Shown here one piece after another: positions 1 through 52,303 of a DNA stretch of 52,303 nucleotides. The first letter of the stretch is position 1; each line of letters opens with the position of its first letter. Both the position numbers and the translations under genes were made by a program. This stretch comes from a virus, in IMG/VR virus record IMGVR_UViG_3300025669_000001, positions 1-52,303 of that record. The stretch is one strand, 5' to 3'. Below the pieces are notes generated by a model. That model saw nothing but the letters and a program-made list of their open reading frames with translations, was not told the DNA's origin and made no database searches.

Positions 1-99
1 ACACAATTTGTATTAAGCCTAAACAGAAAAAAGGTATACAGTTTCGGAGCGTCCGCTGCATTTATCTCACACGCACTCACATTCTACAGGTCTGAATAA
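1..99 (+). CDS. 3' end of the tail gene that begins at 51832 (partial copy)
   Basis: This is the last 33 codons, in frame from base 1, of the 147-aa tail protein whose full copy is at 51832-52275. Its TAA at 97-99 overlaps the ATG of the next tail gene (TAATG). It exists only because the circular sequence was cut here. Confidence 0.9.
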   Translation, partial: TQFVLSLNRKKVYSFGASAAFISHALTFYRSE

Positions 100-127
100 T
101 GGCATTTACCGCACAAATGAAAAAGGC
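1..127. repeat. Direct repeat of the window end (circular overlap)
   Basis: Bases 1-127 are identical to 52177-52303. The repeat covers the 3' end of one tail gene and the start of the next, so it is an assembly overlap of a circular or circularly permuted genome and not a physical terminal repeat. A length of 127 matches a common assembler k-mer size (inference). Confidence 0.95.
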
Positions 128-1838
128 TTTAAAGTATCAATCGGGGATGAACGTTCAAGTTGAAGTTGTCGTAGATCCAGATGGTGACGCTTACAAGCTT
201 GACGGCTTTCATGATATTAAAATGATTAACCCGATTAATCAGGAATTAATAGTTGATCCGGTTGGTATGGAGCAGATAGTTCTTTACGATTTACAGATAG
301 AATTTAACGATCCTAATGAATTCTTTTGTCCATCGGCAGGATTGCAGGTTGGGTATACACCTTTCCGTTCTGAAATGGCATACCTTAAAACCACATCAAC
401 AGCAAATACGGTTACGGTTGATGAGCCTAGTTTCTATCCGTTTAAGGCTAACGACTTAGTTGATGTAACCGATGGAAATAACAAGGAAACATCTTTAGTC
501 GGTAGTGTGGATAACACGGGTGCAAATCAGATAGTCAACCTTGACACTGCATTGGCAAATACATACGCAGCAGGAAGCGTTGTAACGAATGATCCCATAT
601 ACGGAAAGCAGGTAACAGTTCAAGTTAGAGCAAGTGGTTTAGGATTGACTGAAACACAGACCATATTCAGGGGCGTTATTAGAAAGCCATTTACATGGAT
701 GAATGGCTCTGCAATTATATACGTTGACAATATACTTGCAGAGATCTTAAATGAAAACTTGTCATATCAGATAGAAGATTACAACCCTACTCCGTGGCAA
801 AAGATGGACAATGACGGAACGCTAATCAATGGTTTTGAATGGACAACACAAACAGGTAGCGGTTCATTTGCCGGTGGTCTGGTTGTTTATGCAGGCGCAA
901 AGATTGGCGGTTGGGTTTTAACGTTTACAAGTCCAACAGCTTATAACATTACTGGACCGGGTTTCAATGGCGCAACTGGTAGTACTGCATCGGATTATAC
1001 GAACGCTCAAATACAAATACTATCAGCTCAATGGTCCGGCACTCCTGCAATAGGTGACGTTTTTGAATTCTCAATACGTGTAAATTATACCGGACTAGTT
1101 CCATCGGTAGTTTTATTTAGAACGCTTTTTACTCACCTTGGAAATAGTGTAGATTTAATAGATAGTAGCGGCACATTCTCAGATGCATTCTTGGCAACGT
1201 TTACCACTGATTTAATGTCAATATCATTTGAGGAAACTATAACGGTAGGCGAGGCATTGCTTGTTATTGCCGCACATTTACCTGGATCTTTATTTCAGAA
1301 TACACAGGGTGAATTAGCGGTTGACTTGCTTAAATCAGACTTCACATATAATGAGCCTAGTTCATCATTGACAGGGCCGAACGTTAGAGCAAGAGACGTT
1401 ACGATAGGCCAAACAATTTTCTACAATGAATTTATTATAAATTATGGTTACGATTACGATTTAGGTGATAACCAATTTCAATACACTTATCCCGAAGCTG
1501 ATAATGAAAACCCATCCTTGAAAGTGTATGGTGCAAAACGATCTGTATTGATTGACGTTCCTGGAATTTACACAGAGGCAAGGGCAAAGCGGATTGCGAA
1601 ACGCCATTATTTATTCTGGGCTTTCGGTCGTAAAACGTATACAACCGAGGGGGATGCAAGGGAAGTTGATCTGTCTCTTATCAATTCAGTGTACACCATG
1701 ACAGGGTTCGATTTTGGAACTACTACATTCGCAGAGAAAGTAATGGGATTAGTTCGTACTATTTCGTCAAGCGGAATTACGGTAAAAATTACAACCATCA
1801 AACAGGATACTTCAGATCCGCAGGGAGCGTGGTCATGA
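99..1838 (+). CDS. Large distal tail protein (hub/baseplate candidate)
   Basis: A 579-aa protein with no signal peptide. It is the second gene after the tape measure on the circular map, the place where siphoviruses carry distal-tail, hub or tip proteins. The N-terminal 80 residues and the region from about 370 on are mixed alpha/beta; the middle (about 95-330) is rich in G, T, S and aromatic residues, as in beta-sandwich or carbohydrate-binding inserts. I recognise no catalytic motif. The start overlaps the upstream stop (TAATG) and the end overlaps the next start (ATGA), so it belongs to a translationally coupled tail operon. The tail-hub role is inferred from position only; a minor tail protein carrying adhesion inserts is the main alternative. 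Confidence 0.65.
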   Translation: MAFTAQMKKALKYQSGMNVQVEVVVDPDGDAYKLDGFHDIKMINPINQELIVDPVGMEQIVLYDLQIEFNDPNEFFCPSAGLQVGYTPFRSEMAYLKTTSTANTVTVDEPSFYPFKANDLVDVTDGNNKETSLVGSVDNTGANQIVNLDTALANTYAAGSVVTNDPIYGKQVTVQVRASGLGLTETQTIFRGVIRKPFTWMNGSAIIYVDNILAEILNENLSYQIEDYNPTPWQKMDNDGTLINGFEWTTQTGSGSFAGGLVVYAGAKIGGWVLTFTSPTAYNITGPGFNGATGSTASDYTNAQIQILSAQWSGTPAIGDVFEFSIRVNYTGLVPSVVLFRTLFTHLGNSVDLIDSSGTFSDAFLATFTTDLMSISFEETITVGEALLVIAAHLPGSLFQNTQGELAVDLLKSDFTYNEPSSSLTGPNVRARDVTIGQTIFYNEFIINYGYDYDLGDNQFQYTYPEADNENPSLKVYGAKRSVLIDVPGIYTEARAKRIAKRHYLFWAFGRKTYTTEGDAREVDLSLINSVYTMTGFDFGTTTFAEKVMGLVRTISSSGITVKITTIKQDTSDPQGAWS

Positions 1839-2308
1839 GAGACAAGACAGTATTGATTTTTAATTTAGACGGAACTGAAGTAGGGTTTTACGAAGAAGAA
1901 GTAAGCCAAGTTGAATTGTTTACGGAACAGAGGGAACAGTTTTTCCTTGAATATGAAGGCGCACATTTTATCCGTAAATCGTTTGGTGTTTCTACAAGTA
2001 GATTTGTTGTTAAGTTTAACAACCTATACACGGATACACTAACAAGGATTCAGCAACTTTACGATCATAAAGATTTTGATTTTGGTGGCGGCAGTAATTC
2101 ACAAGCTGAATCAATGCAGATGTTTTACGAATACGGATTCAATACAGCAACAAACAAATGGGTACAAATGAAGCGTGATGATATGATGTGGTTTTACGAG
2201 ATGGGCAGAAAAGCGGCAGGTCAAGTTATCACAATTAATTTTATAGAAGTCAAGCCAAGTAACGTTGTGGCGGTTTATGATTTACTGGACGATGTAATAA
2301 CAATTTAA
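1835..2308 (+). CDS. Tail-operon protein, unknown
   Basis: A 157-aa acidic, aromatic-rich protein (many F, Y, D, E) without signal peptide or membrane segment. I chose ATG 1835, which overlaps the upstream TGA (ATGA); an in-frame GTG at 1829 would add two residues. The tight coupling to the large tail gene suggests a virion or tail-assembly component. I do not recognise a family. Confidence 0.7.
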   Translation: MRDKTVLIFNLDGTEVGFYEEEVSQVELFTEQREQFFLEYEGAHFIRKSFGVSTSRFVVKFNNLYTDTLTRIQQLYDHKDFDFGGGSNSQAESMQMFYEYGFNTATNKWVQMKRDDMMWFYEMGRKAAGQVITINFIEVKPSNVVAVYDLLDDVITI

Positions 2309-2319
2309 AGGATTGAATT

Positions 2320-2586
2320 ATGGCATGGGGACAAAAATGGCCTAGGCCGGTTGTAACTGATGATACGACCGGATCAGATGACACGACAGCGCACACAGTT
2401 AAATTGCAACCGATAAACGCAGCATATCCAACAAGCTCAATCGCAATGGCTCAGTGTACGGTTGAAACTCAGATATGGAAACTTGCATCAGATTTATTGG
2501 CAGATGATATGCATTACGATCTGTATATAAACGGTTCAAAGATCAGACGCTATCTTGCACCAAACGCAATAGCAAATTTAGGATAG
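2320..2586 (+). CDS. Small tail-operon protein, unknown
   Basis: An 88-aa protein, 11 bases after the previous stop, with the site AAAGGA ahead of ATG. It is rich in T, D and A in the first half and looks like a small beta protein. It carries no recognised motif and lies between tail genes and an exported protein. It could be a short tail-tip or adhesin component. Confidence 0.65.
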   Translation: MAWGQKWPRPVVTDDTTGSDDTTAHTVKLQPINAAYPTSSIAMAQCTVETQIWKLASDLLADDMHYDLYINGSKIRRYLAPNAIANLG

Positions 2587-2596
2587 GAGTATTAAG

Positions 2597-3115
2597 ATGA
2601 AAAAGTTTATAGTACTTACAATTGTACTGACATGCGCAAACTTATTTGCACAAGGGAATTTTAAACCTATACGGGTCAGACCGTCTTCAATAGTCGAAAC
2701 TGTTGAGGCATCAATCACAACCGATTCCTGCACGTTCTGGATCTCAACATTGGGAACTGATACGTCAGCCACATTTGACGCTTGGCCTTTCAACATGAGT
2801 AACAACTTTTGGTGTGGCGATACTTCAGGAGATGATTCAGTTGACATTGATATTGAATATTGGTCATGTACAAGGGCAGACGATACCTTTCAAGACATGT
2901 TTGATAGTTGGGTGCTTGTCGAGTCGTGGACTATTACAGCGGATTCCGTAGTATCAAAACAGGCGATCACAGATAACACAATTCCACTTGATGAAAATGG
3001 AAGGTACGTTGTCAAGGGTGGTGCTGATAATAAAGTGAAGGGTTCAATAGCTGTGAGAATTAAACATCAAAACGCTACTGAAAATTACAACACCGCTGCA
3101 ATCAAAAGGAGATAA
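2597..3115 (+). CDS. Exported protein with Sec signal peptide, unknown
   Basis: A 172-aa protein. Residues 1-19 form a typical Sec signal: MKK, a hydrophobic run, then NLFAQ with likely cleavage after FA/AQ, a style common in Bacteroidetes/Ignavibacteria-type hosts. The mature part is rich in S, T, D, W with four Cys (about 39, 68, 85 and later), which suggests a disulphide-stabilised beta domain. It follows GGAG and an ATG and sits 1 base from the next exported protein. A Sec signal is unexpected for a virion protein, so it may act in the periplasm or at the cell surface, for example during lysis or exclusion, or it may be a host-derived domain. Confidence 0.7.
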   Translation: MKKFIVLTIVLTCANLFAQGNFKPIRVRPSSIVETVEASITTDSCTFWISTLGTDTSATFDAWPFNMSNNFWCGDTSGDDSVDIDIEYWSCTRADDTFQDMFDSWVLVESWTITADSVVSKQAITDNTIPLDENGRYVVKGGADNKVKGSIAVRIKHQNATENYNTAAIKRR

Positions 3116-3116
3116 C

Positions 3117-4364
3117 GTGAAAAATAAAACATTACTTCTAGCGTTACTTGTTCCGGCTTTACTTTTCGGACAATCAAAATGGACTAAGAATTTTAACAGT
3201 CTGGGTCATGCTTATGTAAATTCTGCAATTGAAAACGCATCAACGTCAGCAGATATTTCCACCGTTGATTCCGCAGCCGTCAAATTCTGGATGGTTACCG
3301 GTGGTGATGAGTGGAATATATCAATGTATAATGCGCTTGGAGTTTTGACGTTTAATGTTGATTCAGTTGGCACTGGTTATTTTTTAACCTCAGTCTTAAC
3401 CGACAAAGTACAAGCCAATACTTCAGCAGGGTTAAGCTTATTTGAAGATGGTGGAACGGGGCTGTTTGTAGAAAATGGCGGGCAGGTTGGGATTAATGAT
3501 ATTACACCAACTTATGGATTAGATGTTAATGGTACATTTAGAGTAACGGGTAATGGAGTATTCGACGCAATGGCCGGAGTTGGGCTTGTTACTCCTGTTT
3601 TAAATTTACACGTGAGGGGAGATGTTGGCCTCCCCGCTAGTTCAGGAACAGCTCCAACAGGTGTAATGCGCCTCGGCTCTGCTGCCGGTGTCGGTGTTAT
3701 AGATTTTGGCGGTGATTTTGCATCTACGGGCAAGGGCTGGATTCAGGTATATAACAAAACAAACTTAGCAACAAACTACGCACTATTATTGAACCCTAAT
3801 GGTGGAAACGTAGGTATAAATGAAACATCCCCAGACTCAACGCTTGAAGTAAACGGTTCTGGACACTTTACAGAGAGCTTACTTGTTGATGAATATGTTA
3901 ACAGCAAAATACAAGTCGCTCAATTTCATAGAAATGTAGACCTCGCAAGTGCCGGCACTGATACTTGGTATGATGTGGCATGGGATACATTAATTGCCGT
4001 TGAATCTACAAAAGGTTTTACGTTTAATGCTGATTCAACCGGGTTCATTACAAGTGTTGACGGTATTGTTAGAGTTCAGGGTTGCGGACACTGGGAATGG
4101 AGTGGAGGCAACACTGATGCTAAGCTTTACATTAGAGTGCTAGTAAATACTGATGAGGCGAGGTGTTTACAATCTAACGATGACAGAGCGTTTAAATCTG
4201 CTGACGATGGAATGCTGTCGTTTATTGGAACTGTTTTTGTTAATTCAGGTGATGAGATTTCTATACAGTATAGAGTAAATAATGGTAATCTTGATTGGGG
4301 TGGTTCGGTAGTGTTTGATGATCCGGCTGCATTCTCTGTTAACTTTGAAAAAATATCAAATTAA
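3117..4364 (+). CDS. Exported fibre-like protein with C-terminal C1q/TNF-like domain
   Basis: A 415-aa protein starting at GTG 3117 behind AAAGGAGA. Residues 1-19 are a Sec signal ending LLFGQS. The middle holds repeated shaft units of the type VGIN...P...LDVNG (about 125-150) and VGINETSPDSTLEVNG (about 235-250), well known in phage and Bacteroidetes fibre proteins. The last about 140 residues alternate beta strands around W, Y and F in the manner of a C1q/TNF jelly roll (GTDTWYDV..., then FTFNADSTGFITS). Family knowledge makes this a trimeric fibre or receptor-binding candidate. The signal peptide is odd for a tail fibre and suggests export. No trimer-forming coiled coil is obvious. Confidence 0.7.
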   Translation: MKNKTLLLALLVPALLFGQSKWTKNFNSLGHAYVNSAIENASTSADISTVDSAAVKFWMVTGGDEWNISMYNALGVLTFNVDSVGTGYFLTSVLTDKVQANTSAGLSLFEDGGTGLFVENGGQVGINDITPTYGLDVNGTFRVTGNGVFDAMAGVGLVTPVLNLHVRGDVGLPASSGTAPTGVMRLGSAAGVGVIDFGGDFASTGKGWIQVYNKTNLATNYALLLNPNGGNVGINETSPDSTLEVNGSGHFTESLLVDEYVNSKIQVAQFHRNVDLASAGTDTWYDVAWDTLIAVESTKGFTFNADSTGFITSVDGIVRVQGCGHWEWSGGNTDAKLYIRVLVNTDEARCLQSNDDRAFKSADDGMLSFIGTVFVNSGDEISIQYRVNNGNLDWGGSVVFDDPAAFSVNFEKISN

Positions 4365-4373
4365 GGATAAGCT

Positions 4374-4781
4374 ATGAAACTTTATGATGACAAGACGCCG
4401 ACAATAAGCACTGTAATTGCTAAAGACAAGAACGGTAAGGCCAAGACGGATGCAGACGGCAACGTTATGGGAAAGTTGTCATTTAGTTTCAATTGGAAAT
4501 CTGCATTAGCTTCATTTGCATTTCTTTTATTTGTCGGTAGGGCAGGAGCGTTTTACTTTCAAACTATAGACACCACGAAAGCCGTTAAAAGATTAAGGTC
4601 AACAGTTGACACCCTGCAAAACAAAGTCATCACTGAGCAATTGGCAAACGGTCAAAAGATGAATCTTATATTAACTTTGCTAGATCCAGAAAACGGAATG
4701 GCAAAGATAGAGAAGATCGAAGCAGACAAGGATAAACTTCTAAAGGAATTAGAGGCGAAGAAGAATGAAAAAGGATCATAA
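4374..4781 (+). CDS. Single-pass membrane protein with C-terminal coiled coil (lysis region)
   Basis: A 135-aa protein. About 35 polar residues precede one hydrophobic segment at about 40-58, followed by a charged helix with heptad-like L/I/K/E spacing (about 65-135). A single membrane anchor plus coiled coil, located just before the lysis genes, would fit an inner-membrane spanin-like or holin-associated protein, but I recognise no family. Its last 17 bases overlap the next gene. Confidence 0.65.
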   Translation: MKLYDDKTPTISTVIAKDKNGKAKTDADGNVMGKLSFSFNWKSALASFAFLLFVGRAGAFYFQTIDTTKAVKRLRSTVDTLQNKVITEQLANGQKMNLILTLLDPENGMAKIEKIEADKDKLLKELEAKKNEKGS

Positions 4782-5157
4782 TACTAACGGGAATTATAGG
4801 AGCTTTGTCCTGACCGAGGGCGATGGGTGCTTGCTAGATGCTGAAGAGATTCACCGCATAGAGTTTGGCGATAAGGCAAAAGTTAAATGCTTTCTAGTCC
4901 CGCCAATCGACAAAGAGTTACCAGAGCAGGAAGTTGTTCAAGATGATTTCTTTGGATTCAAATTGACAGGTATCTATTCAGATAAAGATTTAAAAGTTGT
5001 CACTGCTGAAGGTGGAAAGGAATTCCCGAAACATTCACATCCTGGCAAAGAATGGATTCAAGTTATAACCGGTTCAATCACGGTCTATTGTTATCGAGTA
5101 TTGGCAATAGGTTTTATAGTAATGGCTTTAAATGGAGCGATGTCATATTATGGATGA
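4765..5157 (+). CDS. Half cupin: first metal motif present, second missing
   Basis: A 130-aa protein whose residues 84-103 give a complete cupin motif 1, G-x5-H-x-H-x3-E-x6-G (H90, H92, E96). The expected second motif with PxG and a metal-binding His is absent. After residue about 108 the sequence changes to a short hydrophobic tail and stops. Homologous small cupins normally run some 30-40 residues further, so the gene looks truncated or frameshifted. The other two frames downstream do not restore motif 2. It starts 17 bases inside the previous gene behind GAGG. No function can be assigned. Confidence 0.6.
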   Translation: MKKDHNTNGNYRSFVLTEGDGCLLDAEEIHRIEFGDKAKVKCFLVPPIDKELPEQEVVQDDFFGFKLTGIYSDKDLKVVTAEGGKEFPKHSHPGKEWIQVITGSITVYCYRVLAIGFIVMALNGAMSYYG

Positions 5158-5314
5158 TACAAGACCAACATGTAAACAGGTTCCAATAGTGTGGGCTTCC
5201 TGTCCAACCAACCCGCCTTATAATTGTCCAATCTGTCCACCTGGTACAAATTTCTGTGCAGGGTTCGATCAGGAAGCATACGACAAAATGAAAGAAGAAA
5301 CTGAAGAGGCTTAA
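5150..5314 (+). CDS. Small Cys/Pro-rich protein
   Basis: A 54-aa protein starting at ATG 5150 that overlaps the end of the cupin gene; an in-frame ATG at 5132 is the alternative. It has Cys at about 8, 18, 26, 29 and 36 with CPICPPG, and ends in a charged KMKEETEEA tail. Short Cys-rich proteins of this look are common in phage lysis and tail regions. Function is unknown. Confidence 0.55.
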   Translation: MDDTRPTCKQVPIVWASCPTNPPYNCPICPPGTNFCAGFDQEAYDKMKEETEEA

Positions 5315-5315
5315 C

Positions 5316-5708
5316 ATGCGATTGATAACATTGGCTAGAACTTCATACACAAAGTACGGAACGTATGGAATAATGCTTGACGAAACAATGACTCCAATTT
5401 GTGTTACACTTGAAAGGCCGTGGACAAATAACAAAAAGAATGATTCATGTATTCCGGTTGATACTTACAAGGTTGAACGGATGGATACAGAAAAGAGTCA
5501 TTTCATGTTAGAGCCAAAATACAACCGTGACGGAATAATGATTCACCGAGGGAATACAATCAAGGACAGTACGGGTTGTATATTGTTAGGCACTTACTTT
5601 ATCGGGACGGGAATTGGAGAAAGCCGGAAAGCATATGATAAATTTGTAGGTTACTTCCATGAAGATGAAGAGTTCAATCTCTTGATAACTGGAAGTCCTG
5701 ACGAATGA
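5316..5708 (+). CDS. DUF5675-like protein (possible peptidoglycan-active lysis protein)
   Basis: A 130-aa protein starting MRLITLART. The pattern LERPW (about 32-36), IPVDTYKV (46-53), then GIMIHRGNT (73-81) and STGCILLG (85-92) is that of DUF5675 as I remember it: a compact beta protein with His77 and Cys88 in positions reminiscent of L,D-transpeptidase or amidase-like folds. In phages this family usually sits beside holins, so a role in lysis is the working inference; catalysis is not established. No signal peptide. The next genes are a small helical protein and a holin-like protein. Confidence 0.65.
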   Translation: MRLITLARTSYTKYGTYGIMLDETMTPICVTLERPWTNNKKNDSCIPVDTYKVERMDTEKSHFMLEPKYNRDGIMIHRGNTIKDSTGCILLGTYFIGTGIGESRKAYDKFVGYFHEDEEFNLLITGSPDE

Positions 5709-5726
5709 ATACAAGGAGAAAAAAAG

Positions 5727-6098
5727 ATGGTAACAGTTGAGAAAGTAAAGAAGAATATCAAAGCGTGGTCTGATTGGTCTAAATTAACCAAGCCTGAAAA
5801 GGTTGAATTCCTAGAGGCATACAATAGAGAGTGGAAAGAAAATCTAGGAAAGTACATGCCTCCAATGGGAACTAGAAAATCAGACGCTCTCAAAATGGAA
5901 CTACCTGATTATATAATCAACAACTATAAAAAGAATCAGCTAACCGAACTGATGGTATTAGTATACGATTCTTTCAAGGGTGCAAAGACAGTAATTGATG
6001 AGAGAACGCCAAAGATCATAAGGATTTTAAAGGGGTTAAAATACTTAGCGTTATTGGTTGCGAAATTGTACCTAACATTTAAAGGTGTAAAAATCTAA
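5727..6098 (+). CDS. Small helical protein of the lysis region, unknown
   Basis: A 123-aa basic helical protein behind AAGGAGAAAAAAAG. It holds many K/E/W residues, then a moderately hydrophobic stretch at about 102-120 that could be a weak membrane segment. It lies between the DUF5675-like gene and the holin-like gene with short gaps, so it is probably co-expressed for lysis or late functions. I recognise no family. Confidence 0.65.
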   Translation: MVTVEKVKKNIKAWSDWSKLTKPEKVEFLEAYNREWKENLGKYMPPMGTRKSDALKMELPDYIINNYKKNQLTELMVLVYDSFKGAKTVIDERTPKIIRILKGLKYLALLVAKLYLTFKGVKI

Positions 6099-6110
6099 GG
6101 AGAAACAAAG

Positions 6111-6311
6111 ATGAAATTCTTTACAGCAATTTGGAAATGGTTAGACGGTAACAAAACACTTATTGGAACTTTATTGATAGTACTATTGCAAGGCGGTATG
6201 TTTGGCGAGGCCGGAGTATTGTTTGATGTAATCACATGGCTATCTGGAATCATGGTTGCCGGTGGCGTTGTTCATAAGATCGCAAAGGGAACAAGTAACA
6301 CCGGTAAATAA
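6111..6311 (+). CDS. Holin-like small membrane protein
   Basis: A 66-aa protein behind AAGGAGAAACAAAG. It has two hydrophobic segments, about 16-29 and 36-54, separated by a short turn, and a positively charged C-terminus (HKIAKGTSN). This layout is that of small class II holins. It is the last gene of the late operon and is followed by a terminator. The holin role is inferred from size, topology and place. Confidence 0.6.
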   Translation: MKFFTAIWKWLDGNKTLIGTLLIVLLQGGMFGEAGVLFDVITWLSGIMVAGGVVHKIAKGTSNTGK

Positions 6312-6330
6312 ATTATATCCAAATCTCAAC

Positions 6331-6392
6331 GATAACTTACCCCTTTAGTTATCAACTTGAACCCTTCATATTGTTTGAGGGGTTTTTGTTTT
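6331..6392 (+). terminator. End of late operon: two hairpins, the second with a U tract
   Basis: A 7-bp hairpin (GATAACT 6331-6337 with AGTTATC 6347-6353) is followed by a rho-independent terminator: ACCCTTCA 6361-6368 pairs with TGAGGGGT 6376-6383 (one G-U), then TTTTGTTTT. It ends the tail/lysis transcript just before the first early promoter. Confidence 0.85.
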
Positions 6393-6464
6393 ATATAAAC
6401 CATTGTAAATTATAGACGTATTACTATAACCAAATGAAGAGTAATAATTTTTATTAAATAAGAC

Positions 6465-6493
6465 TTGACATTGATGTTAAGGTTTATTATCTT
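6465..6493 (+). promoter_or_regulatory. Early promoter 1 (TTGACA, 17 bp, TATCTT)
   Basis: The -35 box TTGACA 6465-6470, a 17-bp spacer beginning TTG and containing GTTAA, and the -10 box TATCTT 6488-6493. One of nine promoters in the window with the same spacer length and related spacer sequence. Confidence 0.8.
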
Positions 6494-6533
6494 TATACCA
6501 GACAGAGAAACCAACTTAATTAAGGAGCTTAAA

Positions 6534-6710
6534 ATGTTAGTGTATGAAAAACTTAAAAAACAGGCTGACAAAATTATTACGGTAAAGATAAGTAAAGATA
6601 TTCCCCTACAGAGACTAGGTGTCATAGTCGCAACCGCACATCTTGAAAGATACGGTTATTATACATACACTCAATGCAATAAAAATGTATTGCTCATATT
6701 GGGGTCATAA
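6534..6710 (+). CDS. Small early protein, unknown
   Basis: A 58-aa protein starting at ATG 6534 behind TAAGGAGCTT. It is the first gene after early promoter 1. The segment VATAHLERYGYYTYT resembles VMYDLEKYGYDIF in the protein at 10587, which hints at a shared small fold. Basic, with no membrane segment. Function unknown. Confidence 0.7.
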   Translation: MLVYEKLKKQADKIITVKISKDIPLQRLGVIVATAHLERYGYYTYTQCNKNVLLILGS

Positions 6711-6712
6711 TT

Positions 6713-7285
6713 ATGAAAGCCATTATTGCATGTGAAGAAAGCCAAGCCGTTACAATTGAGTTTCGTAAAATTGGGATTGAAGCGTTTTATTGTGATACAC
6801 TCCCTTGTTCTGGTGGTCATCCTGAATGGCATTTACAACAAGATGTTATTCCATTGCTTGAAGAGAACTGGGATATGATAATTGCATTTCCGCCCTGCAC
6901 TCATTTGGCGGTTAGTGGTGCGAGGTGGTTTGAAGAAAAAAGACAGGATGGCAGGCAACAGCAAGGCATTAATTTCTTTATGGAATTCACAAAAACAAAA
7001 TGTAATATGGTTGCCGTTGAAAATCCAATAGGAATAATGAGTACGCTTTACCGTAAACCAGACCAGATAATCCAACCGTGGCAATTTGGACATGGAGAAA
7101 CAAAGTCTACCTGTCTATGGCTCAAGGGACTACCACTGTTGATGCCTACAAATATTGTGAATGGAAGAGAGCCAAGAATACATAAAATGCCGCCAACAGA
7201 GAATAGATCAAAATTGAGAAGTAAAACATTTCCCGGAATAGCAAAAGCAATGGCTGAACAGTGGGGGAAATTACTAGAAGGTTAA
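6713..7285 (+). CDS. C5 cytosine methyltransferase-like protein (short)
   Basis: A 190-aa protein. It shows the layout of a compact Dcm-like fold: MKAIIACEESQAVT at the N-terminus (motif I position), FPPCTHLAVSG at about 60-70 (motif IV PPC with the catalytic Cys), and VAVENPIG at about 101-108 (motif VI ENP). It is far shorter than canonical C5 methylases (300-400 aa) and lacks a recognisable target-recognition domain. Such short proteins are common in phages and often annotated as DNA methylases. It may modify phage DNA or may have another nucleotide-related role. It is the second early gene, 2 bases after the first. Confidence 0.65.
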   Translation: MKAIIACEESQAVTIEFRKIGIEAFYCDTLPCSGGHPEWHLQQDVIPLLEENWDMIIAFPPCTHLAVSGARWFEEKRQDGRQQQGINFFMEFTKTKCNMVAVENPIGIMSTLYRKPDQIIQPWQFGHGETKSTCLWLKGLPLLMPTNIVNGREPRIHKMPPTENRSKLRSKTFPGIAKAMAEQWGKLLEG

Positions 7286-7308
7286 TGTTATATGCGGAGG
7301 AGCCAGAA

Positions 7309-7605
7309 ATGATAAATCAAAAGCTAATTGAAATAGTAACCATCAAGCCATTCAATGAAGCGGCAGCACAAGCTTTGAAATCTGAAATTGAAAATCAGTG
7401 TCCGACTGTTGACGATCTGCGAAAGTTTGTAATTGAGATTGATGAGGAGATGCAAGCTTCGTCCGGTGACATACTTTTGAATTTGGGAATCATTAACCGT
7501 TGCGCAATCTACATGCTACGTGACCGCATGAAATTAGACATGCCCAAAATAGATCACATGGCATTCTTAATGCAAGAACAGCGAAGGCATATACATTTAA
7601 TATAA
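7309..7605 (+). CDS. Small early protein, unknown
   Basis: A 98-aa protein. I place the start at ATG 7309 behind GCGGAGGAGCC; the frame stays open upstream into the preceding gene. Mixed helical, slightly acidic. No motif recognised. Confidence 0.65.
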   Translation: MINQKLIEIVTIKPFNEAAAQALKSEIENQCPTVDDLRKFVIEIDEEMQASSGDILLNLGIINRCAIYMLRDRMKLDMPKIDHMAFLMQEQRRHIHLI

Positions 7606-7612
7606 TTATCAA

Positions 7613-7676
7613 CCCCTGTCCGTAGTCGGATAGTCCGGCAAACTCGTAACTCAAAATCACTTCACACGGGCAGGGG
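7613..7676 (+). other. Long RNA hairpin between genes (11-bp stem)
   Basis: CCCCTGTCCGT 7613-7623 pairs with ACGGGCAGGGG 7666-7676 (11 bp, one G-U) around a 42-base loop that itself holds a short CGGA/TCCG hairpin. There is no U tract, so it is not a simple terminator. It lies 20 bases before the next start, in the leader of a small gene. It may protect or regulate the message. Confidence 0.55.
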
Positions 7677-7695
7677 AATTTAAAGGAGAATTAAA

Positions 7696-7872
7696 ATGTA
7701 CAAGTCAATAGACCTTTCAATAAGCGTATTCATTCCAACAGAACCGGCAACAGATCAGAAGATTGAAGAATGGGTAAAGTTTCAATTGGGTGCGATAGGT
7801 GGAATATCAATCGAGAATCCACTACATGAACATGACATGGAATGCGACATTAACAACTTAATGATTAGATGA
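7696..7872 (+). CDS. Small early protein, unknown
   Basis: A 58-aa acidic protein starting MYKSIDLSISV behind AAAGGAGAATTAAA. The site and coding-like composition support it. No motif recognised; ends in NNLMIR. Confidence 0.65.
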   Translation: MYKSIDLSISVFIPTEPATDQKIEEWVKFQLGAIGGISIENPLHEHDMECDINNLMIR

Positions 7873-7909
7873 GGCGAATTCGACAACCCTACCGAATAGC
7901 TACGTTACA

Positions 7910-7933
7910 TTCCCCCTTGTAAAAGAGGGGGAA
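7910..7933 (+). other. RNA hairpin in the leader of the next gene
   Basis: TTCCCCCT 7910-7917 and AGGGGGAA 7926-7933 form a perfect 8-bp stem with an 8-base loop and no U tract, 40 bases before ATG 7974. It resembles the other intergenic hairpins of this operon. Confidence 0.55.
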
Positions 7934-7973
7934 CACGCCATAGGTGGGTTAATTTAAATATAAGGAAACCAAA

Positions 7974-8312
7974 ATGAAAAAGCAAAAAGTACACCCTTTA
8001 ATGATCCAAGCAATGAAAGACTTGTTGCATTATTACGAGACAGGGGAAGGCGAAGAGATAAAAGATAATTGTGCGTTATGCACAGCCGCAAGTGAAATAC
8101 AAGAGGATTCATTATTCCATACTGGCATTTGTGAGACTATTTGCGATCCGTGTTCATGGAGAATATTCACAGACGAGTGTTGTCCTGATTTTGTTATTGG
8201 TCAAGTGGATATATCAGATGCAAGAGAAACACGAAATGAAGCATGGCTTAAAATCCGCATCCCCCAATTAAAACAATGGATAGAACATTCAATTCCAAGT
8301 GAGGAGACATGA
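7974..8312 (+). CDS. Cys-rich small protein, probable metal binder
   Basis: A 112-aa protein behind ATAAGGAAACCAAA. It has CALC at about 33-36, then ICETICDPC (about 51-59) and ECC (about 68-70), seven Cys in all, giving a likely zinc-binding core. The rest is acidic and helical. It overlaps the next gene by ATGA. Family not recognised. Confidence 0.7.
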   Translation: MKKQKVHPLMIQAMKDLLHYYETGEGEEIKDNCALCTAASEIQEDSLFHTGICETICDPCSWRIFTDECCPDFVIGQVDISDARETRNEAWLKIRIPQLKQWIEHSIPSEET

Positions 8313-8569
8313 AATTTTTAGAAGCTTTGAAGAAGTTGGATATACAGCAATATGCCGACAGAATATATAATAGTAATTCACGGGGAGAGTTGTTTCATTT
8401 GATGGATTACTTTTTTATGGCTGAACACATAAAGGACGGGATGGCTCCAACTTTCAAAGAATGGTTTGACAATATCGTGAAAGAAGCAGAGGAAACTTGG
8501 GATAGGCCAGAGTCTGTATTCCAACATATTCCAAGAATTTTAGCAGAGCAGGGATTGATAAAGTGGTAA
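8309..8569 (+). CDS. Small helical protein, unknown
   Basis: An 86-aa protein coupled to the previous gene by an ATGA overlap. It is helical with many aromatic residues and lacks Cys motifs. It ends the first early transcription unit, just before promoter 2. Confidence 0.65.
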   Translation: MKFLEALKKLDIQQYADRIYNSNSRGELFHLMDYFFMAEHIKDGMAPTFKEWFDNIVKEAEETWDRPESVFQHIPRILAEQGLIKW

Positions 8570-8586
8570 CATTTAAAAGAAAACAC

Positions 8587-8615
8587 TTGCAATTCTTATT
8601 AAAACTTATTACATT
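8587..8615 (+). promoter_or_regulatory. Early promoter 2 (TTGCAA, 17 bp, TACATT)
   Basis: The -35 box TTGCAA 8587-8592, a 17-bp spacer starting TTCTTATTAA, and TACATT 8610-8615. The spacer is almost identical to that of promoter 21299, although the -35 differs from consensus at two positions. Confidence 0.7.
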
Positions 8616-8649
8616 AGGTATACATTAATCTGATAGGAGATTTAACAGA

Positions 8650-8850
8650 ATGGGGAAACCAAAAGTAACACGACACAGAACAATCAGCCTTCGACTCGTT
8701 AACACTGAAGGTGCGGAACTTCAAGAACTCGATATAGTTGAGCGACTATTTGAACGTGAATGTACAGGCGTTGGCAAGCGTAGCCAAAGTGCAGTTATCA
8801 CAAACTTGATGCTGACGGATCAATTGGATTTTGAAAAGAATAATAAATAG
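8650..8850 (+). CDS. Small basic protein, possible ribbon-helix-helix regulator
   Basis: A 66-aa protein, first gene after promoter 2, behind GGAGATTTAACAGA. The arrangement TISLRL (a beta strand), two predicted helices and GKRSQSAVITNLML is compatible with a ribbon-helix-helix DNA-binding fold, but the match is weak. It lies directly upstream of the recombination genes. Confidence 0.6.
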   Translation: MGKPKVTRHRTISLRLVNTEGAELQELDIVERLFERECTGVGKRSQSAVITNLMLTDQLDFEKNNK

Positions 8851-8858
8851 GTGATGAA

Positions 8859-9539
8859 ATGGCTGAAGTAAAATTGACTAAATATGTTGAGGGTTCAGAC
8901 GAGCAGATAGTTTTCTTAAAGAAGATTGAAAAGTTAAATTCTATCTTTGGCGGTGAACCCGATGAAAGATTTATTACAAATCTACAAAACCAGTTTAATT
9001 ATTTGCCTATCTCTCACTTGGAAACCCTGTTGGATGAATACTTTTTCGGTCACTGGTCAACTGTTAATTTTAAGTACCAACAGATAGCCAATGAGATTTG
9101 CGGTGATTTAGAATTAGTCGTAACGCATCCCATAACAGGGGAAACCCTAACGAGATCAGGCGCAGCAAGTGTTGTCATTATGCAAGACGCAAAGACAAAG
9201 CTGATAGATTTTGCTGAACACAAAAAACCGAATGCGCTTGTAATGGGGTTTCCTAAATTGAAAGCAGAGTGTATCAAAAATGCCATTTCAAGTTTGGGTA
9301 AAAAGTTCGGTAGGGATCTAAACAGAAAGATTGTTGATAACTATGCACCACTGTATAACCATGAACCAAAAGAAGAAATTGAAGTTATCCGAAAGAACAT
9401 CATTGACGAACTCGAAAATTATGCCGGTGAAGATAAGGAAATGATTAAAGAAATGTGCAGAGAGAAACATGAAGCCGGTGAATTCACAATGGTATTTGCA
9501 AAACAGATATGCCAGAAATTAAACTTGCCGGTATCGTAA
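8859..9539 (+). CDS. Single-strand annealing protein, Rad52/Sak-like
   Basis: A 226-aa protein. Residues about 113-150 contain the pattern KLKAECIKNAISSLGKKFGRDL, which corresponds to the conserved K-A-x-T-x-A-x-K-R-A-L-x-x-F-G-x-x-x-G core of Rad52/Sak-type annealing proteins. The middle part has the expected strands (LELVVTHPITGE, then a Ser/Gly-rich turn). It is immediately followed by a YqaJ/lambda-type exonuclease, the usual partner in two-component phage recombination. Together they would resect double-strand ends and anneal the resulting strands during replication and recombination. The family call is by eye; another annealing family such as Erf is the alternative. Confidence 0.65.
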   Translation: MAEVKLTKYVEGSDEQIVFLKKIEKLNSIFGGEPDERFITNLQNQFNYLPISHLETLLDEYFFGHWSTVNFKYQQIANEICGDLELVVTHPITGETLTRSGAASVVIMQDAKTKLIDFAEHKKPNALVMGFPKLKAECIKNAISSLGKKFGRDLNRKIVDNYAPLYNHEPKEEIEVIRKNIIDELENYAGEDKEMIKEMCREKHEAGEFTMVFAKQICQKLNLPVS

Positions 9540-10144
9540 TGAGTGTTATAATACATGATGTTCAGCAGAACACAGACGAATGGCTAAAGTTGAGACTTGG
9601 AAAGTTTACGGGTTCACGGATTCCCAAATTGTTCATGGGCAAAAGCACAAAGGGTTACAATGAGTTAATAAACGAGATTGCCTATGAACGGTTAACCGGT
9701 AAAGTAATCGCTCACTTTTCAAACAAGTGGACAGACAGAGGGCATGAACTTGAAGCTTTAGCAATTGAAGAATATGAAAACAATACATTCAATAAGGTTA
9801 CAAGGGTTGGATTCGTTGAGTTAAATAAAGACGTAGGTGTTTCTCCTGACGGGCATATCGGAGAACACGGAATGATTCAGGTTAAGGCGTATGACTTTAC
9901 TCACATGTGCGAGTTTCATTTTTCCGGTAAGATTTCCAAGAATGAAGAGCTGCAATGTCAAGCCGAGATGTACGGATCTCAAAGACAGTGGAATATTTTA
10001 TACATCTATCATCCACAATTAAAGCCGTACCAATTTAAAATCCTGAGAAATAAAGAAACAATAACAGCGATCAAGCGAGAGATTGAACTTGCTAAAATCG
10101 AAGTTGTGAAACGTATGGAAGCATTGAAAGGTATTGTTAGGTGA
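9539..10144 (+). CDS. YqaJ/lambda-type exonuclease (recombination)
   Basis: A 201-aa protein. I start it at ATG 9539, which overlaps the annealing protein stop (TAATG). Typical features are seen in order: DEWLKLRLGKFTGSRI (13-28), RGHELEALAIEEYE (67-80), GVSPDG with Asp104, and IQVKAYD with Lys116. Family knowledge gives a PD-(D/E)xK metal-dependent 5'-3' exonuclease acting on duplex ends. The usual acidic residue two before the lysine is Gln114 here (QVK instead of E-x-K); QxK variants occur in Mrr-type nucleases, so activity is possible but unproven. It works with the upstream annealing protein. Confidence 0.8.
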   Translation: MSVIIHDVQQNTDEWLKLRLGKFTGSRIPKLFMGKSTKGYNELINEIAYERLTGKVIAHFSNKWTDRGHELEALAIEEYENNTFNKVTRVGFVELNKDVGVSPDGHIGEHGMIQVKAYDFTHMCEFHFSGKISKNEELQCQAEMYGSQRQWNILYIYHPQLKPYQFKILRNKETITAIKREIELAKIEVVKRMEALKGIVR

Positions 10145-10152
10145 ATTCTATA

Positions 10153-10263
10153 ATGTATATGAATTACGCTGAATTAACCACCTTAGAGCATTTAACGTCC
10201 CGATACAAGGGTTCACCGGTTATCGTTCATCTATTGGGTCAATACGGGTCAAATTTGCAATAA
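10153..10263 (+). CDS. Possible 36-aa protein
   Basis: A short frame starting MYMNYAELTTLEHL, 8 bases after the exonuclease stop. The composition looks coding, but the ribosome site is weak. No motif. It may be a remnant. Confidence 0.35.
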   Translation: MYMNYAELTTLEHLTSRYKGSPVIVHLLGQYGSNLQ

Positions 10264-10304
10264 ATTTAAATATAGTTCACATGTTTTAACGATTGGGGAA
10301 TACA

Positions 10305-10577
10305 GTGGATTTTATAGACTACATTAAACGTGACATGCTAACAAGTCAAGATGTGAAGAGAATGCAGAGAACGGGAGCTTTGCCGTTGAATGGTGAGGCG
10401 CATTTCGGAACTATCAATCCAAGTTTTCTAAAGGGTAAACTGATCGACTTGTTAAATGAGTTTGATACTGTCCCGACCGCATCAATTGCCCGTGCTGTAA
10501 AAGTTGTTGCCGGTAGCGGAATGGATAAAGGCTATTTAATTTCATGGCGAATAAAGAATATTCAAGCAAAGAATTGA
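10305..10577 (+). CDS. Small early protein, unknown
   Basis: A 90-aa basic protein. I choose GTG 10305 because GGGGA lies 6 bases upstream; TTG 10293 in the same frame is less likely. It has a helical N-terminus and a small-residue patch SIARAVKVVAGSGMDKGY. No family recognised. Confidence 0.6.
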   Translation: MDFIDYIKRDMLTSQDVKRMQRTGALPLNGEAHFGTINPSFLKGKLIDLLNEFDTVPTASIARAVKVVAGSGMDKGYLISWRIKNIQAKN

Positions 10578-10586
10578 GAGGCCAAG

Positions 10587-10904
10587 ATGGGTAAATTTCC
10601 TCAACACATAGACACATCATCAATCAAGATGAAATCAAATAAGATCGGTAAGATTGCAAAGATTGCAGTAATGTATGATCTTGAAAAGTACGGCTATGAC
10701 ATATTCATGGATTTCACAATTAATCGTTACGGTGATTTCATTGTAATGCCAGGTAAGTTAATTGTCCGTGTAAAATCTGCAAGGATGAAGGAAAACGGAA
10801 AGCCTTACTATTCCAGAATGTCTAATCACAATTATGACATACTCGCATTAGTTTTTTCAGATGGGATGATTATGTATAAGGAGAAAGCGGATGGTCGAAC
10901 TTAA
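10587..10904 (+). CDS. Small protein resembling PD-(D/E)xK nucleases, key residues not intact
   Basis: A 105-aa protein. The order KIAKIAVMYDLEKYGYDIF, RYGDFIVMPGKLIVRVKSA and NYDILALVFSDG resembles the small nuclease fold of resolvase/intron-endonuclease type (helix, then D-x-n-x-K on strands, then a conserved YDxxA). The Asp is present (about 51), but the acidic residue of the E-x-K position is Arg (VRVK), so it may be inactive, structural or unrelated. It overlaps the next gene by 14 bases. Confidence 0.5.
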   Translation: MGKFPQHIDTSSIKMKSNKIGKIAKIAVMYDLEKYGYDIFMDFTINRYGDFIVMPGKLIVRVKSARMKENGKPYYSRMSNHNYDILALVFSDGMIMYKEKADGRT

Positions 10905-11124
10905 TTACGATGATAATGGAATTGATATTGTCGAGAAGCTAAATAAAGCGTTGGTTGCATATGGCCTTGTATTTAACTTTGACGATGAAGAACATGATGG
11001 GTTCGAGGTTGTAACGCTTGATGAAATTGAAAAGCCGAAACACAAGTTCATCAAATTCCGAAACGATGACATATGCAAAGAATGCGGAAAGCATGTAACT
11101 GAAGATATTCACAGGATAGATTAA
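10891..11124 (+). CDS. Small acidic protein with C-terminal CxxC
   Basis: A 77-aa protein behind AAGGAGAAAGCGG. The first 50 residues are very acidic; the end has ICKECGKHVTEDIH, a possible partial zinc knuckle (C, C, H, H). Function unknown. Confidence 0.6.
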   Translation: MVELNYDDNGIDIVEKLNKALVAYGLVFNFDDEEHDGFEVVTLDEIEKPKHKFIKFRNDDICKECGKHVTEDIHRID

Positions 11125-11134
11125 CATAATATTT

Positions 11135-11160
11135 CGTTACCATCTGACACGTTGGTGACG
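11135..11160 (+). other. RNA hairpin before a small gene
   Basis: CGTTACCA 11135-11142 pairs with TGGTGACG 11153-11160 (8 bp, one G-U) around a 10-base loop. It ends 8 bases before the AGGAGG site of the next gene and has no U tract, so translational or mRNA-stability control is more likely than termination. Confidence 0.5.
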
Positions 11161-11180
11161 GAGATATAGGAGGGAGTGAA

Positions 11181-11372
11181 ATGTATAGAGTGAAATACGG
11201 TGGACGAAATAAAACGTCAGTCCGTGAGATCGAAACACGCTCAACTGATTCACTTGAATATGACTCAGGAAGTATTGTTGATATAGTGAATGGTGGATGC
11301 GTGGTTATCTTGACTAACGATTTGATGCTGTTAGAAGATTGGATGGACGTTGACGATATTGAATTAATTTAA
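11181..11372 (+). CDS. Small acidic protein, unknown
   Basis: A 63-aa protein behind a strong AGGAGGGAG site. It resembles a small SH3-like beta barrel (YDSGSIVDIVNGGCVVIL), with an acidic C-terminus. No family recognised. Confidence 0.65.
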   Translation: MYRVKYGGRNKTSVREIETRSTDSLEYDSGSIVDIVNGGCVVILTNDLMLLEDWMDVDDIELI

Positions 11373-11403
11373 CCCCTTCACACCCACATGATGAAAGGAG
11401 AGA

Positions 11404-11493
11404 ATGACCAGTTACGATAACACCTTCATTATCAGCCGATCATTCCCCGGTCTGATACATGATGAGGTTATGACAGGAGAGAATGATGGATAG
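11404..11493 (+). CDS. Possible 29-aa leader peptide coupled to the next gene
   Basis: MTSYDNTFIISRS... begins behind AAAGGAGAGA and its TAG overlaps the start of the next gene by 11 bases. The ribosome site and start (AGGAGAGAATGA) are repeated exactly at 11475-11486 for that gene. Inside it TCATTATCAG (about 11426-11435) can pair with CTGATACATGA (11452-11462) with one bulge. Translational coupling is plausible; the product may have no function. Confidence 0.45.
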   Translation: MTSYDNTFIISRSFPGLIHDEVMTGENDG

Positions 11494-11707
11494 ATTGCAA
11501 GAAATTGAAAATGGGTATAACGCATATAACGGAACTGCAAGTTCTCAAGAACATAAACACGGGTATGCAATCAGCCATTTTGAAGAGTTATTACAAGTTG
11601 CCTATAATCTGCAATGTGAACTGTACAGAGAAAAGTTATCCGTAATCACTCAGGATAAGCCGTATAAGCTAACCCTTGAAGATATTATTTTAAGCCGTGA
11701 TGATTAA
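11483..11707 (+). CDS. Small protein, unknown
   Basis: A 74-aa helical protein with two possible starts, ATG 11483 and 11486, behind AGGAGAGA. It contains many Q, E, Y and N residues. No recognised motif. Confidence 0.6.
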   Translation: MMDRLQEIENGYNAYNGTASSQEHKHGYAISHFEELLQVAYNLQCELYREKLSVITQDKPYKLTLEDIILSRDD

Positions 11708-11726
11708 CCATAAAGGACAACACCTT

Positions 11727-11759
11727 ACCCATTAACCCCTACTATAAACGGTTAAGGGT
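11727..11759 (+). other. RNA hairpin before a small gene
   Basis: ACCC-A-TTAACC (11727-11737) pairs with GGTTAAGGGT (11750-11759) with one bulged A. It lies 15 bases before the AAAGGAGAGG site of the gene at 11787 and has no U tract. Confidence 0.5.
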
Positions 11760-11786
11760 CATTAATTACTTTTAAAGGAGAGGGAC

Positions 11787-12152
11787 ATGAACCAGACGGA
11801 ACGTATACTGGAAGCGATAAAAAAGGTTTTTGATGGTCAACAAATAAAGGGTATGCCGCACCCTGCGTCACTTGCCTTGAAATTTTACCGTACCGACATC
11901 GAAGCCGCCATATCCAAGATAGTGGGTGAGTGGGAAGAAATTACAGACCACAATGAATTACCGATAAATGAATTATTAATGTTAGGTCTGTATCTTCGCA
12001 GTGGTGATTTTGAAACATGGATTGTCTCGATTGATGAAGCGTTTAACGTAAAAGACCAGTTTGACGATTATGTTTCTGAATGGAATGTTGACGATTTTAC
12101 CTATTACAAACCATTACCACAATTACCAGAGAGGAAGGATAAAAGACAGTGA
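11787..12152 (+). CDS. DUF551-like small protein
   Basis: A 121-aa protein behind AAAGGAGAGGGAC. The second half follows the DUF551 pattern as I know it: EWEEITDHNELPINE, then a strand pair, and the ending DDFTYYKPLPQLPE, which matches the typical W/Y-x-PLPxPP tail. Such proteins are frequent in phages; their role is unknown. The stop overlaps the next GTG start (GTGA). Confidence 0.6.
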   Translation: MNQTERILEAIKKVFDGQQIKGMPHPASLALKFYRTDIEAAISKIVGEWEEITDHNELPINELLMLGLYLRSGDFETWIVSIDEAFNVKDQFDDYVSEWNVDDFTYYKPLPQLPERKDKRQ

Positions 12153-12346
12153 ACGTAATTTTTAATTTAAGACCAATACGAAGAGGTTGTTGTGGGGTCT
12201 GCAAGTATGGATTTTACAGTGACGCAATGTTTTGTTGTCGTAGAATAATCGGAAATGCTGATGGTGGTGCATTATTCACAGTCGGAGATTTTAAAGAGTA
12301 TGAATATATTTGTGGTGGATTTAAATTTTATCGGAGTAGACAATGA
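12149..12346 (+). CDS. Small Cys-rich zinc-binding candidate
   Basis: A 65-aa protein from GTG 12149, overlapping the previous stop. The sequence has GCCGVCKYG, FCCRR and YICGG, six Cys arranged like a small zinc ribbon. Similar short proteins occur in phage early regions. Function unknown. It overlaps the next gene by ATGA. Confidence 0.65.
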   Translation: MNVIFNLRPIRRGCCGVCKYGFYSDAMFCCRRIIGNADGGALFTVGDFKEYEYICGGFKFYRSRQ

Positions 12347-12597
12347 AAGGTAAAGAGTTAAAGCCGTGCAGTGATTGTAATCATTTACCCGTATGTAGTG
12401 AAGGTTTAAAAACAGCATTGGAAGTTATTGGGGATATTTACCCACACTATGAGCCCGAAGAAACCCGTACAGAATCCCTCCTTAAACAGATAAGGGAATA
12501 CATCGAAGCTGAGAAAGATTGGAATTTCCATGTAAATGAATATGTTAAGGTTAAGGGGTTATTGGCAAAACTTGACACATTAGAGACAGAGGAATAA
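12343..12597 (+). CDS. Small protein with N-terminal Cys cluster
   Basis: An 84-aa protein coupled by ATGA. The start has CSDCNHLPVC (three Cys within residues 9-18), followed by an acidic helix ending in LDTLETEE. Probably binds a metal at its N-terminus. No family recognised. Confidence 0.6.
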   Translation: MKGKELKPCSDCNHLPVCSEGLKTALEVIGDIYPHYEPEETRTESLLKQIREYIEAEKDWNFHVNEYVKVKGLLAKLDTLETEE

Positions 12598-12600
12598 CCA

Positions 12601-12816
12601 TTGCATGCTACCGGCAAACAAAGCAACCAACACACAGGTAAACCGTTCAAGGTGAAGTTCAAACGTTGTCCCGGCAGGGCGCAAAAGAAATTCAGAGTGT
12701 ACTATTGGGTGCGCAACCAAAAGATTGCAAAGTTCAGTGGTTCAGGTGGCTGGCAGTTCCAAGGTGAGCGGTACATGCCAGAAGAGAAGCAAGACAGTTT
12801 TATTTTTACAATTTAA
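12601..12816 (+). CDS. Small basic protein, unknown
   Basis: A 71-aa protein from TTG 12601, behind GAGGAATAACCA and 3 bases after the previous stop. It is strongly basic in the first half (KPFKVKFKRCPGRAQKKFRV) and beta-like, so nucleic-acid binding is possible. The start is uncertain. Confidence 0.5.
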   Translation: MHATGKQSNQHTGKPFKVKFKRCPGRAQKKFRVYYWVRNQKIAKFSGSGGWQFQGERYMPEEKQDSFIFTI

Positions 12817-12826
12817 AGGGGATGCC

Positions 12827-13183
12827 ATGAGAAGAGTATACGTAGCAGGGCCGTACAGTGCAGATAATGTGCTTGATGTTTTAAAGAATATTGGCAGAGG
12901 TGAGCACTATTGTGCTGAACTGTTCATGGATGGGTTTGCTCCGTTCTGCCCGTGGCACGACAAGAGCTATGTCACCGACAATTTTGAAAGAGAATTTACC
13001 GTTAAACAGTTTTATGATTTCAGCATGGCATGGCTTGAAGTTTCAGATGCAGTGTACTTACTCAAGGGTTGGGAAAAATCCAAGGGGACGTTACTTGAGA
13101 TTAAAAGAGCAAAAGAACTGAATATCCCCGTATTTGCCAACTACCATGATTTACTAAAATGGCGAGATAGTGAAACAGACTGA
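12827..13183 (+). CDS. DUF4406 / nucleoside 2-deoxyribosyltransferase-like protein
   Basis: A 118-aa protein. I choose ATG 12827 behind AAAGGGGATGCC. It starts MRRVYVAGPYS, the signature N-terminal strand and glycine loop of this fold. Near residues 70-105 it has EVSDAVYLLKGWEKSKGT followed by LEIKRAKELNIPVF, the classical D-x-V...GW..S.G...E region whose Glu is the nucleophile in deoxyribosyltransferases. Phage DUF4406 proteins are thought to act on nucleosides or their derivatives, but the substrate is unknown. It overlaps the next gene by 14 bases. Confidence 0.75.
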   Translation: MRRVYVAGPYSADNVLDVLKNIGRGEHYCAELFMDGFAPFCPWHDKSYVTDNFEREFTVKQFYDFSMAWLEVSDAVYLLKGWEKSKGTLLEIKRAKELNIPVFANYHDLLKWRDSETD

Positions 13184-13454
13184 TAAATTTAAACCGTACC
13201 TGAAACCTAATCGCAGAATTGAAGAGCTGAGAAGGGAACAGGGTCTTTGCTTTAGGTGTGGTGCTGAGAAAAGAAATGACAGATCAAGGTGTAACAAGTG
13301 TCTCAATGATGATAAAGTGGATCATCTCAAAAGAGTACAGAAAAGAAAGGTATCGGGATTATGTACAGTATGCGGAAAACCGCTAACTGAAATTGATAAA
13401 GGTTTTAAGAATCACAACAGAAATGATTGCGCACCTTCAAGGAGGTCAAGCTAA
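13170..13454 (+). CDS. Zinc-ribbon protein
   Basis: A 94-aa basic protein from GTG 13170. It has CFRCG (27-31), RCNKC (about 40-44) and CTVCGKP (about 65-71): three CxxC pairs, giving one complete zinc ribbon plus a further half. The many R/K residues suggest nucleic-acid binding. Its TAA overlaps the ATG of the next gene. Confidence 0.65.
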   Translation: MKQTDKFKPYLKPNRRIEELRREQGLCFRCGAEKRNDRSRCNKCLNDDKVDHLKRVQKRKVSGLCTVCGKPLTEIDKGFKNHNRNDCAPSRRSS

Positions 13455-14296
13455 TGGAATTACTAACTTCAGAAATACCCTTAAATTGCGACATAGCCTT
13501 ACATGGTGATACTCATGTGGGTGCTAGCATGTACCATCATGCAGGAGTTAACAAGCTTAAAAAGTGGCTGCTTGCTAAAAAGGATAGTAGGTTTTTCGTA
13601 CATATGGGTGATGCTATTGAAGCAATCACAGTTGATGATAAGCGTTTTGACTTTGCATCAACTGAAGAACCCGTTCCATTAAACCAGGTTAAGAAAGTTG
13701 TTGAGATTTACAAGCCCGTAGCTGGTCAATGTCTGGCATGGTTAAAGGGTAACCACGAGGACACGCTTAAAAAGTTTGGTGACCTATCGGAACTTATGGC
13801 TGAGAATCTAAATGTACCATATGGGACATGGACTTGTAAATTGAAACTGACCAATAACAAAAAGCAGATTTGTAAACTGTTCCTTTCTCACGGATTCCGT
13901 GGGCGCATAGTTTCAAACGCAAAAGACCATGAACAACAGCAAGCCAATATGAAAGCAAGTCTTAAACGTAAGCTCGAAAAGAAAGCCGCTGATTGTCTTG
14001 TCTTGGGAATGGGGCATACTCACCTTTTACTCGTATGTAATCCGGCTGAAAAACTTATCATGCTTGACGATGGTGAAAACATTGTTCAGCAATACTTAGG
14101 AGCCGGTGATGGTACTGCATCTTATATTGAACCAGACCGCAGATGGTATTTGAATACAGGTTCATTCTTAAAGCTTTATCAAGTTGGAATTGACGGTTAC
14201 GCAGAACGTGCAGGTTATGATCCCGTTGAATTAGGTTATGTAATAATTCGTATTCGTGATGGGAAAGTTGAAGGGGTTGAGAAAGTTGTACTTTAA
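13454..14296 (+). CDS. Calcineurin-like metallophosphoesterase
   Basis: A 280-aa protein starting at ATG 13454 behind AAGGAGG. All motifs of the binuclear-metal phosphoesterase fold are present in order: GDTHVG (18-23), GDAIE (52-56), GNHE (99-102), His146 in LSHG, and GHTH (187-190). These supply the Asp, Asn and His ligands. Phage members act on nucleic acid ends or nucleotides, but the substrate cannot be read from the sequence. No SbcC-like partner is adjacent, so it is unlikely to be an SbcD. The enzyme should be active and cytoplasmic. Confidence 0.85.
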   Translation: MELLTSEIPLNCDIALHGDTHVGASMYHHAGVNKLKKWLLAKKDSRFFVHMGDAIEAITVDDKRFDFASTEEPVPLNQVKKVVEIYKPVAGQCLAWLKGNHEDTLKKFGDLSELMAENLNVPYGTWTCKLKLTNNKKQICKLFLSHGFRGRIVSNAKDHEQQQANMKASLKRKLEKKAADCLVLGMGHTHLLLVCNPAEKLIMLDDGENIVQQYLGAGDGTASYIEPDRRWYLNTGSFLKLYQVGIDGYAERAGYDPVELGYVIIRIRDGKVEGVEKVVL

Positions 14297-14308
14297 CAGC
14301 GAGGTAAC

Positions 14309-14683
14309 ATGAATCGTAATTACTATTTAATGAATTTATGGCGTTGGAAATGCGGCTTGCCTGAAAAAGGAAAAGAGCAGGCAGAAAAGATGCGCTATGA
14401 AGATGTGAAGAAATCTGAATGGTCTGACGAGTTTGAGCAATTGATGCGCAATAGATTGGCGGTCGGTGCTTATCGTTATGGCCTCATTGGTGCGCCTAAT
14501 AAACCAAAGTTTAATCACGTTAAGTCAATGATTAAAAGGTTGCAGGAATTTGACAGGACCGGTAACAAAGAGTTTTTAGTTGATGTGGCAAATCTATGTT
14601 TAGTGGAGTTTGCTGAATGTCACCACCCCAATGAACATTTTAATAGTATTGACGATGGTGAACATGTACAAGAAACACCATAA
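14309..14683 (+). CDS. Conserved-looking phage protein, unknown
   Basis: A 124-aa protein behind GCGAGGTAAC. The pattern VGAYRYG, RLQEFDRTGNKEFLVDVANL and EF..CHHPNEHF occurs in a widespread family of phage hypotheticals as far as I recall. Helical, with a conserved D/N/H-rich core that could bind metal or phosphate. The first TGTACA of the phased array lies in its last codons. Confidence 0.65.
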   Translation: MNRNYYLMNLWRWKCGLPEKGKEQAEKMRYEDVKKSEWSDEFEQLMRNRLAVGAYRYGLIGAPNKPKFNHVKSMIKRLQEFDRTGNKEFLVDVANLCLVEFAECHHPNEHFNSIDDGEHVQETP

Positions 14684-14732
14684 TTTGTACATGACATGTG
14701 CAACGTGTACATAAAACGGTAAAATTTGTACA
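14665..14732. repeat. Four TGTACA sites phased at 21, 20 and 21 bp
   Basis: The palindrome TGTACA occurs at 14665, 14686, 14706 and 14727. Copies 2 and 4 share the 14-mer AATTTGTACATGAC; copy 1 carries the same element inverted. Spacing of two helical turns puts all sites on one face of the DNA. A fifth TGTACA lies at 14909, just ahead of the promoter. This is the form of a cooperative operator or of origin iterons; the binding protein is unknown. Confidence 0.7.
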
Positions 14733-14935
14733 TGACGTTAGCGATCCTTTGCAAATACTACCGAAATTCGTTAGATTCTGCAAACAATAACTAATGATTG
14801 TAAACTGAATAACAATAGAAATGCCCTAACGCCTCTCAATGAAGCGCACCACTAGACCTGAATGCTTACAGGTATCGTCCAGTTCGCAACTGGAAATGGG
14901 GAATAAGGTGTACAGCCATTTTATTAAACTTTTGC
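14733..14935. other. Non-coding region, possible replication origin
   Basis: No gene is seen. It contains an AT-rich stretch (about 14755-14820), ACCTG 14856-14860 with CAGGT 14869-14873, and a perfect hairpin CCAGTT-CGC-AACTGG 14879-14893. Together with the TGTACA array and the replication genes 2 kb downstream this looks like an origin, but that is inference. Confidence 0.4.
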
Positions 14936-14964
14936 TTGACATTGATAATAAATATAGTTAACGT
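14936..14964 (+). promoter_or_regulatory. Promoter 3 (TTGACA, 17 bp, TAACGT)
   Basis: The -35 box TTGACA 14936-14941, a spacer beginning TTGATAATAA, and TAACGT 14959-14964. Transcription should start near 14971, the first base of the structured leader. Confidence 0.75.
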
Positions 14965-14970
14965 ATAGGT

Positions 14971-15079
14971 GTACGGCAGACAGGAGTTTAATTTGAATAA
15001 TCATTGGTCACTCGGAACACTTTACTTTCTCCTTCTATGCCTGCCGTATGGATTCTGAAATTGTTTCGGGTGACCTTTT
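14971..15079 (+). ncRNA. Structured leader RNA, copy 1 (switch with attenuator stem)
   Basis: Helix A: GTACGGCAG 14971-14979 with CTGCCGTAT 15041-15049, continued by AGGAG 14982-14986 with CTCCT 15029-15033, which hides a ribosome site. Helix B: bases 15006-15019 pair with 15062-15075 (14 consecutive pairs, two G-U), followed by TTTT. The strands are ordered A-B-A'-B', so the helices form a pseudoknot or exclude each other. Copy 2 at 16271 has the same plan with different bases. Helix B with its U tract would act as a terminator. Confidence 0.65.
14993..15058 (+). CDS. Possible 21-aa leader peptide
   Basis: A TTG start 6 bases after AGGAG (14982-14986) opens a hydrophobic 21-codon frame that stops just before the 3' strand of helix B. 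Its frame differs from that of the leader peptide in copy 2, so the RNA rather than the peptide seems conserved. Confidence 0.3.
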   Translation: MNNHWSLGTLYFLLLCLPYGF

Positions 15080-15097
15080 AAATATGAGGAATTTTCC

Positions 15098-15280
15098 ATG
15101 ACTAAAGAATAACTTGGACGTGACTATGATAAAGTTAAGGCTGATACCTTCGCTGATACCTTCAAGAAAGGCTTTGTGTGCTATGACAAAGATGGTGAGA
15201 CTTGTAGCTTTTTTGATTGCGAATGTCCAGAACCAGCATCAGAAATTTGCCATACTGACGGAATAGACACCTTGAAATAA
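15098..15280 (+). pseudogene. Small gene interrupted by TAA at codon 5
   Basis: Behind TATGAGGA, ATG 15098 gives MTKE, then TAA (15110-15112), then an uninterrupted coding-like frame (LGRDYDKVKADTF... with Cys-rich FDCECPEPASEIC) to TAA 15278. One base change, TAA to CAA, would restore a 60-aa protein. No alternative start precedes the Cys-rich part in this frame except GTG 15177. TAA is the normal stop in this genome, so recoding is unlikely. It is the first gene after leader copy 1. Confidence 0.55.
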
Positions 15281-15300
15281 TAACGGACATAGGCACTTTA

Positions 15301-15411
15301 ATGGTTCCTAGTTTCATAGAAAGTAACGAGGGTGCATACGGGCGCATTTTGGATGATAGGGAAGCGTTATTAATTATTAAACGATTAACCGAAAATTTGG
15401 GAAGTGCATAG
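15301..15411 (+). CDS. Possible 36-aa protein
   Basis: MVPSFIESNEGAYGRILDD... ends in TAG 15409. The composition looks coding and the frame is open about 40 bases upstream without a start codon, so the N-terminus may be wrong or lost. No clear ribosome site. Confidence 0.4.
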   Translation: MVPSFIESNEGAYGRILDDREALLIIKRLTENLGSA

Positions 15412-15460
15412 ATACGCCAGTAATCCTATTTTCTGGCAAACATTTGAACGGAGGTGAAGC

Positions 15461-15637
15461 GTGCGTAAATGTAAACACCCAATAGAAAAGAGTACGCTTA
15501 AAAACAGTTTCTACATCCCAGAAAGAAGATGTGTTACCGATCCTTACAATTATCAATACATGGTAAACACTAGGCTATGTGGAAAGTGTGGAAAGTATTT
15601 CATTGATGAAGGTTTTGAATTTATAGAAAGGGGTTGA
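15461..15637 (+). CDS. Small zinc-binding candidate
   Basis: A 58-aa protein from GTG 15461 behind GGAGGTGAAGC. It has Cys4, His6, Cys24 and CGKCGKYF (about 40-47), a plausible zinc site. Its stop TGA lies 2 bases before the next ATG. Function unknown. Confidence 0.65.
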   Translation: MRKCKHPIEKSTLKNSFYIPERRCVTDPYNYQYMVNTRLCGKCGKYFIDEGFEFIERG

Positions 15638-15639
15638 CT

Positions 15640-16227
15640 ATGAGAACATTTGAAAAGTTTCCTGAAGATAAGATATGTCCAGTATGCAAAACAAACGATG
15701 ACAAAGAGTGTGTGCTAATTCCAATTGACGGAACGGATGAAGGTAATAATTGTGAAGCTGAAATTTTTCATGTCGAGTGCTTGGATTTAAATAAGTTCCG
15801 GTTTAAAAAAGAATTTGACTTTGTTTATTTGAAATTTTACATGGAGTATATAGTGAAAAAGCACATCCTAACATTAATAACCATAGCATTAATTGCAACA
15901 TCATGTTCACTACCTACCGATCCAAAACCTAAGCTTGCTAACATGTACGGTGAAGTCTGTACTGGCCTTATGCAAACTATCAAGTACAGTGGCAGAGTCG
16001 AGTTGCAATACAACGGGGAGATAAGTTCATCCACTTTGCACAATCTCCACTTTGACGGCCCGTATTGCTTATATGATTTCACCTTTGAGAATATAGAGAT
16101 AGCCGGAAGCAAACAAGCTACATTTATCGTCAAGCTTATGAATGGGTTCGGGGCTGAGACTGTTTACGGTGACACTACTTTTGTTTTGAGAAAAGGTGAT
16201 AGCAGCTTTAGGTTGAATATTTTTTAG
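15640..16227 (+). CDS. Composite frame: zinc-binding domain joined to a lipoprotein
   Basis: A 195-aa frame from ATG 15640 behind AAAGGGG. Residues 1-55 hold CPVCKTNDDKECVLIPIDG and EIFHVECLDL, matching a stand-alone small Cys protein type seen in phages. From about residue 72 the same frame becomes VKKHILTLITIALIATSC, a lipoprotein signal with lipobox ATSC. A soluble zinc domain ahead of a signal peptide makes no sense as one protein, so the stop of the first gene has probably been lost, or the two genes share a frame. An internal start at 15853 is well supported. Confidence 0.6.
   Translation: MRTFEKFPEDKICPVCKTNDDKECVLIPIDGTDEGNNCEAEIFHVECLDLNKFRFKKEFDFVYLKFYMEYIVKKHILTLITIALIATSCSLPTDPKPKLANMYGEVCTGLMQTIKYSGRVELQYNGEISSSTLHNLHFDGPYCLYDFTFENIEIAGSKQATFIVKLMNGFGAETVYGDTTFVLRKGDSSFRLNIF
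15853..16227 (+). CDS. Putative phage lipoprotein (internal start)
   Basis: GTG 15853 follows GGAG (15843-15846) at ideal distance and starts VKKHILTLITIALIATSCSLPT: positive N-terminus, hydrophobic core, and lipobox with Cys18. The mature 107 residues look like a beta domain (strands around VELQYNG, YDFTFENIEI, FIVKLMN) with three more Cys (about 36, 65 and earlier). It would be anchored in a membrane facing the periplasm or surface. Phage lipoproteins of this size often block superinfection, but that is inference. A promoter-like TTGACT-17-TACATG lies at 15815-15843, which would give a nearly leaderless message. Confidence 0.6.
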   Translation: MKKHILTLITIALIATSCSLPTDPKPKLANMYGEVCTGLMQTIKYSGRVELQYNGEISSSTLHNLHFDGPYCLYDFTFENIEIAGSKQATFIVKLMNGFGAETVYGDTTFVLRKGDSSFRLNIF

Positions 16228-16228
16228 C

Positions 16229-16257
16229 TTGACATTGACGGTAAAAAGCCGTAACTT
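16229..16257 (+). promoter_or_regulatory. Promoter 4 (TTGACA, 17 bp, TAACTT)
   Basis: The -35 box TTGACA 16229-16234, a spacer starting TTGACGGTAA, and TAACTT 16252-16257. Start expected near 16264, shortly before leader copy 2. The -35 begins right after the lipoprotein stop. Confidence 0.75.
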
Positions 16258-16270
16258 TAATTTAACATTG

Positions 16271-16386
16271 GTACGGCTACCAAGGAGAAGTAACTTCATG
16301 ATTAAATTTAATCCCCATTCAATGAGCGCACACGCTTCTCCATATAGCCGTATGGTTTTCTCGTGCCTTATTGGGTGGGGGTTTTT
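16271..16386 (+). ncRNA. Structured leader RNA, copy 2 (switch with strong terminator)
   Basis: Helix A: GTACGGCT 16271-16278 with AGCCGTAT 16346-16353, then GGAGAAG 16284-16290 with CTTCTCC 16335-16341, hiding the ribosome site. Helix B: bases 16312-16326 pair with 16367-16381 and, after one bulged C, 16328-16331 with 16363-16366 (about 19 pairs, a few G-U), followed by TTTTTG: a strong terminator. The order A-B-A'-B' equals copy 1 while many paired bases differ, which is covariation. Behind the U tract both copies carry TATGAGG as the ribosome site of the next gene, here an HNH nuclease. Confidence 0.7.
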
Positions 16387-16414
16387 GTATTATGAGGTGT
16401 TAGTATGGATATGA
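16298..16414 (+). CDS. Possible 38-aa leader peptide
   Basis: ATG 16298 lies 7 bases after the AAGGAGAAG site that helix A hides. The frame runs through helix B into the start of the HNH gene (overlap 10 bases). Translation would melt both helices, a possible way to control termination. The peptide may have no own function. Confidence 0.35.
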   Translation: MIKFNPHSMSAHASPYSRMVFSCLIGWGFLYYEVLVWI

Positions 16415-16968
16415 TTGAATATTTAAAAGGTGTTGATAGTTTTGAGGGGTTCAAGTTTAATATTTCAGATACGGCAATGTTGCCAGTAGTTATTGAATTT
16501 TTCATGAAAGAGTCCAGGGGCAACAATCTATTAAATATTTTCCTTGAAATTTATAAGATAAAAGAAAGAATGATTAAAGACCCAGAGTGTAAAAACATGG
16601 TAATTGGGGGTGACGTGAGGATCGTAAATATAGCCGTCAATAACCTATCTATTCGGCAACAGGGAATTATAAAGCGACTATTGTCTCACGGTGTGTATTC
16701 ATTGCGTGGATATATTCTAGAGTGCATAGAAAATTATCGCGCCGACACTTCATATATCCATAGAAGAAAAACTGCAAATTCTGAACTAGCAAATCAAACA
16801 TTGAGAAGAGAAGTTTTCAAAAGGTTTAGTTATGAGTGTGCTATCTGTCAGTCAAGGCATAATCTAGCAATAGATCACATTGTATCGGTTAAGGGTGGCG
16901 GTTCTAATGATATTGAAAACCTACAAGTGTTGTGTAAGTCTTGTAATTCATCCAAGGGCGCAAAATGA
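16405..16968 (+). CDS. HNH endonuclease
   Basis: A 187-aa protein behind GAGGTGTTAGT. The C-terminal part is a complete HNH/zinc module: C145xxC148, IDH with D157 and H158, ENLQVLCKSCN with N172 and C177xxC180. Residues 1-125 form an unrecognised helical domain that may give DNA specificity. It could be a free-standing homing-type nuclease or a phage DNA-processing enzyme. It is expressed from promoter 4 through the copy-2 switch and overlaps the replication gene by ATGA. No split gene is seen beside it. Confidence 0.8.
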   Translation: MDMIEYLKGVDSFEGFKFNISDTAMLPVVIEFFMKESRGNNLLNIFLEIYKIKERMIKDPECKNMVIGGDVRIVNIAVNNLSIRQQGIIKRLLSHGVYSLRGYILECIENYRADTSYIHRRKTANSELANQTLRREVFKRFSYECAICQSRHNLAIDHIVSVKGGGSNDIENLQVLCKSCNSSKGAK

Positions 16969-17687
16969 ATAAGGCTCCTGCATTCCAATTCTACGTTAAA
17001 GACTGGTTATCATCAAAGAATGTCATCTGCATGACACCTGAACAGAGGGGTGCTTATATTCAATTAATGTGCCATGCGTGGAACTCTGACAGACAAGGAA
17101 CCCTACCCAATGACGATAATATACTTGCAGTTTTATCTGGACTAAATGGACGATGGGAAAAGGTTGGAGATCCAGTAAAAAAGATGTTTAAAATATCTGG
17201 AAGTCTGTTATACCATCCAAGACTTGTTGAAGAAAGAAAAAAACAAAAGGTCCGTAGCGACCAATGCAGAAAAGCAGGTAAGGCCAGTGCTGATAAGCGT
17301 TTAGGTGTCCCAACGTCCGTTCAACATAAGGCCAACACTTCTTCTTCATCTTCTACTGCTTCTTCACCTTCTCTTTCTATTGCAACAAATAAAGAAAACG
17401 TTGAGGCGTTCGATAAGTTTTGGGAAGCATATCCACGTAAGGTAGCAAAGCAAGAGACATTCACTTATTGGAAAAAGAATGTCACAAACTATCAAGCCAT
17501 AATGGATTCGTTGAAAGTTTATAAAAAAGATTTCCCAACCAAAGATCAATTAAAATTTATGCGACATCCAAAGAGATTTATATCTAACGATTTTTGGCGT
17601 AGCTTTATGCCTGAAGAAATAGACCCATCTAAAATGCAACCAGAGGTTAGGGATGCTTACAATATGTTACTGAATAAACAAGAATGA
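16965..17687 (+). CDS. DUF1376-type replication protein (probable helicase loader/initiator)
   Basis: A 240-aa protein. Residues 4-75 match DUF1376/YdaU: PAFQFYVKDWLSS, MTPEQRGAYIQLMCHAW, then a LPNDD and VLSGL region. A Ser-rich linker (about 120-145) leads to a C-terminal domain with FDKFWEAYPRKVAK and a Lys/Trp-rich helix, as in phage replisome organisers. It lies directly before DnaB, so it probably recognises the origin or loads the helicase. The start overlaps the HNH stop. Confidence 0.75.
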   Translation: MNKAPAFQFYVKDWLSSKNVICMTPEQRGAYIQLMCHAWNSDRQGTLPNDDNILAVLSGLNGRWEKVGDPVKKMFKISGSLLYHPRLVEERKKQKVRSDQCRKAGKASADKRLGVPTSVQHKANTSSSSSTASSPSLSIATNKENVEAFDKFWEAYPRKVAKQETFTYWKKNVTNYQAIMDSLKVYKKDFPTKDQLKFMRHPKRFISNDFWRSFMPEEIDPSKMQPEVRDAYNMLLNKQE

Positions 17688-17742
17688 TTTCAGTATTACC
17701 CAAACAAGTACAAGATAATTTAGCTAATTTTGGAGGTGAGAA

Positions 17743-17931
17743 ATGAAAGTGTTAACGGACGCAGAAATTAGTATGATTATAATAAAAGCAGAATCAGCTT
17801 GGAGTGTAAATAAAATACCTGTTAAATATAAACAAAATTTCATAACAACACTTGAATCCTTTATTAGGAAAGGTGGACTTGTTGAGAATATCTGCCCACA
17901 ATGCTTAGGCACGGGGCGGAAAGAAGTATGA
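17743..17931 (+). CDS. Small protein with CxxCxGxG end
   Basis: A 62-aa protein behind GGAGGTGAGAA. The last residues are CPQCLGTGRKEV, a half DnaJ-type zinc motif. Overlaps dnaB by ATGA. Function unknown; the context suggests replication. Confidence 0.6.
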   Translation: MKVLTDAEISMIIIKAESAWSVNKIPVKYKQNFITTLESFIRKGGLVENICPQCLGTGRKEV

Positions 17932-19181
17932 ACCAAAGCCAAAACATATTTGACCGAGTTCCCCCACAAAGCTTAGATGCTGAAATGTCTTTACTTGGTT
18001 CTTTAATGCTTGACAATGAAGCAATAAACATCATAAGCCTAACCGGAACTGAATTCTACAAATCTGCACACCGTAGAATATTTGAGACTATTCGGGAAAT
18101 GGTGAATGCAAATATAGCGGTTGATTTAACAACCCTATCTGATGAATTAAAAACGAAGAAGCGACTTGACGACATTGGTGGGGCTTATTATTTAACTGAG
18201 CTATGCGAGGTTGTGCCATCAAGTGCCAATATTTCAGAATACGAAACCATTATTAAAACTAAGTGGAGATTGAGGCAACTTATTAAATTAGGCCACAATG
18301 TACAAAAGCAAGCACACGAAGGGAAAGAAGAAGTAAATGATATTGTCAATAGTGCGACAAGTGAATTGATTCAAGTATCATCGGTTGAGTCAAAGGGGAA
18401 AAGTATTGCAGACTTCCTGCATGAGTTTAATGATGATGTTGATAGGCGTAAAAATGGTGAAATTGTCCACGTACACGCCCCACTGATAGGTAATATAGAA
18501 CGGGGTGAGACTTGCATACTTGCTGCCCGCCCATCGGTCGGTAAGACCTCAATGGCAACGCAGATACTATTTGAATGTGGCGTTCCTTCAGGCTTGATAA
18601 TGCTTGAAAGTCAAGGAAAGAAAATTGCCGGTCGTATGTTGGCGCAAGTATCAGATGTTGATTTTGCAAGCATAATAGGTGGCAGTTTAGATAAAAGTCA
18701 ATTGGCTAAAGTTATTCCTGCTTCAACCGTATTAGCAGGCGCACCGATTGAGATTGAAGAACATACAGAAAAGATTGCAGAGATTTTGGCAATAGCGCAC
18801 CAATGGGTAATCAGGAAGCACATCCATGTTTTAGCTATAGATTACTTGCAATTAGTAGACGGTGGGAAAGCTGAGAATAAAAACTTAGAAGTTGACAAGA
18901 TCACAAAACAGTTAGTATTATTCGGAAAGAAAAATAACGTGGCAATGTTAATACTTGCACAATTAAACCGTATGGGAACTGATGAACCAGGACTGCACCA
19001 CTTACGAGACTCAGGCGGAATTGAACAGGCAGCGGACAAGGTTATACTTTTGTCAAGATCAGAAAAAACCAGCCCCTATAGAGTGAAATGCCACGTAGCA
19101 AAAAATAGAAATGGCGCAACTGGCAGTGAGGTTTTAAATTACAAGCCATCAACAATGACATTCAGCAAGGATACACAATGA
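17928..19181 (+). CDS. dnaB: Replicative DNA helicase DnaB
   Basis: A 417-aa protein from ATG 17928. Residues 10-115 are the DnaB N-terminal domain (PPQSLDAEMSLLGSLMLD; later GGAYYLTELCEVVPSSANI). The helicase core has Walker A ARPSVGKTS (200-208), Walker B VLAIDYLQL (301-309) and the later ILAQLNR and LRDSGGIEQAAD elements (sensor and Arg region). It is slightly shorter than bacterial DnaB (about 450-470 aa). It should form the hexameric replicative helicase of the phage, working with the DUF1376 protein upstream. The stop overlaps the next gene (ATGA). Confidence 0.93.
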   Translation: MNQSQNIFDRVPPQSLDAEMSLLGSLMLDNEAINIISLTGTEFYKSAHRRIFETIREMVNANIAVDLTTLSDELKTKKRLDDIGGAYYLTELCEVVPSSANISEYETIIKTKWRLRQLIKLGHNVQKQAHEGKEEVNDIVNSATSELIQVSSVESKGKSIADFLHEFNDDVDRRKNGEIVHVHAPLIGNIERGETCILAARPSVGKTSMATQILFECGVPSGLIMLESQGKKIAGRMLAQVSDVDFASIIGGSLDKSQLAKVIPASTVLAGAPIEIEEHTEKIAEILAIAHQWVIRKHIHVLAIDYLQLVDGGKAENKNLEVDKITKQLVLFGKKNNVAMLILAQLNRMGTDEPGLHHLRDSGGIEQAADKVILLSRSEKTSPYRVKCHVAKNRNGATGSEVLNYKPSTMTFSKDTQ

Positions 19182-19408
19182 GTAATTATGAAAGTTTAGG
19201 AACCGTATTAAAAACACTACAAAGAAATAACTACAAAATAAAACAAAAGAGGCAAATTATGTCAATGTATGAATGCGATAAATGTGGACAGTGGAGAGAT
19301 TCAGACGATGGTTGCGCACCTTCACCGGATGGTAGTTTGGATTTAGTTTGTCCTGAGTGCTTTGATGAACTTGAAGAAATTAAGAAAGGAGAATCAAAAT
19401 GCAAGTAA
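19178..19408 (+). CDS. Small zinc-ribbon protein
   Basis: A 76-aa protein coupled to dnaB by ATGA; ATG 19259 is an alternative start. The conserved-looking part is YECDKCGQW...LVCPECFDEL, two CxxC pairs forming a zinc ribbon. It overlaps rtcB by 10 bases. Confidence 0.6.
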   Translation: MSNYESLGTVLKTLQRNNYKIKQKRQIMSMYECDKCGQWRDSDDGCAPSPDGSLDLVCPECFDELEEIKKGESKCK

Positions 19409-20580
19409 TATCTACAGAAAAAGTACCTATCAAGATGTGGCTACACGAAATAGAAGATGGGGCATTGCAACAGGCTAAGAATTTAGCGAACTTACCATTC
19501 ACTTTTAAACATGTGGCAATCATGCCGGACTCGCATCAAGGTTACGGAATGCCAATTGGCGGCGTACTCGCTACCGTAGGCGTGGTTATACCCAATGCGG
19601 TAGGCGTTGATATAGGGTGTGGCATGTGTGCTGTTAAAACGTCCCTAACCGATTTGACTGAATTACAGTTGAAACAAATTATGGGTGGATCTGCTGATTT
19701 TAAGGGCGGTATCAGGGGCCGTGTTCCGGTCGGGCGTAACCACAATAAGAAAGATCAAGAGTGGAGTGGATTTTTATTTGCTCCTGACATACCGATTATT
19801 CAGCAAGAGTTGAAATCTGCACGGAAACAACTTGGAACGCTTGGTGGTGGAAATCATTTCATTGAAATACAAAAAGGTGACGATGGTTTTATATGGGTGA
19901 TGGTTCATTCTGGCAGTAGGAACTTCGGATACAAGATAGCGAAGGAATATAATAAACTTGCTCAGAAACTTTGTACTAGATGGTATTCAAACGTACCTAG
20001 TTTTAAGGGTGAAGATGGTCTTGCCTTTTTACCTATCGATACTTACGAAGCAAAAGAATATATGGAAGCAATGAATTACGCCCTTGATTTTGCGTATATT
20101 AACAGGCGAATTATGCTTAGAGAAATAAAGAAAGCGTTTAATGATGTGGTTGAATGTGAGTTTGAACCAGAAATAAACATGCACCACAATTACGCTAGAT
20201 GGGAAAACCATTTCGGCAAAAACGTTATCTTACACCGTAAGGGCGCAACGTCTGCGAGACTTGGAGAGGTTGGTATTATACCCGGATCACAGGGAACATC
20301 TTCGTATATCGTTGAGGGGCTTGGCAATCCTGAATCGTTTAACTCATGCTCACACGGGGCAGGTCGCAAAATGAGCAGAACTGCAGCAAAGAACAACCTT
20401 GATTTAAACGCTCAGATTAAATTGATGGACGACATGGGTGTCATCCACGGAATACGACATGAAGGAAACCTTGACGAAGCACCGGGAGCATACAAAGATA
20501 TAGATACAGTTATGGATAATCAATCTGACTTGGTTAAAATTAAGGTTAAATTGAAACCATTAGCAGTAATAAAGGGTTAG
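19399..20580 (+). CDS. rtcB: RNA-splicing ligase RtcB
   Basis: A 393-aa protein behind AAGGAGAATCAAA. RtcB joins 2',3'-cyclic phosphate (or 3'-phosphate) and 5'-OH RNA ends with GTP and Mn. All signature elements are present: PDSHQGYGMPIGGV (43-56), GVDIGCGM (69-76; Asp71, Cys74 metal ligands), GGGNHFIE (149-156; His153), VHSGSRNFG (169-177; His170), HRKGAT (279-284), PGSQGTSSY (295-303), SHGAGRKMSR (318-327; His319 is the residue guanylylated in the family) and the C-terminal Lys392. Length fits the short bacterial group. In a phage it may repair tRNAs cut by host defence nucleases (inference). Confidence 0.93.
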   Translation: MQVISTEKVPIKMWLHEIEDGALQQAKNLANLPFTFKHVAIMPDSHQGYGMPIGGVLATVGVVIPNAVGVDIGCGMCAVKTSLTDLTELQLKQIMGGSADFKGGIRGRVPVGRNHNKKDQEWSGFLFAPDIPIIQQELKSARKQLGTLGGGNHFIEIQKGDDGFIWVMVHSGSRNFGYKIAKEYNKLAQKLCTRWYSNVPSFKGEDGLAFLPIDTYEAKEYMEAMNYALDFAYINRRIMLREIKKAFNDVVECEFEPEINMHHNYARWENHFGKNVILHRKGATSARLGEVGIIPGSQGTSSYIVEGLGNPESFNSCSHGAGRKMSRTAAKNNLDLNAQIKLMDDMGVIHGIRHEGNLDEAPGAYKDIDTVMDNQSDLVKIKVKLKPLAVIKG

Positions 20581-20588
20581 GTGTTAAA

Positions 20589-20840
20589 ATGAAACTCACA
20601 AAAGATCAAGAACTATTCGATAAGTTTTTCACCGGATTGAAACTTGAAAATAGATACTGGTTTATGAAAGATTACAAAGATAAAACCGAAGAAGGATACA
20701 ACGTTAAAATCAAATCCAAAGAATGCGTTGACAATCAAAAGTTTGAAGATTTTGAAACGGATAACGTAAAGTGTTATTGCGCAACTAATTACACAGAGAA
20801 TAAATCCGTAATGGTACGGGTAACTTTTAAGAGGGATTAG
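20589..20840 (+). CDS. Small protein, unknown
   Basis: An 83-aa lysine-rich protein 8 bases after rtcB with GTGTTAAA ahead of ATG. Three Cys in the second half. No motif recognised; possibly co-expressed with the ligase. Confidence 0.6.
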   Translation: MKLTKDQELFDKFFTGLKLENRYWFMKDYKDKTEEGYNVKIKSKECVDNQKFEDFETDNVKCYCATNYTENKSVMVRVTFKRD

Positions 20841-20842
20841 CC

Positions 20843-21289
20843 ATGAAAGAATTCCACGTACAAAAGAAAGGCAATACTATTATCCCCCATACACAAGAAG
20901 ACTTAGACATGTTAAATAACTTCTTGGAGAATCAGGTAATAAGAATCAAAGCATACGGTACGAAGAAAGAACGCTCATTAACTCAACTTGGATTACTTCA
21001 CGCCTGCATGAAAGTAATAGCCGACAACACAAATGATGAAGAATGGAATACAGTTCCGAAAGTTAAATTCCAAATCAAGATACGTTTGAAATATGTTGAC
21101 ATGGAGAAAAGCGTTTTTGTAGATGGCGCAATGCATTTCCATTATCGCAGTTTTAGCTTTAACGAATTAGAACACATGGAAGCGAACAACGTATTTTCTG
21201 AAGCCTTTCAATTGATGGCAGATAAAATTCAAGTGACAAAAGAAAAGTTAATTCAGGTTGCACAAGAGAGAATGCAGAGAAGATTTTAA
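20843..21289 (+). CDS. Phage protein resembling DUF1367/NinB-type recombination proteins
   Basis: A 148-aa protein. The pattern KKERSLTQLGLLHACMKVIA (about 51-70), then W...PKVKFQIKIRLKYVD, a YRSFSFNELEHME region and a helical end with F..A...MADKI resembles phage proteins of the DUF1367/NinB group, which act in recombination or replication. The resemblance is from memory and moderate. It ends the replication transcription unit, before promoter 5. Confidence 0.5.
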   Translation: MKEFHVQKKGNTIIPHTQEDLDMLNNFLENQVIRIKAYGTKKERSLTQLGLLHACMKVIADNTNDEEWNTVPKVKFQIKIRLKYVDMEKSVFVDGAMHFHYRSFSFNELEHMEANNVFSEAFQLMADKIQVTKEKLIQVAQERMQRRF

Positions 21290-21298
21290 ACAAAGTAC

Positions 21299-21327
21299 TT
21301 GACTTTCTTATTAAAAGTTATTATATT
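21299..21327 (+). promoter_or_regulatory. Promoter 5 (TTGACT, 17 bp, TATATT)
   Basis: The -35 box TTGACT 21299-21304, a spacer starting TTCTTATTAAAA as in promoter 2, and TATATT 21322-21327. It drives the coiled-coil gene at 21369. Confidence 0.8.
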
Positions 21328-21368
21328 TAAAGTAACGTAAAAGATGATAAATAACAGGAGAACATAAG

Positions 21369-22586
21369 ATGAAAAACGGAACCATTGATTTAGACCTTAA
21401 CGAAGGTGAAGAATTGCAGGAAATAACCGCAACCGAAATTATACCACACGAAGAAGAAACCACAGATCCATTCCTTTCACAATTAAACATTGCAAAGAAG
21501 TATAAGGATGAAGCAATGGCGATTGTCATTACAAGCCCTGACCAGATTGAAGAGATTTCCAGAGCAAGAGAATTGCGCCTTGAATTAAAAAATATTCGTT
21601 GTGATGTTGAGAAGCAAAGAAAGTCATTGAAAGAAAGCGTTCTCCGTGAAGGTAAAGCGATTGATGGATTCGCAAACATTGTGAAGTTTATGGTTGTTCC
21701 ACTTGAAGAGCATTTACAAGCACAAGAAGATTTCTCTAAGATCCAGGAAGAGAAAATAAAAGCTGAGTTAAAAGAGAAAAGAGAAGCGGAATTGTTGGCG
21801 GTCGGTCTTGAAGATGCAAGTTTCTACAACCTCGCAGAAATGCCTGAAGAACAATATGATTACCTGTTTGCAAACACGAAGCATTCGTTTGAGATCACAC
21901 AGGCAAAGGAACGTGAAGAAGAAGCCGCCAGAATTAAGCAAGAGCAGGATGATTTAATTGAACAGGAAAGAATTAAAGAGCAAAACAAGTTACTTCTCAA
22001 AGAAAAAGAAGCAGCAGACAAGAAAAAAGTAAAGGGTGAAGAGAGACAATCTACACTTTTCGCAATCAATGTCAACCTTTCATTTGACGAATGCGCAGAT
22101 ATGACTGATAAAAAGTGGTCTGAATTTTACAAGGGAAAGAAAGCTGAATTTGATACAGCCGAAAAAGAGAAAACCGAAACCGCCGCACAAGAGAAAAAAG
22201 ATCGTGATGACAAGGAAGAGTTAGAACGCCTTGAACGTGAAAAGATTGCAACCGGCAAAAGCAGAGTAAAGTTTTTATATGAAATCGGAGTACGGCATGA
22301 TTTTGACGAATGCGCAGATATGTCAAATGAACAGTGGGAAAAATTCTATACTGCTGAAAAAGCTAAATACGATGCAGAGCAATTAAGATTAGCCAACGTC
22401 AAGAAAGCTGAAAAAGCAAAGGAACTTGCACCGGATAAAGACAAACTTGAAGCCTTTGCAGTTGACATAATGCTACTCGACACGCCTGTTTTAAAGAACG
22501 CAAAAGCAAACGAGATACTTCAGAAAGCGTTAAAAATGTTATCAGACGTTAGCGGTATGATTAAACAGGAATCTATTAAATTATAG
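21369..22586 (+). CDS. Long coiled-coil protein with an internal duplicated unit
   Basis: A 405-aa protein behind CAGGAGAACATAAG. Residues about 60-130 and 170-290 are Glu/Lys/Gln-rich helices typical of a coiled coil. A unit of about 45 residues is present twice (about 228-270 and 300-345), each with FDECADM followed by W..FY and K/E-rich helix; at DNA level 21 bases (22083-22103 and 22302-22322) are identical. The N-terminal part resembles phage DUF1351-like proteins found in recombination and replication clusters. The protein is soluble. A scaffold or DNA-processing accessory role is a guess. Confidence 0.65.
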   Translation: MKNGTIDLDLNEGEELQEITATEIIPHEEETTDPFLSQLNIAKKYKDEAMAIVITSPDQIEEISRARELRLELKNIRCDVEKQRKSLKESVLREGKAIDGFANIVKFMVVPLEEHLQAQEDFSKIQEEKIKAELKEKREAELLAVGLEDASFYNLAEMPEEQYDYLFANTKHSFEITQAKEREEEAARIKQEQDDLIEQERIKEQNKLLLKEKEAADKKKVKGEERQSTLFAINVNLSFDECADMTDKKWSEFYKGKKAEFDTAEKEKTETAAQEKKDRDDKEELERLEREKIATGKSRVKFLYEIGVRHDFDECADMSNEQWEKFYTAEKAKYDAEQLRLANVKKAEKAKELAPDKDKLEAFAVDIMLLDTPVLKNAKANEILQKALKMLSDVSGMIKQESIKL

Positions 22587-22593
22587 GTGAACT

Positions 22594-23187
22594 ATGTCAA
22601 TTCCAAAATATAAAATATGTGGGTTGCGGTGGCTGTTGTTTGGTACTGGAATACTAATTCTTGCAGCCCTAACTTTAAAATGTGATCCTGCTTTATATGA
22701 TAGAATAGAAGCGTTAGAGAAGAACGCAACAACGACTGACTCAATATGCGAAAATCAAGAGAGTTTAATTCTGGTAACTATTGGAATTGTAGATTCTATG
22801 AGATCAATCGGCTTGACAAATGAAAGGGAATTCAACAACGTCTGGCAAGAAATAGACGCTATAAACGAGGACATGATAGACCTTGAAATATCTGTTGCTG
22901 ATTCTGGATATATAACGTTAACTCCTGTTGAATATGACATTCTAAAATGGAAGGTTGCAACCCGTGATTCAGTTACGTATGATTGGGATTCTAACGATGA
23001 ACCCGACCTTGCAGGGTATATATTCTATTATCAGAAAGACGGTTTTCCGATTCAGGATATTGGCGTAAAAGATACCACCATTACAATTGAATTTTGGAAT
23101 GGAACTTACACGGTATTTCTGAAGGCATACGATCACAGTAGAAACATTTCTGCACCATCGGACACATTGAAAACGATAGTAAAATAG
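22594..23187 (+). CDS. Membrane-anchored protein with a fibronectin III-like domain
   Basis: A 197-aa protein. Residues 1-12 are basic, 13-29 hydrophobic (LLFGTGILILAALTL), then KCDPAL; the Cys follows a Lys, so a lipobox is doubtful and an uncleaved anchor is likely. A helical stalk (about 35-95) is followed by a beta domain at 118-197 with the Fn3 order: VTYDWDSN, DLAGYIFYY, TTITIEFWNGTYTVFLKAYD, SAPSDTL. Such domains bind proteins or sugars outside the cell. Early expression of a surface-exposed protein suggests receptor masking or exclusion of other phages, by inference. Confidence 0.65.
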   Translation: MSIPKYKICGLRWLLFGTGILILAALTLKCDPALYDRIEALEKNATTTDSICENQESLILVTIGIVDSMRSIGLTNEREFNNVWQEIDAINEDMIDLEISVADSGYITLTPVEYDILKWKVATRDSVTYDWDSNDEPDLAGYIFYYQKDGFPIQDIGVKDTTITIEFWNGTYTVFLKAYDHSRNISAPSDTLKTIVK

Positions 23188-23196
23188 GGATTAATT

Positions 23197-23499
23197 ATGA
23201 GTAACTTTTACAAAATGACAATACATCCTGATACCGGCGAATTGGAAAATGCAGAATGGTTAGATGGTTATTTTGATGGCCGTCTTTATGGAGTAAGGTT
23301 CCCAGGTGGTGAGATATGGAGCGAAGAAGATATAAGAGAAGTTCACGTTACAAAAACAGCAGTGACAATTCCTATTGATTTATATTCTGAAATACTTGAA
23401 GTACTAAAGAAGCATATGTTCTGGTCTGAAGATGGCGAAGAGGGAAACAATGACGATGTTTGTGAACTTGTTTCTAAACTTGAAGACACGGGGGATTAA
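23197..23499 (+). CDS. Small protein, unknown
   Basis: A 100-aa acidic protein starting MSNFYKMTIHP, with a beta-rich N-terminal half (GYFDGRLYGVRFPGG) and a helical acidic end. Two bases separate it from the next gene. No family recognised. Confidence 0.6.
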   Translation: MSNFYKMTIHPDTGELENAEWLDGYFDGRLYGVRFPGGEIWSEEDIREVHVTKTAVTIPIDLYSEILEVLKKHMFWSEDGEEGNNDDVCELVSKLEDTGD

Positions 23500-23501
23500 T
23501 T

Positions 23502-23690
23502 ATGACTCTCAAAGAAAAAGCAATGTTAATACGTTGGACTTTAATCATACTTGGATTAGGTGGATTCTGGATTGGTGTAATCGGTTTCTTTTTAAAGAAC
23601 GTAACAATGATATGGTTCTTTGCGTTACCTGTTGCAATACTAATATACGTAGCTATCGCAATTAAGGCGCAATCAAAAAGTCAGGACTAA
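23502..23690 (+). CDS. Small two-helix membrane protein
   Basis: A 62-aa protein with hydrophobic segments at about 9-29 and 36-53 and charged ends. It sits in the early region far from the lysis genes, so a role other than holin is likely, for example modifying the host membrane. Unknown. Confidence 0.6.
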   Translation: MTLKEKAMLIRWTLIILGLGGFWIGVIGFFLKNVTMIWFFALPVAILIYVAIAIKAQSKSQD

Positions 23691-23704
23691 GGGGGTGCGG
23701 AATT

Positions 23705-23881
23705 ATGCAAACATATAAAAAGATTTTCACAGAACAACAACTAGCCGAAATAATACATGAAGGATTAAGGGTTTCTGATAAAGATTACAGCTTGGTAGCT
23801 GACGATGATTCGACTGTGGGGATTGATTTCAGGGGAAGAGGTTCAGACTTTCACGTATCAATAACCGTTGAGAGTGAATAG
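23705..23881 (+). CDS. Small protein, unknown
   Basis: A 58-aa acidic protein starting MQTYKKIFTEQQLAEI behind GGGGTGCGGAATT. No motif. Its TAG directly precedes the TTG start of the next gene. Confidence 0.6.
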   Translation: MQTYKKIFTEQQLAEIIHEGLRVSDKDYSLVADDDSTVGIDFRGRGSDFHVSITVESE

Positions 23882-24460
23882 TTGAAACTAACATTTGAGA
23901 CATTCAATCAAAAAGTAAACTGCCCTCATAAAGATTGTAAGGGTCAAAATATACTTGATGAAATTGTCTTAAAAGAAGAAGTCGAAAGAACGTGCATTCA
24001 TTGTCAAGGTTCATTCTATGTTAAATCAAAGGCAAGTGTGAAGCATAAATTAACCCGTAAAAAAGGTGGCACGAAGAATCATAAGTCAGACCACAAGAAA
24101 ACGATTGAACGTCTTGATAAACTTTGGAGTCGTGTCATAATTGCAAAGGCTGGTTTCAAAAGTGAATTCTCTTTAATGGGTGGTCAAGGTATAATTTTAC
24201 AGGCTCATCACATCGGCAGAAAGAAATCTCTTTTCATGCGGTATCATTTAGAGAATGGGGTTTGCCTTACAAGGAATGAACATTTTAAAGCACCATACAG
24301 CCCCGGTGAACATGATGTTAAGAGATTTAACGAGACATTGAAGAAAGTAAAGGGTGACGGTATTTTGGATCGAATCGAAATGTTAAAAAGATGCAACACA
24401 AAAGTAGACCTGTTTTTAGTTGAGAAAATGCTATTGCAGGAAATTAGTAAGTACGAATAG
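23882..24460 (+). CDS. NinG/Rap-like HNH recombination protein
   Basis: A 192-aa protein from TTG 23882, immediately after the previous stop. The N-terminus is a zinc ribbon (CPHKDC at about 14-19, CIHC at about 38-41). Then a basic linker and the pattern LDKLWSRVI, LQAHHIGRK (His-His core at about 107-108), RYHLENGVCLTRNEHFKAP, matching NinG/Rap-type HNH proteins that process recombination intermediates. The usual C-x-x-C-H zinc ligands of the HNH part are replaced by LTRNEHF, so only His remains. Function in branched-DNA cleavage is inferred from the family. Confidence 0.6.
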   Translation: MKLTFETFNQKVNCPHKDCKGQNILDEIVLKEEVERTCIHCQGSFYVKSKASVKHKLTRKKGGTKNHKSDHKKTIERLDKLWSRVIIAKAGFKSEFSLMGGQGIILQAHHIGRKKSLFMRYHLENGVCLTRNEHFKAPYSPGEHDVKRFNETLKKVKGDGILDRIEMLKRCNTKVDLFLVEKMLLQEISKYE

Positions 24461-24477
24461 AAAAGGAGAAACAAGAA

Positions 24478-24666
24478 ATGATTGAGACAAAGTTTGATCG
24501 TGAAGATGTACTTGAGGATTCTGTCACTGGATTTAAGGGGACAGTAACCGGGATAGTCGTATATACCACCGGCAGTAATTCATACTGCCTTGAGGCTGAT
24601 GCAAGCGGTGACAAGCGTAGTGATAATGTGTGGGTCGATGAAGAGCGATTGATAAAAGTAGATTAA
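24478..24666 (+). CDS. Small SH3-like phage protein
   Basis: A 62-aa protein behind AAAGGAGAAACAAGAA. The pattern KFDREDVLEDSVTGFKGTVTG...YCLEAD...VWVDEERL matches a frequent short phage protein with a predicted SH3-like barrel. Role unknown. Confidence 0.6.
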   Translation: MIETKFDREDVLEDSVTGFKGTVTGIVVYTTGSNSYCLEADASGDKRSDNVWVDEERLIKVD

Positions 24667-24673
24667 TTAGCTA

Positions 24674-24702
24674 TTGACATTGACGTTAATTATTATTAAA
24701 TT
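24674..24702 (+). promoter_or_regulatory. Promoter 6 (TTGACA, 17 bp, TAAATT)
   Basis: The -35 box TTGACA 24674-24679, a spacer starting TTGACGTTAATTATT, and TAAATT 24697-24702. It precedes the modification-type genes. Confidence 0.75.
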
Positions 24703-24723
24703 ATAGCTAATGCTGTTCAACTT

Positions 24724-24879
24724 GTGTTCTTTACATTTAATGATTCTGAAGATAGAAAGGAATTGTTTATTAACTTTCACAATAAAGAGACAACTTTAAA
24801 CCTGAATGCCAGACAGTTTCGAGCAGGGTTGGATAGCGTAAATTTAAATATTAAACAAGGGGTAATTAAGTATGACTGA
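24724..24879 (+). CDS. Possible 51-aa protein ahead of the methyltransferase
   Basis: The frame VFFTFNDSEDRKELFINFHN... to TGA 24877 looks like genuine coding sequence and is open to 24700, but only GTG 24724 or non-standard codons are available as start and no ribosome site is visible. It overlaps the next ATG by 8 bases. Either an N-terminally truncated remnant or a weakly translated small gene. Confidence 0.4.
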   Translation: MFFTFNDSEDRKELFINFHNKETTLNLNARQFRAGLDSVNLNIKQGVIKYD

Positions 24880-26263
24880 ACAGAAAGAAATGTTTATTGA
24901 TAAGATTGAATTTATTTATGTAGAAAGTGTTATAGGCTCAGGATATGAAGTTCCGGTTGCCGACCTCGCTTTACGTGATGGCGTTGCATATAGGGCAGCA
25001 AGAAAGAACATGCAAATCCATTCAGCAATAATTTTAAAAATCAACGATGTATTTAGTGGGTTCTTTACTTTCCAGGTTAACCATGATGCGAAAGAATTTT
25101 GTCTATTGCAATCTGCAATGGAGTTGAATAAAAAGGACAAGAAAGTATACAGTCAAATGGTCAATGAGATTATAGAGCAAAACACTTTTGGCTATCCTAT
25201 GATTATGACCGTTAGCACAAAGCATGATTTAGAATGTCCGAAAGTTTTCGAGGCACTTGGATTTATTACGTATCTCAGTTTAAGCGGTTATGCATACATG
25301 GTATATGGAACCCTTGACCAAGTGAGAATGAAACGCCTCGCACATGCTACAATGACAAACGCATGGACAACAACCCGCTCTGATTGGTTGAAAATGAAAC
25401 GTGCATGGAATGCAGACATTGAAGAAATGGGCGAAAAGTATGATATACCTAATCCGAAATTTGCCTCTCGTGACGGTTGCTGGCAAGGATCAAACGGCTA
25501 TTCAAATGTTGTACTATCATCACACACAGTTGAGAACGGTGAAATAAAACATAACAAAGGGAAATCGTTTAACGGCAATGCTTCAGTCCTAGACCCGTTA
25601 GCTTGTGAAGTAATCCTTAGATTTTTCATGCCAACAGATGGCAAGAGCGTTTACAATCCGTTTGGTGGTGGCGTTCAATTCGGTTTCGTTACTGGATCTT
25701 ATGGTTATAAATATTTAGCCAGTGAGATAAGACAAAACCAATGTGATGCAAATAACGCATTATGCCAGGACTTCAAAAATGCAAAGTGGGTTAAAAGCGA
25801 TAGCTCAACCTATGAGCCTGAAGGAATGTATGATTTATGCTTCACTTGTCCACCCTACTACAAAGTTGAAAAGTATGTAGATTATGAGGGGGTTATACCT
25901 GACGGTGAATTAAACGAAATGGGAACATATGAAGAATTTCGTGATACTCTTTTTGAGGGATACAAGAAAGCCATTGCAAAGCTAAATGATAATTGTTTCT
26001 TCGTTGTAATGACAGGTGATTCAAGAGACAAGAACGGGGCCTATTATGGATGTGAAGCAGAACATGAATTGTTCTTCAAGGAACAGGGCTTGCATATTTA
26101 TAATAAAATTGTTTACCTTGAATGTGAGTTTACGAGATTAGCACACGCAAAAAGAACACTTGATTATCGAAAGTTCCCAAAGCGTGAACAAAAGATACTT
26201 GTATTTTACAAGGGCGACATGAAGAAAATTAAAGAACTATACCCACCGTTGGGCAGACTATAA
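24872..26263 (+). CDS. GNAT-like domain fused to a DNA methyltransferase
   Basis: A 463-aa protein behind AAGGGGTAATTAAGT. Residues about 10-145 resemble a GNAT acyltransferase: strands around IILKINDVFSGFFTFQV, then LECPKVFEALGFITYLSLSGYAYMV, the typical last helix-strand part. Residues about 230-463 form an N6/N4-type methyltransferase: NPFGGG (262-267, SAM loop with an unusual triple Gly), a SEI strand after it, and TCPPYY (325-330, a DPPY variant with Thr for Asp). The last 100 residues contain FRDTL and VVMTGDSRD as in DNA methylases. The stop overlaps the start of a radical SAM gene (TAATG). The pair may install a modified base beyond simple methylation. Confidence 0.7.
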   Translation: MTEQKEMFIDKIEFIYVESVIGSGYEVPVADLALRDGVAYRAARKNMQIHSAIILKINDVFSGFFTFQVNHDAKEFCLLQSAMELNKKDKKVYSQMVNEIIEQNTFGYPMIMTVSTKHDLECPKVFEALGFITYLSLSGYAYMVYGTLDQVRMKRLAHATMTNAWTTTRSDWLKMKRAWNADIEEMGEKYDIPNPKFASRDGCWQGSNGYSNVVLSSHTVENGEIKHNKGKSFNGNASVLDPLACEVILRFFMPTDGKSVYNPFGGGVQFGFVTGSYGYKYLASEIRQNQCDANNALCQDFKNAKWVKSDSSTYEPEGMYDLCFTCPPYYKVEKYVDYEGVIPDGELNEMGTYEEFRDTLFEGYKKAIAKLNDNCFFVVMTGDSRDKNGAYYGCEAEHELFFKEQGLHIYNKIVYLECEFTRLAHAKRTLDYRKFPKREQKILVFYKGDMKKIKELYPPLGRL

Positions 26264-27159
26264 TGAAACAGTTCGGCAACTTCTATTCAACAATAGAAAA
26301 CCGTAAGTTCAATACTTGGTGTAAATACACAACCAGGCTTGATACTTATGGTTGCGGTTGCCAACATGATTGTAGTTACTGCTATGCTAAAAGTCTATTA
26401 AATTTTAGGGGGCTGTGGGATTCGAGCAATCCTTCAGTCCCCAATATAGACCACGTTCACAGAACAATAAGAAAAATACCACGCCACAAAGTTATAAAGA
26501 TAGGCGGTATGACAGACCCTTTCCAGCCGTTAGAAAAAGAGCAGGGCATTACATACGAAACGATAAAACTATTCAACCGTTACAAGATAAATTATTTAAT
26601 AGTCACAAAGAGTTCGTTGGTTGCTGATGATAAGTATTTAGACATTTATGACAAAGAACTTGCACACTTCCAAATAACAATTACAAATACAGATGATTAT
26701 AAATGTCTGCTATACGAAAAAGCCTCAAAAGTATCTGATAGAATTAAGGCTATTGAGAAGTTGCACTCATTGGGATTCGATGTAAGTGTACGGCTAAGTC
26801 CGTTCATTTATGGCTTTATTGATTTCAAAGTATTGAATGATATTGACTGTGATAAAATCCTTGTTGAATATTTAAAGGTTAATCATTGGATTAAGAAATG
26901 GTTCAACATCGATTACGACAGCTACAGTTTAAAGTACGGCGGTTATTTACATTTACAGTTAAGTGACAAGAAAGAACAGCTTGAAAGTATTGATAATTTT
27001 GGTCAATTAAGCGTGGGTGAATATGTCAAAGACCACCATTCATATTTTAGCGAGAACGTTAATTACAATAGTGATGATTGTTGTAATCTTAGTTTTGTTA
27101 ATATGCGTAAACCTGAAGAACAAATAAATCTATTTAGCGAGGTTAATTATGAAAACTAA
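26263..27159 (+). CDS. Radical SAM enzyme, SPL-like
   Basis: A 298-aa protein. It contains the iron-sulphur motif C33-x3-C37-x2-C40 in GCGCQHDCSYCYAKSL, IKIGGMTDPFQPLEKE (about 85-100), IVTKSS and HFQITIT, then VRLSPFIYG and KILVEYLKVNHWIKKWF; near the end NSDDCCNLSF. These are hallmarks of the spore-photoproduct-lyase-like radical SAM group, frequent in phages with unknown substrate. It would cleave SAM to make a 5'-deoxyadenosyl radical. It is translationally coupled to the GNAT-methyltransferase gene, so I infer that both act on the same target, probably DNA. The next gene starts 11 bases inside it. Confidence 0.8.
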   Translation: MKQFGNFYSTIENRKFNTWCKYTTRLDTYGCGCQHDCSYCYAKSLLNFRGLWDSSNPSVPNIDHVHRTIRKIPRHKVIKIGGMTDPFQPLEKEQGITYETIKLFNRYKINYLIVTKSSLVADDKYLDIYDKELAHFQITITNTDDYKCLLYEKASKVSDRIKAIEKLHSLGFDVSVRLSPFIYGFIDFKVLNDIDCDKILVEYLKVNHWIKKWFNIDYDSYSLKYGGYLHLQLSDKKEQLESIDNFGQLSVGEYVKDHHSYFSENVNYNSDDCCNLSFVNMRKPEEQINLFSEVNYEN

Positions 27160-27409
27160 AAAGGCTCAAATACTAGTAAGGTTCAAAGAAATAAACGATG
27201 TAGATTGCGGAGTCATAAAATACACTGGTTCAATCTTTAACGCCTACACTGAAATAGATAAGCAAGACGGTAAACATGCAGGCCAAACTCACAGAATAAG
27301 ACACATTGAAGAATCAATTTCAAAACGTGCAGTAAATGGATTGACTAAGGCAGTAGTGAGAAAACAGTTGATCGGGATAGAATGGCAATCAATACCAGAA
27401 AAGGAATAA
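27149..27409 (+). CDS. Small basic protein, unknown
   Basis: An 86-aa protein overlapping the radical SAM gene by 11 bases, behind GCGAGGTTAATT. Basic, with strands in the first half. It lies 3 bases before ssb. No family recognised. Confidence 0.6.
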   Translation: MKTKKAQILVRFKEINDVDCGVIKYTGSIFNAYTEIDKQDGKHAGQTHRIRHIEESISKRAVNGLTKAVVRKQLIGIEWQSIPEKE

Positions 27410-27412
27410 ACT

Positions 27413-27820
27413 ATGAACGTACATTTAATATCCGGTTTTGTCGGTCAAGACCCAGAAATAAGATACACCACTAAGGGGACGGCTTGTACTGCATTTAGTC
27501 TGGCCGAAACTAAGCACTGGAAAGACCCTGAAGGAAACAAGAAAGAAAAAACAATATGGGTTGATTGCAAAGCCTGGGGCAAAGTAGCTGAAATAATTGC
27601 AGAACATGTTAAGAAAGGTTCATACCTTGAATGTCAAGGACCCGTTGAAAAATCTACATGGGATAAAGCAGACGGTTCAAAGGGATATAGAACGGAAACG
27701 ATTGTTGAAAAGTTTAAATTTGGGCCGAAGCAAAAGAGAGAAGAAAGCGATGCTGCGGTTACGAATATTGAAACCGTTCCAGATGTTCCGGCTCCAAGTG
27801 ATGATGATTTACCGTTTTAA
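27413..27820 (+). CDS. ssb: Single-stranded DNA-binding protein
   Basis: A 135-aa protein with the OB fold of bacterial SSB: NVHLISGFVGQDPEIRYT at the start, FSLAET, then WVDCKAWGKVAEIIAEHVKKGSYLE..G at about 45-75, a YRTETIVEKFKF strand, and the acidic C-terminal tip DDDLPF that binds partner proteins. It is shorter in the linker than E. coli SSB (178 aa). It protects ssDNA during phage replication and recombination. Confidence 0.93.
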   Translation: MNVHLISGFVGQDPEIRYTTKGTACTAFSLAETKHWKDPEGNKKEKTIWVDCKAWGKVAEIIAEHVKKGSYLECQGPVEKSTWDKADGSKGYRTETIVEKFKFGPKQKREESDAAVTNIETVPDVPAPSDDDLPF

Positions 27821-27835
27821 TTAAAGGGGTTAATT

Positions 27836-28033
27836 ATGGAATTAAATGAAGAGCAAAAAGCAATCATTGAACATACAATTAAGAATGACTATTACTGCGG
27901 AAGTAGTAAGGATATGCAGATTTTAGTTAAGGCGGGATTAATGCAATACGCAGGTCAGAAATCATTTGTACCTGATCCGTATTTTAAAGTAACAAGGAAA
28001 GGCCGTGAAGCTGTCAGTGAGATTGAATTATGA
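27836..28033 (+). CDS. Small protein, possible winged-helix
   Basis: A 65-aa protein behind AAAGGGGTTAATT. The order helix, DMQILVKAGLMQYA, then a turn and YFKVTRKGREAV could be a small winged helix. Overlaps the next gene by ATGA. Unknown. Confidence 0.55.
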   Translation: MELNEEQKAIIEHTIKNDYYCGSSKDMQILVKAGLMQYAGQKSFVPDPYFKVTRKGREAVSEIEL

Positions 28034-28362
28034 TAGCTGAAATAGAAAACAATCAACTACACATAACGGCAACATCGAGAGAAGAGCATTCAATGATTAA
28101 TGCTTGGCAAGACTTCCACAGAATGTATGCGCCTATAGTTATTTTGGATAATGATATACTTTCAAGGGAAGCAATTGCTAGAATTTTCAAATCAAGGAAA
28201 CCAGTTGAACCACAAAAAGCAAGAATAGATTGCACCATACACCAAGACGGAACAACAGAGTTTCATGTGAATTATAAAGGCAAGGATGTATTCACAACCA
28301 AAGATGATAAAATGATAAAAATATTCCTAGATGGTTTACGTATTGGATTAGATAAGGAGTAG
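28030..28362 (+). CDS. Small protein, unknown
   Basis: A 110-aa protein coupled to the previous gene by ATGA. Mixed alpha/beta with strands around IDCTIHQDGTTEFHVNYKGKDVF. No motif recognised. Confidence 0.6.
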   Translation: MIAEIENNQLHITATSREEHSMINAWQDFHRMYAPIVILDNDILSREAIARIFKSRKPVEPQKARIDCTIHQDGTTEFHVNYKGKDVFTTKDDKMIKIFLDGLRIGLDKE

Positions 28363-28368
28363 ATAGAT

Positions 28369-28743
28369 ATGAAGAAAGAAATTGACGATTTAGGAACAAG
28401 AACGGGTGTTGCGGTCACGGTCCTCATGTGTGCAATACTATTTTCATTTTACATGATAGACAAAGATAGATTTGAAATTATAGTCGCCAATAAAAAGATA
28501 GAAGCATTACAAGCCATGTCTCACAATCACGAACTACCAGAGAAAGAAACAACCCTTGACGGTCATGTACTTTCTGAATACGTTCAATGCTCATCATGTG
28601 GATGTTTGGTTGTTGTTGATAGCGCAAGTGTTGAGAAGTCAATTAAGCAAAGACTCCATTTCCGTTGGGACGAAGAAAAAGGCGTGTGGAGTAAAGAGGA
28701 CTATATTCATAAATCATATTACTGTAAACGTTGCAAGGAATGA
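28369..28743 (+). CDS. Membrane-anchored zinc-ribbon protein
   Basis: A 124-aa protein. A hydrophobic segment at about 14-31 (VAVTVLMCAILFSFYMI) is followed by a helix and, near residues 68-124, CSSCGCL and YYCKRCKE, a likely zinc ribbon. The positive-inside rule is ambiguous. Function unknown. Confidence 0.6.
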   Translation: MKKEIDDLGTRTGVAVTVLMCAILFSFYMIDKDRFEIIVANKKIEALQAMSHNHELPEKETTLDGHVLSEYVQCSSCGCLVVVDSASVEKSIKQRLHFRWDEEKGVWSKEDYIHKSYYCKRCKE

Positions 28744-28745
28744 AA

Positions 28746-29270
28746 ATGAGTAAAACAATACAAAAACCCAATGCCCTGCAAGTTGAAACAGTAAGTATTT
28801 CTGAAATCAAGCCATATATCGGGAATGCAAAACAGCATCCAGATTGGCATATAAGGCAGATAGCGTCATCCATTGAGGCGTTCGGATTTAACGATCCCAT
28901 TGCCATTGACGAGAACAATACAATTATCGAGGGTCACGGCAGGTTAATGGCTGCCGAAGTATTAAAACTTGAAACCATTCCTGTAATCAGATTAAGTCAT
29001 ATGAGCAAAGCACAAAAGCAGGCGTATATTATAGCTCATAATAAATTGACAATGAATACTGATTTCGATTCTGAAAAGTTAAGGGTTGAATTGAATGAGT
29101 TGAAAGGGATTGATTTTGATTTGACATTGACCGGGGTTGATTTAAGTGAATTTGAAACTCCTGATTTTTTTCCGGCAAGTGAAGAAGACCAAGGGAAGTT
29201 AGATCAATTGGAACCTAAATGGGTTGTATGCCCTGATTGTGGTAAGGAATTCGATGCAAGGGAAAGTTAA
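28746..29270 (+). CDS. ParB-like (ParB/Srx) protein upstream of mom
   Basis: A 174-aa protein; ATG 28746 follows AAGGA at 28735. Residues about 14-100 show the ParB N-terminal fold: VSISEIKPYIGNAKQHP, SIEAFGFNDPIAID, IEGHGRLMAAEVL (GHGR at 63-66) and IPVIRLSHMSKAQKQAY. The C-terminus ends WVVCPDCGKEFDARES with one CxxC pair. In phages such proteins usually accompany DNA modification enzymes and may bind or act on nucleotides. It overlaps the Mom-like gene by 17 bases, recalling the com-mom overlap of phage Mu, where a zinc protein controls mom translation; a shared role is inference. Confidence 0.75.
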   Translation: MSKTIQKPNALQVETVSISEIKPYIGNAKQHPDWHIRQIASSIEAFGFNDPIAIDENNTIIEGHGRLMAAEVLKLETIPVIRLSHMSKAQKQAYIIAHNKLTMNTDFDSEKLRVELNELKGIDFDLTLTGVDLSEFETPDFFPASEEDQGKLDQLEPKWVVCPDCGKEFDARES

Positions 29271-29964
29271 TTTAAAAGTAGACTGGTGTAGTTATGAAGC
29301 CGCTAAATATGCTTGTTTGCATTGGCATTATTCAAAGTGTACGCCTCAATCTAAACAGGTGTGGATTGGCGTATGGGAGGACGATATTTTTATAGGTGTT
29401 GTGAGTTTTGGAAGATCATCAACTCCATATTTAGGAACGGCTTTTAATTTAGAAACAACGGAATGCGTAGAGTTAACAAGGATTGCATTAAACAAGCACA
29501 AAACGCAGGTGTCTAAGATAGTATCAATTTCATTTAAATTATTAAAAAAACAATCCCCAGGTATAAAATTGATAGTTTCTTTCGCCGATCCATTGCAAGG
29601 GCATTACGGTGGCATATATCAAGCCGGGAATTGGATATATATAGGAACTTCATCTTCAAATATTCAATACTTCTTTAGGAGTAAGTGGCGGAATGACTCT
29701 CCACTTATGCGTCACCTACAAAAGAATCCATTACAAAAAGATATATTGGAAAAAAGGAAAGTTCCGGGCAAACATAAATACTTAATGCCACTCAATAAGG
29801 AAATGAGAAAGCAAATTTTACTATTATCAAAACCATATCCGAAAGCAATTAAATGCCCCACAAGCATTGATAGTGATGCGACCAGCGACCAGCCGGGAGA
29901 AGGCGGTGTAAGTCCGACCGTGGGGCTCCATATAAAGACAGGGCAGGAAAAGATAGATGAGTAA
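29254..29964 (+). CDS. mom: Mom-like DNA adenine modification protein
   Basis: A 236-aa protein; ATG 29254 follows AAGGA. It matches the Mom family of phage Mu-type modification enzymes: HWHYSK (23-28), GVWEDDIFIGVVSFGR (39-54), ECVELTRIALNKH (70-82), VSFADPLQGHYGG and IYQAGNWIYIG (108-131), and the PLNKEMRKQILLLSKPYPK end. Mom is a GNAT-like enzyme that converts adenine in DNA to a bulky N6 derivative and so blocks many restriction enzymes. The protein has an extra tail of about 38 residues (about 199-236). It lies just before the terminase genes, so modification may occur before packaging. Overlaps the next gene by 8 bases. Confidence 0.88.
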   Translation: MQGKVNLKVDWCSYEAAKYACLHWHYSKCTPQSKQVWIGVWEDDIFIGVVSFGRSSTPYLGTAFNLETTECVELTRIALNKHKTQVSKIVSISFKLLKKQSPGIKLIVSFADPLQGHYGGIYQAGNWIYIGTSSSNIQYFFRSKWRNDSPLMRHLQKNPLQKDILEKRKVPGKHKYLMPLNKEMRKQILLLSKPYPKAIKCPTSIDSDATSDQPGEGGVSPTVGLHIKTGQEKIDE

Positions 29965-30427
29965 GAATACACCCAAAATAAACCAAACAGACCCACAAGC
30001 TAAGATCATTATTGATTGGGAAGAGTTTGAAAAGCTATGTGTAATACAAGCAACAGAGGTTGAAATAGCTGAATGGTTTGGGTGTACCGTGCAGACATTA
30101 AATGAGAAATGTAAAGAGTATTATTCTCTAACATTTCTTGAGGTCTTTAAAAAGAAATCTGCAAAAGGTAAATCTTCATTAAGGCGGGCGCAATTTGCAA
30201 CGGCTTTAGGGATTAAAGAAGACGGTAAGTTCACAATCAATCCCAATCCAACAATGCAGATATGGTTAGGCAAGCAACACCTTGGACAAAAGGATAGATC
30301 ACAGTTTTCAAATGATCCTGAACAGCCATTTAACCTGACCGCATTAGTGCGTGCTGGGGCTGAATGCAAGACGAAAGAAGAATTCGATAAAAAATATAAG
30401 AATAAGGGGAATAAAGAAAATGAGTAA
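29957..30427 (+). CDS. Small terminase subunit-like protein
   Basis: A 156-aa protein. An N-terminal helix-turn-helix (about 24-52: LCVIQATEVEIAEWFGCT) is followed by SLRRAQFATAL and NPTMQIWLGKQHLGQKDR, a combination typical of phage small terminase subunits that recognise packaging sites. It precedes the large terminase by five small genes. The family is inferred from memory and gene order. Confidence 0.65.
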   Translation: MSKNTPKINQTDPQAKIIIDWEEFEKLCVIQATEVEIAEWFGCTVQTLNEKCKEYYSLTFLEVFKKKSAKGKSSLRRAQFATALGIKEDGKFTINPNPTMQIWLGKQHLGQKDRSQFSNDPEQPFNLTALVRAGAECKTKEEFDKKYKNKGNKENE

Positions 30428-30926
30428 AAAGCTATGTCTCAATATCGGAGCCGGTGAAAACACTTTCAAGCATTACCCTACAGATGAATACGATTGTGAG
30501 AACATAGATCAACGCAACCTACCAGGGATTGACTATATATGTACAGTTGGGAAGTTGAGTTGTTATAAACGCTTCAAGAGAAACCAGTATGATTATATTC
30601 TTGCATCTCATATTATAGAACACTTCAATATGGATAAAACCGAATACGTATTAAGGGAATGGTTCAGAGTTCTAAAGTCAGGCGGAACAATAGAATTCAG
30701 AATGCCGAACCTTAAACAAATCATGCGTGAATACCTTGAACATGGACATGCACACCTTGCGTCTAAGCTTCTTTACGGCGATCAGGACTACTCGGGTAAC
30801 TTTCACTATGTTGCATTTGATGAAAGCTGCTTCCTTAGAATCTTACGTGATTTAGATGTTGAATTAGAGGTTTTGCAAATCGAGAAAGAAGGGACTAATA
30901 TGGTAATTTTTGTGAGGAAATTGTAA
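30420..30926 (+). CDS. SAM-dependent methyltransferase (COG4627/Methyltransf_11-like)
   Basis: A 168-aa protein from ATG 30420 (ATGA-type overlap). LCLNIGAGENTF (4-15) is the SAM loop, YDCENIDQRNL the acidic second strand, and YDYILASHIIEHF (about 54-66), LREWFRVLKSGGTIEFRMPN (about 76-95) are classical. This compact type often modifies small molecules or sugars; no DNA-recognition part is present. Its location between small and large terminase is unusual. Confidence 0.75.
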   Translation: MSKKLCLNIGAGENTFKHYPTDEYDCENIDQRNLPGIDYICTVGKLSCYKRFKRNQYDYILASHIIEHFNMDKTEYVLREWFRVLKSGGTIEFRMPNLKQIMREYLEHGHAHLASKLLYGDQDYSGNFHYVAFDESCFLRILRDLDVELEVLQIEKEGTNMVIFVRKL

Positions 30927-31162
30927 TGAAGAAACCATTCATGCCAAGCGAAAGAACTTCGCAATCCATTGATTTAATCAAGAAAGCAACTGAAGCTGAA
31001 ACCACAGGTGACGTAATCAAAAAGGCGGTTGCAGTGTATCGTTATTTCATGGAAGCATTACAGGGCGGTGCAGTTGTTACCATCATTAAGGATGACCAAG
31101 TCAATGAGGTTGTTTTCGATAAGAAGTTAACAGTAACGGGAGTAGCGAATGACAAAAGCTGA
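30926..31162 (+). CDS. Small ribbon-helix-helix-like regulator
   Basis: A 78-aa protein whose start overlaps the previous stop (TAATG). ERTSQSIDLIKKATEAETTGDVIKKAVAVYRYF fits a strand and two helices of RHH proteins, followed by GGAVVTIIKDD. Similar short regulators are common in phages. Target unknown. Confidence 0.6.
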   Translation: MKKPFMPSERTSQSIDLIKKATEAETTGDVIKKAVAVYRYFMEALQGGAVVTIIKDDQVNEVVFDKKLTVTGVANDKS

Positions 31163-31475
31163 AAAAGAAATCAAGATAGCGGAACTGAAGAAAGCTATTG
31201 AATCTCAAAGCGGTAAAATTAAATCTCTTGTCATCAAGAAAGAAGAACTTCAATTCGATTTAGCATGTCTGCTATGTTCATTTAGAGTCAAGGACAAAAT
31301 AGGCAACGGCAATGCAACTTACATTATTGATTCAATGTGCATGTACGATAAAGACAGAGTTGAATTAGTTGGCAGGCGTGTGCAGATGAATGATGTACCT
31401 GTCAAGAAATCGGAAATGATCTGGCAGTATTTGTCATATCCTGATAAGTTTACTTTGATTGAGAAGGGGAAATAA
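31149..31475 (+). CDS. Coiled-coil small protein, unknown
   Basis: A 108-aa protein; the first 45 residues form a Lys/Glu-rich amphipathic helix, the rest is beta-like. It overlaps its neighbours on both sides (14 bases before, TAATG after). Confidence 0.6.
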   Translation: MTKAEKEIKIAELKKAIESQSGKIKSLVIKKEELQFDLACLLCSFRVKDKIGNGNATYIIDSMCMYDKDRVELVGRRVQMNDVPVKKSEMIWQYLSYPDKFTLIEKGK

Positions 31476-31642
31476 TGGAAGTAAAAGAATTAATTGAGAT
31501 GCTTGAAGATTACCCTGAAGATTCAAAAGTCTTTGTTTGGGATGGACTTGACGATTGCCCCACAAGCAAAGTACACATAAGCAAAGTAGAGGATTTGATG
31601 TCAACGGAAGACGGAATTCTGATAGCTGACGTAATGTTTTAA
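31475..31642 (+). CDS. Small acidic protein, unknown
   Basis: A 55-aa protein starting MEVKELIEMLEDYPEDSKVFVWDG, coupled by TAATG. The start resembles the frequent phage motif of a helix plus P-D/E-x-x-V strand. Function unknown. Confidence 0.65.
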   Translation: MEVKELIEMLEDYPEDSKVFVWDGLDDCPTSKVHISKVEDLMSTEDGILIADVMF

Positions 31643-31657
31643 TAAGGAGAGAAAACA

Positions 31658-31849
31658 ATGATTTCAGTAACAATGAACGATGGAGAACATACACTACACA
31701 TAGATTATACAGATGAAACAATAGGCTTTACCGTTACTGGGCCAGAAAAGATGCAACTAGATTTCGGTTGCGATAAATCAGAGTGGATAGTTATAAATAA
31801 GTTTATTGATGCACAAATGAATCCACCCGCCCCCGCACATTTAAAGTAA
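31658..31849 (+). CDS. Small acidic protein, unknown
   Basis: A 63-aa beta-rich protein behind AAGGAGAGAAAACA, ending PPAPAHLK. No family recognised. The last early-type gene before the large terminase. Confidence 0.6.
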   Translation: MISVTMNDGEHTLHIDYTDETIGFTVTGPEKMQLDFGCDKSEWIVINKFIDAQMNPPAPAHLK

Positions 31850-31872
31850 TACAGAATAAGGAACAACGTTCT

Positions 31873-33426
31873 TTGGAATGGGAAGATGTACAACTAGCAA
31901 AAGCACTAACAAGTGATTGGAATGTACTTGCATATGATGGGTTTGGAATAAGGCTTGACGATCAGCAACAGGAAGCCTTATATTTAATCCAACACAACAA
32001 GTATACAGAGATCCATTCAGGCCATGCGAGGGGCAAAGATTATTTAGCTGCTGCTGCTGGCCTATGCTTCCTTAATTGTTTCAGTCCTTCAAAGGTTATC
32101 TGTACAGGGCCGACTAAGTTCCAAGCTGTCAATATCAATATGGCTGAAGTGTCGAGCATTTATCGTAATTCCAAAATACCATTACCAGGAACACTTTTAG
32201 CAACCCGCCTTGATATGCCTGCCCTTGACGAATATGGGAATCTCACAGGCGAGAGAGAAACCAATCATTTCCTCACCGCATTTAAAGCAAATGACCATGC
32301 AATTGAAAACTGGACAGGCTTTCATTCCCCAAACACATTCGTAATAGCCACAGAGGCCTCAGGGCTTGACGATAGAGTGTTTAACGATGGCATAGAAGGG
32401 TTAATGACCGGAGAGAACCCTAAGTGTCTCCTAGTCCACAATCCGCACCATAGAAGCGGTGGAGCATACAAGGCATATCGCAGTAAGTTTTATGTATCAG
32501 TTGAATTATCATGTCTAGATGCGCCTAATGTATTAAGTAAAACCTATGGCATTAAAGGTCAGGTTGGTTGGGATTATGTTGCAGAGCGTGTCGAGCGTTG
32601 GTGTGATCCTGTAAAAGAAACTGAGATGTGCGAAGAGGAATACGATTTCACTTTCGAGCTTCCCGGTGTCGGTAATCATTGGAGACCTAACGATGATTTC
32701 CTTGTAAAGATTATGGGGAAATATCCCAGAGAAGATTCAGATCAAGTCATTCCTTCAGGTTGGTTAGATTTGGCACATGACCGATGGGATGAAGTAATGG
32801 AGGACTACGAACTCCACGAAGATGATGCGCATAGAACACCGTTAAAATTAGGCGTGGATGTTGCGGGTGGTGGAGTTGATAAAACGATTGCAACTTTCAG
32901 GCGTGGCAATGTCGTAGAGAAGATGGTTAACTGGCCTAAGCCTGCTGATATGAGATACATTCACCCCAACACTTTAGGTCACATAAAAAATAGCTTGACA
33001 GATTCACAAGATATAGGTTATATTGATGCGATAGGTGAAGGTGCAGGAGTTTTCCAGTTTGGCGTTGCGGACGGTCTTAATCTTGTCTGTGTCAAGGGAA
33101 GCGAGAGCGCAAAGGGTTTAACTTGTATGCATGAAGTGAAAACCTTTTTTAAGATGAGATCCTATTTGATTTGGGCGATTAGAGACGCCTTAGATCCTAA
33201 GATTGGGTACAACTTAGCACTACCAAGAAACGAAGAACTAGTTGAGGAACTAACATCATACAAGATCAAGAGACGTATGAGTGATGGTAGTATTTTGTTA
33301 GACCAAAGCGAGGATATAAAAGAGCGTATAGGAAGAAGCCCAGATTGGACTAGTTCATTGTCAATGACTTTCTTCCAAGATGCGAATACAGATCTATACA
33401 TGATAGGCGGAGGAAACAGAAAATGA
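31873..33426 (+). CDS. terL: Terminase large subunit
   Basis: A 517-aa protein starting at TTG 31873; AAGGA lies 10 bases upstream and no ATG fits. It is the packaging motor ATPase and nuclease. Walker A HSGHARGKD (48-56), a Walker B-type strand FVIATEASG (156-164), coupling region LLVHNP, and the nuclease domain opening LKLGVDVAGGGVDKT with Asp329, then YIDAIGEGAGV. The overall pattern is that of terminases found with DUF935 (Mu gp29-like) portals. Its stop overlaps the portal start by ATGA. Confidence 0.9.
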   Translation: MEWEDVQLAKALTSDWNVLAYDGFGIRLDDQQQEALYLIQHNKYTEIHSGHARGKDYLAAAAGLCFLNCFSPSKVICTGPTKFQAVNINMAEVSSIYRNSKIPLPGTLLATRLDMPALDEYGNLTGERETNHFLTAFKANDHAIENWTGFHSPNTFVIATEASGLDDRVFNDGIEGLMTGENPKCLLVHNPHHRSGGAYKAYRSKFYVSVELSCLDAPNVLSKTYGIKGQVGWDYVAERVERWCDPVKETEMCEEEYDFTFELPGVGNHWRPNDDFLVKIMGKYPREDSDQVIPSGWLDLAHDRWDEVMEDYELHEDDAHRTPLKLGVDVAGGGVDKTIATFRRGNVVEKMVNWPKPADMRYIHPNTLGHIKNSLTDSQDIGYIDAIGEGAGVFQFGVADGLNLVCVKGSESAKGLTCMHEVKTFFKMRSYLIWAIRDALDPKIGYNLALPRNEELVEELTSYKIKRRMSDGSILLDQSEDIKERIGRSPDWTSSLSMTFFQDANTDLYMIGGGNRK

Positions 33427-34772
33427 CAGGTACAATTTTAAGCAGAATGCGTGGAGTACCAGAACCTAAAGCAAAAGAAACCAACACAGCAAGAACCCAA
33501 AAGATTTCAGGACAGTCAAGGCATTCATTTCAATGTAGATTAGGCGAGGACATGAGCAAGCCTAAATACATGATTGATGTTAAGTATATTGACAAGATGA
33601 GAGCGTTACTTCCTTTCATGGATGTTATACCAAGTGCGTACAACCGACTGATAGGAAAGTTTAATTTTGAAAGCACTAATCCGCAAGTTGAAACATTCCT
33701 TAACGATCTGTACAAATCAATTCAGGTGAATGACTTTTCGCTTTCATGGCCTACATTTCAACAACAACTTGTTGACTCCTGCATTGCAAAAGGTTTCGGA
33801 GTTGGTGAAGGTGTTAGACTTGGAAAAAATGTAGCATGGGATTACCTGAAGAACATCAATGCGAACTGTATCGGATTGCACAACACTGAAGAACGGTATC
33901 ATCTTGGAATGGTTGACAATTTCAATCGGGTTGAAACATTCAAAGACATGGATCTGATATATTATTTAGCAACTGATTTAAGGGACGGTTATCCATTAGG
34001 GTATTCAATCTATCATGGTATGCCTTGGATGCTTTCGATTTTAGAACATCTATATCAGTCTATCAGCAACATGTCGTGGCGTACAGCAGATCCATCTTTT
34101 ATAATCTCAGTAACAGGCGGGAAACCTGAAGGATCAGGTGGCGACATAAACAAAATGATGAAAGCAACAAATACCGCCGCCAGTGCAATGAGAGATCAGA
34201 TAAAAGAGATTATGGAAACTAAACTTTATGGCGGTACTCGTGATGCGTTTGCCGGATTACCATATGGTGCAGAGTTAAAGATTGAAACGCTTGGAGCAGG
34301 TGGAGAGGAAATGGTCAAGGCTTTACAGTTCCCAATCGAAGAAATGATTAAGCCATGTATCGGTAAATCTGCATTACCTGATTGGCTATTCGGTTACAAC
34401 TATGGAAGGACTGAGGCGTTAAGCAATAATCAGATTATCATATTAACAGAGAACGTAAAAGCTTATCGTGATGGACTAGATCCAATCGTAGGTCGGTTCT
34501 TTGGTGATGCTTTGGTAATGGCTGGTTACATTGGTACTGATTGGTCTTTTAAGTGGGAACCCATCGGGTTACATGATAAACTTGATGAAGCACAAACGGA
34601 ACTGAGGAAAGCACAAGCCGAGAAAATCAGATGGGAAACTGCACTCTCTAAATTTGACATGGGCGTATTCAGTTTTGAACAACTTGAAATTGAATTAGGC
34701 GTGAAGTTCACAGCAGCCGAAATCCAGAAAATTCAAACTGGTTTAATCATGAAGAATGCGGGCTTGAAATAA
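33423..34772 (+). CDS. Portal protein (Mu gp29/DUF935-like)
   Basis: A 449-aa protein coupled to terL. LPFMDVIPSAYNRLIGKF and the later YYLATDLRDGYPLGYSIYHG, AMRDQIKEIM...LPYGAELKIETLGAG, LPDWLFGYNYGRTEALSNNQ follow the portal fold (stem and wing). It would form the dodecameric ring through which DNA enters. The C-terminal helices (about 395-445) bind neighbours. Directly behind it begins an accessory gene block with promoter 7. Confidence 0.85.
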   Translation: MTGTILSRMRGVPEPKAKETNTARTQKISGQSRHSFQCRLGEDMSKPKYMIDVKYIDKMRALLPFMDVIPSAYNRLIGKFNFESTNPQVETFLNDLYKSIQVNDFSLSWPTFQQQLVDSCIAKGFGVGEGVRLGKNVAWDYLKNINANCIGLHNTEERYHLGMVDNFNRVETFKDMDLIYYLATDLRDGYPLGYSIYHGMPWMLSILEHLYQSISNMSWRTADPSFIISVTGGKPEGSGGDINKMMKATNTAASAMRDQIKEIMETKLYGGTRDAFAGLPYGAELKIETLGAGGEEMVKALQFPIEEMIKPCIGKSALPDWLFGYNYGRTEALSNNQIIILTENVKAYRDGLDPIVGRFFGDALVMAGYIGTDWSFKWEPIGLHDKLDEAQTELRKAQAEKIRWETALSKFDMGVFSFEQLEIELGVKFTAAEIQKIQTGLIMKNAGLK

Positions 34773-34775
34773 CGC

Positions 34776-34804
34776 TTGACATTCTTGTTAATAATTATTA
34801 TATT
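34776..34804 (+). promoter_or_regulatory. Promoter 7 (TTGACA, 17 bp, TATATT)
   Basis: The -35 box TTGACA 34776-34781 begins 3 bases after the portal stop; spacer TTCTTGTTAATAATTAT and TATATT 34799-34804. The perfect palindrome TAATAATTATTA (34789-34800) overlaps the -10 box and may be an operator. It differs from promoter 8 by one base over the 29. Confidence 0.85.
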
Positions 34805-34848
34805 GATAGGTAGATTGATAATTAATCATGAGATGAGGGATATTTAAG

Positions 34849-35166
34849 ATGGAAATATTAGAAAAATTGTTAACTCCGTGCGAAGCAGCTAAAATGTTGG
34901 GCTATCATGAAGAGTATATTCGAGCGATGTTTAGGGATGGCACCAGGTTGAAAGGATACAAAAAGGGACATGCGGTTTTTACGACCCCGGAAGACATAAA
35001 CATTTTCAAGAAAGCGAGAAAGGAAGTTTATAAAAGGAGAGGTGAAATGATGGACACCTCAGAGTACAAAGACGGCAACATAAAAACCCGCACGGCTCTT
35101 ATAGGTGGACTTTGGAAAAAGGTAATTGATGAAATTAGACAAGCCGAAGCAGAGGCTCTTTTGTAG
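34849..35166 (+). CDS. Helix-turn-helix DNA-binding protein
   Basis: A 105-aa protein. LLTPCEAAKMLGYHEEYIRAMFRDG (about 7-31) is a MerR/excisionase-type winged helix-turn-helix, followed by KGYKKGHAVFTTPEDI as the wing. The C-terminal helices are charged. It has its own promoter inside the head operon, so it is probably expressed out of phase with head genes and may regulate phage or host promoters, perhaps its own. Confidence 0.65.
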   Translation: MEILEKLLTPCEAAKMLGYHEEYIRAMFRDGTRLKGYKKGHAVFTTPEDINIFKKARKEVYKRRGEMMDTSEYKDGNIKTRTALIGGLWKKVIDEIRQAEAEALL

Positions 35167-35225
35167 TAGTCAAAGATTCTCATAACAATACGGTAGAATG
35201 TTCAAAGGGTGATTGATAATTAAAT

Positions 35226-35582
35226 ATGAAATATAATCCACACATAAGGCACAACCCAATAGACACTAATGTTTTTTACAGATTCTATAAGAACGCCATG
35301 ACTAAGAAAACAAAAGTAACAGATATTACCTTTACCTTCCCAAACGATGAAAGCATAAACATGGGTGACGGTACAATGTTTATACCAAGAGACATGAGGA
35401 CATTTAAAATGATACTCGCAATAACAATAAACTTAGTGTTGCTTTCAGGTTTAACGTTTTGTACATTGTTTGTACTGGCAATGGGTAGTTCGTTAATGAT
35501 CGGGATTGCCTTTGTTGTGGATTTAGCGTATGTCCTGAATGTGATATTGTATGTGATTCCGCATTTTAAAAAAGGTAAGTAG
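35226..35582 (+). CDS. Two-helix membrane protein, unknown
   Basis: A 118-aa protein with a soluble N-terminal half and hydrophobic segments at about 63-84 and 89-111. It is placed between the HTH gene and MuF. Probably an accessory protein acting in the host membrane. Confidence 0.6.
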   Translation: MKYNPHIRHNPIDTNVFYRFYKNAMTKKTKVTDITFTFPNDESINMGDGTMFIPRDMRTFKMILAITINLVLLSGLTFCTLFVLAMGSSLMIGIAFVVDLAYVLNVILYVIPHFKKGK

Positions 35583-35584
35583 AA

Positions 35585-36631
35585 ATGTTCAACATGACTA
35601 ACCAAGCTTTAAAACTGTACAGCATTGAAAAGGGAATGATAGTTCCTGAATTCCATGATCCAAATTGCGGTTGCTATTCTAAATTTGTTAGCAAAGTAAT
35701 TGCACGTAACCACAGGAACAAAGCCGTTAACGATCTTGTAAAAGAATACTTCAACATCTACATGGATGAAGTTGAAATTTACGAGACTGAATTGTTAAAA
35801 GTTTTAGGCCTTCCATCACTGAATGCAGTACGTGCAGACTTTGCGAGTAAGCAGGTTGATGAAGTTTATGTTGCACCTGAAAACTGGCAGGGCAAGACGG
35901 ACGCTGTACTGAAAGGCTGGTATCAATCCATTGCACTAGATCCCGACAAGTTCCCTACAATGGCTCTCACTGGTTATTCTATAGGATTACAGAAAACGCA
36001 GGAACGCATTATAATGGCAACGCCTGCTGATAAAATAGATGAAGTTAGAATTAACGCTATATTCGCACAACCAAGCAGCGAGTCAGTTCAGAGAATAGTT
36101 ACACAGGGACAGAGTAGATTAAAGACCAAGACACTCGTTGACTTCCAGAAAATCATCAATCAAGAGATTATAACAGGTGTTGCAAACAACCAAACGCCAA
36201 TGTACATCGCAAGACAGATTCACCGCAGAGTCGGAGAGGGTCGTGCGTGGGATTGGTTAAGATTCACACGTTCGGAAATTGTTTTAGCATATGAAAGGGC
36301 TTATAACGATCAGGCAAATAAGCAAGGCATTAACTACGATAGGTGGTCAACTAGCTCTAATCCTTGTCTTATTTGCAGCCCTTTAAACAATCATGTATGG
36401 AAGCGTGGAGAAGGGCCAGAACCAGTGTCGAACACACACCCGAACTGTTATTGTATTCGCATTCCCCTATTTACATGGTCTGGCACAATTCAAAACAAAT
36501 GGAACATCGAAAGCCCCTACGGAAAAGGTATGAAGATTGAAATAGGCTACTTCCACGCAATGCATATTCAGAATGAGGTTGATAGATTGAAGGCACTTGA
36601 AAAGTTGTTTCAAATTAAGATAATGGTATAG
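35585..36631 (+). CDS. MuF-like head morphogenesis protein
   Basis: A 348-aa protein. Residues about 220-295 match the MuF (gpF/gp7) domain: WLRFTRSEIVLAYERAYND, WSTSSNPCLICSPLNNHVW (Cys pair) and THPNCYCIRIPLF. Members sit in the head next to the portal in SPP1/Mu-type phages. The 170-residue N-terminal helical part is family-typical. Normal size. Confidence 0.8.
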   Translation: MFNMTNQALKLYSIEKGMIVPEFHDPNCGCYSKFVSKVIARNHRNKAVNDLVKEYFNIYMDEVEIYETELLKVLGLPSLNAVRADFASKQVDEVYVAPENWQGKTDAVLKGWYQSIALDPDKFPTMALTGYSIGLQKTQERIIMATPADKIDEVRINAIFAQPSSESVQRIVTQGQSRLKTKTLVDFQKIINQEIITGVANNQTPMYIARQIHRRVGEGRAWDWLRFTRSEIVLAYERAYNDQANKQGINYDRWSTSSNPCLICSPLNNHVWKRGEGPEPVSNTHPNCYCIRIPLFTWSGTIQNKWNIESPYGKGMKIEIGYFHAMHIQNEVDRLKALEKLFQIKIMV

Positions 36632-36640
36632 GGGTTAATT

Positions 36641-36856
36641 ATGGATGATTATACTTTTAAAAACGGACAGAAATTTAAGGCTATGTATTTATCTGATGGG
36701 GTCAGTATTACAGTTGGCGAACATGGCTTTGAAAAAATATTGGTTGTGATGGAGTCAGGTCAAATGGCTGGCGTTCATTGGTTTGTAGTATGGAAAGATG
36801 GAAAGCTATTTGGCAAGTACAATGGCGCACTGGTTGAGACTGTTTTATTTTTATAG
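36641..36856 (+). CDS. Small protein, unknown
   Basis: A 71-aa beta-rich protein behind AGGGGTTAATT. No motif. It lies 1 base ahead of promoter 8 and may end the MuF transcript. Confidence 0.55.
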   Translation: MDDYTFKNGQKFKAMYLSDGVSITVGEHGFEKILVVMESGQMAGVHWFVVWKDGKLFGKYNGALVETVLFL

Positions 36857-36857
36857 C

Positions 36858-36886
36858 TTGACATTCTTGTTAATAATTATTACATT
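36858..36886 (+). promoter_or_regulatory. Promoter 8 (TTGACA, 17 bp, TACATT)
   Basis: The -35 box TTGACA 36858-36863, spacer identical to promoter 7 with the palindrome TAATAATTATTA at 36871-36882, and TACATT 36881-36886. It opens the second accessory block. Confidence 0.85.
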
Positions 36887-36917
36887 GAAGGTACATGTTA
36901 ATTAAGCGAGGTGAATT

Positions 36918-37112
36918 ATGTTACTATCTATCGGTAAAGCAATTTTAATTTGTGTCACAGTGAGCAGCACATTCAGGGCTATATCTGCTATGTTTTGTTT
37001 ATCTAGTAGTAGAATCGACCCTGCTGAATTTTTGACAGATGCGATAAAGCGTACCTTATTTCTATACCCAGCCCTCTTGTGGGGATTCGTGTATTTTTTA
37101 ATTCTATCTTAA
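36918..37112 (+). CDS. Small membrane protein, unknown
   Basis: A 64-aa protein behind GCGAGGTGAATT with hydrophobic segments at about 3-28 and 46-62. First gene after promoter 8; function unknown. Confidence 0.55.
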   Translation: MLLSIGKAILICVTVSSTFRAISAMFCLSSSRIDPAEFLTDAIKRTLFLYPALLWGFVYFLILS

Positions 37113-37125
37113 CGAGGGGTTGACC

Positions 37126-37419
37126 ATGCATATTGACGGAAATAAATTAGCGCACATGGCAGATGTAAACTTTTTATTGGGACGATCCATGAAGTCAGGT
37201 GGAATGAGTCTTAGTAGCGAACGTGATACAGGTATTTCAAGTAATTCCATAGTTGCAATAGCGTACGGGATTGGGGAACTTTCACAACAAGAGTTGCCAT
37301 CTGATTCTAATGATTTGCAGGCTTGTAGGAATATGTGGCACAAGTTACCTGGTCACAGACAAACAGAAGATGCAATTCAGGCAATGGTGAATGCTGAAAA
37401 TTTTAAGGATAAGAAATGA
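37126..37419 (+). CDS. Small soluble protein, unknown
   Basis: A 97-aa protein; ATG 37126 follows GAGGGG at suitable distance. Ser/Gly-rich first half (GGMSLSSERDTGISSNSI), helical second half. No family recognised. Overlaps the next gene by ATGA. Confidence 0.55.
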   Translation: MHIDGNKLAHMADVNFLLGRSMKSGGMSLSSERDTGISSNSIVAIAYGIGELSQQELPSDSNDLQACRNMWHKLPGHRQTEDAIQAMVNAENFKDKK

Positions 37420-37616
37420 AAATAAACATAAGTAATAAAAGTAAATTCGCAATTGCCATAATGTTATGTATCTCGATAGCTGGTGCAATTGACTACTTCA
37501 TTCCAAAGTGTACGGTATTTGTCGGGGTTGTTTTAGGTGTAATAATGGCTGTCCTATTTTTTGAAATTATAAGTATAACCACTAAGGAAGTCGGGGGGAG
37601 TGATGGAGAGAATTAG
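37416..37616 (+). CDS. Two-helix membrane protein, unknown
   Basis: A 66-aa protein with hydrophobic segments at about 11-27 and 33-54. Short loops, charged ends. Accessory membrane protein of unknown role, coupled to genes on both sides. Confidence 0.55.
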   Translation: MKINISNKSKFAIAIMLCISIAGAIDYFIPKCTVFVGVVLGVIMAVLFFEIISITTKEVGGSDGEN

Positions 37617-37932
37617 AACCGACAGATTTGAGCATTTGCCAACGGGTAATTTTAGGGAGGCACTGGACAAGTTAATCGGATCAGGCGAAAAGGTTGATGG
37701 TGTTGTAAGGTTTTCAAGTCAACCCGCAATATCATTTGAGATAGTCGATAGATGCAAAGATAACGATACTGAAATCCAACCTACTGTAATCCATTTCGAC
37801 AATCCAGATGTAACGATTAGATACGAGTTGGGTTTGTGGTCATGGATTAAAGTCAAGTGCAAGATGTTGAAAAACACAGTACATAATTCAATATTAAGGC
37901 TGGGACATTTGATTAAGAAAGAGGGGGAATGA
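37603..37932 (+). CDS. Small protein, unknown
   Basis: A 109-aa protein starting at ATG 37603 within the end of the previous gene (GTG 37600 is also possible). Mixed alpha/beta with a basic C-terminal helix. No motif. Confidence 0.55.
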   Translation: MERIRTDRFEHLPTGNFREALDKLIGSGEKVDGVVRFSSQPAISFEIVDRCKDNDTEIQPTVIHFDNPDVTIRYELGLWSWIKVKCKMLKNTVHNSILRLGHLIKKEGE

Positions 37933-38022
37933 TGAATCTTAAAGACCATGCAAAAGAACTTGAACATATGAGGTATACACTATGAAAATACTGTTTTTTA
38001 TTGCTCGAATTAAAGGATTACG

Positions 38023-38937
38023 ATGCCTAAACTAAAATGCAAAATATGTAAAAATGAAGTTTCTCTTTTCAAACAAGACTATGCCAAAGTAAAAGATAAG
38101 GACAAGTATGTCTGTCTTTGCTGTTTCTCAATTATCTATTTCAAAGCATATCCTAAAGGTAAGACAACATTGTTTGCACCCATCGGAACTAAAGAGGTAG
38201 GGACTGCTTTAGGTGATCAGATTTTAACTCAGCTTGTATTTGATGAATACATAAAGGACAACCCACAAGAAAACGTTATTGTCCTTAAACCTGAAAATGA
38301 TGTATTAAAATGGATCAAAGAGTTCAACCCTGACAAGATATTCATAAGCGAATTTGATTCTGGAAATAAAGAAGAAGTAGAAAGCAATCCCAAAACAATA
38401 AAATACAGAATGATAAATGAAATATGTAACTATGCGAGAGATGGGATATATCCAGAGAACCCGTTTAAGCCAAAGTATGTATTCCATAAAGATTTCAAGT
38501 ATGCAGTAATGCACGTAAGAAACATTGATAAACGTCCTGACCAAATGCAGACAAGGGACGGCAAGATTGACATTAAAAAGAACATGCCGAAAGAAGAAGC
38601 ACGGGCAATAGCAATGGAGTTGGTAAACGAGATGCCCGTTGTTATTGTTGGTAATGACAGATCAGATGATGAATTGTATACCTTGCACAATGTATTGGAT
38701 TTTAGATACGAGCTTTCATTGAACCAGATAGCCGGAGTCCTTGAAAACTGTCAACTATTTGTAGGTCGTGATTCCGGTCTGGTTCATTTAGCTGCTGCAT
38801 GTAAAGCAAATATCATAGCGTACAATTTCACTGGAAAACAATGGTTCCCCAAAATAGAACAATCTAAATTTAAAGCCTTCCTCAGAAACGTTGAATTCTC
38901 CGAAGTACTGCAAGAAATAAAAAACTTTCCTTTTTAA
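38023..38937 (+). CDS. GT9-like glycosyltransferase with N-terminal zinc ribbon
   Basis: A 304-aa protein. Residues 1-35 form a zinc ribbon: MPKLKCKICKNE and CLCC. The rest resembles ADP-heptose/GT9 transferases: APIGTKEVGTALGDQI, VIVLKPEND, YAVMHVR, VVIVGNDRSDDELY and LFVGRDSGLVHLAAACKA (about 246-263), the donor-binding helix. It may change host lipopolysaccharide or glycosylate a phage component; the substrate is not visible. It is part of the promoter-8 block inside the head operon. The same zinc ribbon starts the protein at 39040. Confidence 0.7.
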   Translation: MPKLKCKICKNEVSLFKQDYAKVKDKDKYVCLCCFSIIYFKAYPKGKTTLFAPIGTKEVGTALGDQILTQLVFDEYIKDNPQENVIVLKPENDVLKWIKEFNPDKIFISEFDSGNKEEVESNPKTIKYRMINEICNYARDGIYPENPFKPKYVFHKDFKYAVMHVRNIDKRPDQMQTRDGKIDIKKNMPKEEARAIAMELVNEMPVVIVGNDRSDDELYTLHNVLDFRYELSLNQIAGVLENCQLFVGRDSGLVHLAAACKANIIAYNFTGKQWFPKIEQSKFKAFLRNVEFSEVLQEIKNFPF

Positions 38938-38947
38938 AAAATAACAC

Positions 38948-38976
38948 TTGACATTGTCAGTAATTATCCTTATTTG
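38948..38976 (+). promoter_or_regulatory. Promoter 9 (TTGACA, 17 bp, TATTTG)
   Basis: The -35 box TTGACA 38948-38953, a spacer starting TTGTCAGTAATTATC, and TATTTG 38971-38976. It directly precedes a palindromic site. Confidence 0.7.
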
Positions 38977-38986
38977 AATCCCGAAT

Positions 38987-39017
38987 GTGTAAACTTGAGT
39001 TTACAGTGTAAACCTGA
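38987..39017. promoter_or_regulatory. Operator-like repeats downstream of promoter 9
   Basis: GTAAACT-TG-AGTTTAC (38989-39004) is a perfect palindrome with a 2-base centre. In addition GTGTAAACTTGA (38987-38998) is repeated as GTGTAAACCTGA (39006-39017) with a 19-bp step. The position just after the expected start suits a repressor site. Confidence 0.5.
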
Positions 39018-39039
39018 ATTAACATAGAGGGGTTTTCCC

Positions 39040-39255
39040 ATGCCTAAATTAGAATGCAGATGCGGTGCGAAAGTTGACGTAATGGTCAGTGATTATAACC
39101 GCCTAACGAAGAATGGAACCGTACAAGCTAAGAAACTAGCCGGTTGTGGCGTTTGTCGTGCAAGTCGAGGCAAGAGCAAGATGGTTGAAGAGAAAGTAAC
39201 AAAAGAGATTAAGGAACCGGTTAACACTCCCGTCAAACATGATTATAAGAAATAG
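39040..39255 (+). CDS. Small zinc-ribbon protein
   Basis: A 71-aa protein behind AGAGGGGTTTTCCC. MPKLECRCGAK and GCGVC form a zinc ribbon equivalent to the N-terminus of the glycosyltransferase at 38023; the tail is Lys/Val-rich and disordered. It may bind nucleic acid or a protein partner. Confidence 0.6.
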   Translation: MPKLECRCGAKVDVMVSDYNRLTKNGTVQAKKLAGCGVCRASRGKSKMVEEKVTKEIKEPVNTPVKHDYKK

Positions 39256-39264
39256 GCGGGAACT

Positions 39265-40680
39265 ATGAAGTCTTTAAAAACCACAAGTGAGAATATAGTA
39301 TTTGAATGTCCGTCAAGTCTGAGATTTAAAAGCGCAAGTGTACGGGCAGATGGTGGAAAGCTGTTCTTTTTGAATTCAGAGTTTAAGGATGAGAAGAGTT
39401 GCCTGAATTGGATCAAGGGCGGTACACCTGATAATATCACAATACGTAAATCACCCTTTCAATCAATAGTTGAAAAATCTGTCATGTCTGAAAGCGATTG
39501 GGATTTAATTGAACCCATGCTTCCGACTAAAGGATTAAAGTCAGATCAGTTCGTTTCGTTTAACGACTATCTGGCTTTTAACGTTATTGATAGAGATATG
39601 GACAGATTCCCCAAAAAGGTATTGAGTAGACTTTCAAAGACACTTGTAGGCCGTCCTAAGTTGATAGGTCATAACTGGTCTCTCCCCGGTGTTGGCAAGT
39701 ACTATAAAACAACCCTAAAGAAAGTCACCGTTGATGAAATGATAAAGATGGCCCCGAACCCTCATAGCAAATACAGATCAATGCTTGAAGAGATTGAGGA
39801 AATAGACAAGGGCTTATTCTGGCTAGTTGGAACTTATTACATCCCTGTTCACAAAGATGAAATGATTGCAGACATAGGAACAGGTTTAACAAACTCATCC
39901 ATTGGCATGATCGGAGTAGCATATGACATGGTTGCGGATGACAAAGGTAATCTGAAGTATTGGGAATACGTTTTAACCGAACGCTTGCAAGCAACTGAGG
40001 GATCGTTTGTTGGTGTTGAATCTCAATACGGAGCACAAACAAGAAAGGAACACACGCCTACGCCCATAGGCGATGAAAGCCACTCAAATAAGGGTGGTGA
40101 TATAGAGGGAGATCATTTAGATAAAGATGATGAACCCTTGGCGATTGAAAGTACTAAAGGAGTTAATATGAAAATTGAATTAAAATCAATTGGTATTGTA
40201 AAGGAAATTACTGAGATGGTTGAGCTGCCCCATGTCCTTGAATCAATTGAAACAAAAGTTTCTGATATTGTTGATGAAAATACAAGCCTAAAAGAACAGG
40301 TCGAAACATTGACAACTGAAAGAGACGAAGCGGTTAAAGTGCAAGATGATTTTAATGCACTTAAAGATTCTGTTGGCGATTTGAAACCAGAGCAGGTTAA
40401 AGCCGCACATGAATCTATTGAGAAAACAGCCAAAGAAGCTGAAGAGTTGAAGCTTGACTTGGTGAAAAAAGTAGTAGCCGGTTACATTCTGAATAAGTCT
40501 TTAGAAGACACACCGGAGAAAGTCGAAAAACGTACTGCATCATTAATGCTATGGGATATTGACGAACTAAAAGATATTGAGAAATCCCTGGAATTAGAAA
40601 CTGCCGAACCGGGTACACCCCAGAGTGGCGGTAATGGTGAAGCTGAGAAGAAGTATGTCCCAAAATTAAGTTTAGGTTAA
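39265..40680 (+). CDS. Prohead protease with C-terminal scaffold domain
   Basis: A 471-aa protein. Residues about 70-250 form the protease: LAFNVIDRDMDRFPKKVL, LVGRPKLIGHNW (His136), and TGLTNSSIGMIGVAY with candidate Ser211/Ser212, in the order seen in HK97-type prohead proteases. From about 300 on the protein is a Glu/Lys-rich coiled coil as in scaffolding proteins, including a long heptad stretch at 335-400. An internal ribosome site and ATG 40168 would give the scaffold alone, as in lambda C/Nu3. Confidence 0.75.
   Translation: MKSLKTTSENIVFECPSSLRFKSASVRADGGKLFFLNSEFKDEKSCLNWIKGGTPDNITIRKSPFQSIVEKSVMSESDWDLIEPMLPTKGLKSDQFVSFNDYLAFNVIDRDMDRFPKKVLSRLSKTLVGRPKLIGHNWSLPGVGKYYKTTLKKVTVDEMIKMAPNPHSKYRSMLEEIEEIDKGLFWLVGTYYIPVHKDEMIADIGTGLTNSSIGMIGVAYDMVADDKGNLKYWEYVLTERLQATEGSFVGVESQYGAQTRKEHTPTPIGDESHSNKGGDIEGDHLDKDDEPLAIESTKGVNMKIELKSIGIVKEITEMVELPHVLESIETKVSDIVDENTSLKEQVETLTTERDEAVKVQDDFNALKDSVGDLKPEQVKAAHESIEKTAKEAEELKLDLVKKVVAGYILNKSLEDTPEKVEKRTASLMLWDIDELKDIEKSLELETAEPGTPQSGGNGEAEKKYVPKLSLG
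40168..40680 (+). CDS. Nested scaffold protein (internal start)
   Basis: AAAGGAG at 40156-40162 stands 5 bases before ATG 40168, in frame with the protease. The product is the 170-residue C-terminal coiled coil (residue 302 on). The strong site in the middle of a gene is unlikely by chance and matches the protease/scaffold arrangement of many phages. Confidence 0.6.
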   Translation: MKIELKSIGIVKEITEMVELPHVLESIETKVSDIVDENTSLKEQVETLTTERDEAVKVQDDFNALKDSVGDLKPEQVKAAHESIEKTAKEAEELKLDLVKKVVAGYILNKSLEDTPEKVEKRTASLMLWDIDELKDIEKSLELETAEPGTPQSGGNGEAEKKYVPKLSLG

Positions 40681-40690
40681 GGAGTTAAAG

Positions 40691-41152
40691 ATGGGTGACA
40701 TTTTACAAAGAGGTGGAACAAAAGGTGGACTGATAGTAACCGGTTGTATTCCTGACGCTACCTTTCTAGCGGAACTCAAAGTTCTGATTGCAGCAGATAC
40801 AGAGATTGAAAACTTGATGGTCGGCCTTACCTTTGCCGACAATTATGAAGTGACAAGCCCCGCAGACGGTGCAGCCCCCGATGGGATCATTATTGCGCAC
40901 AGAGAAACAAGTGCCGCTGCCGGTAGTAGCTATGAATTGACAGTAAGAATGATCAATTACACAGATCAAAACGGTAACTTACATGCACCGGTAGCAGTCC
41001 AGACATTCCTATATAGTACAGTTCTTGCGTTACAGGATACGGTTGTTATTGATGGTGCTGATTACAAGTATGTAAAAGATGGGACAACGGGCGGTTTTGG
41101 TGTTGTAATTTCGGTTGACACCACTAACACAGAAGTAGACGTTTTAATCTAA
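40691..41152 (+). CDS. Head decoration-like protein
   Basis: A 153-aa protein between scaffold and capsid, behind AAGGAGTTAAAG. Glycine-rich N-terminus (GGTKGGLIVTG), then a beta-rich body. The location suits a decoration or capsid-stabilising protein; the sequence itself is not recognised. Confidence 0.55.
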   Translation: MGDILQRGGTKGGLIVTGCIPDATFLAELKVLIAADTEIENLMVGLTFADNYEVTSPADGAAPDGIIIAHRETSAAAGSSYELTVRMINYTDQNGNLHAPVAVQTFLYSTVLALQDTVVIDGADYKYVKDGTTGGFGVVISVDTTNTEVDVLI

Positions 41153-41165
41153 AGGAGAAAACCCA

Positions 41166-42278
41166 ATGGCTAACATTGTAAAAGAAAAAGGATTAAAAGG
41201 GGTTGACTTCATAGATGATAACTTTACAGTTGACATCTACAAAGAAGCCCGTGATAATGATGTAACCGTTTCAATGATGCTCGAAGAGGCAAGACAGGAT
41301 AAACGTGCCGAAGCTTCACCGTACATCGGAATGGACAAATCTGAAGTAATGAAAATGAAAGCAGGAATGAAAGCAGCCGGTCTAATTGCACCACAGACAG
41401 CACTTGAAGAGGCTCTTCAGAAATCAGGCATTCGGTTAACTGATAAAGTGGACAAGTTCTTTTCATACGGTAACACTGAATTGTTATTTCCTGAAGTTAT
41501 TTCAGATCAGGTTTATTCAGGTGAATTGAAAAACTCACAGGTTGACCAGATTGTATTTAACCGTGAAGTAATTGATTCAGACAGTTTCTCTAAACTTTAT
41601 CTTGACCAGCCTGAAAAAGATATTGATTTACGAGAGATCGTAAAGCTTGAAGATCTGCCCGAGACACAAATCAGAACAAGCGAACGTAACATTCGATTGA
41701 ATATGTACGGACGTTATCTGAAGATTTCCAAATACGACCGTAACAAAATGAGCATTAAAGCGTTGAGTCGTTTCTTGGATCTTATCGGATTACAGATTGC
41801 CGTACGGAAAACTGATCTTATGTATTACAGAGCAAGAAATGGTGACGGTAACACAGGGAGCACACCTGGTTCAACCCTGACCTGTGGTGATGGTGCTGAT
41901 GCAATCAGTTTCAAAAATACTATCGCATGGGCCGCACAACTTCCTACACCGTACAAACTTGATAAATTCGCAGTTAGAAAAACCAACTGGATTACTTGGA
42001 TTACTCGCTTGTACGATGGAACTACAACCTCAATCGGTAACGATAAATTTAACGCTTTCCCCGAAGCTTTAGAATGGGACAGATCAGTAGCGTTGACTGC
42101 AAACTATGGTATCGGTTTTGATACACGTTATGCAATCGAAGAAGTCTCAACCGGTGCGCCTCTTGTCGAAGCAGAGAATATCGTGAGACAGGTTGGTGAA
42201 GGAACAGCAATCTCAACTATGTTTGAATTCACAATTGGCGATAACGATGCAATTGCAGTTCTGGATATGAGTTCATAA
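41166..42278 (+). CDS. Major capsid protein (HK97-fold candidate)
   Basis: A 370-aa protein behind AAAGGAGAAAACCCA. The first about 110 residues are helical (a possible delta/N-arm region); then SYGNTELLFPEVISDQVYSG, a region of charged strands (IREI-like V...LPETQIRTSERNIRLNMYGRYLKIS) and a long helix with LSRFLDLIGLQIAVRKTDLMYY as spine helix. The order and size fit an HK97-fold capsid protein, and the position after protease/scaffold supports it. Most abundant virion protein by expectation. Confidence 0.8.
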   Translation: MANIVKEKGLKGVDFIDDNFTVDIYKEARDNDVTVSMMLEEARQDKRAEASPYIGMDKSEVMKMKAGMKAAGLIAPQTALEEALQKSGIRLTDKVDKFFSYGNTELLFPEVISDQVYSGELKNSQVDQIVFNREVIDSDSFSKLYLDQPEKDIDLREIVKLEDLPETQIRTSERNIRLNMYGRYLKISKYDRNKMSIKALSRFLDLIGLQIAVRKTDLMYYRARNGDGNTGSTPGSTLTCGDGADAISFKNTIAWAAQLPTPYKLDKFAVRKTNWITWITRLYDGTTTSIGNDKFNAFPEALEWDRSVALTANYGIGFDTRYAIEEVSTGAPLVEAENIVRQVGEGTAISTMFEFTIGDNDAIAVLDMSS

Positions 42279-42295
42279 GAAAAGGAGAAATGAAG

Positions 42296-42583
42296 ATGCA
42301 GGAAAAAGTTGGAAAAAACAAAAAGCAGAAAATCGAAACACTTTGGGCAACCCCTATGCTTGACAGACCGGTGCAATTAACTGATCCGTCTTATATGGTT
42401 GAAGATGAAGATGGTAACATTGAAGCTTTTGCCGTAGCATGGAATAAGGATGAACTTGAAACACCCAAAGAAGTTCCGAATACATCAACCTTTGCAGGGT
42501 ATGCAGAAATCAAACATATTCAGTTTGTGAATGCGCCAAAGTCAAAAGTGAAGGTTGAGAAAGAACCAACTGCTAAAGGATAA
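42296..42583 (+). CDS. Small protein after the capsid gene, unknown
   Basis: A 95-aa protein. ATG 42296 has AAGGAG at better distance than ATG 42290. Charged and partly disordered. It may be a head-associated or assembly protein. Confidence 0.6.
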   Translation: MQEKVGKNKKQKIETLWATPMLDRPVQLTDPSYMVEDEDGNIEAFAVAWNKDELETPKEVPNTSTFAGYAEIKHIQFVNAPKSKVKVEKEPTAKG

Positions 42584-42592
42584 GGAGGAATA

Positions 42593-43552
42593 ATGAAGTT
42601 TAGAAATACATTAATAGTTCTGCTTTGCCTCTTACTTGTTGGTGTTGCATTTGGTCAGACTCCAAGACCTTCAGTGAGAACATCATGGTTTGAAACAGTA
42701 CAGTGGATTTTGACAGGTTCGGAAACGTTAACCAATAAAACGCTAACATCCCCAACTATTGACGGGTTAATGACATTGACCACAGTAGCAACTGGAATTG
42801 ATATTAACGGAACGTCTGCCGGTTTAGACATTAATCATTATTCAGTAGATACGGATTTTGATCAAGGCGCAGTCGCTGCCGGTGCTTATCTCAGTCGTGG
42901 CAATATTACTGGAGTAGGTTCTTATGTTGATTGCATTGGTAACATTGATCATGTATACGCTACTCGTGGCGGTTCTTACATGGCTATGGCCGCAGATGCT
43001 GAAGTAAACCAGTTTTATGGCGGGATGTTTAACGCTAACGCCTCAGGTGCACACACACTCACATTACATGATGGCTTGGTTGGATTAAAGTCAACTGTCA
43101 CCGTAGACGCTGGCGTGACCGATGTAACCGGTGGAATCGTTGCTGGGCTGTTTGTAAACACTCAGCCGATAGCAAAAAATCTTACCTCGGCAACTTATGG
43201 AATCTATGAAAAGATTGGTGGTTACACTGATTATGGAATGGCTGTTCAGGTTGGTGCAAACAACACGACTTCGGGGATACGGATTCAGGCAACTGATTCC
43301 GCAGTACTTCCAAATGGTCTTGAGATTAGTACAAATGTAGGAACGATACAGGCCAACATTCTAACGTCAAGTGGTGCTAAGATTTTCACAGGTACTGCCG
43401 CTAATGGCGATGCTGTTTATGCAGAGGTTGGTGCTTATGATGCAATAGGTTCTATCTATTTAAATCACACTAACGGTTATATCTATATTCAGGTTGCTAA
43501 TGCTGGATCAGAATCTGATTGGTATAAAGTAACTGCTACTAACGCAGATTAA
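42593..43552 (+). CDS. Exported Gly/Ala/Thr-rich protein in the head operon
   Basis: A 319-aa protein behind AAGGAGGAATA. Residues 1-22 are a Sec signal (IVLLCLLLVGVAFGQ). The mature part begins near the phrase TLTNKTLTSPTIDG, common in phage fibre and base-region proteins, and continues with repetitive beta-type sequence. It looks like a surface fibre or decoration protein, but the signal peptide directs it out of the cytoplasm. Its place among head genes is unusual. Confidence 0.65.
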   Translation: MKFRNTLIVLLCLLLVGVAFGQTPRPSVRTSWFETVQWILTGSETLTNKTLTSPTIDGLMTLTTVATGIDINGTSAGLDINHYSVDTDFDQGAVAAGAYLSRGNITGVGSYVDCIGNIDHVYATRGGSYMAMAADAEVNQFYGGMFNANASGAHTLTLHDGLVGLKSTVTVDAGVTDVTGGIVAGLFVNTQPIAKNLTSATYGIYEKIGGYTDYGMAVQVGANNTTSGIRIQATDSAVLPNGLEISTNVGTIQANILTSSGAKIFTGTAANGDAVYAEVGAYDAIGSIYLNHTNGYIYIQVANAGSESDWYKVTATNAD

Positions 43553-43559
43553 GTAACAG

Positions 43560-43595
43560 CTTTACAGGCGACCTCTAAGCAGGTCGCCTGTAAAG
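43560..43595. other. Perfect 15-bp hairpin without U tract
   Basis: CTTTACAGGCGACCT (43560-43574) and its exact complement (43581-43595) enclose a 6-base loop, 8 bases after the stop. No run of T follows on either strand, so it may be a processing or stability element and not a plain terminator. Confidence 0.7.
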
Positions 43596-43699
43596 GGATA
43601 CAACGGGTACGGCACTGACTTTAAGTTTAACACAGGACGGGAATTGTACCAATAAATTCAGATTAGAAGAGAGAAACAGAAAACACAAAAGGGGTTACA

Positions 43700-44059
43700 A
43701 TGAAAACTTTAACAACCATACTTTTAGTACTCGCACTAACACTTCCTTTATATTCACAAAGCAAAGTAAATTCAGATATAGTTGTCACTGAGACACTTGA
43801 ACAGGTTAAAGCGAAATGTGTTAGCCTTGAAAAGCAAGTAAAGCAGTTAGGTGAAGAGGGTCAAATCTATAAAAAGCTTTTGCTCAAAACTTTACTCGAG
43901 GGCGTAGACGTTAATAATTTTATCCTTGAAACATATCTTGGACTACAGGTTTCTAAAGAGCAGTTAAAAAATGCAAGTGAGATTATAAGTGCATTGAACA
44001 AAGCAAAGACAGATGAAGACGCAATCGAAATAATGAAACGTTACAAAATTAGGAAATAG
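43700..44059 (+). CDS. Exported coiled-coil protein
   Basis: A 119-aa protein behind AAAGGGGTTACA. Residues 1-20 are a Sec signal ending LPLYSQ. The mature part is a Lys/Glu/Leu-rich helical protein (about 35-110) with coiled-coil character. A periplasmic role is likely. It lies between head and connector genes without obvious structural function. Confidence 0.65.
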   Translation: MKTLTTILLVLALTLPLYSQSKVNSDIVVTETLEQVKAKCVSLEKQVKQLGEEGQIYKKLLLKTLLEGVDVNNFILETYLGLQVSKEQLKNASEIISALNKAKTDEDAIEIMKRYKIRK

Positions 44060-44062
44060 AAA

Positions 44063-44497
44063 ATGGCATTACCTACAATCACAGCAGCAGAGATACGATA
44101 CAGGTTAAGCACTTTGACATCTTTGGATGTAACTGATTTGCAACTTGCTTCAGCTTCTTTTATTCCGGCAACCGATGCAGTATTTAATAAGCTTATCGCA
44201 TCCACTACAACACTTGACGCTGACCAGACCGCACTAGTTAAAGCTGCAAAGATTGCACATACTTGCTTGGCGGTTGTAAGTTCTGCTCCTGTTCAATTAA
44301 CCAAGACATCAGTTATTGATCCAAAGTATATTCCGGCTGCTCTTAAACAAGACCTACTTAACAGGTTACAAAAAGAGATGGATGATTTACTTGACAGTGC
44401 AGGATATTCTCAATTTACTTTTTATGTAGGCAATGCAAGCGTTGACGATGTAGTCAATGACGGTGATCCATTATTTCATATACATGGACTTGTTTAA
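44063..44497 (+). CDS. Head-tail connector (adaptor-like)
   Basis: A 144-aa protein starting MALPTITAAEIRYRL. The helical N-terminus and the order after the head genes fit the adaptor (gp6/gp15-type) group, but identity is by position. Its end overlaps the next start. Confidence 0.55.
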   Translation: MALPTITAAEIRYRLSTLTSLDVTDLQLASASFIPATDAVFNKLIASTTTLDADQTALVKAAKIAHTCLAVVSSAPVQLTKTSVIDPKYIPAALKQDLLNRLQKEMDDLLDSAGYSQFTFYVGNASVDDVVNDGDPLFHIHGLV

Positions 44498-45000
44498 TGA
44501 GTGAGCAGACCAGATATTTATTAGACCTTTACAGGGAAGCAGATGCGTTTGTATTGCGCACGTATTCAGGTACGGTTTGCCCGTGTTGGGCTTGGCATGG
44601 AACGGGTTATTCTAAAGATTGGCATAGGACGGGGAATCCAGGTGCAGCAGTTGCGGATTGTGGCGGTACTGGAATTCTGGTTGCTGGCAGAGTTACGACT
44701 GATACTAATTTGAAAGCAAGATTAATACCGACAAGTAACGCAGCCACAGCATTACAGGAGAGGGATTTACCAGAAGAGTACAGGACTGCAATAGGCAACA
44801 TCAAAGAGGAAACACTTTACTTAATCGGAACAATTAATATTGCTCAATCTGAATCAACACAATTGCCAGTGTTTTACAGTTTGCTAAATGTTGTTGAGCA
44901 TCAATCCGAAATAAGATATGACAGTAAGGTTTACAAGGTAAGAAAAGTAGACCCAATTTACAATGTAGCGGAACAAGCTTTATTGGTGAGACATGAGTAA
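44497..45000 (+). CDS. Head closure/stopper-like protein
   Basis: A 167-aa protein coupled by TAATG. It has Cys-rich VCPCW and DCGGTG elements (about 27-56) followed by a beta domain ending YKVRKVDPIYN, a pattern seen in head-closure proteins (a turn with D-P). Assigned from position and the beta C-terminus. Confidence 0.55.
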   Translation: MSEQTRYLLDLYREADAFVLRTYSGTVCPCWAWHGTGYSKDWHRTGNPGAAVADCGGTGILVAGRVTTDTNLKARLIPTSNAATALQERDLPEEYRTAIGNIKEETLYLIGTINIAQSESTQLPVFYSLLNVVEHQSEIRYDSKVYKVRKVDPIYNVAEQALLVRHE

Positions 45001-45430
45001 CAAGGTGGGAATGTCATCTAAGGGATGGTCACGAAAGATGAACAGAATGATTCGTGAAGTAAGACCTGAGATATTGAGAGTTGCCAGAGAGTCAAGCGAC
45101 CTAGTTTTAACTGAGACTGTCAGGAATGTTTCCGGCCCCGGTATAGGAGAAAGGCCAAGCAGTGATAATCCAGCTATCGGGAAAATGCCAGTCCCAATAA
45201 GATCAAAGCAATTGAGGCGTTCCATAAAGAGGGTGACAATTTTCCCGTGGTTATTTGCGATACATGCAGATCCGACTATTGCACCACATGCAAAATGGGT
45301 TCACAACGGTACAAGGAAAATGAAACCCCGTAGATTCTTATGGGACACAATAAAGAAGAACTATAGGAAAATACATTCAGCCATGAATAAAGATGTATTG
45401 AAAAAGATAAGGGCAATAGGCAGAGCGTAA
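44993..45430 (+). CDS. HK97 gp10-like neck/tail protein
   Basis: A 145-aa basic protein overlapping the previous gene by 8 bases. The region MPVPIRSKQLRRSIKRV, then IFPWLFAIHADPTIAPHAKWVHNGTRKMKPRRFLW, follows the HK97 gp10 pattern (G-x-L-x-x-S-I, YA..VE.GT, P.PFL). It would join head and tail. Confidence 0.7.
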   Translation: MSNKVGMSSKGWSRKMNRMIREVRPEILRVARESSDLVLTETVRNVSGPGIGERPSSDNPAIGKMPVPIRSKQLRRSIKRVTIFPWLFAIHADPTIAPHAKWVHNGTRKMKPRRFLWDTIKKNYRKIHSAMNKDVLKKIRAIGRA

Positions 45431-45921
45431 TGGCAATCAGAAAAAACAATACAAGCGACATGCAGGCGGTTATCGTTGCTCTCTTAAAATCCTTGCAAAG
45501 CTCTCAGCCGTGGGATTCATGGGATGTAGTTTTTGGTTACCCAAATGAAGAAAGAATATTAGCAGCAGATAAAAATATAATATACGTAGAAACGCCAATA
45601 CAAGAAACTCTTGCTTCAGAGCAATTTGGCGGAGAACCAAGAAACGAATGGTTTTGCACAATAGGGTACTGGAATTCAATTGACGAGGGCGGTCGAGAAG
45701 AAGCTGGTACATGGAATGCAAACATGGTTACTTTGATTCAAGGGAAAAGAACCTTGTATGCATATACGTTTGATGTTGAAATAGGCGGTACAACTTTTAG
45801 CAGTACTACCCTGGGGGCGCAGGGTGTATATCTTCAGACTATTTCCTCACCAATAGAGATTGACAAAGAAACAGATGAAGACGATTACAGAATGGAAGTT
45901 CAAATTAGTATAACAGCATAG
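45430..45921 (+). CDS. Tail terminator-like protein
   Basis: A 163-aa protein whose start overlaps the previous stop (TAATG). It lies between the gp10-like gene and the major tail protein, the usual place of the tail terminator. No motif is diagnostic. Confidence 0.55.
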   Translation: MAIRKNNTSDMQAVIVALLKSLQSSQPWDSWDVVFGYPNEERILAADKNIIYVETPIQETLASEQFGGEPRNEWFCTIGYWNSIDEGGREEAGTWNANMVTLIQGKRTLYAYTFDVEIGGTTFSSTTLGAQGVYLQTISSPIEIDKETDEDDYRMEVQISITA

Positions 45922-45930
45922 GAGTATGAT

Positions 45931-46725
45931 ATGGGAGTAGGAGCAAATTTAGGCGCACCCGGAGCAAACGATAAAATTCTTGGTAAGTTTACAAATATGA
46001 GATTTTATTTACCAGAAGCGACTGCACCGGAGAACCCCGCAACAGCAACAAGTCTTTACGGAGTACAGGCTTTTGATTTTGGCGATCCTGACATAAAATT
46101 CACATCTGAAGTATTTCAGTTTGGTGGCGGTGATGAATTTTACAATATGGAAATCGGCAGATCATGGCCCTTCACCATTGAGTTTTTACAGGGCAAGGCA
46201 TGGGCTGAGTTAGCAAAGCTTTTAGGGATCACTCTTAGCTTATCAGGAACTACACTTGTACCACTGGTAAAGAAGAATGATTATCCTAACTTTATCCTTG
46301 AAGCAGTATGTCGGCAAACAGACAATGATACTCACGTTGGCAGCGTAATTATACCTGACATCATTTTGAGTGACATTACATTTAGTCAGGTTATTGACGA
46401 TGACACTTTCACGGTAACGGGAATGTTTAAACGAGTTCCCGCATTGCTTATGGCAGGCGCAGAATTAGTCTATGAACAGTTCGTTGGTGATGGCTCAACA
46501 ACAGATTTCACACTTGCATCAACACCGCTTGAATTGACAACTGCAACAGAGTGGGATGAATACGATCTTGATAATACGTTCTACATTAAAGAGAAAGCAT
46601 CCGCAGCAAGTACCGGAACAATTAAGAAATCAGGATATAGTATTACTACCACAACTCTGACCGCTGCAACAGCACCCGCAGTCGGAACCGTTGTACAGAT
46701 ACTTTACGCAAAAGCAACAGTATAA
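45931..46725 (+). CDS. Major tail (tube) protein
   Basis: A 264-aa protein behind AGGAGTATGAT. The N-terminal 180 residues are beta-rich (LGKFTNMRFYLPEA, FTSEVFQFGGGDEF, VTGMFKRVP). A C-terminal part of about 75 residues (VGDGSTTDFTLASTPLEL onward) is a Thr-rich Ig-like or adhesion add-on. Position before the chaperone genes supports the call. Confidence 0.75.
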   Translation: MGVGANLGAPGANDKILGKFTNMRFYLPEATAPENPATATSLYGVQAFDFGDPDIKFTSEVFQFGGGDEFYNMEIGRSWPFTIEFLQGKAWAELAKLLGITLSLSGTTLVPLVKKNDYPNFILEAVCRQTDNDTHVGSVIIPDIILSDITFSQVIDDDTFTVTGMFKRVPALLMAGAELVYEQFVGDGSTTDFTLASTPLELTTATEWDEYDLDNTFYIKEKASAASTGTIKKSGYSITTTTLTAATAPAVGTVVQILYAKATV

Positions 46726-46738
46726 AAGAGGGATAAAG

Positions 46739-47086
46739 ATGAGTAGAGAGCCAGAATCTAAAAGCAATATAGTTGAAGTTGCAGCAAACTATGCATTAAC
46801 GGGACAGCTTTACGAAGGGTTAAAAATTGTATATCCACCAAGTAACCGGAAACCCTTTGCAACTGCCGTGTATAATAAATGCGCAAAACTTATTCCTCAA
46901 GATGAATTATTCGTGGCTCAGATTGATAGTAGTGGGGCGGTCGTTATGGCTGCCCCATTATTTAAGAGTGGCGAGTCTGGACAAATGTCTTTAGAAGAAG
47001 CTGAGACAATTGTTAAGTGGGGAAAATCGGGAGTCATAAAAGGCTTCTTTGAAATCATTGGTAAAAATGGAGAAGAAAAGAAATGA
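46739..47086 (+). CDS. Small tail-operon protein, unknown
   Basis: A 115-aa protein; ATG 46739 follows GAGGGATAAAG. Mixed alpha/beta. It lies between the tail tube and the frameshift gene; perhaps a tail-assembly accessory. Overlaps the next gene by ATGA. Confidence 0.6.
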   Translation: MSREPESKSNIVEVAANYALTGQLYEGLKIVYPPSNRKPFATAVYNKCAKLIPQDELFVAQIDSSGAVVMAAPLFKSGESGQMSLEEAETIVKWGKSGVIKGFFEIIGKNGEEKK

Positions 47087-47676
47087 AGAATTCATTCTTA
47101 GACAAAATCAAAGAGAAGCAAAAAGAAAGAAACCTGTATCAGGATTTTGAATTACTAAGCGTACCAGTAAGATTATCAAATGTTGATATGCAAAGTATCA
47201 TGATTGAGATTAGAGATTTCAAAGTTACACTAACTGAGAAATACGAGAGCGGTGTTTACAAGGGGAAAAAGGTTAACGAAGTTGAGTGGAATAAGTACTT
47301 GACTAAGAGACGTGAAGCATTAGAAGCACAACATAGTGATGATTCTGAAAAGATAGAAGAAGCCATGCAGGCAGAGGTTGAGAATAAACCTAAGTCTGAA
47401 GCAGAGAGATTAGCAGGGCAAGAGGCCACATCGGACGCAATGTTTTCTATACTTCCTACATTCTTTACTAATCCAGTAACGGGTGAAAGGGTATTGCCAA
47501 GAGGCTCAAAAGACCTTGAAGAGTTTACGGCAATTGTCCGTGGTAGCGTTGAAATGATTACAGCAATATCACAAAACTTTGTTGCATTGCAATCCAAGAT
47601 GGATGAATTGACTGATGAAGTAAAAAACTTGCCAGGGGAGACTGCCTCCCCGATTACGTCCTCAGATTCAAAATAG
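47083..47676 (+). CDS. Tail assembly chaperone, short form (G-like)
   Basis: A 197-aa protein: helical, charged, with a Glu/Lys-rich centre and a poorly ordered end. It stands between tail tube and tape measure, as lambda G does. At codons 181-182 it carries the slippery heptamer A AAA AAC, from which part of the ribosomes should shift to frame -1 and make a 309-residue fusion with the downstream region. Both forms chaperone tail-tube assembly on the tape measure (family knowledge). Confidence 0.75.
   Translation: MKNSFLDKIKEKQKERNLYQDFELLSVPVRLSNVDMQSIMIEIRDFKVTLTEKYESGVYKGKKVNEVEWNKYLTKRREALEAQHSDDSEKIEEAMQAEVENKPKSEAERLAGQEATSDAMFSILPTFFTNPVTGERVLPRGSKDLEEFTAIVRGSVEMITAISQNFVALQSKMDELTDEVKNLPGETASPITSSDSK
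47622..47651 (+). promoter_or_regulatory. Programmed -1 frameshift signal (A AAA AAC plus stem)
   Basis: AAAAAAC 47622-47628 is read GTA AAA AAC in the zero frame. Six bases later GGGGAG 47635-47640 pairs with CTCCCC 47646-47651. The -1 frame is open from 47619 and continues without a stop into the 3' part. Confidence 0.85.
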
Positions 47677-48011
47677 GTGAACGGTTCGGAGTACTGCCGA
47701 CATCTAAAGAGGTGGATGCTATAATTGAAGACGATTACATGAAGGCTTTATATATAGGAATGATGTCAACAGTGAAAACGAATGAAGATGTCATACTTGA
47801 ATTCTTGATGAAGAGATTGCCATATTTATTTGACAGAGTTGGAAACGCTGCTCTAAGGGGTGGCGTAAATGCAAGGACAGACAAGATTAAAAACATGACA
47901 AAAGACATGGATGAATTATATAAACCAAAAGAGAAAAAGAAACGTGGACTAATCGGGAGAATGTTCAACTTTCCCGGATCTAACAAGAACGTTCAAATAG
48001 TGAATGGGTAA
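47628..48011 (+). CDS. -1 frame extension of the tail chaperone (T-like part)
   Basis: After the shift, translation continues CTT GCC AGG ... as LARGDCLPDYVLRFKIGERF and onward through DDYMKALYIGMMSTV to the stop at 48009, adding 127 residues to the first 182. The first 84 bases of this region have no start of their own; GTG 47712 lacks a convincing ribosome site, so it is not a separate gene. The C-terminal basic tail (EKKKRGLIGRMF) fits tape-measure binding. Confidence 0.8.
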   Translation, partial: LARGDCLPDYVLRFKIGERFGVLPTSKEVDAIIEDDYMKALYIGMMSTVKTNEDVILEFLMKRLPYLFDRVGNAALRGGVNARTDKIKNMTKDMDELYKPKEKKKRGLIGRMFNFPGSNKNVQIVNG

Positions 48012-48013
48012 CG

Positions 48014-51000
48014 ATGGCTAGTATTGGCGGATTAGGCGGACTTGGAGACATAGTTGCATTTGTAGGCGTGAGTGGCGATGCTCAGTTTATAGGCAAAATG
48101 CAAGCAATGGACAGTCAGGCACAGGCTACGTCTAAAAATGTAGACAAGGCCCTGAAGGTGTCTATGGTAGCTGCTGCTGCTGCAATTGGAATCGCAGCGG
48201 GTGCAGCAATCAAGTTTGAATCTAGTTTTGCCGGTGTTACAAAAACGGTTGACGGCCTTCGTGATCCTATGGGTAATCTTAACGCTGAAGGTCTTGCGCT
48301 TGCCGAAAGCTTTAGAAAACTTTCACTTGAAGTTCCAATATCAGTTAATGAATTAAACAAGATTGGTGAATTAGGCGGTCAGTTGGGAATAGCAAAGTCC
48401 GACCTAATCGGGTTTACCGACACCATTGCAAAGCTTGGAGTTACTACAGATTTAACAATTGAAGCAGCAGCGAGTTCTATGGCTAGATTTGTTAACATAA
48501 CTCAAAAAGTCGCACCCGAAGGAATGACCGCAGCCCAACAGATTGAGCGTTTAGGATCTACGGTTGTTGATCTTGGAAACAACTTCGCAACAACCGAGAG
48601 TGCGATACTCGAAATGTCTTCACGTATTGCCGGTGCTGGTTCTCAGGTTGGATTATCACAAAGTGACATCATGGCATTTAGTGCTGCATTGTCATCGGTC
48701 GGAGTTGAGGCTCAAGCTGGCGGAACATCTATAAGTAAAGCGTTTATAAAAATTGCTCAGTCGGTTGCTAATGGTGACGATAATTTGGGACTGTTTGCAA
48801 AGACCGCAGGGAAAAGCATCCCAGAGTTTTCAAAACTATTTGAAGAAGATGCAGCCGGTGCAATGGTTTCATTCTTTGAAGGACTTGACAATGTATCTGA
48901 AAGTGGCGGAAATGTATTTGGCGTATTGGAGCAATTGGGAATTACAGAAACAAGACTGAGGGACGTATTTCTACGTGCATCATCTGCAAGTGGCATATTC
49001 ACAAGTGCGTTAAAGAAAGGCAAGAAAGCTTTTGAAGATAATAACGCACTAGCGAAAGAAGCAGACCAGAGATTCGGCACTATGGAATCTCAACTTAAAC
49101 TTGTAGGGAATATCCTCAACGATGCATTTATAGACATTGGTCATAAGTTATTGCCAGTGTTTAAGTCAATAACTACTTTCTTTAAAGAAAATCCACAGGC
49201 TATTGCTGACTTTGTTAAAGGACTTGGATCGGTTGTCATCGCAGCCGGATTAGTCTCAGCAGCGATAAAGATTGTGTCGCTACGGTTAGCAACTGGGATG
49301 AAAGCCATTAATGCATCTATCGGATTATATGGATCTCTTGTAATTGCGATAATAGCTACTGTAAATGCAGCGGATCAGTGGAAGGATTCAAAGGAGCTTG
49401 AGCGCAAGGCAACCGAAGACGCAAATGAAGTAATAAAGCGTGGCACTGAAAACTATATGGATATGATTGACGCTGTTGTGGAACTCGGGAAGCATGGTGA
49501 TGATTTTATTATATTCAACGGAAAATTAATGAAAGCCAGTGAAGCATCTTATGCGCTTGGCACATCTCTTGAAGCTATGAGTAAATCAGGTTCTACTATG
49601 GGTGGAACCGTAGAATTATCATTTAATAAAGTTGATATTGCAGCAGCACAAGCAGCCAAGGCAACGGCAATCGCAGCAGCAAAGGCAGCAGAGCAAGCAA
49701 AAAAAACTGGCGAGTTAACTATCGTAACAGAAGAATTAAAAAAGCGTACTATCGAAACAGTTGATTCAATAAATAAAGAAATAGCTGCACTAGAAAAGGA
49801 CTTAAAAACAAAGGGCATAACCGCAGGGGCAACAAGAGACCTTACCAATGAAATTAAAGACCTTGAAGATAGGCTGAAACCAACGATAACCGCAGAGCAA
49901 TTAATGACGGCTGCGCTTTCTTTTAATGCCGGTATAATGGAAAACGTAAGCAAAGCAACTGATAAGGCTATAGGAAAAACAAAGACATACGAGGAGCAAT
50001 TAAAAGATACTAAAGAAGCCCAAAAGAAAATGAACGATCAGGCCATGAAAGCCGTTGGTGCATTCGGTGCAATGTATGATGCAATCGGAGGTGGCGATAG
50101 TGTTATAGATGGGTTTGTGACATCGTTTGAACAATTTGCATCAGGTAATTTTATCGGTGGGACTATATCGGCGTTAGGTGCATTGTGGGAAGCAATGGCT
50201 CCACCTGAAATGATAACAAGAACACAAGCATTTAGCGATGCCAGTATAAAAACTGAGGATTCAGTAAAGAAAGAAATAGCGGCACTGTCTGATCTTGCGG
50301 CTAATTATGAATTAACTGATTTTGAATTAGAGCAAGTATTGGAAAAGATTAGATCGCTTAATGACCAGCTAGGAAAGACAACTTATGTCAAGACTATTGA
50401 AGACTTACAAATATGGAGTGCTGCCGTTAGGGGTGTTGGCGAGGCCTATGCTGAATTGTATTTCCAATCAAGGCAGGTAGCAGACAATCTCGCACATCCA
50501 TCTCAGGCCACTAATGATGCGTTTTGGGAAATGCATACAGCAGGATTGTCAGTTGTTGAAAAGTTGGAAAAAATAAAAGAGTTAATGGCTAATCCAGATG
50601 CGAGCACCGAGTGGCTTGAATTCTTGACAGCAAAGTCAGACGAATTAACGGCCTCACTACAAGCGGCTGAAGACGCAATATTGGACGCAATGGGAGAAGC
50701 GGTACAATCTGCAATTATTGCCACGGCTGCTGAAATTGCCGCACTTGAAGGTCAAATAGCTGTCTGGGAACAACAAATGAAGGACATTGATCTTGAGACA
50801 GAAAAAAACATTGCACCATTAAACGATGAACTGGACAGACTTAGTACACTTATTGCTGATCTCCAAGAACAAAAGATAAACATTCAAATACAAGCTGATA
50901 CAGATATTGCAGAGCAACAGGCTATTATTACAGCATACACAACCTTCATTGAAAAAATGAAATCAGCCGACAATATAAACCTTGACAACTTGCATGATGA

Positions 51001-51832
51001 ATTAGAGGAAACGCTTGGACTTACCAAAGCTATAACAATAAGTTTTGGTGAAATGAACGCTGCTATGCTGCAAGATTATACACAATTTGAAAAAGACATG
51101 CAAGCTGTCAATGATGCCATAGATGATTTGACATTCTTTGAAATAGATTTTGACACAACAACCGCAGATGAACAAATAAACTCTGCCATCATTAGAATGC
51201 AGGATTATCTAGCAACACTAACACCCGGATCACCAGCATATGACGCTGCAAAGAAAGCCCTTGACGCAATGTCTGAAAAGTTTACAGATATGGGCGGTGA
51301 GATTGACAGAGACAAGGCTTATGAATTCGACATATCAGAGGCCGAGAGAAAAGCCGCAGAGGCAGAAGCGGCAATTGGTGACATATCAACAAAGGCCACT
51401 GAAGACAAAGGAATGATTGATCTTGACATTTCACAATTACACCTGAAGATTTTCCAAGCGATGCAAGCAGTCAAGGGATGGAAAACTTTTGCAGAGGGCG
51501 AGAAGGCATCTATTCAAATAAAGATTGACGATGCAAAGTTGGAGATTGATGAGTTATTAACATACATGAATAAATTAACGGACACCACAGTAACAATAAA
51601 GGTGAGGTATGAGTTATTAAATAGCCCACCAGACGGATTAACAAGTCTATCGGGTAGTGGCGTTGCGGATATCCTAGCATCGCCAGAGGTCAATACTACT
51701 GTAAACGTTCCTGCACCCGTTATCCAATTAAGCAACATTAACCCGCTTGCAGAGGTTGCGCATGTTGATAACGTTGTAGATCCAAGACAGCTTGAAACAT
51801 CACGATTCACTATAAAGAGAGGAAGCTTTTAA
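48014..51832 (+). CDS. Tape measure protein
   Basis: A 1272-aa protein, the longest gene, which sets tail length. The N-terminus has Gly-rich and hydrophobic parts (GGLGGLGDIVAFVGV; MVAAAAAIGIAAGAAI at about 51-66); residues about 70-330 match TP901-type tape measure proteins (FAGVTKTVDG, LSLEVPISVNELNKIGELGGQLGI, MARFVNIT). Further hydrophobic stretches occur at about 400-425 and 435-450. Long coiled coils occupy about 560-700 and 900-1150. Tail length of the order of 190 nm would follow from the usual 0.15 nm per residue (rough estimate). Confidence 0.92.
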   Translation: MASIGGLGGLGDIVAFVGVSGDAQFIGKMQAMDSQAQATSKNVDKALKVSMVAAAAAIGIAAGAAIKFESSFAGVTKTVDGLRDPMGNLNAEGLALAESFRKLSLEVPISVNELNKIGELGGQLGIAKSDLIGFTDTIAKLGVTTDLTIEAAASSMARFVNITQKVAPEGMTAAQQIERLGSTVVDLGNNFATTESAILEMSSRIAGAGSQVGLSQSDIMAFSAALSSVGVEAQAGGTSISKAFIKIAQSVANGDDNLGLFAKTAGKSIPEFSKLFEEDAAGAMVSFFEGLDNVSESGGNVFGVLEQLGITETRLRDVFLRASSASGIFTSALKKGKKAFEDNNALAKEADQRFGTMESQLKLVGNILNDAFIDIGHKLLPVFKSITTFFKENPQAIADFVKGLGSVVIAAGLVSAAIKIVSLRLATGMKAINASIGLYGSLVIAIIATVNAADQWKDSKELERKATEDANEVIKRGTENYMDMIDAVVELGKHGDDFIIFNGKLMKASEASYALGTSLEAMSKSGSTMGGTVELSFNKVDIAAAQAAKATAIAAAKAAEQAKKTGELTIVTEELKKRTIETVDSINKEIAALEKDLKTKGITAGATRDLTNEIKDLEDRLKPTITAEQLMTAALSFNAGIMENVSKATDKAIGKTKTYEEQLKDTKEAQKKMNDQAMKAVGAFGAMYDAIGGGDSVIDGFVTSFEQFASGNFIGGTISALGALWEAMAPPEMITRTQAFSDASIKTEDSVKKEIAALSDLAANYELTDFELEQVLEKIRSLNDQLGKTTYVKTIEDLQIWSAAVRGVGEAYAELYFQSRQVADNLAHPSQATNDAFWEMHTAGLSVVEKLEKIKELMANPDASTEWLEFLTAKSDELTASLQAAEDAILDAMGEAVQSAIIATAAEIAALEGQIAVWEQQMKDIDLETEKNIAPLNDELDRLSTLIADLQEQKINIQIQADTDIAEQQAIITAYTTFIEKMKSADNINLDNLHDELEETLGLTKAITISFGEMNAAMLQDYTQFEKDMQAVNDAIDDLTFFEIDFDTTTADEQINSAIIRMQDYLATLTPGSPAYDAAKKALDAMSEKFTDMGGEIDRDKAYEFDISEAERKAAEAEAAIGDISTKATEDKGMIDLDISQLHLKIFQAMQAVKGWKTFAEGEKASIQIKIDDAKLEIDELLTYMNKLTDTTVTIKVRYELLNSPPDGLTSLSGSGVADILASPEVNTTVNVPAPVIQLSNINPLAEVAHVDNVVDPRQLETSRFTIKRGSF

Positions 51833-52275
51833 TGGCAACAGCTTTAAGAATTGTACCATACACGACCGCTTGGAATGTTGGTGACGGTGAATATGAATCC
51901 ACCGCTGCAACTCCTATTGATTTTGAAGTTGAAGAAGTTGTTGGAGATAGTATAAAGTTTTTACAGAAAACGGTTATGACTCAGCTTTCACAGAAACAAC
52001 CTTCGTTTTATTATGATACCGATGTGCTAGGAGCAAGCCCAACATTGGGGCAGATTTTAAAACTTAGCCTATTGGAATATTACGGGACAACACATGCTAA
52101 AATAGTTAGCCTATTCAATAGTAACTACACGATATTTGACATCTACTTGAATTACATTGAAGACATTAACACAAAGACACAATTTGTATTAAGCCTAAAC
52201 AGAAAAAAGGTATACAGTTTCGGAGCGTCCGCTGCATTTATCTCACACGCACTCACATTCTACAGGTCTGAATAA
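51832..52275 (+). CDS. Tail protein after the tape measure, unknown
   Basis: A 147-aa protein overlapping the tape measure stop (TAATG) and the next tail gene. It begins MATALRIVPYTTAWN and is rich in F, Y and S. The position equals that of a distal-tail or tail-tip component. Its last 99 bases are repeated at the window start. Confidence 0.65.
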   Translation: MATALRIVPYTTAWNVGDGEYESTAATPIDFEVEEVVGDSIKFLQKTVMTQLSQKQPSFYYDTDVLGASPTLGQILKLSLLEYYGTTHAKIVSLFNSNYTIFDIYLNYIEDINTKTQFVLSLNRKKVYSFGASAAFISHALTFYRSE

Positions 52276-52303
52276 TGGCATTTACCGCACAAATGAAAAA
52301 GGC
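52177..52303. repeat. Second copy of the circular overlap
   Basis: Identical to bases 1-127; see the first feature. Bases 52275-52303 are the start of the 579-aa tail gene that is complete at 99-1838. Confidence 0.95.

Follow-up and report, generated by a model that had tools for sequence, protein, structure and literature searches.

Lineage-specific moron-like genes and an older zinc-ribbon glycosyltransferase, probably directed at virion protein, in the head operon of an uncultured phage

A glycosyltransferase gene in a phage genome is commonly interpreted as a moron directed at the host surface. In the head region of the Bacillus phage SPP1, morons are represented by ORFs 3-5, 8-10 and 14, and extra genes without assigned function interrupt the conserved order of head genes, also in the stretch that separates the MuF homologue gp7 from the capsid module (PMC6316719). 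The modification of a phage's own virion by a phage glycosyltransferase is also an established phenomenon: mycobacteriophage Che8 gp110 and Corndog gp38 are reported to glycosylate the capsid and the tail tube (PMC12363180), and the enzyme treated here is likened to them by description. Among bacterial enzymes, the most similar in fold are GT9 proteins, namely the ADP-heptose:LPS heptosyltransferases WaaC and WaaF and a Veillonella GT9 (3tov). Finally, the protein O-heptosyltransferases of the TibC/BAHT type combine a GT9-like core that acts on protein with a Cys4 metal finger, which in TibC is inserted in the C-lobe, behind an N-terminal beta-barrel of 97 residues (PMC4358343).

The locus described here belongs to a phage from an environmental sample, IMG/VR record IMGVR_UViG_3300025669_000001, whose 52,303 nt form the analysed stretch (the window); searches of the window for tRNA genes and RNA families found none. 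Its head genes, on the plus strand from the portal onwards, follow the order TerL (31873-33426), portal protein (33423-34772; phrog_30703, 3.4e-27), MuF minor head protein (35585-36631; phrog_595, 2e-8, and an HMM family over the relatives), head protease (39265-40680), probable head decoration or structural protein (40691-41152; weak match to phrog_4588, 0.0068, in a conserved place) and major capsid protein (41166-42278; phrog_3922, 7.8e-34). The protease is assigned by position and by homology to an HMM chain, its direct PHROG match being weak. Nine small or enzymatic genes occupy the portal-MuF and MuF-protease gaps, and this gene order confirms the initial annotation, according to which extra genes split portal from MuF and MuF from protease. 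A chance or artefactual origin of the arrangement was rejected, given that the same order is found in independent relatives and in the fragments L005 and L033, which are 100% identical to the window and hence carry no polymorphism data.

Relatives were collected by several searches. Megablast of window positions 28000-52303 against 50,697 phage records gave no match, and tblastn for phage relatives retrieved five remote records with the portal, two with MuF and none with the glycosyltransferase, whether the window or the L040 copy was used as query. The comparison set comprises 16 related head modules, 11 of which reach the protease. L067 and L070, which agree in ORF lengths and E-values with L066 and L069, were treated as copies and left out; L062, L063 and L077 are the same contigs as relatives C and B, and L006 contains a stretch identical to L030. 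Also left out were L078 (another 3300005915 contig with the B protease match), L008 and L011-L032 (terminase matches only, without a portal homologue), L010 and L041 (contigs ending inside the portal) and L039 (remote portal and capsid protein similarity only). Outside the 16 modules, the gut phages L058-L060 have contiguous portal, protease and capsid genes, without MuF or glycosyltransferase, and the Microcystis phage L061 carries portal and MuF in a single ORF. Within the set, the expectation that portal and MuF are usually neighbours is borne out in part, as the two abut or overlap in 7/16 modules. The same expectation for MuF and protease fails: they are never adjacent, with a gap of at least 578 bp in all 11 modules reaching the protease (for relative B, the gap was worked out by hand across a 100% overlap of fragments).

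Three promoter-like sites on the plus strand head the inserted blocks. Site 1 (34774-34806; TTGACA-17-TATATT) is located directly 3' of the portal stop, and relative B presents a site of the same class at the same junction (L006:12855). Site 2 (36856-36888; TTGACA-17-TACATT) forms with site 1 a near-exact pair (34775/36857) expected 0.00 times in shuffles. Site 3 (38946-38978), ahead of the ribbon, protease and capsid genes, has counterparts of the same class and place in B (L035:1736) and C (L007:14445) and, because it is conserved in these two nearest relatives, belongs to the backbone. All three are members of a class of nine plus-strand sites with a TTGACA-like -35 element and a TAnnTT-like -10 element separated by exactly 17 nt. 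In leave-one-out scoring, every one of the nine outranks all other positions on both strands, a ranking that is not wholly independent, given that the sites were originally chosen by score. A generic sigma-70 scan gave no excess (41 found, 41.3 expected). The three sites are supported by the leave-one-out ranks as real members of a phage-wide class, which as a class is predicted from sequence to consist of sigma-70-type promoters above chance. The label "early-type" is not supported as such, since the other six members of the class are located outside this block. In contrast to these genome-wide-class promoters, the SPP1 study identified no late-promoter consensus related to PL1 (PMC6316719). 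Terminator-like sites over 30000-44500 show no excess (9 found, 10.1 expected), and the putative transcription units from the three promoter sites would run into or towards backbone genes.

Seven of the nine inserted genes, all on the plus strand, are moron-like as judged by their distribution. For six, the corresponding intervals of the 15 related head modules contain no counterpart: an HTH_17/excisionase-like DNA-binding protein (34849-35166; PF12728 at 1.2e-5, just under the Pfam cut-off, and phrog_66 at 3e-4), a membrane protein recognized by hydropathy (35226-35582), a 71-aa protein of no assigned family (36641-36856), which has a homologue outside the head operon of relative B (L006:1-159), a 64-aa membrane protein with two TM-like stretches (36918-37112), a 99-aa protein (37120-37419; phrog_1229, 8.5e-7) and a 66-aa membrane protein with a TM segment (37416-37616). 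The seventh, encoding a 110-aa protein (37600-37932), is found at the same place in the nearest relative, B, only. The small genes at the two junctions differ from relative to relative, and one 98-aa family is found at different junctions in two relatives. GC content gives no foreign signature: none of the nine genes deviates from the gene mean by more than 1.6 sd. As for a defence function, PADLOC returned weak, partial matches only (4TM effector, 8e-4, for the 35226 gene; DpdE, 7e-4, for residues 58-113 of the glycosyltransferase; RecD, 0.028).

The two remaining genes behave differently. The first encodes a stand-alone Cys4 zinc ribbon (39040-39255, plus strand) conserved upstream of the protease: in 11/11 modules reaching the protease, a zinc-ribbon gene is located 0-2 genes before it. 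One of these ribbons, that of relative D (L040), is assigned on cysteine pattern and place only, and those of L064, L066, L072, L073 and L076 were picked by eye and later supported by clustering; the ribbon of relative B has an E-value of 0.0022. The second gene (38023-38937, plus strand) encodes a protein in which a zinc ribbon (residues 1-45) is fused to a GT9-type glycosyltransferase (residues 46-304; PF01075). When an HMM of 13 stand-alone ribbons was run against 6144 ORFs, the N-termini of the glycosyltransferases were the best non-training matches: six of nine glycosyltransferase ORFs scored at E<=0.025, ahead of the first other ORF at 0.15, two ranked below that ORF and one is not among the matches listed. 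In the reverse search with the fused ribbon, stand-alone ribbons come first, and unsupervised phmmer clustering places the glycosyltransferases and several ribbons in one family. The fused ribbon and the stand-alone ribbon beside the protease are homologues by these sequence comparisons.

The glycosyltransferase is located between MuF and protease in 8/11 modules reaching the protease; a decayed relic occupies this place in relative C, and the two modules lacking the gene have none elsewhere in their full records either. Since it is absent or decayed in 3/11, the gene is not essential. Together with the ribbon, it keeps its place across relatives whose portals are 22-46% identical (a range that excludes the L072/L073 pair, at 89%). 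The maximum-likelihood topology of the eight intact copies equals that of concatenated portal, MuF and protease and that of MuF; collapsing the two close pairs leaves six lineages and 105 possible topologies, so that a match by chance has a probability of about 1%. Tested against the glycosyltransferase data, the head topology is accepted (AU p=0.77), and the topologies of the portal alone and of the protease alone are rejected (0.018). Inner supports in the glycosyltransferase tree are weak (53, 75 and 91), and the head markers partly disagree, portal and protease trees each also differing from the head tree. Simple co-divergence by distances did not survive: the correlation between glycosyltransferase and head distances is 0.77-0.81 with eight taxa and falls to about zero or below with six (L072 and B dropped), whereas head-head correlation stays at 0.73-0.76, which counts against deep vertical inheritance. 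Because of this loss, deep co-inheritance rests on topology. Methyltransferase genes adjoin the glycosyltransferase in L040, L064 and L065 (Pfam) and in L076 (homology to L064), and among 995 bacterial genomes sampled the only full-length match to the enzyme is in the MAG holding L040. From these comparisons, we regard the glycosyltransferase as a long-standing, dispensable component of the head module, transmitted along with the head genes.

The initial annotation had taken the whole block for morons, or independent cargo. This description suits the seven moron-like genes, and the class promoters heading the blocks and the decayed glycosyltransferase of C, which shows that cargo loss is possible, agree with it; the glycosyltransferase and the ribbon are instead residents, with a kept place, homologous ribbons and, for the enzyme, the tree of the head genes. 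The same gene recurs in the same order in all relatives for the ribbon and nearly so for the glycosyltransferase, and not for the others. That two of nine extra genes are conserved residents sets the block apart from SPP1. It is improbable, in our judgement, that all nine are ordinary morons at junctions acting as insertion hot spots, with the glycosyltransferase repeatedly captured or exchanged. The six unique genes, the 98-aa family at different junctions, the SPP1 precedent and the distances that lose their correlation without the close pairs would fit such a history, while the exact match of the two topologies, the fixed place in 8/11 modules, the relic at that very place in C and the unremarkable GC content speak against it.

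The glycosyltransferase itself passes the Pfam Glyco_transf_9 cut-off of 22 (33.5 bits for the window copy, 23.9 for L040). Residues C6, C9, C31, C34, G64, D65, D250, G252 and H255 are invariant in 8/8 copies; a catalytic Asp and a nucleotide-sugar motif, as required of GT9 enzymes, are thereby present as D65 and D250-x-G-x-x-H255, the equivalence of D65 to the GD motif of WaaF coming from a weak alignment. The AlphaFold model (pLDDT 87.9) predicts a GT-B fold with GT9 enzymes as the best matches, 3tov (Z 16.4, rmsd 3.5, 241 aligned) preceding WaaF (Z 15.6, rmsd 3.9, 233 aligned); GT9 structures reach Z 16.4/15.6/14.5 versus about 11 for other GT-B folds. The GD and D-x-G-x-x-H motifs are shared with WaaC, WaaF and 3tov, but identity in the structural alignments is 13-18%, and the window enzyme differs from all three in its fused N-terminal Cys4 ribbon and its phage head location. 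The closest curated family is the LPS heptosyltransferase I equivalog TIGR02193, matched by 8/8 members (best 5.2e-9), with scores far below the equivalog level (35.8 bits against a cut-off of 185.3). A TibC/BAHT identity, attractive after the first fold search, was rejected: the Cys4 module (C6, C9, C31, C34) sits at the N-terminus, the catalytic domain starts after only about 45 residues, and the structural match (Z 13.3) ranks below WaaC and WaaF.

Most GT9 enzymes use LPS as substrate, and methyltransferases such as Methyltransf_24/CmcI are also found in surface-glycan pathways. The enzyme, with the methyltransferases in some relatives, could modify the LPS of the host or a different cell glycan, preventing other phages from adsorbing or the phage's own progeny from adsorbing again; a position among the head genes would then serve only for late expression. 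We consider this, the main rival reading, rather less likely. The LPS heptosyltransferases as closest curated families, the best fit to WaaF/WaaC/GT9 folds, the Methyltransf_24/CmcI genes of relatives and the dispensability of the enzyme agree with a host-surface role, yet the gene is inherited in step with head genes at one fixed place and shares its fused ribbon with a protease-adjacent gene, and this ribbon is not seen in bacterial GT9 matches, which cover the C-terminal motif only.

The reading that we favour, and hold to be reasonably probable, is that the operon combines lineage-specific moron-like genes with an older resident pair of ribbon and glycosyltransferase, the latter acting on virion protein. 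With its place, inheritance, domain make-up, intact motifs and fold in hand, we infer that the glycosyltransferase probably glycosylates virion proteins. It would be expressed late and use a nucleotide-activated sugar, ADP-heptose-like judging by the modelled fold; its ribbon would dock it on the same partner as the stand-alone ribbon, at the assembling head, where it would glycosylate a virion protein. Alternatively, the ribbon might be a regulator and not a docking module, for which we take Mu Com to be the analogue. In relatives with a methyltransferase adjoining the glycosyltransferase, O-methylation of the sugar may be added, and the enzyme would be useful yet dispensable, being lost in some lineages. 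As a tentative proposal, the head module of this uncultured phage family would include an old glycosyltransferase brought to the prohead by the shared zinc ribbon, where it would glycosylate the capsid or portal as the head assembles, with methylation added in some lineages.

For the remainder of the block the outcome is ordinary: as in SPP1, small genes specific to a lineage have gathered at head-operon junctions. If the glycosyltransferase descends together with the head genes and bears a domain shared with a head-adjacent protein, the virion is its likelier target. Particle glycosylation would then be an old trait of the whole phage group, and these features would offer a testable, sequence-defined criterion to distinguish virion-directed from host-directed glycosyltransferases.

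In the virus contig (52,303 bp, with an end repeat of 127 bp), the head genes follow the order TerL, portal, MuF, protease, small structural protein and MCP, and the portal-MuF and MuF-protease junctions hold nine extra genes. Scans with portal, TerL, GT (a zinc ribbon fused to a glycosyltransferase), MCP, MuF and protease as queries yielded 16 different MuF-containing head modules, namely the window itself (A), B (contigs L006 and L035, joined by a 1277-bp overlap at 100% identity), C (L007), D (L040, assigned by binning to a Pseudomonadota MAG) and the related contigs L009, L064, L065, L066, L068, L069 and L071 to L076. Directly 5' of the terminase genes, D carries a Radical SAM-type gene (L040:882-2201). 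Iterated HMMs were used to place portal, MuF, GT, ribbon, protease, decoration protein and MCP in these modules. In seven of the 16, portal and MuF are contiguous or overlap, and in the other nine at least 295 bp lie between them; MuF and protease lie apart in all 11 modules that reach the protease. Four relatives have Hint/intein-splicing insertions in MuF at a conserved THPxC motif (L009:4318-5805, L064:6561-8547, L071:2559-4907 and L076:6024-8156); three match a DUF559/MTES_1575/Vsr-like nuclease, and the C-terminal part of the L064 intein lies in another frame. MuF of L073 is also much longer than that of L072. In Microcystis phage MACPNOA1 (L061, KY697807.1), portal and MuF matches share one ORF (4296-6467) annotated as 'glycerone kinase' and the protease match falls in an ORF (8165-9250) annotated as 'nicotinate-nucleotide diphosphorylase'; both annotations look wrong.

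Judged from gene content, most of the inserted block is fluid cargo, because clustering of 112 ORFs from the junction intervals left six of the nine window genes without a counterpart and because families shift place: a 98-aa family lies at the portal-MuF junction in C but 3' of MuF in L075, and the 71-aa gene at 36641 has its homologue in B (L006:1-159, 53%) outside the head operon. For most of the block, this bears out the initial annotation, which had read these genes as morons. The same clustering found the 110-aa gene at 37600 in both the window and B, and linked the window ribbon with C and the window GT with GTs of other modules. A 226-aa family without Pfam match occupies the MuF-protease zone on opposite strands in L009 (7260-7940, minus) and L065 (7649-8329); its YIEQDC stretch hints at a possible GT-A-like enzyme.

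The promoter class comprises nine window sites, all on the plus strand and with spacing fixed at 17 nt: 34774, 36856 and 38946 in the head block, and 6463, 8585, 14934, 16227, 21297 and 24672 outside it. The spacer is conserved in part (TTGACATTnnnGTTAA...), and its GTTAA could represent an operator overlapping the promoter. Class members stand at both matching places in B (after portal and before the ribbon) and before the ribbon in C. These sites belong to the backbone of this lineage and were not brought in with the cargo; at these junctions, more distant relatives have no clear class member. Elsewhere, the window encodes an RtcB-type RNA ligase (19399-20580) and a DNA methyltransferase (24872-26263).

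The ribbon and the GT behave as residents. In all 11 modules that extend to the protease, a Cys4 ribbon gene (39040..39255 in the window) lies zero to two genes upstream of it, that of D being assigned by pattern only, and the GT (38023..38937) is intact in eight of these modules (A, B, D, L064, L065, L072, L073 and L076). In C only a relic is left: its short pieces keep their order, one of these pieces is inverted, and a stop is present. A GT relic with an inverted internal piece lies at L002:12642-12990. No GT was found in L066 and L069, nor in the full records reached through these and their copies L067 and L070. The maximum-likelihood topology of the GT equals that of the concatenated head tree, and the GT data accept the head topology while rejecting the trees of portal alone and protease alone. 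The pairwise distances speak against this, since those of the GT correlate with those of head proteins only through close pairs. The two results would be compatible if, at 22-38% identity, the GT distances have reached saturation, but a few deep GT exchanges are possible.

Three features are invariant in all eight GT copies: four cysteines within residues 1-45, a GD and a D-x-G-x-x-H (spacing taken from the window copy: D250, G252, H255). Pfam, NCBIfam, a PDB profile search and the predicted model alike indicate GT9, with scores below the equivalog cut-off wherever one was shown; the model was poor from four sequences (pLDDT 66.6) and good from eight (pLDDT 87.9). HMMs in both directions and unsupervised clustering show the fused ribbon to be homologous to the stand-alone one. 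Across 398, 296 and 301 bacterial genomes (the latter two sets searched at a tighter E-value cut-off, 1e-10), the only full-length match was in the MAG holding L040, the other matches shown covering the C-terminal part only. Cargo in a head operon is already known from SPP1 (PMC6316719). Among the papers listed by literature searches on phage glycosyltransferases and head genes, no title or abstract opening reports a head module with a ribbon-GT9 enzyme.

Modification of the host surface would fit the enzyme class as well as a virion target does, yet we regard it as rather unlikely. Virion glycosylation by phage-encoded enzymes is established in mycobacteriophages (PMC12363180). Here, the place of the GT, its inheritance and the ribbon that it shares point to the assembling particle as the probable site of its target; for this enzyme we infer late expression, together with its donor, acceptor and docking. 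In relatives, genes adjoining the GT encode a Methyltransf_24/CmcI protein (L040), a Methyltransf_24 protein (L065), a Methyltransf_23-like protein with a homologue in L076 (L064) and a cupin (L076), which suggests that the sugar undergoes further modification there.
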